A stretch of 18,873 nucleotides of DNA from Acholeplasmatales bacterium. Lineage in GTDB: Bacteria; Bacillota_I; Bacilli_A; Acholeplasmatales; Anaeroplasmataceae. The stretch is from positions 1 to 18,873 of the forward strand of contig JAILBI010000111.1 of NCBI GenBank assembly GCA_024681175.1. Reading direction: 5' to 3'. The notes below the pieces were generated by a model that did not search any database, had not been told where the DNA came from, and saw nothing but the letters and a program-made list of their open reading frames with translations. Made by a program: the position numbers and the translations under genes. Below are positions 1 through 18,873 of this stretch, piece by piece; the first letter of the stretch is position 1; each line of letters opens with the position of its first letter.

Positions 1-365
1 TAGAAAATGCAAAGAATGCGTATCATTTAAGAGATCCATATAATGTATTGTTAAAAATTGATAAAATTGATAAAATTGTTCAATTTGAAAAAAATATAGA
101 AGAGTTAAAAAGAAATAAATTAAGTAATTTTTTAAATTCATTTATATCTAGGGCAGAAGAATTTATTATGAAGATTCATGATAACGAAAATCTAAGTTAT
201 GATGTTTTAGATGATGTATCAAATGATGCATATTTAGAATTATGTAACAAATTCATTAAAGATGTATTAGAAAACAAACTATCTGTCAATGATATAGAAA
301 ATAATTCAATTATGTATAACAGAGTTGATGTGATTGAAATATTGATTAGTTATATTAACGAATGA
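1..365 (+). CDS. C-terminal part of a helical protein of unknown family (5' end outside window)
   Basis: The reading frame is already open at the left edge (first full codon at base 3) and closes with TGA at 363-365, so only the last 120 or so residues are visible. A TTG at 48 could serve as a start, but no ribosome binding site precedes it and the frame continues upstream, so I read this as a truncated gene. The visible part is charged and rich in predicted helix, with no cysteines in motif arrangement, no membrane segment and no recognised catalytic motif. It lacks the LWYLLFL hallmark of the paralogous family downstream, although that would lie near the N-terminus and could be missing. The next gene follows after 16 bases, so they are probably co-transcribed. 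Function unknown. The TGA stop argues against genetic code 4. Confidence 0.6.
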   Translation, partial: ENAKNAYHLRDPYNVLLKIDKIDKIVQFEKNIEELKRNKLSNFLNSFISRAEEFIMKIHDNENLSYDVLDDVSNDAYLELCNKFIKDVLENKLSVNDIENNSIMYNRVDVIEILISYINE

Positions 366-370
366 TTTGT

Positions 371-376
371 GGGGTG
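371..376 (+). promoter_or_regulatory. ribosome binding site deciding the ATG 382 start
   Basis: GGGGTG lies five bases before ATG 382. A TTG at 367 would extend the frame by five codons but would place this site inside the gene and has no site of its own, so 382 is preferred. Confidence 0.6.
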
Positions 377-381
377 AATAT

Positions 382-1875
382 ATGAAATGTTCAGTATGCT
401 TTGAAGAGCTAAAGGATTCTGATAGTAGAGGCTTAGATTATTATGTTTGTTCATACTGTGGTTCAAGACAACCTAAGTTTGTATCTGAAGATTTTGATAA
501 AAGAAAAATATTATCAAACGTCAAAGAAGAATTAAGTCGTGGCGATTTAGAGCGAGCAAACCAATATCTTAATGACTATGTTTCAGAATTTCCTAAGGAA
601 TTAGCAGATGATTATAAAAATATCAAGGATTTTGTTGATTCAGGTGTCATATATAAAAATATTAATACTAACACTTATAAATCAAAATTAGTTGATTCAG
701 ATAGCTATGGTACAGCTGTTGTATTATTAGATTTAAATGTTTTTGAAAAAACAGCTGATAAAATAATAGAACATTACAACAATAATTCAGTTATTTCTAA
801 AAGCTTAAATAATATACGTAATGGTCTTAAAAGAGCAAAGCAAGTTGACGATGCATTAATAATAGTTAAAGCAGATGATACTAATATTGATATTTATGAT
901 CCTAAAAAGACAATAGTTTTAGATTTAGATTCAGAACAATTAGAAGCTAATGTATTAAAAAATATCAAATCAGCACGTGGTCTTGCAATATATTGTGGCA
1001 ACTATGAGTTGATGGAAAATGCATATGTCCTAAATCTATTTTATAGATTTAAAAAACTAAATAAGCCAATTGTATTTTTATATTCAAGTGCCGATGAAAT
1101 AAAGCTTGCTTACAAATCTTATCAATGGATAAATATTAATGATAAGGATAAAAATAATCAGATAAGTAAAGCATTAAACGGACAATCTATTGACGCTTTA
1201 TTATATGAAACTTATCGTCATACTGTAGTATCTTTAGAAAATGGTAAAAATATAATAATTCCATCATACGCAACTGAAATTAAAAGTAGATGTGCATATA
1301 AGAAAAATATAGGTACAATTATTATTTCTAATAAAGGTAAATTTACAGTAATGGAAAGAGCGTTTGATGAAACGACAGTTGAAGAGTTTATTGTAAACGA
1401 AAAAGAATGTGAATTGATAATTGAGGCAAATGCATTTTATGATGAGCAATCCTTAAAGAGAATAGAAATATTATCAAATATAAACACATTTGGTGTTGGT
1501 TGTTTTAAGGATTGTATTAATTTATCAAATATCGTAATTGAGTCTGAAAAGTGTTTAATATGTGAACATGCCTTTGAAAAGGTCGGAAGCATAGGGGTTT
1601 TGACTCTTAAGGGTAATGTAACAATAAATAAGAATGCATTTAAAGATACAAATATAGATGAATTAATTATTTCATCGGATGCAGTTGTTGATAATAAAGC
1701 ATTTAATAATTGTAAAAATGTAACTATTATAGGTGGTAATGGAAATGGAAAATTCTCTGAAAATTCATTTCCAGAAAATACAGTTATTGAATTTAAAGGT
1801 AAGGAATTAAAAGATTATTATAATAATCTTAATAAAAAATTTAAAAAGAATTATAAATTAGAATATGTAAAATAA
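382..1875 (+). CDS. zinc-ribbon, alpha/beta domain and LRR_5-type repeat protein
   Basis: The predicted protein has 497 residues in three parts. An N-terminal four-cysteine zinc ribbon (C3, C6, C23, C26) is followed by a short helical linker. A mixed alpha/beta region (about 110-250) shows alternating hydrophobic strands and helices. From about 290 to 490 there are irregular repeats with the 'AF..C..L..I.I' pattern of BspA-type LRR_5 repeats. There is no signal peptide or membrane helix, so it is probably cytosolic, unlike most BspA-type proteins. The alpha/beta part is somewhat like a divergent TIR or Rossmann domain, since a strand-helix-strand ends in KPIVFLY followed by a 'QWI.I' segment. 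I cannot find the TIR N-terminal strand motif or the catalytic Glu, so I leave it unnamed. It precedes the module-protein genes in the same direction, with a 22-base gap to the next start. Start chosen by the GGGGTG site. Function unknown; ligand or protein recognition through the repeats is likely. Confidence 0.7.
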   Translation: MKCSVCFEELKDSDSRGLDYYVCSYCGSRQPKFVSEDFDKRKILSNVKEELSRGDLERANQYLNDYVSEFPKELADDYKNIKDFVDSGVIYKNINTNTYKSKLVDSDSYGTAVVLLDLNVFEKTADKIIEHYNNNSVISKSLNNIRNGLKRAKQVDDALIIVKADDTNIDIYDPKKTIVLDLDSEQLEANVLKNIKSARGLAIYCGNYELMENAYVLNLFYRFKKLNKPIVFLYSSADEIKLAYKSYQWININDKDKNNQISKALNGQSIDALLYETYRHTVVSLENGKNIIIPSYATEIKSRCAYKKNIGTIIISNKGKFTVMERAFDETTVEEFIVNEKECELIIEANAFYDEQSLKRIEILSNINTFGVGCFKDCINLSNIVIESEKCLICEHAFEKVGSIGVLTLKGNVTINKNAFKDTNIDELIISSDAVVDNKAFNNCKNVTIIGGNGNGKFSENSFPENTVIEFKGKELKDYYNNLNKKFKKNYKLEYVK

Positions 1876-1883
1876 ATAAAATT

Positions 1884-1888
1884 GGGAG
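1884..1888 (+). promoter_or_regulatory. ribosome binding site deciding a TTG start at 1898
   Basis: GGGAG directly abuts ATG 1889, which is too close to use, but lies nine bases before TTG 1898. The protein from TTG 1898 lines up residue for residue with the N-termini of the paralogues at 4677 and 8362. Confidence 0.65.
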
Positions 1889-1897
1889 ATGATTGAT

Positions 1898-3067
1898 TTG
1901 GGTACATTCGATATGTTATTGATGAATGAAGAATTCGACTTCGTAATTGATGATGTAAAACAAAGATTAGTTAATGATGAGAATAATTCAAGATTATGGT
2001 ATATATTATTTTTGGCATCAAATAATGATTACATAAATGTCGATTTTGATAAGATTAGTAATATTATGGCATTTAATAATGCAATTAAAAATGCATCTAT
2101 TAGAGAAGAAATGACTTATAAGATTGAATTTGACTTATATAAGAATGTTAGTTCTTTGATAGGCTTTGATAGAGTCTTTAGATTTTATCAAAGAAAAGAA
2201 TATATAAAATGTTTTAATGTTATAAGTAATATCATCAATAATAAAATCAATGTCAAAAAAATTGAACTTGATAAATTATATGAAGCTATTGATTATATAT
2301 TTGATAATAGAGATAAATTGGTTCAAGTAAATCTTCAATTAATAATTACAAATATTCTTTATATAATCACTAAAGATAAAAGGTATCTTAAATTAATAGA
2401 TACTATTAAAGAATCAGATTTATATAATTTATCGCTTTTAATGGGTTTTGAGGCTTATCAAACTTTAGGTGAGGTTGCTCAAATCCTTAATTATGACAAA
2501 ATTATAAATAATGTTAGAAATGATTCAGTTGGGTATATCCAAATAAATCAAAAAGGAATAAATTATTATATAGGCCTAGATTGTGAAAAAGACTACATAA
2601 AAGCATTTCATTTATTTAAAGATGCCGCAGAACATGGCAATATTGATGCTCAAAAGAATTTAGGCAATTGTTACTATTATGGCAATGGCATAAAGCAAAA
2701 TTACGAAAAGGCCTACAAATGGTATAAATTAGCTGCAGATCAAGGATATAACAAAGCACAAAATAATTTAGCAAACTGTTATTACCTTGGTTTAGGTGTA
2801 GAAAAAGATTATAAAGAAGCATTTAAATGGTATGAATCTTCAGCCAAACAAGGTAGTATAGCTGCACAAAATAATTTAGGTAATTGTTATTACTATGGCA
2901 AAGGAGTCACAACTAATTATAAAGAAGCATTTAAATGGTATAAATTATCAGCTGATCAAGGAAATGTTAACGCAATAAAAAATGTAGCACATTGTTATAA
3001 TTGCGGTTATGGAACAGAAGTAGATACTAAAAAAGCTGTGTATTATATGAGTTTAATTTCAAAATAA
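1898..3067 (+). CDS. shared N-module protein with C-terminal Sel1 repeats
   Basis: The predicted protein has 389 residues from a TTG start; an ATG at 1889 would add three. Residues 1 to about 180 form the module shared by seven genes of this window: LWYILFL with NND Y following (about 33-45), then FRFYQ and Y..C near 95-105, and a hydrophobic 'VNLQL..' helix near 140-155. The module looks all-helical and TPR-like at its start. Residues from about 220 to the end are four to five Sel1-like repeats of 36 residues ('A.KWYKLAADQG...AQNNL..CYY.G.GV..'), which build a superhelical protein-binding scaffold in known families. There is no signal peptide and no membrane helix, so it is likely a cytosolic adaptor. 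It lies between the zinc-ribbon/LRR gene and another module gene (16-base gap). The repeats are very alike at DNA level, suggesting recent repeat duplication. Exact partners unknown. Confidence 0.8.
   Translation: MGTFDMLLMNEEFDFVIDDVKQRLVNDENNSRLWYILFLASNNDYINVDFDKISNIMAFNNAIKNASIREEMTYKIEFDLYKNVSSLIGFDRVFRFYQRKEYIKCFNVISNIINNKINVKKIELDKLYEAIDYIFDNRDKLVQVNLQLIITNILYIITKDKRYLKLIDTIKESDLYNLSLLMGFEAYQTLGEVAQILNYDKIINNVRNDSVGYIQINQKGINYYIGLDCEKDYIKAFHLFKDAAEHGNIDAQKNLGNCYYYGNGIKQNYEKAYKWYKLAADQGYNKAQNNLANCYYLGLGVEKDYKEAFKWYESSAKQGSIAAQNNLGNCYYYGKGVTTNYKEAFKWYKLSADQGNVNAIKNVAHCYNCGYGTEVDTKKAVYYMSLISK
2808..2941 (+). repeat. near-identical Sel1 coding repeats, 108-bp period
   Basis: A 26-base identical segment occurs at 2808-2833 and again at 2916-2941, exactly 108 bases apart, which is 36 codons, the length of one Sel1 unit. 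Related less exact copies lie at about 2700-2760. These are internal coding repeats and a likely site of slippage or unequal recombination. Confidence 0.85.
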
Positions 3068-3083
3068 TTTTAGAGGTTTATTT

Positions 3084-4676
3084 ATGATGAAATATTATGA
3101 ATTGTTATCAAAAGGAAAATATAATATTGTTGAAAAAGAAATTAAAACAAAATTAGAAGACGACAAAGAAAATTCTTTATTATGGTATTTGTTATTTCTT
3201 TGTCAAAACAATAATTATATTGATACAAATTTTAATAATATTAATAACCAAAAAGCGTTTGATAACGCGATAAAATATTCATCTATAAAAGATGAATTTT
3301 GTTACAAAATGGAATTTTTGTTATATAAAAATTTATCTTATTTTAAAGGCATGGATAAAGTCTTTAGATATTATCAAATGAAAGAATATGATGCTTGTTT
3401 AGATAATATAATTGAGGCAATCAATCATAAAATGGAATCATTTAAAGGCAATTTGAAAGATTTATATGATTCTATTGAATATATATTTTCAGATAAATCT
3501 AGCGTTAATGCATTAAATATTCAACTTTTGATTTTAGAGGTTTTATTTAAACTGACAAATGATTTTATTTTTATAGACTTATTAAATTCGATTAAATCTA
3601 ATGAATTATTTTCTAAATCAATATTTTCTTTAGATGATTATTGCAATCTTGATTTTTTAGATAAAATAAGATTAATAAAATTGAGCCTAACTGATTTTAA
3701 AACATTTTATAATGATGTTATTAAACCAATTGAAAATAAGGCTATTGAGGCCCTTAATAATGAAGATAAATCCAAATATAGTGATGCATTAAAAAAACTT
3801 ACTGTCACTTCAATTTATAGTGATGAATCCCTATTTATTTTGGGATGTTATTATGAACTGGTTTATGAAACAAAAGATATCAATAAAGCAATTATTTATT
3901 ACAAAGAAGCTGCTTTAAAGAATAATTCACTTTCTTTTTTAAGACTAGGAATAATATATGAGGATTTAAATGATATAAAAGAAGCATTTAATTATTATAT
4001 AAAAGCATCAAAATTAAATGTTTATTCTGCACAATATAAGGTTGGAGAATTCTATTTTGAAGGAAAATATGTAACAAAAGATATCAAAAATGCTATTATG
4101 TATTTTAATAAGGCAATGGAAAATGGTTCTAAAGATGCAATGATGAAATTAGGTGAAATGTATCTTTTAGGTGATTGTGTAGAAAAAGATGAAAAAATGG
4201 GAGTTGACTATATAATAAAGGCAGCAGATAAAGGTCATAATGAAGCACAGGCTATTTTATCAGCTATTTATAATAATGGGTTATATAATATGCCACGTGA
4301 TTCAAAAAAGGCACTTTATTATCTAAAATGTGCCGTTCAATCAGGATTAGGTTACGCTATTGTAACATATGGCGAATGGCTTGAAAACGGAATAAATGTT
4401 GAAAAAGATTTAAAATTAGCTGTAGGGTGCTATATAAAAGCATGCGAGAAAAATGAAGCAAAGGCCTATTTTAAAATGGGAGAATGTTTTAAAAATGGCG
4501 TTTATTTTGATAAAAGCATAGAGAATGCTATTCCTTATTATACAAAAGGCGCAGAACTTAATGACAGATATTGTATGAAGCGCTTAATTGAGTATTATAA
4601 GAATAATTCTTCTAGTGTAGAAAATAAATTGAAATTAGATTATTACGAAAAGTTATTTAAAGAGACGGGTATTTAA
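3084..4676 (+). CDS. shared N-module protein with a long divergent Sel1/TPR-like array
   Basis: The predicted protein has 530 residues. Residues 1-180 are the shared module with the hallmarks LWYLLFL, QNNNY, FRYYQ and Y.AC in the same order and spacing as its paralogues. A linker of about 60 residues follows. From about 247 to 515 there are seven or so Sel1-type units ('A..YY.KA...G...A...LG..Y..G'), more diverged from each other than in the upstream paralogue. No membrane helix or signal peptide is visible, so the cytosol is likely. AGAGG at 3072-3076 lies seven bases before ATG 3084. A second ATG follows at 3087, but 3084 aligns with the paralogues. The stop codon is directly followed by the ATG of the next gene, so the two are translationally linked. 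Probably a scaffold or adaptor; partner unknown. Confidence 0.8.
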   Translation: MMKYYELLSKGKYNIVEKEIKTKLEDDKENSLLWYLLFLCQNNNYIDTNFNNINNQKAFDNAIKYSSIKDEFCYKMEFLLYKNLSYFKGMDKVFRYYQMKEYDACLDNIIEAINHKMESFKGNLKDLYDSIEYIFSDKSSVNALNIQLLILEVLFKLTNDFIFIDLLNSIKSNELFSKSIFSLDDYCNLDFLDKIRLIKLSLTDFKTFYNDVIKPIENKAIEALNNEDKSKYSDALKKLTVTSIYSDESLFILGCYYELVYETKDINKAIIYYKEAALKNNSLSFLRLGIIYEDLNDIKEAFNYYIKASKLNVYSAQYKVGEFYFEGKYVTKDIKNAIMYFNKAMENGSKDAMMKLGEMYLLGDCVEKDEKMGVDYIIKAADKGHNEAQAILSAIYNNGLYNMPRDSKKALYYLKCAVQSGLGYAIVTYGEWLENGINVEKDLKLAVGCYIKACEKNEAKAYFKMGECFKNGVYFDKSIENAIPYYTKGAELNDRYCMKRLIEYYKNNSSSVENKLKLDYYEKLFKETGI

Positions 4677-6437
4677 ATGGATAATTATAAAGGATTATTA
4701 ATCAATAAAAAATTTGATGTAATTTATGATGAGGCTAAAAAGCTATTAGAAACTGATGATAATAATGCAGAATTATGGTATTTGTTATTCTTGTCTCAAA
4801 ATAATAATTACATTGGATTTGATTTGAAAAATGTAAATAATATAATGGCATTTAATCGTGCCGTAGAATGTGCAAACATTAATCAAAAATTACAATATAG
4901 CCTAGAATATCAGTTGTATTCTAATTTATTAAATTTGCCAGGATTTGATTTATTATTTAGAAATTATCAATTTAATAATTTTAAAACATGTAAAAAGATT
5001 TTGACTGAATTATTAGATGGCTTTTACGTAAATGTAAAGATTAGTGATGATATGCTAGAATCTATTGATTATGTTTTTAGTAGTGTATATTCTATTACCC
5101 AAGTACAGATTAAAATTGCTACTTTAAATTTACTTTATAATATTTCTTCTAATGAAAAAATTTTAAAAATGCTAGATTCGTTTTTAGCTTCAAATACAGT
5201 TGAAATGTTAATTCCAGAAGAATATCAAATTACAGATAATAATAATGTAATAAAGTATTTTTTAGAAAAAATATATGAAGAAGAAAAAGATGAAGTACAA
5301 ATAGAAAATGAACAATCAATATACGAATTTGATGGTGGTTTTGTAAATCAAGAAAATAATCCTTTAGAAGATATAGAAAGATATTTTGTTATAGATGGTA
5401 AAAAACTAAAACAATATATTGGTCCTTTTGAAGATGTTGTAATTCCAGAAGGTGTATTTGATGATATATCAACTGGAGCATTTAAAAATACATATGTTGT
5501 AAATGTTGTAATACCAAAAGGTATAAAAGCAATTAGAAATAGATGCTTTGAAGGATGTACAGAACTTAAAACTGTTATAATGTCAAACGATGTTAAATCA
5601 ATTGGCTTTGGTGCTTTTTCTGGGTGTACAAATTTAAAGTACATAAAATTATCATCAAACATAAAAACTATAGGAGATTATGCATTTTCTAGATGTAAAA
5701 ATCTAGCAGATATTAGTTTCCCTGAATGCCTAACATCTATAGGAGATTATGCATTTTTAAGATGTGCTAGTTTAGATAGACTTATAATTCCTAAAAATGT
5801 ATCTAGTATTTATAATACTACATTTAGGGATTGTACAAATGTAAGTGAAGTCATTGTTTATGAAAACAATCCTTACTATGATTCAAGGGATAAATGTAAC
5901 GCAATTATAGAAAAAGAATCAGGAAGATTAATCTTTGGATGTAAAAATTGTTTTATTCCAGAAGGAGTAAAGATTTTAGATGAATATGCATTTGCATGTA
6001 TTGATAAATTTGATGTTGTAATTCCTTCAAGTGTAACTAAAATATACGCCGATGCATTTTATGAGTGTGATGATATAAATAGTATTGTAGTTGATCCTAA
6101 AAATACAGTTTATGATTCAAGGGATGATTGTAACGCAATTATAGAAAAAGAAACAAATAATTTAATATTAGGTTGTAATAAAACTATAATTCCATATACG
6201 GTTACATCTATTGATACACATTCATTCTTTAAATGTAATACATTGCAAAAAATAATTATTCCACCAAGTGTTAAATTTATAAATCAAAATGCATTTGAAT
6301 TTTGTGAAAGGTTATATGAAATAATTATTTATTGCAGAAAAAAGCATTATGATAATATCAAAGAAGAATTAAACGAGAATTTTTATGATAAAAGCACATG
6401 TCCAAATGCTTTTGTCGAATTAAAATATGTATCTTAA
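4677..6437 (+). CDS. shared N-module fused to BspA-type LRR_5 repeats
   Basis: The predicted protein has 586 residues. Residues 1-185 are the shared module (LWYLLFL, QNNNY, FRNYQ). An acidic linker rich in Glu (about 200-235) leads to BspA-type LRR_5 repeats at about 235-575: units of 23 residues such as 'L..I.LSSNIKTIGDYAFSRC', plus two copies of the 'YDSRD.CNAIIEKE' insert that is familiar from BspA-like proteins of gut bacteria. Those proteins are usually secreted, but this one has no signal peptide and the N-module takes the place of one, so the repeats are probably intracellular. The ATG directly follows the stop of the upstream gene, with a purine-rich AGAGACGGG ribosome binding site inside that gene. 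An AT-only stretch of more than 100 bases follows, so this may end a transcription unit. Likely a recognition or adaptor protein; ligand unknown. Confidence 0.8.
   Translation: MDNYKGLLINKKFDVIYDEAKKLLETDDNNAELWYLLFLSQNNNYIGFDLKNVNNIMAFNRAVECANINQKLQYSLEYQLYSNLLNLPGFDLLFRNYQFNNFKTCKKILTELLDGFYVNVKISDDMLESIDYVFSSVYSITQVQIKIATLNLLYNISSNEKILKMLDSFLASNTVEMLIPEEYQITDNNNVIKYFLEKIYEEEKDEVQIENEQSIYEFDGGFVNQENNPLEDIERYFVIDGKKLKQYIGPFEDVVIPEGVFDDISTGAFKNTYVVNVVIPKGIKAIRNRCFEGCTELKTVIMSNDVKSIGFGAFSGCTNLKYIKLSSNIKTIGDYAFSRCKNLADISFPECLTSIGDYAFLRCASLDRLIIPKNVSSIYNTTFRDCTNVSEVIVYENNPYYDSRDKCNAIIEKESGRLIFGCKNCFIPEGVKILDEYAFACIDKFDVVIPSSVTKIYADAFYECDDINSIVVDPKNTVYDSRDDCNAIIEKETNNLILGCNKTIIPYTVTSIDTHSFFKCNTLQKIIIPPSVKFINQNAFEFCERLYEIIIYCRKKHYDNIKEELNENFYDKSTCPNAFVELKYVS
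5668..5757 (+). repeat. LRR_5 coding repeats, 69-bp period
   Basis: A 21-base identical segment occurs at 5668-5688 and 5737-5757, 69 bases (23 codons) apart, matching the LRR_5 unit length. A second pair of long similar segments begins at 5877 and 6111 (234 bases apart) and encodes the two 'YDSRD.CNAIIEKE' inserts. Confidence 0.8.
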
Positions 6438-6470
6438 AATATTGTTTAATTAATTTTTGAAAATTATAAT

Positions 6471-6492
6471 ATTAAAAATATATATTTTTAAT
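6471..6492. other. 22-bp perfect AT-only palindrome in intergenic gap
   Basis: Bases 6471-6481 are the exact reverse complement of 6482-6492. It lies between the stop at 6437 and the next gene. It could be a weak hairpin at the end of the upstream transcript or an operator. With only A and T the stem is weak, and palindromes of this kind arise easily in such AT-rich DNA. Confidence 0.35.
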
Positions 6493-6507
6493 GATTAGTA
6501 TATATTA

Positions 6508-6513
6508 TATAAT
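6508..6513 (+). promoter_or_regulatory. candidate -10 element for the 6551 gene
   Basis: TATAAT at 6508-6513 lies 38 bases before the chosen start. No good -35 hexamer stands 16-18 bases upstream (only T-rich sequence), so support is limited in this AT-rich gap. Confidence 0.3.
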
Positions 6514-6550
6514 TTAATAAATGTCATGCTATACAAAACAGGGGAAAAAG

Positions 6551-8344
6551 ATGAATGAGTTAGAGCAACTATTATTTGAAAATAAATATGAGGATGCTGC
6601 TATAAAAATAAAAGATATGCTTAAAGAGGATATGGGCAATTCTAAATTATGGTATCTATTATTTTTGGCACAAAATAACAATTATATTGATACAAATTTT
6701 GAAAAATTAAATAATGAAATAGCATTTAATAAAGCTTTAGAATTAGCAACTACCTATGACGAAATGAAATATAAAATGGAATTTAGTTTATATAAGGAAG
6801 CAACTAAGATAAAGGGCTTTTCTAAATTCTTAAGATTTTATCAATATGAAAAAGCATATAAATGTGTTTTGATTTTAAAAGAATTAAATGAAAAAAGTGA
6901 TGAAATAGTTGCGTTAAGTGATAATTTTATAGATTCTATCAAATATTTCTTTTCTGATATATCTAATGTTACAAAATATAATCTTATGTTATTAGCATTA
7001 AATTTTATATATATTATAAGTAATAATGAAAAAATAAAAGAATTAATCGAAGAAGAATTAGAAAATGATTTATATAATCTATCTAGTTTAAATCCATTTG
7101 TAATTTTAAATAAGAAAGAATTTGATGAAAAAATAGATTCAATAATTGATAATTATAATATACAGTTATTAAAACAAATGGAAGAAGATGCTTTAAATGG
7201 AAATTCGCTTTCGTGTCTTATTTGTGGATTGAACTACTTAACAGGTTATGATGGTTATAATAAAGATTATGAAAAAGCATATAATTATTTGAAAAAGGCT
7301 TATGATTTAGGCAATATGAGAGCGGCAAGCTATTTAGGTTTTCTTTATGAAAATGGTCTTTATGTGAAAACTGATTATAATGTAGCTAAAGATTATTATT
7401 TAATTTCTATAGAAAATTCAATTGATTCAAAAGAGAAATTGTTAAAATTATATTTAAATCATTTTAATACAAAAGAAAACAAACCAATAATAATGGAAAT
7501 GTTTTCGGATCTACTAAAAACGAACGAATCTAACAATCTATTGTTGTTGTATGGAAAGTATTTAATTGAAAATGATAATGATATTAATAAAGGTTTAGAT
7601 ATAATTAAATCGCTTGTTAAAGCTAAGTATGATATAGCAATTTTATATTGTATGAACTTATATTCAAGTGGAAAATATGTAGATATTAATTTAGATTTAG
7701 CATTTAATTTGGCGCTTGAATATAAAGATGTATCAGAATCCATTTTAGCATCTTTAGGTATGTTTTATTATCGTGGTAGTGGTACAAAAAAAGATATTGA
7801 TGAGGCATATATATGTCTAACACATGCCTATAACAAAGGCGAAAAAAATATATCACCATATATGCTTGCATTGATTTTTTCTGATGAAAATGAGAGGTTT
7901 TATGATAAAGAAAAAGCCTTTAGTTATATAAATGAAGCTATAAATTATTGTAAAGATGGTAAAAAATTATATTTATTAGGCAAATTTTATATAGAAGGTA
8001 AGATTATCGAAAAAAATCTATTAAAAGGACAAATGTTGTTATCTGAAAGTATGCTTTATGGTTATGGTAAGGCAGCCTATGATTTAGGTTTACTATACTA
8101 TGAAGGGAAAGAATTTGAAAAGAATGTTTCACTAGCTTATGAATTGTTTGAAAAGGCTAAAATCTTAGGCTATGATGAAGGAATAAATTATTTGTCTATT
8201 ATAGAAAATGAAAATAATTTAAAAAATAAAGATGAAACCATTTTAAAGAAAAAAAGGAAACGCATTATCGCTTTAATTGCTATTATCGCTGTTATAGTGA
8301 TAATTATAGTGTTAATTTATCTTTATTATAAATTTGTGTATTAA
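6551..8344 (+). CDS. shared N-module, Sel1-like array and C-terminal membrane anchor
   Basis: The predicted protein has 597 residues. The start at 6551 is preferred over ATG 6521 because AGGGG at 6540-6544 precedes it by six bases and the resulting N-terminus (MNELEQLLFENKYEDA) aligns with the paralogues. ATG 6521 has no ribosome binding site and sits just after a possible -10 element. Residues 1-185 are the shared module (LWYLLFL, QNNNY, LRFYQ). Residues of about 213-565 hold Sel1-like units, regular at both ends and eroded in the middle. A basic KKKRKR stretch (566-571) is followed by a single very hydrophobic helix of about 20 residues running almost to the C-terminus. This is the layout of a tail-anchored protein, with the module and repeats facing the cytoplasm. 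The next gene, also a module protein, follows after 17 bases. Likely a membrane-bound scaffold. Confidence 0.8.
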   Translation: MNELEQLLFENKYEDAAIKIKDMLKEDMGNSKLWYLLFLAQNNNYIDTNFEKLNNEIAFNKALELATTYDEMKYKMEFSLYKEATKIKGFSKFLRFYQYEKAYKCVLILKELNEKSDEIVALSDNFIDSIKYFFSDISNVTKYNLMLLALNFIYIISNNEKIKELIEEELENDLYNLSSLNPFVILNKKEFDEKIDSIIDNYNIQLLKQMEEDALNGNSLSCLICGLNYLTGYDGYNKDYEKAYNYLKKAYDLGNMRAASYLGFLYENGLYVKTDYNVAKDYYLISIENSIDSKEKLLKLYLNHFNTKENKPIIMEMFSDLLKTNESNNLLLLYGKYLIENDNDINKGLDIIKSLVKAKYDIAILYCMNLYSSGKYVDINLDLAFNLALEYKDVSESILASLGMFYYRGSGTKKDIDEAYICLTHAYNKGEKNISPYMLALIFSDENERFYDKEKAFSYINEAINYCKDGKKLYLLGKFYIEGKIIEKNLLKGQMLLSESMLYGYGKAAYDLGLLYYEGKEFEKNVSLAYELFEKAKILGYDEGINYLSIIENENNLKNKDETILKKKRKRIIALIAIIAVIVIIIVLIYLYYKFVY

Positions 8345-8361
8345 AGTTTTGGGAGGGCAAA

Positions 8362-9399
8362 ATGGAAAAGTATTGGAACATGCTTCTTAATGGTGAATAT
8401 TCAGATGTTCGAACCGAAGTGAAAAAATTAATAGAAGAACAATCGGATAATTATGAATTATGGTATTTATTGTTCTTATCGAGCAATCATAATTATCTAA
8501 ACTTCAAGCCTAACAATATTAGTAATGAACTGGCATTAAATAAAGCTAAGCAATATGCCTCTATAAAAGAAGAGGCTATCATTAGTGCTGAATATCAGCT
8601 TTATAGCAATATATATGATTTAAGAGGCTTTGATTTTGTATTTAGATATTATCAATTTGGCAAGTATAAGGAATGCTTAGCTAAATTAATAGAGATTATT
8701 AATGATCAAAGATTACATGTAAATACAGACAAGATTTCTGACTCTTTAGAATTGATTTTTGCAAAGACTGATAGTTTATTGAGTGTTAATTTACAGATTT
8801 TGATAATTAATGCATTATATATTAAAACTGGCTCAGAACAGTTTGAAATAATGTTTAATGAGAAATTAAAAAATCCATTATATGTAACATCATCTATTTT
8901 AGGATTAAAAGAATTATGTCCTAACTCATATGAGCTTAAGAAGATTTTAAATTCTTCACGTGTGTTTGGAAACAAAAAAACAGAAATGGAAAAAGAAATA
9001 ATTGCTTTAAAAAAGGATTTAGATGAAAAAGAAAAAGTAATTAAAGACAATGAAAATGACTTTAATAAACAAAAGGTTACAAATTATTCTTATAATGAAT
9101 TTAACAAGCAAAAAAGTCAAAATTCATATGAGTCAAATGTGATTTATGAAAAGAAAAATGATAGGGGACGTTTTAATAATAATAGGGTACATGAGGATGC
9201 TACTAAAGATTTGGTTTTAGGACTAATATTTTCATTTTTCTGTACACCATTTATTGGTTTAGTGTTTTTTATAAGTGGTTCTTCTAAAAGTGGCAGCGGT
9301 AGTTACGCTTGTAAAGTTTTGACAGCGTTATACATTGTTTTATTTATTTTAATTATATTATTCATTTTTATTGTTCTTGCGATTGGCATGGGCGTGTAG
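8362..9399 (+). CDS. shared N-module, coiled coil and two C-terminal membrane helices
   Basis: The predicted protein has 345 residues. The module occupies 1-195, with LWYLLFL at 33-39, SNHNY at 41-45, FRYYQ at 94-98 and LQILIINALY near 144-153. Residues of about 205-235 form a Glu/Lys-rich coiled coil. A polar, Asn/Lys-rich linker (about 235-280) leads to two hydrophobic helices at about 284-304 and 318-342 joined by a Gly/Ser loop. Both ends should therefore be cytoplasmic with a hairpin in the membrane. GGGAGGG at 8351-8357 precedes ATG 8362. A small membrane protein gene follows after 21 bases and is probably in the same transcript. The role may be to hold the module and its partners at the membrane. 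No enzyme motif seen. Confidence 0.8.
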   Translation: MEKYWNMLLNGEYSDVRTEVKKLIEEQSDNYELWYLLFLSSNHNYLNFKPNNISNELALNKAKQYASIKEEAIISAEYQLYSNIYDLRGFDFVFRYYQFGKYKECLAKLIEIINDQRLHVNTDKISDSLELIFAKTDSLLSVNLQILIINALYIKTGSEQFEIMFNEKLKNPLYVTSSILGLKELCPNSYELKKILNSSRVFGNKKTEMEKEIIALKKDLDEKEKVIKDNENDFNKQKVTNYSYNEFNKQKSQNSYESNVIYEKKNDRGRFNNNRVHEDATKDLVLGLIFSFFCTPFIGLVFFISGSSKSGSGSYACKVLTALYIVLFILIILFIFIVLAIGMGV

Positions 9400-9420
9400 A
9401 TGAATTAAAGGTGGTTAACT

Positions 9421-9720
9421 ATGACTAAATTATTATATTTTTTCGGAACGTTGCTTTCGTTTTGTTTTATGGTTTTAATTGCATATTTTTTGTATGAGTG
9501 GATTAAATATGATGTGATTAAAAAAGAAACAATAGAACTATTTGTATCATATAAATGGTTCTTAGTAATCGCTACTGCATCCTTTGTACTAACAGCATTT
9601 ATAAGCGGCTGGAGTGGCGGAATAATGATGACAGAATTTAAATTTAAGGGAATATTTATTATTGCTCTTCAAGTTTTATTTTTACTCGCTTTAATATTTA
9701 TGTATAAGATTCTTATATAA
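9421..9720 (+). CDS. small three-helix membrane protein of unknown family
   Basis: The predicted protein has 99 residues and is almost entirely membrane segments: helices at about 4-25, 45-64 and 76-97, joined by short loops, one with Lys/Asp-rich sequence (about 29-38) and one with a Gly-Trp-Ser-Gly-Gly stretch (about 63-67). There is no cleavable signal peptide and no catalytic motif. AAAGGTGG at about 9407-9413 gives a good ribosome binding site for ATG 9421. It follows the membrane-hairpin module protein by 21 bases, so the two may work together in the membrane. The next gene has its own promoter, so this gene probably ends its transcription unit. Family not recognised. Confidence 0.65.
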   Translation: MTKLLYFFGTLLSFCFMVLIAYFLYEWIKYDVIKKETIELFVSYKWFLVIATASFVLTAFISGWSGGIMMTEFKFKGIFIIALQVLFLLALIFMYKILI

Positions 9721-9741
9721 ATAGATTTTTATGCATTAATA

Positions 9742-9750
9742 TGATATAAT
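9742..9750 (+). promoter_or_regulatory. extended -10 promoter of the ESCRT-like operon
   Basis: TGATATAAT at 9742-9750 is a perfect extended -10 (TGnTATAAT), 35 bases before the start at 9786 and just after the stop of the previous gene at 9720. No convincing -35 hexamer is present, which extended -10 promoters can tolerate. It makes the seven-gene block from 9786 an independent transcription unit. Confidence 0.6.
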
Positions 9751-9773
9751 TTATAAAGATTTGAAAACGATAT

Positions 9774-9778
9774 GGAGG
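9774..9778 (+). promoter_or_regulatory. ribosome binding site deciding the ATG 9786 start
   Basis: GGAGG at 9774-9778 lies seven bases before ATG 9786 but only one base before ATG 9780, so the second ATG is the real start. Confidence 0.7.
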
Positions 9779-9785
9779 AATGGTT

Positions 9786-10712
9786 ATGGGTTTATTTAAG
9801 CAAAACATTTATTTAAAAATTGACGATGAAAATAACATCGTTGAAAAGAAAGACTTGGTAATAAAAAAGAGAAAAGTCGACATTAAAGTTGAATCAGGTG
9901 TTCAAGCGAAGATTGGAGCAGAAAATTTAATTGGTGGAGAAACTTATCCATATTCAAAAAAAGTATTTGGAAAAACTGCTGTTGCTTTCGTGTTTAGAAA
10001 AGACAAAAATTATGATTCAATCTCATTCAATTTTTCAACTGGTGAATATACACTTACACTAGATGAGCTTGAAGGAGCAAAAGCAAAATATTGTATTAAT
10101 GGTACAGCAACTTGCGAATTATTTAGTATTGAAAGATTAGCAAAATATTTCAATTCTAATGTTTCAATGAATGACGTATTAAAAGAAATTCAAGAAACAG
10201 TAAGAGATTCATTTGTTGCAGATGCAAAAATGTCAATTGGAAAATTCATTAATTCTGACACAAAGTCAAGTGATGCATACAATGAATTTGTTAAAATTCG
10301 TAAGGACATAGTAACAAGTAATACATCTTCAATCCAAAAGATTAATCAAATGGGTTTAGATATATCTGAATCAGGTATAGTATTTAAGTTGACACCTGTT
10401 ACTGATACAGAAGAGTTAGTTGATAAGGTTAATACAAAATTACAACAAAATGCAATTGAAAGATTAGATGAAGTTAAGTCTGATAAACAAAGAAATCAAA
10501 GACTTGAAGAAAAAGAAATGGATCAAGTGCATGAAGTAAATGTAATTAGAGCACAAAACACATCAATTACAGAAACAAAAATAGAAGGCAATAATCCTAA
10601 GGATGAAGAGAAAGAAGAAAAGGATACAAAGTTTTGTAAATTTTGTGGCGTAGAAGTTCCTGTTAAAGCTAAATTTTGTCCTAAGTGTGGACGTAATATT
10701 GAGGAGGTATAA
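9786..10712 (+). CDS. SPFH/Band 7-like protein with C-terminal zinc ribbon
   Basis: The predicted protein has 308 residues. The N-terminal part (about 1-115) is rich in beta strands. It is followed by helical segments and a stretch reading 'INQMGLDISESGIVFKL', typical of the end of an SPFH domain, where a helix runs into a Gly and a strand. A charged helix (about 215-245) and a polar linker lead to a zinc ribbon with C284, C287, C298 and C301. This SPFH-plus-zinc-ribbon layout recalls the YdjI/'virion core protein'-like family of Bacillota. SPFH proteins form ring or cage assemblies at membranes; there is no membrane helix here, so association would be peripheral. It is the first gene of the operon with the ESCRT-III-like and AAA proteins, with two bases to the next gene. 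The SPFH call is by pattern only. A scaffold or recruiter role is inferred. Confidence 0.6.
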   Translation: MGLFKQNIYLKIDDENNIVEKKDLVIKKRKVDIKVESGVQAKIGAENLIGGETYPYSKKVFGKTAVAFVFRKDKNYDSISFNFSTGEYTLTLDELEGAKAKYCINGTATCELFSIERLAKYFNSNVSMNDVLKEIQETVRDSFVADAKMSIGKFINSDTKSSDAYNEFVKIRKDIVTSNTSSIQKINQMGLDISESGIVFKLTPVTDTEELVDKVNTKLQQNAIERLDEVKSDKQRNQRLEEKEMDQVHEVNVIRAQNTSITETKIEGNNPKDEEKEEKDTKFCKFCGVEVPVKAKFCPKCGRNIEEV

Positions 10713-10714
10713 TT

Positions 10715-11659
10715 ATGAGTACTAAAAAAGAAAAAAAAGTAAATTCTAAAAAACAACAAGGCATAACAAACTTGGTCAATGATGAATTTGACCAAAAAGA
10801 TATTACAACACCTATAAAGCGTCCTGAAAGAGTTTCGCAAGCAGCAGAAAACAAAAGAAGTGCTGCATTGATTGAAAAAATTAAAAACGCATTAGAAGAT
10901 TTATCAACAACAGCAATTGATAATAAGTGTGATCAAGTTCAAAAGTCACTTATTAAAGATGCTGTTAAAAGATGCGAAACTTTAAATGTTTTTGATAATG
11001 TTGATGTTGCTGAAACTATTTGTTCTTTCTTGATGAGAGATATTAAAAATGCTAAAACAGCAATTAATCAAGGTAACTATTTAGCAATAAATGCACAATT
11101 ATATACTGTTAAAGATACACTTGAACATGCAGAGTCATCACCTTATTTTTATAAGGATCCTAATTCAGTAAAGATTCTTATCAGTAGAAATAAAGTTGTA
11201 ACTCAAAAGCATTTTCATCAAAGTGAGTTATTCAGTTTAGTAAATCAAATTAAATCTTATAAAGCATCTTATAAAGAAAACCCTGAAAGATATAAGGGAC
11301 AAATGAATATGTTTGCAAAGACATTAATGAACATTCAAGAAAGCATTAATAATAAAACTAAAGTTATCAATGAAGATGATAATAAAATTAAATTCTTTGA
11401 TTATGCATTAGATTCAGTTAAGATCGCTGCTGAAAATATTGATAGTGGTATTAAGTTTGATATTGATGACATTATAAAGACAGCTGAATTAAGTAAGGCT
11501 GACAGAGAACAATTCAAAGAAAAAATGGCAGATGCTTTATCTTCAATCAAACAAGATAATAGTAAAGTCAGCAATGAAGATTTTGAAGTAGATGATGAAG
11601 TTATATCATCTTCATCTAAGGCTGAAGAAGAAGTTGAAAACATTTTTAAAATGTATTAA
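10715..11659 (+). CDS. helical cytosolic protein of unknown family, second gene of the ESCRT-like operon
   Basis: The predicted protein has 314 residues. A basic, disordered-looking N-terminus (Lys-rich, 1-45) precedes a mostly helical body (about 45-285) with short amphipathic helices and no membrane segment, cysteine cluster or nucleotide-binding motif. The C-terminus is acidic and Ser-rich and ends in a short acidic-hydrophobic tail, EEEVENIFKMY. Tails of this kind in ESCRT-III partners can be ligands for MIT domains, which is only a suggestion here. GAGGAGG within the end of the SPFH gene precedes ATG 10715, and the gap is two bases, so translation is closely linked. I do not recognise the family. 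Its place between the SPFH-like and ESCRT-III-like genes suggests an adaptor or nucleator. Confidence 0.65.
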   Translation: MSTKKEKKVNSKKQQGITNLVNDEFDQKDITTPIKRPERVSQAAENKRSAALIEKIKNALEDLSTTAIDNKCDQVQKSLIKDAVKRCETLNVFDNVDVAETICSFLMRDIKNAKTAINQGNYLAINAQLYTVKDTLEHAESSPYFYKDPNSVKILISRNKVVTQKHFHQSELFSLVNQIKSYKASYKENPERYKGQMNMFAKTLMNIQESINNKTKVINEDDNKIKFFDYALDSVKIAAENIDSGIKFDIDDIIKTAELSKADREQFKEKMADALSSIKQDNSKVSNEDFEVDDEVISSSSKAEEEVENIFKMY

Positions 11660-11676
11660 TAGGAGAGGAAATTGTT

Positions 11677-12240
11677 ATGAAAAAAAATAATGAGCCTGCA
11701 ATGGATAGAAATTCGTTCAATTACGATATGAATAATTTAGCAAAAACTATTAGAAATGAAATAGATGATATCGATGAACAAATTGAAGAAGAAATGGAAA
11801 CAGCAAGTGATTACTTAGTATCTAAAAGAACTTCAGAATATGAAAGATGCAAAAGTAAGATCAATAGATTAATTAACTCTAAATTATTTAGAGAAGGTCA
11901 ATTAGATAAAATCGAAATGACAAGAGATAAAATTAACGCTATGTATACAGATATGGAATTAGCGAGAACTGTTGGTAAAGTATATTCAGGTTTTTCAACT
12001 TTTGCTAGCAACAAGGAAGTAAAAGAAATTACTAAAGAACTTGTTCAATTCAATAAGATGATGCAACAAACAAGTGGCAGTATCGAAAAGATGATGGCTG
12101 TATTTACAAGTGATATTCAACAAAATGATTACACTACAGAAGTTGATGCATCTTTAAAGGAAAGATCTGCACAAATGAACGAAGATATTTTCAAGGAAAT
12201 TGAAGAAAAAGCAGAAGCTAAAAGAAATATGCTTATCTAA
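11677..12240 (+). CDS. ESCRT-III (Snf7/CHMP)-like protein A
   Basis: The predicted protein has 187 residues and is all helical, close to the usual size of ESCRT-III proteins. Long helices at about 15-60 and 60-100 would make the hairpin core. Then come 'ARTVGKVYSGFSTF' (96-109) and 'VKEITKELVQFNKMMQ' (115-130), which match in spacing and hydrophobic pattern the CHMP1/CHMP2/Did2 segment 'A.A.G....AM..M......I...M..FE.Q'. Next is 'IEKMMAVFTSDI', which parallels the 'KEEMMNDAIDDAM' segment. The C-terminal helix (about 152-182) is acidic-basic mixed and may hold the regulatory or MIT-binding part, but no clean MIM1 motif (D..L..RL..L) is present. No membrane helix. The first helix is more acidic than in most ESCRT-III proteins. 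It lies directly before a MIT-AAA gene (14-base gap). Expected role: membrane-remodelling filament subunit. PspA/Vipp1 belong to the same superfamily but are a less good match. Confidence 0.65.
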   Translation: MKKNNEPAMDRNSFNYDMNNLAKTIRNEIDDIDEQIEEEMETASDYLVSKRTSEYERCKSKINRLINSKLFREGQLDKIEMTRDKINAMYTDMELARTVGKVYSGFSTFASNKEVKEITKELVQFNKMMQQTSGSIEKMMAVFTSDIQQNDYTTEVDASLKERSAQMNEDIFKEIEEKAEAKRNMLI

Positions 12241-12254
12241 AAAGTAGGTGTATT

Positions 12255-13493
12255 ATGGTTAATATAGATAATTTAAGAAATCAATTCATCGAATGTAAAA
12301 TAAAAATCGAAAATGCATTATATATTAGATCTTATGACAGTGCTAAAGAATATATTGCTGAAGGTTTAGAAATCTTAGATGAATTATTAAAGCATGATAG
12401 AAAGCCTAGAAATATTGCAACTTATAAGAAAACTATAAAAACACTTCAAGAAAAGCTAATAATGTGCCATGAAAATTTAGGTGAATCTCTTCCGTTTTTT
12501 GAAACAAATTATGTAGAAAATAAGACTACAAATTTAAAAACTGCACCTAAAACTACTAAAACTGTTAAAGTTGATAAAAACAAAAAAGACCAAAAAAGTG
12601 AAGATGGAATTCAATATAAATTTAATGATATTGATGTTAAAGCATTTTTAACAGATGTTAGTAATGATGTTGTTACATTTGAAGATGTCATTGGCATGGA
12701 TTCTGAAAAAGAAATGATTAAAAATGAATTCTTCTTAACAGAACAGGATATAGCTTTCAATAAGAAGATTGGTAAGAAAAACAAGAATTTCATTCTTTTA
12801 TATGGTCTTCCTGGTACTGGTAAAACATATTTTGCTAAGGCAGTTTCTAATGAATTAAATAATTATTTTAAAGGTAATGTGCGTTTTTATAGCGTCGTAT
12901 GCACTTCGCTTAAGGGAAGTGGCTATGGCGATACAGAAAATAGAATTTTAGCTATTTTTGAATTCGCTAAACAATTTGAACGCTGTGTATTATTTATGGA
13001 CGAATTTGAATCTATCGCATTATCTAGACAAAATGATTTACATGAGGTTACAGCATCTGCAGTATCAACACTTCTTCAGATGATAGATGGTTTTAATTCT
13101 AACAATGGATTATTATTAATCGCTGCAACTAACGTACCTTATAATTTAGATAGCGCTGTTGTTTCTCGTGCTAGCTTAAAAATAGAAGTACCACTACCTT
13201 CTTTTGATATTATTTATCCAACTTTAAAAAAGAAGCTAGGTGAGTTTGTCGCTTCTGATGTAAATTTAGAACAGTTAGCTCGTAAATTAAATGGATATAG
13301 TAATAGAGATATATCTAATTTCATCGTTATGGTATTAGATATATATTCTATGGAATATAAGAAGCACAGAGGCGTAAATCCTGAAGATTTTAAAATTTGC
13401 AATGAATATATAAATAGAGCATTAGCTAAATCTTCAAGTACAATTAAAGAATCTGAAGTTAAGAGATTAGAAGCTTATAATAAAGGTTTATAA
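12255..13493 (+). CDS. Vps4-like AAA ATPase 1 with N-terminal MIT-like domain
   Basis: The predicted protein has 412 residues. Residues 5-72 form a three-helix bundle with the MIT pattern: helix 1, then 'RSYDSAKEYIAEGLEILDEL' as helix 2 with the typical Y-[DE]-x-A opening, then helix 3. A Lys/Thr-rich linker (about 85-120) leads to a classical AAA module (about 140-385): Walker A GLPGTGKT 184-191, Walker B VLFMDE with D249 and E250, and sensor 1 N293. The C-terminal 'IKESEVKRLEAYNKG' matches the last helix of Vps4/Cdc48-type ATPases. Oddities: the pore-loop position usually held by Trp/Tyr is G223, with Y224 one place later. The arginine-finger region keeps only R305, and the usual Phe after it is Ala. 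Motor activity seems intact at the Walker motifs. It lies between the two ESCRT-III-like genes. Expected role: ATP-driven remodelling of those filaments. Confidence 0.75.
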   Translation: MVNIDNLRNQFIECKIKIENALYIRSYDSAKEYIAEGLEILDELLKHDRKPRNIATYKKTIKTLQEKLIMCHENLGESLPFFETNYVENKTTNLKTAPKTTKTVKVDKNKKDQKSEDGIQYKFNDIDVKAFLTDVSNDVVTFEDVIGMDSEKEMIKNEFFLTEQDIAFNKKIGKKNKNFILLYGLPGTGKTYFAKAVSNELNNYFKGNVRFYSVVCTSLKGSGYGDTENRILAIFEFAKQFERCVLFMDEFESIALSRQNDLHEVTASAVSTLLQMIDGFNSNNGLLLIAATNVPYNLDSAVVSRASLKIEVPLPSFDIIYPTLKKKLGEFVASDVNLEQLARKLNGYSNRDISNFIVMVLDIYSMEYKKHRGVNPEDFKICNEYINRALAKSSSTIKESEVKRLEAYNKGL

Positions 13494-13541
13494 TTTATTT
13501 TAATAAATTAGAAAAGTATATATAATAGAGGTTATTGAAAA

Positions 13542-14135
13542 ATGAATGAGACAAAAAGACAATTAAAAATGGCTGAAAATAAACAAAGAGCCAATGAAGT
13601 AATTAGACAATTTGATCAAGTTATCAATAGACTTGATAGAGGAATTGCTAAATGTAGAGAAAAGGCAAAAGAAGCTTTATTAAAAAGAAATGATATGAAC
13701 AGCTTCAAGCTTTTTGCTAGATCAATGAAATATTATCAAACAATGAAGACTAACATCGAAACAGTTAGATATCAATTTGAAAACTATTTAATTCAAGTTG
13801 AAATGGCAAGTTCTTTTGTTGGATTAAAGGATGTATTTGCTAAATCTGCTAAATTAATGGATGCAATGCCAAGCTTAAGTAGAAACAATAAAGACTTCAT
13901 GAAATTTAAAAAGAGCCTATTAAAGGGTCAAATTTCTATGGATTCTATCAATAATATGGTTTCTAATATGGACCCATCTCAAGATTATGAAATGTCAGAA
14001 GAAGATCTTAATGCATTAAAGGATGAAATCCTAATGACTAGTGGTGAGGCTAATGTTAATGTTAATACATCAACAAGCACAGCTACTAATACTTCAACTA
14101 ATAATTCGGACTTTTTCTCTGAATTAGACATTTAA
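13542..14135 (+). CDS. ESCRT-III (Snf7/CHMP)-like protein B
   Basis: The predicted protein has 197 residues and is all helical. It is strongly basic at first (residues 1-75, many Lys/Arg) and acidic later (145-165), the charge layout of CHMP proteins. 'REKAKEALLKRNDMNSFKLFARSM' spans 39-62 and parallels the CHMP2/CHMP1 'a1-loop-a2' hairpin. 'FAKSAKLMDAM' (99-109) matches the 'A.A.K.M..M' segment. 'MSEEDLNALKDEI' (151-163) is placed like the C-terminal a5 helix. A Thr/Asn/Ser-rich linker (about 170-188) leads to a short acidic-hydrophobic end, SDFFSELDI, a possible MIT ligand. AGAGG at 13527-13531 lies ten bases before ATG 13542. The 48-base gap before the gene is AT-rich and includes TATAAT at 13521, a possible but unproven internal promoter. 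Expected role: second filament subunit, distinct from protein A by its basic first helix. Confidence 0.7.
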   Translation: MNETKRQLKMAENKQRANEVIRQFDQVINRLDRGIAKCREKAKEALLKRNDMNSFKLFARSMKYYQTMKTNIETVRYQFENYLIQVEMASSFVGLKDVFAKSAKLMDAMPSLSRNNKDFMKFKKSLLKGQISMDSINNMVSNMDPSQDYEMSEEDLNALKDEILMTSGEANVNVNTSTSTATNTSTNNSDFFSELDI

Positions 14136-14152
14136 GAAAGAGGTGATGTTTC

Positions 14153-15325
14153 ATGGCATTCGATTATGCTATGAAGTATAGAACTTATGATGCAGCCTTA
14201 AAAAATGCTAAAGAATTACTTGAAAAAAATGATGTAGAAAATGGTCTTTTCTACTTAGATAAAGCTATTGCATTATCAAAAGAACTTTCAATTAAAACTG
14301 AAATTTTTGAATTGAAAACTAGGTTTTCTAAGGAACATAAAAAGCTTGTTGAAATAAGGGAAAATATTGTAAAAAATAAAATTAATCCATTTAGAAAAGT
14401 TGTTGAAACAAAAAGTGGACCTAATGAAAATGTAAACGAAAAAGAAGATAATGAACCTAAATTCTTTAAAACTGAACCACCAAGCGTAACACTTAAGGAT
14501 GTCGCTGGTTTGGAAGAAGTAAAAAAAGAAATAAAATTAAATGTTATTCTTCCAATGAAAAATCCTGATTTTTATTTTAAATATAAAGATGAAGTAGGAT
14601 GCCAAATTTTAATGTATGGTCCTCCAGGATGTGGAAAGAGCTTTGTTGCAGAAGCTATAGCTGGTGAATTAAAATGTTCATATGCTATAGTCAACACATT
14701 TGATATATTAGACAAATATGTAGGTGAGGCTCCAAAAAAGATTAAGCAATTATTTGAAGAAGCAAAACAATATGATAATTGTCTGATATTTTTTGACGAA
14801 TTAGACGCTTTATTTGCATCGCGCGACAGTAGTGACTCAGAACACACAAAAGACGTTTTAACAGCAGTTTTATCATGCATGTCTGGCTTTAATGCTAAAG
14901 GCAATAAAAAGAATGTTAGAGTTATAATTGGTGCGACAAATAGACCTTGGGCACTAGATAGTGCGCTTGTCAGAGGTAAGAGATTTGATACACACCTATA
15001 TGTAACATTACCAGACCATGATGCTAGATTATTCTTAATAAATAAAGCATTTAAGAATCGTCAACATTTATTAGAAAACACTGATGTTACTGTTGAAGAT
15101 TTAACTCAAAAATTTGATGGATATTCATGTGCTGATATAAGCGCTATGATAGATAAAATTACATCTAAAGCTATGGCTGAAGGCCTTTTAGAACTTGAAA
15201 AGGGTGAGGATGGTAACGTTCCTATCTGTATGAAGTTTGTAGATGAAGTAATGGCTAATTATAGAAATTCAGTCACTAAAGAAAGCCTTTTAAATTATGA
15301 AGCTTTCAAGAAGGGAGAATTCTAA
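14153..15325 (+). CDS. Vps4-like AAA ATPase 2 with N-terminal MIT-like domain
   Basis: The predicted protein has 390 residues. Residues 5-72 are a three-helix MIT-like bundle; a polar linker (about 80-108) follows. The AAA module has Walker A GPPGCGKS 156-163, Walker B LIFFDE with D215 and E216, sensor 1 N263, and arginine fingers R274 and R277 in 'ALVRGKRFD'. The pore loop is canonical, KYVGEA with Y189, closest of the three ATPases to Vps4/katanin 'KW.GES'. The end 'SVTKESLLNYEAFKKGEF' matches the C-terminal helix of Vps4/Cdc48-type ATPases. There is too little sequence between the small-domain helices for the Vps4 beta domain. AAGAGGTGAT before ATG 14153 is a near-perfect ribosome binding site. 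The stop overlaps the next start (TAATG at 15323-15327), so it is coupled to ATPase 3. Probably the main substrate-threading subunit, by inference from the intact pore loop. Confidence 0.8.
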   Translation: MAFDYAMKYRTYDAALKNAKELLEKNDVENGLFYLDKAIALSKELSIKTEIFELKTRFSKEHKKLVEIRENIVKNKINPFRKVVETKSGPNENVNEKEDNEPKFFKTEPPSVTLKDVAGLEEVKKEIKLNVILPMKNPDFYFKYKDEVGCQILMYGPPGCGKSFVAEAIAGELKCSYAIVNTFDILDKYVGEAPKKIKQLFEEAKQYDNCLIFFDELDALFASRDSSDSEHTKDVLTAVLSCMSGFNAKGNKKNVRVIIGATNRPWALDSALVRGKRFDTHLYVTLPDHDARLFLINKAFKNRQHLLENTDVTVEDLTQKFDGYSCADISAMIDKITSKAMAEGLLELEKGEDGNVPICMKFVDEVMANYRNSVTKESLLNYEAFKKGEF

Positions 15326-16821
15326 TGAGCGAATTAAAAGTTTTATTAGATTCTGTTAAAGCAGATGTTTTAAACAATAATTTTAAAAGAGCACAAGTAA
15401 ATGTAGAAAAGATTTTATATTTACTAAAGGCTGATTATGATAGTGGCATTAACAGAAGACAATCTGGTCTAGCTTTTAATAAACTATTAAAAGTAAGAAA
15501 AGAAATTATCGAAAATAATATTACTGACGTATCATATGATATACTTCATATTGAAAATCCTAATAAAAAAGCTTCTGATGATACAGATATAGATTTTTCA
15601 AGTAGCTCTCATTTCTTTGATGATATAGAAAGCGATGATAATACTAAAGAAGATTCTAATGAAAAACCATCTGAAGAAGAAGCTTTAAACAGTGAAGAAT
15701 CTAAATTAGATAATATTGAGGATGAAGTAGAAAATACTCAAGAAAAAGAAAGTGCTGAGGACAAGATATTAAACACTCCTTCAGAAGAAGAAAATTATGA
15801 TTTCCAATTTAATTGGAATGATTTACCAACAATAAAATTTGAAGATATTGCTGGTTTAGAGGACGTAAAAGAAATTGTAAGAGTAAAGGTATTATTACCT
15901 TTATTACATCCAGAAGCGACAGAAGGATATGTCACTTCAGGCGGTGGTGGAGTATGTCTTTATGGACCTCCAGGAACTGGTAAGACTATGATGGCGGCAG
16001 CGATTGCCAACACAATTGGTGCTAAATTTTGTTCTGTTACACCATCTGATTTATTACATCAGGGTGCTGGAAATACAGAAAAAGCAGTTAGAGCATTGTT
16101 CCAACAGGCTAGAAAATTTAAGTGCTCTGTAATCTATTTTGATGAGATGGATTCAATAGCCCCTAAATCAACTAAAAGCCAATATGCAAGACAATTAAGA
16201 AGCGAGTTTTTAGCACAGCTACAAGGTATTTCAGCTTATGGCGAAAAGAGTAATAATATATTATTCTTAATCTGCGCAACTAACAAGCCTTGGGATATAG
16301 ATTCTGCATTCTTAAGACCTGGTAGATTTGGCACTAAAGTTTATGTAGATTTACCTGATGATGATGCTAGATTATATATTGTTACTCATAGATTAGAAAA
16401 AATTAAAGACTTAGGTCATGTCGATATAAGTGATGATATTGATTTTGATCATATAGTTGAGGCAACTAATGGCTTTAACTGTTCTGATGTAACTAATTTA
16501 TTGTCAGTTGTTGAAGAAATCTCAATGAGAAGAGCATTTGAAAACAGTGGCTTAAAAACTATTTGTAACGAAGACTTTAATATTGCTTTAAATTCTGTTT
16601 CTTCATCAGTACAAAAAGAAGATATTATCAAGCTTAGAGAATGGCGTAAAGCTAATGATATAACTATTAATTTAGAAAAAAAGTCAACTGAAAAAGAAGA
16701 TGTATCAGAACCTGAATTAAAAGCTCAAGATAAAATTGTAGAAAGCGAAAATATTCCTACTGATTTAGACTCTAAAGATGATTTTTTAGGCGAAGATAAT
16801 TCAACAGATTCAAATAACTAA
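15325..16821 (+). CDS. Vps4-like AAA ATPase 3 with MIT-like domain and acidic extensions
   Basis: The predicted protein has 498 residues. Residues 3-66 form a short MIT-like helical bundle. Residues of about 80-158 are a long acidic, Ser/Glu/Asp-rich linker. The AAA module runs from about 168 to 425: Walker A GPPGTGKT 214-221, Walker B VIYFDE with D273 and E274, sensor 1 N320, and a textbook arginine-finger motif FLRPGRF with R331 and R334. The pore loop is unusual: where Vps4 has 'SKWMGESEK' this protein has 'LHQGAGNTEK', so the aromatic is G247. An acidic tail (about 445-498) follows the C-terminal helix 'SSVQKEDIIKLREW'. ATG 15325 shares one base with the stop of ATPase 2, so the two are translationally coupled and may form a mixed ring. 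The gene ends the operon, 10 bases before a strong terminator. ATP hydrolysis looks intact; substrate grip may depend on partners. Confidence 0.8.
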   Translation: MSELKVLLDSVKADVLNNNFKRAQVNVEKILYLLKADYDSGINRRQSGLAFNKLLKVRKEIIENNITDVSYDILHIENPNKKASDDTDIDFSSSSHFFDDIESDDNTKEDSNEKPSEEEALNSEESKLDNIEDEVENTQEKESAEDKILNTPSEEENYDFQFNWNDLPTIKFEDIAGLEDVKEIVRVKVLLPLLHPEATEGYVTSGGGGVCLYGPPGTGKTMMAAAIANTIGAKFCSVTPSDLLHQGAGNTEKAVRALFQQARKFKCSVIYFDEMDSIAPKSTKSQYARQLRSEFLAQLQGISAYGEKSNNILFLICATNKPWDIDSAFLRPGRFGTKVYVDLPDDDARLYIVTHRLEKIKDLGHVDISDDIDFDHIVEATNGFNCSDVTNLLSVVEEISMRRAFENSGLKTICNEDFNIALNSVSSSVQKEDIIKLREWRKANDITINLEKKSTEKEDVSEPELKAQDKIVESENIPTDLDSKDDFLGEDNSTDSNN

Positions 16822-16831
16822 TATTATACTT

Positions 16832-16861
16832 ATTCCTTAGGATTAATCCTAAGGAATTTTT
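16832..16861 (+). terminator. intrinsic terminator of the ESCRT-like operon
   Basis: Bases 16832-16857 are a perfect 26-base palindrome (11-bp stem if TTAA is the loop) followed by a run of five T. It begins 10 bases after the stop of the last operon gene. Because the stem is a complete palindrome it can form a hairpin from either strand, but only the + side has genes reading into it. Confidence 0.9.
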
Positions 16862-16895
16862 AAGTACATTTTTTATAATTTATTGTATTAAAATA

Positions 16896-16924
16896 TTAAA
16901 AAGTCAATAAAACTATGTTATAAT
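16896..16924 (+). promoter_or_regulatory. promoter of the tandem-module gene
   Basis: An extended -10 TGTTATAAT (16916-16924) has a weak -35-like TTAAAA (16896-16901, 4 of 6 to TTGACA) 17 bases before the TATAAT. It lies after the terminator and about 70 bases before the start at 16994, so the transcript would carry a roughly 60-base leader. Confidence 0.55.
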
Positions 16925-16975
16925 GAATCGATTTGGTTTTTATTTTAAAATTGAAAAAAACAATTGATTTTAAAT

Positions 16976-16984
16976 AGAGGGGAG
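16976..16984 (+). promoter_or_regulatory. ribosome binding site deciding the ATG 16994 start
   Basis: AGAGGGGAG lies nine bases before ATG 16994. The longer frame from TTG 16964 would contain this site inside the coding region and does not align with the paralogues. Confidence 0.7.
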
Positions 16985-16993
16985 TTTTTTAAA

Positions 16994-18517
16994 ATGAATT
17001 ATATTGATTTTTTAAGGGACAAAAAATATGATGAACTTAAATTAGTCTTAGAAGATGAATTAACAAAAAATCCAGAAAACGGTAATTTATGGTATTTATT
17101 ATTTTTGTGTACTAATAACAATTTTTATGATTTTAATCCTAATAAAATTAATGATTATAGAGATTCATTTTTTAAATCTATATTATATTCATCACTAGAA
17201 GAAAAAATGAAAATATTTGTCGACATACAGCTATATACTTACATTATTCCTTTTTATGGCTTTGGTAATATAATTAGAAAATATCAAATGAAACAATATG
17301 TTGAATGTATAGATGATTTAATTGTGCATGTAAATGATGAAAAGGTGTCAGCTAATTATACAAAAGTTTCTGAAGCATTAGAAGTAATATTTGAAAAGGC
17401 AACTGATGTTGCTGAACTTAATTTACAAATAATTATTTTAAATGCGTTATATCTAAAATCTTCATCAAATATATTTTTAGGTATGCTACAAAAGAAATTT
17501 GCTAATCCATTATTTCAATTTTCAAATATTGGTTTTATGACTCAATGCATGCATGCAGTAGAACTAAAATCATATTTAGTTCATAAACATTTATTAGTAA
17601 GTAATGAAGAGGATAAAGAATCAATCGCTCGCGTCATTGATTCTATAAAAGATCAAAAGGATTTTGAAATTCAACCTAAGTTAACTCAAAAATCAGATTA
17701 TAATCCACAAGTAATTAAGGATTATTCAAAAAGACTAAGAGAGGGCAAATATGATAATTTAGCAGAAGATATAAGAAATGATTTAAAAGTAAATCCTTAC
17801 GAATGGATTTTATGGTATCTTTTATTCTTATCAGAAAATCGTAATTACCTTAATTTTAATCCTAAAAAAGTAGTTGATATTGAATCATTTAACAACGCTA
17901 AGAAGTTTTCGTCTAAAGAAATTGAATTAATTATTGATGCTGAATATAGATTATTTTCAAATACATATAATTATTCTGTCTTTGTTCAAATGTTTAGATA
18001 TTATCAATATCGTAAATATGAACAGTGCTTAGTTCAACTTATCATGTTCTTAAACGATAAAAGTAATAGAGTTACAAATCCTAAAATGATTTTTAATGCA
18101 TTATCTATATTATTTAAATCTCCATCATGTGTAACTGATTTAAATTTCCAAATATTGATTATCAATGCATTATATTTAAAATTAAATTATCAAGAATTTG
18201 AAAAATTATTCTTATTAAAAATTCAAGATCCTATGTATAATTATTCTAAAATAGATCTTATTACATTAGCCAAAGATTCAAAGGAATTGATGAAATATAT
18301 GGCATATGATACAATAATAAATTTAGATGATATTAGAAATATAGAGGAAGAAAAAAATACATATGACCCTCATTCCAAAAATTATGAACCTGATAAGAGT
18401 AATCTAAATCCTAATAATGTATATGGAACTAGAATTGGTTTATCTCGTCCTACATATGGTATAGGCTATGGTATAGTTGATTTAGTAGATATAATCTCAC
18501 ATATATTATTGAGATAA
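16994..18517 (+). CDS. protein with two tandem copies of the shared N-module
   Basis: The predicted protein has 507 residues. Copy 1 covers residues 1 to about 190 (LWYLLFL, TNNNF, IRKYQ, Y.EC, LQIIILNALYLK). Copy 2 covers about 240 to 430 (LWYLLFL, ENRNY, FRYYQ, Y.QC, FQILIINALYLK). The copies are clearly related but diverged, so the duplication is not recent. The last 60 or so residues are a polar linker with Asn/Asp/Pro, then a Gly/Tyr-rich stretch (GIGYGIVD), and end in a short hydrophobic segment, DLVDIISHILLR, that may be an amphipathic helix. No signal peptide or strong membrane helix is visible. With two modules it could bridge two copies of whatever the module binds. Separate promoter after the operon terminator; a further module gene follows 45 bases downstream. 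Function unknown. Confidence 0.8.
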   Translation: MNYIDFLRDKKYDELKLVLEDELTKNPENGNLWYLLFLCTNNNFYDFNPNKINDYRDSFFKSILYSSLEEKMKIFVDIQLYTYIIPFYGFGNIIRKYQMKQYVECIDDLIVHVNDEKVSANYTKVSEALEVIFEKATDVAELNLQIIILNALYLKSSSNIFLGMLQKKFANPLFQFSNIGFMTQCMHAVELKSYLVHKHLLVSNEEDKESIARVIDSIKDQKDFEIQPKLTQKSDYNPQVIKDYSKRLREGKYDNLAEDIRNDLKVNPYEWILWYLLFLSENRNYLNFNPKKVVDIESFNNAKKFSSKEIELIIDAEYRLFSNTYNYSVFVQMFRYYQYRKYEQCLVQLIMFLNDKSNRVTNPKMIFNALSILFKSPSCVTDLNFQILIINALYLKLNYQEFEKLFLLKIQDPMYNYSKIDLITLAKDSKELMKYMAYDTIINLDDIRNIEEEKNTYDPHSKNYEPDKSNLNPNNVYGTRIGLSRPTYGIGYGIVDLVDIISHILLR

Positions 18518-18550
18518 TTATTATTAAACAATAGAAAGAATATTTAGTAA

Positions 18551-18555
18551 GGGAG
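18551..18555 (+). promoter_or_regulatory. ribosome binding site deciding a GTG start at 18563
   Basis: GGGAG lies seven bases before GTG 18563, and the N-terminus read from that GTG (MEKYWNLL) is nearly identical to the start of the module protein at 8362 (MEKYWNMLL). Confidence 0.7.
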
Positions 18556-18562
18556 AAAAAAA

Positions 18563-18873
18563 GTGGAAAAGTATTGGAATCTTTTAAAAGAAGAAAAGTA
18601 TTCTGAACTTTCAGAACAAATTTTAATAGAACTGAGTGTAAAATTTAATGATTATGAATTATGGTATTTATTATTTTTGTGTCAAAATAATAATTATTAT
18701 GATTTTGATGTAGAAAAAATCAATAATAAAGAAACTTTAGATAAAGCTTTATTATATGCTCCTTATGATAAAAAAAAGATTATAGAAAATGAATTATTAT
18801 TATATTCAAATTTAAAAGAATTTAAAGGGTTTGACCATATATTAAGACATTATCAATTAAAAGAATATAATAA
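18563..18873 (+). CDS. start of a further shared N-module protein (3' end outside window)
   Basis: The frame opens with GTG 18563 and is still open at the right edge, giving about 103 residues. They are plainly the shared module: MEKYWNLL start, LWYLLFL, QNNNY, and 'LRHYQLKEYN' in the order and spacing of the other copies. This is the eighth copy of the module in the window, in the seventh gene. Its C-terminal part, which differs in every paralogue, is not visible, so no specific role can be given. It follows the tandem-module gene by 45 bases in the same direction, without a visible terminator between, so they are probably co-transcribed. Confidence 0.85.
   Translation, partial: MEKYWNLLKEEKYSELSEQILIELSVKFNDYELWYLLFLCQNNNYYDFDVEKINNKETLDKALLYAPYDKKKIIENELLLYSNLKEFKGFDHILRHYQLKEYN

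Follow-up and report, generated by a model that had tools for sequence, protein, structure and literature searches.

The locus described here raises the question of whether a bacterium can encode ESCRT-III-type filament proteins together with Vps4-like ATPases, a pairing of ESCRT-III proteins with disassembling AAA ATPases that the consulted sections of a 2024 survey place only in archaea and eukaryotes. An earlier note on the window (the whole 18,873-nt stretch of DNA that was analysed) had proposed that one transcription unit in a low-GC Gram-positive bacterium encodes a full machine of this kind.

Layout of the operon

Positions 9786–16821 carry seven genes, all on the + strand, and their compact spacing (gaps of 2, 17, 14, 48, 17 and −1 bases, i.e. 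from −1 to 48) bears out the proposal of one seven-gene operon. The features are as follows:

9786..10712, + strand: zinc-ribbon protein (308 aa; PF13240)
10715..11659, + strand: coiled-coil/helical protein (314 aa; same position and size in 7/7 loci)
11677..12240, + strand: ESCRT-III-like protein A, E3A (187 aa; Snf7 at family level)
12255..13493, + strand: AAA1, AAA ATPase (412 aa; PF00004, E value 3.2e-31)
13542..14135, + strand: ESCRT-III-like protein B, SNF7 (197 aa; Snf7 PF03357, E value 4.9e-6)
14153..15325, + strand: AAA2, Vps4/CdvC-like AAA ATPase (390 aa; PF00004, E value 4.6e-37)
15325..16821, + strand: AAA3, AAA ATPase (498 aa; PF00004, E value 2.9e-33)
16832..16857, + strand: terminator-like hairpin 3′ of AAA3 (11 pairs, 4 of them G-C, then a T run)

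The zinc-ribbon gene most likely starts at 9786, with GGAGGA six bases upstream. No promoter-like site was listed in positions 9657–9785 upstream of the operon, and the number of such sites overall (40, against 48.2 expected) did not exceed chance; the four terminator-like sites in the region compare with 1.9 ± 1.5 expected.

The 9786 product had been described as an SPFH-like protein with a zinc ribbon. The ribbon (PF13240) is present in all seven homologues, but the SPFH part found no counterpart: SPFH/Band-7 is absent from the 13 Pfam families matched by the window copy and, for the seven members of the family, from the first 25 of 53 Pfam and the 18 NCBIfam families, and the part N-terminal to the ribbon has no family match. 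The coiled-coil protein (10715–11659) is fast evolving, sharing 13–23 % identity with its counterparts in the six other loci and being BLAST-detectable only in L002. No Pfam family is common to at least two of its seven members; a CdvA-like coiled coil was matched by the window copy only (1/7, E value 0.2).

ESCRT-III-like proteins and AAA ATPases

Two of the products had been likened to the helical proteins CHMP/Did2. For the 13542 product, this reading is supported by Pfam Snf7 (E value 4.9e-6) at 26.7 bits, just below the gathering score of 27.3; precomputed PF03357 matches occur in 17 of its 55 homologues, window copy included, and Snf7, found in 3/17 of a wider family set, is the family that matches most members. 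For E3A, the likeness stands for the family, in which Snf7 matches 6/9 members (best E value 1.6e-6) and again matches the most, but not for the window's own copy, in which Pfam returned no Snf7 match. Snf7 similarity is seen at family level for both the 13542 and 11677 products and is marginal for single proteins; other helical Pfam families match only one or two members in either family, and PF04012 (PspA_IM30) is absent from the families matched by the two proteins and their alignments. The 11677 product looks like a diverged paralogue of the 13542 product, and hhalign of the two families gave an E value of 4.3e-4 (probability 34 %). Against the PDB, the E3A profile returned eight matches at E≤5, among them CHMP1B three times (E values 0.097 to 0.26; residues 10–170 or 15–169), while its top two matches (E values 0.048 and 0.061) are unrelated.

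The predicted structure of the 13542 product, which the earlier note had named as a check, has an ESCRT-III-like fold with the helical hairpin: a long α1–α2 hairpin is followed by short helices (residues 3–48, 52–107, 117–126, 134–143, 145–148, 153–167 and 192–195), with pLDDT 76–95 over residues 11–90 and below 60 from about residue 91. The best 22 Foldseek rows for this fold all belong to the ESCRT-III superfamily, none below an E value of 0.027, and in VIA-align unrelated helical proteins score close behind. Across 40 sequences of the family, the first 50 residues are basic (mean charge +2.9) and the tail is acidic (−6.5); a C-terminal DFFxELDI-type motif occurs in 39/40, by a pattern written after viewing them. 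In the 13542 product, this tail sits beyond the low-confidence predicted linker.

The three claimed AAA ATPases, all of the classical type, were confirmed; in each, both Walker motifs (A and B) are intact. Such ATPases grip their substrate with an aromatic residue of the pore loop. AAA2 has the canonical K-Y-V-G loop in 7/7 copies; it is the only paralogue with the gripping aromatic and has the classical AAA cassette with the K-aromatic-x-G loop of Vps4/CdvC. In AAA1, the residue of pore loop 1 that would grip is not aromatic in any copy (0/7; in the window copy a tyrosine follows one position after this site, and two copies have histidine there), and AAA3 has a Q-G-x-G loop (aromatic in 0/6); despite their Walker motifs, both therefore lack the aromatic loop of the Vps4/CdvC cassette. 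In NCBIfam, AAA2 (186.2 bits) and AAA3 (162.1 bits) both score highest against CdvC, although these scores, like that of AAA1 (87.1 bits), lie below the 650-bit cut-off of the CdvC model NF041006; profile scores favour CdvC for AAA2, while for AAA3 CDC48 (161.1 bits) is nearly tied. ATPase and ESCRT-III-like genes adjoin in 7/7 loci, and being encoded with ESCRT-III is one criterion for Vps4/CdvC in the consulted sections of PMC10936438.

The Vps4-type C-terminal helix attributed to the ATPases is represented by sub-threshold Vps4_C matches in AAA2 (E value 0.062) and AAA3 (E value 0.0058); for AAA1, there was none among the 25 families listed. Each ATPase had also been credited with an N-terminal MIT-like bundle. 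The sole model, of AAA1, does predict a three-helix bundle (AF2 helices 4–23, 27–47 and 51–75, pLDDT 81–94), but homology to MIT is unproven: Pfam MIT matched 1/10 ATPase N-termini (E value 0.072), and the hhalign scores against yeast MIT were reached by 2/150 shuffles for AAA1 (collinear alignment), 4/150 for AAA2 (alignment out of register) and 55/150 for AAA3, compared with 6/150 (A1), 19/150 (A6) and 75/150 (A2) in the controls.

Distribution and host genomes

The gene set, whose conservation was a further point to be checked, recurs in six other genomes, more than chance would give. Gene order is the same in 7/7 loci (the window and these six, all of one Bacilli order), with AAA3 seen in 6/7 only because contig L001 ends before it. 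One host of the cluster among the Bacilli comes from goat rumen. When 279 genomes of the order were searched, the AAA2 N-terminal family occurred in six, which are the six operon genomes; full-length matches of the zinc-ribbon protein (E value 1.7e-117 or better) and strong SNF7 matches were confined to the same six. As two of these three profiles were built from the six loci, the informative part is the absence of stray copies of any of the three from the order's other genomes.

The operon contig of L001 also carries ftsA-ftsZ and that of L002 carries ezrA (Pfam); the hosts are therefore bacteria, and contamination with archaeal or eukaryotic DNA was rejected. Next to these division genes lie, judged by eye, what we take to be mraZ, rsmH, rpsD and thiI. 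FtsZ is present in 7/7 genomes tested, including all six carriers. PF04012 (PspA_IM30) matched in 0/6 carrier genomes, and replacement of PspA specific to operon carriers was rejected because no genome of the order (0/279) has PspA over the cut-off. The ~190-residue repeat family flanking the operon in the window had no match in the six carriers, in a search without a positive control.

A mobile-element reading was rejected on viral, plasmid and phage comparisons. The 13542 family has no relatives in viral contigs, 13542 has no plasmid match, and the phage matches of AAA2 (104 records) comprise the AAA core only, all at <60 % identity and none covering 80 %.

Known systems, alternatives and proposed function

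The archaeal Cdv system comprises CdvA, CdvB (ESCRT-III) and CdvC (Vps4). The operon resembles it in that Snf7-type genes have as neighbours a coiled-coil gene and the gene of a CdvC-like AAA ATPase; unlike it, the operon resides in bacteria with FtsZ, has two ESCRT-III-like proteins and three ATPase paralogues (two without the pore-loop aromatic) and has no CdvA homologue that we could find (E value 0.2 in 1/7 members). The Meth_adaptin archaeal ESCRT loci, as given in the sections of PMC10936438 consulted, encode Vps4, ESCRT-III and an SPFH-family protein that combines a zinc ribbon with a coiled coil. Vps4-like, ESCRT-III-like and zinc-ribbon genes likewise stand together in our operon; however, the Pfam matches of the seven window proteins include no adaptin-appendage, GOLD or ProX, and the zinc-ribbon protein has no SPFH match among the families listed.

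In Bacillus subtilis, according to extracts of PMC8581546 and PMC8281802, the SPFH protein YdjI recruits or nucleates PspA and is its membrane tether. The operon shares with PspA/Vipp1 and YdjI a bacterial ESCRT-III superfamily protein and a proposed membrane-tethering partner, but its proteins match Snf7 rather than PspA_IM30, form two paralogues and have dedicated AAA ATPases, in an order whose genomes lack PspA over the cut-off. Bacterial genes of a similar kind appear in the available text of PMC11237479: a Snf7 homologue that has a transmembrane segment, adjoins an AAA+ ATPase in another operon type and may have ABC-transporter and OmpA/PBPB genes as neighbours, or a Vps4-like gene whose snf7 is displaced by an unrelated gene. 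There too, a bacterial protein of the Snf7 clade is encoded next to an AAA+ ATPase, so that the claimed novelty of the combination was partly anticipated, but the transmembrane Snf7, the different neighbours or the displaced snf7 set them apart as a different kind of operon. Among titles and the starts of abstracts, we recognised no prior description of this operon; most subscription journals and bioRxiv lie outside that scope.

An unlikely alternative is that the operon is a division accessory, whose ESCRT-III/Vps4-like proteins would act once the FtsZ ring has done its part and sever the remaining membrane bridge, in the manner of CdvB/CdvC in Sulfolobus. The L001 operon directly follows ftsA-ftsZ, the L002 operon lies a few genes from ezrA, FtsZ is found in all six carriers, and the consulted part of PMC7615534 suggests that FtsZ apparently does not make the final cut and that ESCRT-III relatives might do so in some bacteria; however, ftsZ adjoins the operon in only 1/7 loci, and a system that occurs in 6/279 genomes is not a general requirement for division in the order. 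That the generic properties of coiled coils alone account for the ESCRT-III likeness, leaving an AAA chaperone or disassembly system with coiled-coil partners, seems to us very improbable. Pfam and Foldseek scores are marginal, other helical families match one or two members, and unrelated helical proteins come close in VIA-align and above CHMP1B for the E3A profile, yet Snf7 is the top family by members in both sets (3/17 and 6/9), all of the best 22 Foldseek rows are ESCRT-III superfamily and CdvC is the top-scoring model for AAA2 and AAA3.

We regard as distinctly unlikely a role in phage defence or conflict, with ATPases that would act on invaders and helical proteins that would be sensors or scaffolds. 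The IetA model does match AAA1 (4e-37), AAA2 (1.2e-34) and AAA3 (7.9e-27), but the match is to the AAA core common to many families, and IetS was not found among the PADLOC matches of the seven proteins. Patchy distribution in the order (6/279) would suit defence, as would the case of L014, a related genome in which a TIR domain comes after a Snf7-like N-terminus. AAA2 identities correlate weakly with those of FtsZ (15 non-independent pairs; Spearman 0.40, P 0.14), whereas the four other genes compared do track it (Spearman 0.51 to 0.65, P 0.051 to 0.009), and the viral, plasmid and phage comparisons given above also argue against defence.

We consider it probable, from the sequences and predicted fold, that the operon encodes a bacterial ESCRT-III/Vps4-type machine, predicted to form filaments on the inside of the cell membrane and remodel them with ATP. 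The core of the earlier reading, ESCRT-III-type proteins with Vps4-like ATPases in a low-GC Gram-positive, is upheld by Snf7, the 13542 fold and conservation; MIT homology is unproven, no SPFH family was seen among those listed, and 'full' is too strong, as the families matched by the seven proteins include no ESCRT-0/I/II-like winged-helix part. In such a machine, the zinc-ribbon and coiled-coil proteins may recruit or nucleate the filament (compare YdjI and PspA), which the E3A and SNF7 paralogues would build as a composite. The short conserved tails at the C-termini of the filament proteins could be docking sites for the proposed N-terminal three-helix bundles of the ATPases; AAA2, the sole paralogue with a canonical aromatic pore loop, would thread the subunits, and AAA1 and AAA3 may act as regulators or as structural subunits, perhaps within a single mixed ring.

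Its use would most probably be to repair or remodel membranes in bacteria with FtsZ and without recognisable PspA, with envelope repair, vesicle release and the final division cut as candidate roles. More tentatively, we suggest a complete bacterial ESCRT branch, with a composite filament, a mixed three-AAA ring with one gripping subunit type and zinc-ribbon recruitment, alongside FtsZ and without PspA. If true, a conserved operon that unites two genes of the Snf7 type with three for Vps4-like ATPases, in Bacilli that have FtsZ, would change the known distribution of ESCRT and bear directly on whether it originated in archaea, arose earlier or was passed to bacteria, and three ATPase paralogues of which one has the gripping loop would offer a natural way to test how many subunits of a disassembling ring have to work.

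Operon layout and ESCRT-III-like proteins

The operon spans positions 9786-16821 of the window, in which G+C ranges from 21 to 31 % (1000-base steps), and comprises seven genes on one strand, spaced by -1 to 48 bases, in the following order:

9786-10712, zinc-ribbon protein
10715-11659, coiled-coil protein
11677-12240, E3A (ESCRT-III-like protein A)
12255-13493, AAA1 (AAA ATPase)
13542-14135, SNF7 (ESCRT-III-like protein B)
14153-15325, AAA2 (AAA ATPase)
15325-16821, AAA3 (AAA ATPase)
16832-16857, terminator-like hairpin 3′ of the seventh gene

E3A (187 aa) and SNF7 (197 aa) are both helical. Snf7 matches were obtained for 6/9 members of the E3A family (best E value 1.6e-6) and none for the window copy of E3A, residues 1-50 of which are acidic. 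Searching the PDB with the E3A profile returned eight matches at E≤5, with CHMP1B at ranks 3, 6 and 7 (E values 0.097 to 0.26) and two unrelated chains ranking above it, while hhalign aligned the E3A and SNF7 families with an E value of 4.3e-4 (probability 34 %).

Protein searches also revealed a further bacterial clade related to SNF7 (P0060-P0071 and P0073), whose members display 31-38 % identity to the window SNF7 (12 aligned) and a DFFxxIN-type C-terminal tail. Elsewhere, a 446-aa protein (L014:1089-2429, minus strand) matches the SNF7 family weakly over its first ~90 residues (E value 8.1e-5) and ends in a TIR domain (E value 3.3e-14), representing a possible ESCRT-III-like/TIR fusion.

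Seven copies of an unnamed domain of ~190 residues are spread over six proteins on the two flanks of the operon (1889-9399 and 16964-18517). The domain is fused to Sel1 repeats (checked with Pfam in 1889-3067) and, as judged by eye, to leucine-rich repeats or membrane helices; none of the six carrier genomes described below yielded a match to it.

The three AAA ATPases

All three ATPases possess an AAA core (E values: AAA1, 3.2e-31; AAA2, 4.6e-37; AAA3, 2.9e-33) with intact Walker motifs. CdvC was the best-scoring model for AAA2 (186.2 bits) and AAA3 (162.1 bits), both far below curated cut-offs, and the CDC48 score of AAA3, also far below its cut-off, was nearly equal. AAA1 was matched best by IteA (NCBIfam) and IetA (PADLOC). 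In the PDB, the AAA2 profile placed p97/Cdc48 and relatives on top, with Vps4 not among the best 60 of 265 rows. The AAA1 model predicts an N-terminal three-helix bundle (helices 4-23, 27-47 and 51-75; pLDDT 81-94), which is of MIT-domain size. Sequence comparisons with MIT were ambiguous, the Pfam MIT model matching 1/10 N-termini (E value 0.072).

PMC5716660 describes K205, W206 and M207 of the Vps4 pore loop as contacting substrate, the second residue being W, F or Y in every classic-clade member compared there. The AAA2 loop reads K-Y-V-G in 7/7 sequences. An aromatic occupies that place in 0/7 AAA1 sequences (the window copy has tyrosine one place later, and two copies have histidine) and in 0/6 of AAA3.

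Two other loci hold variants: an extra AAA1-like gene lacking the N-terminal domain lies between AAA1 and SNF7 (L012:7470-8360, minus strand), and one AAA3 carries a long C-terminal extension (L010:1346-3508, minus strand) that by eye resembles BspA-type leucine-rich repeats, as also found at 367-1875 of the window.

Distribution and inheritance

A first scan yielded two MAGs of Bacilli, one each from the stomachs of two ruminants, a water deer (L001) and a goat (L002). The operon directly follows ftsA-ftsZ in L001 and lies near ezrA in L002, so both hosts are bacteria; the host of the window itself is inferred from relatives. Against the order of the L002 genome (n=279), the SNF7 profile matched seven genomes, one weakly (G054, E value 8.1e-5); the six strong genomes share the same gene set and order. 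The coiled-coil gene was recognized by BLAST in L002 only and assigned elsewhere by position and size, and AAA3 is unseen in L001 because the contig ends. Broader samples of the class (n=395) and phylum (n=392) returned G007 only.

The AAA2 N-domain profile matched the same six of 279 genomes, and full-length matches to the zinc-ribbon protein were likewise limited to these six; any match to the latter occurred in 180/279, the non-carrier rows among the matches listed being mainly the zinc ribbon alone. Since these loci are themselves the source of both profiles, the informative part is that no stray copies occur elsewhere. FtsZ was present in 7/7 genomes tested, and PspA above cut-off in 0/6 carriers and 0/279 order genomes (five sub-threshold matches; genome completeness not given).

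Operon identities track FtsZ loosely over 15 non-independent pairs (Spearman 0.40 for AAA2; the four remaining genes in the comparison, 0.51 to 0.65): G001 and G074 share 82 % in FtsZ and 51 % in AAA2, G001 and G002 75 % and 74 %. Together with neighbours that vary between loci, this fits an accessory system that may at times have been lost, replaced or transferred. In 2/7 loci, the gene 3′ of AAA3 encodes a trypsin-like protease whose N terminus bears a zinc ribbon (L002:8504-9583, Pfam-checked; L010:236-1171, alike by eye).

Proposed mechanism and known systems

E3A and SNF7 would form a filament on the inner membrane, to which the zinc-ribbon and coiled-coil proteins would recruit it; the filament's tails would be bound by the ATPase N-domains and its subunits threaded by AAA2, with AAA1 and AAA3 assisting. 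For recruitment, the nearest precedent is YdjI with PspA in Bacillus subtilis (PMC8581546); archaeal Meth_adaptin ESCRT loci likewise include a zinc-ribbon protein, there a coiled-coil SPFH protein (PMC10936438).

The gut methanogen M. smithii is described in PMC12134362 as devoid of ESCRT orthologues, so it gains no support as the operon's source. The literature gives PspA/Vipp1 as the bacterial ESCRT-III relatives (PMC7618577, PMC8281802), describes bacteria as having no clear Vps4 homologue and usually one PspA-type protein (PMC7615534), and reports vps4-like genes transferred to bacteria with snf7 displaced, as well as a bacterium's Snf7 homologue that contains a transmembrane segment and whose gene adjoins one for an AAA+ protein within a transport operon (PMC11237479). 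By its parts, the operon is an ESCRT-III/Vps4 system with a predicted function, and, given these reports, its novelty lies in its host and its composition.
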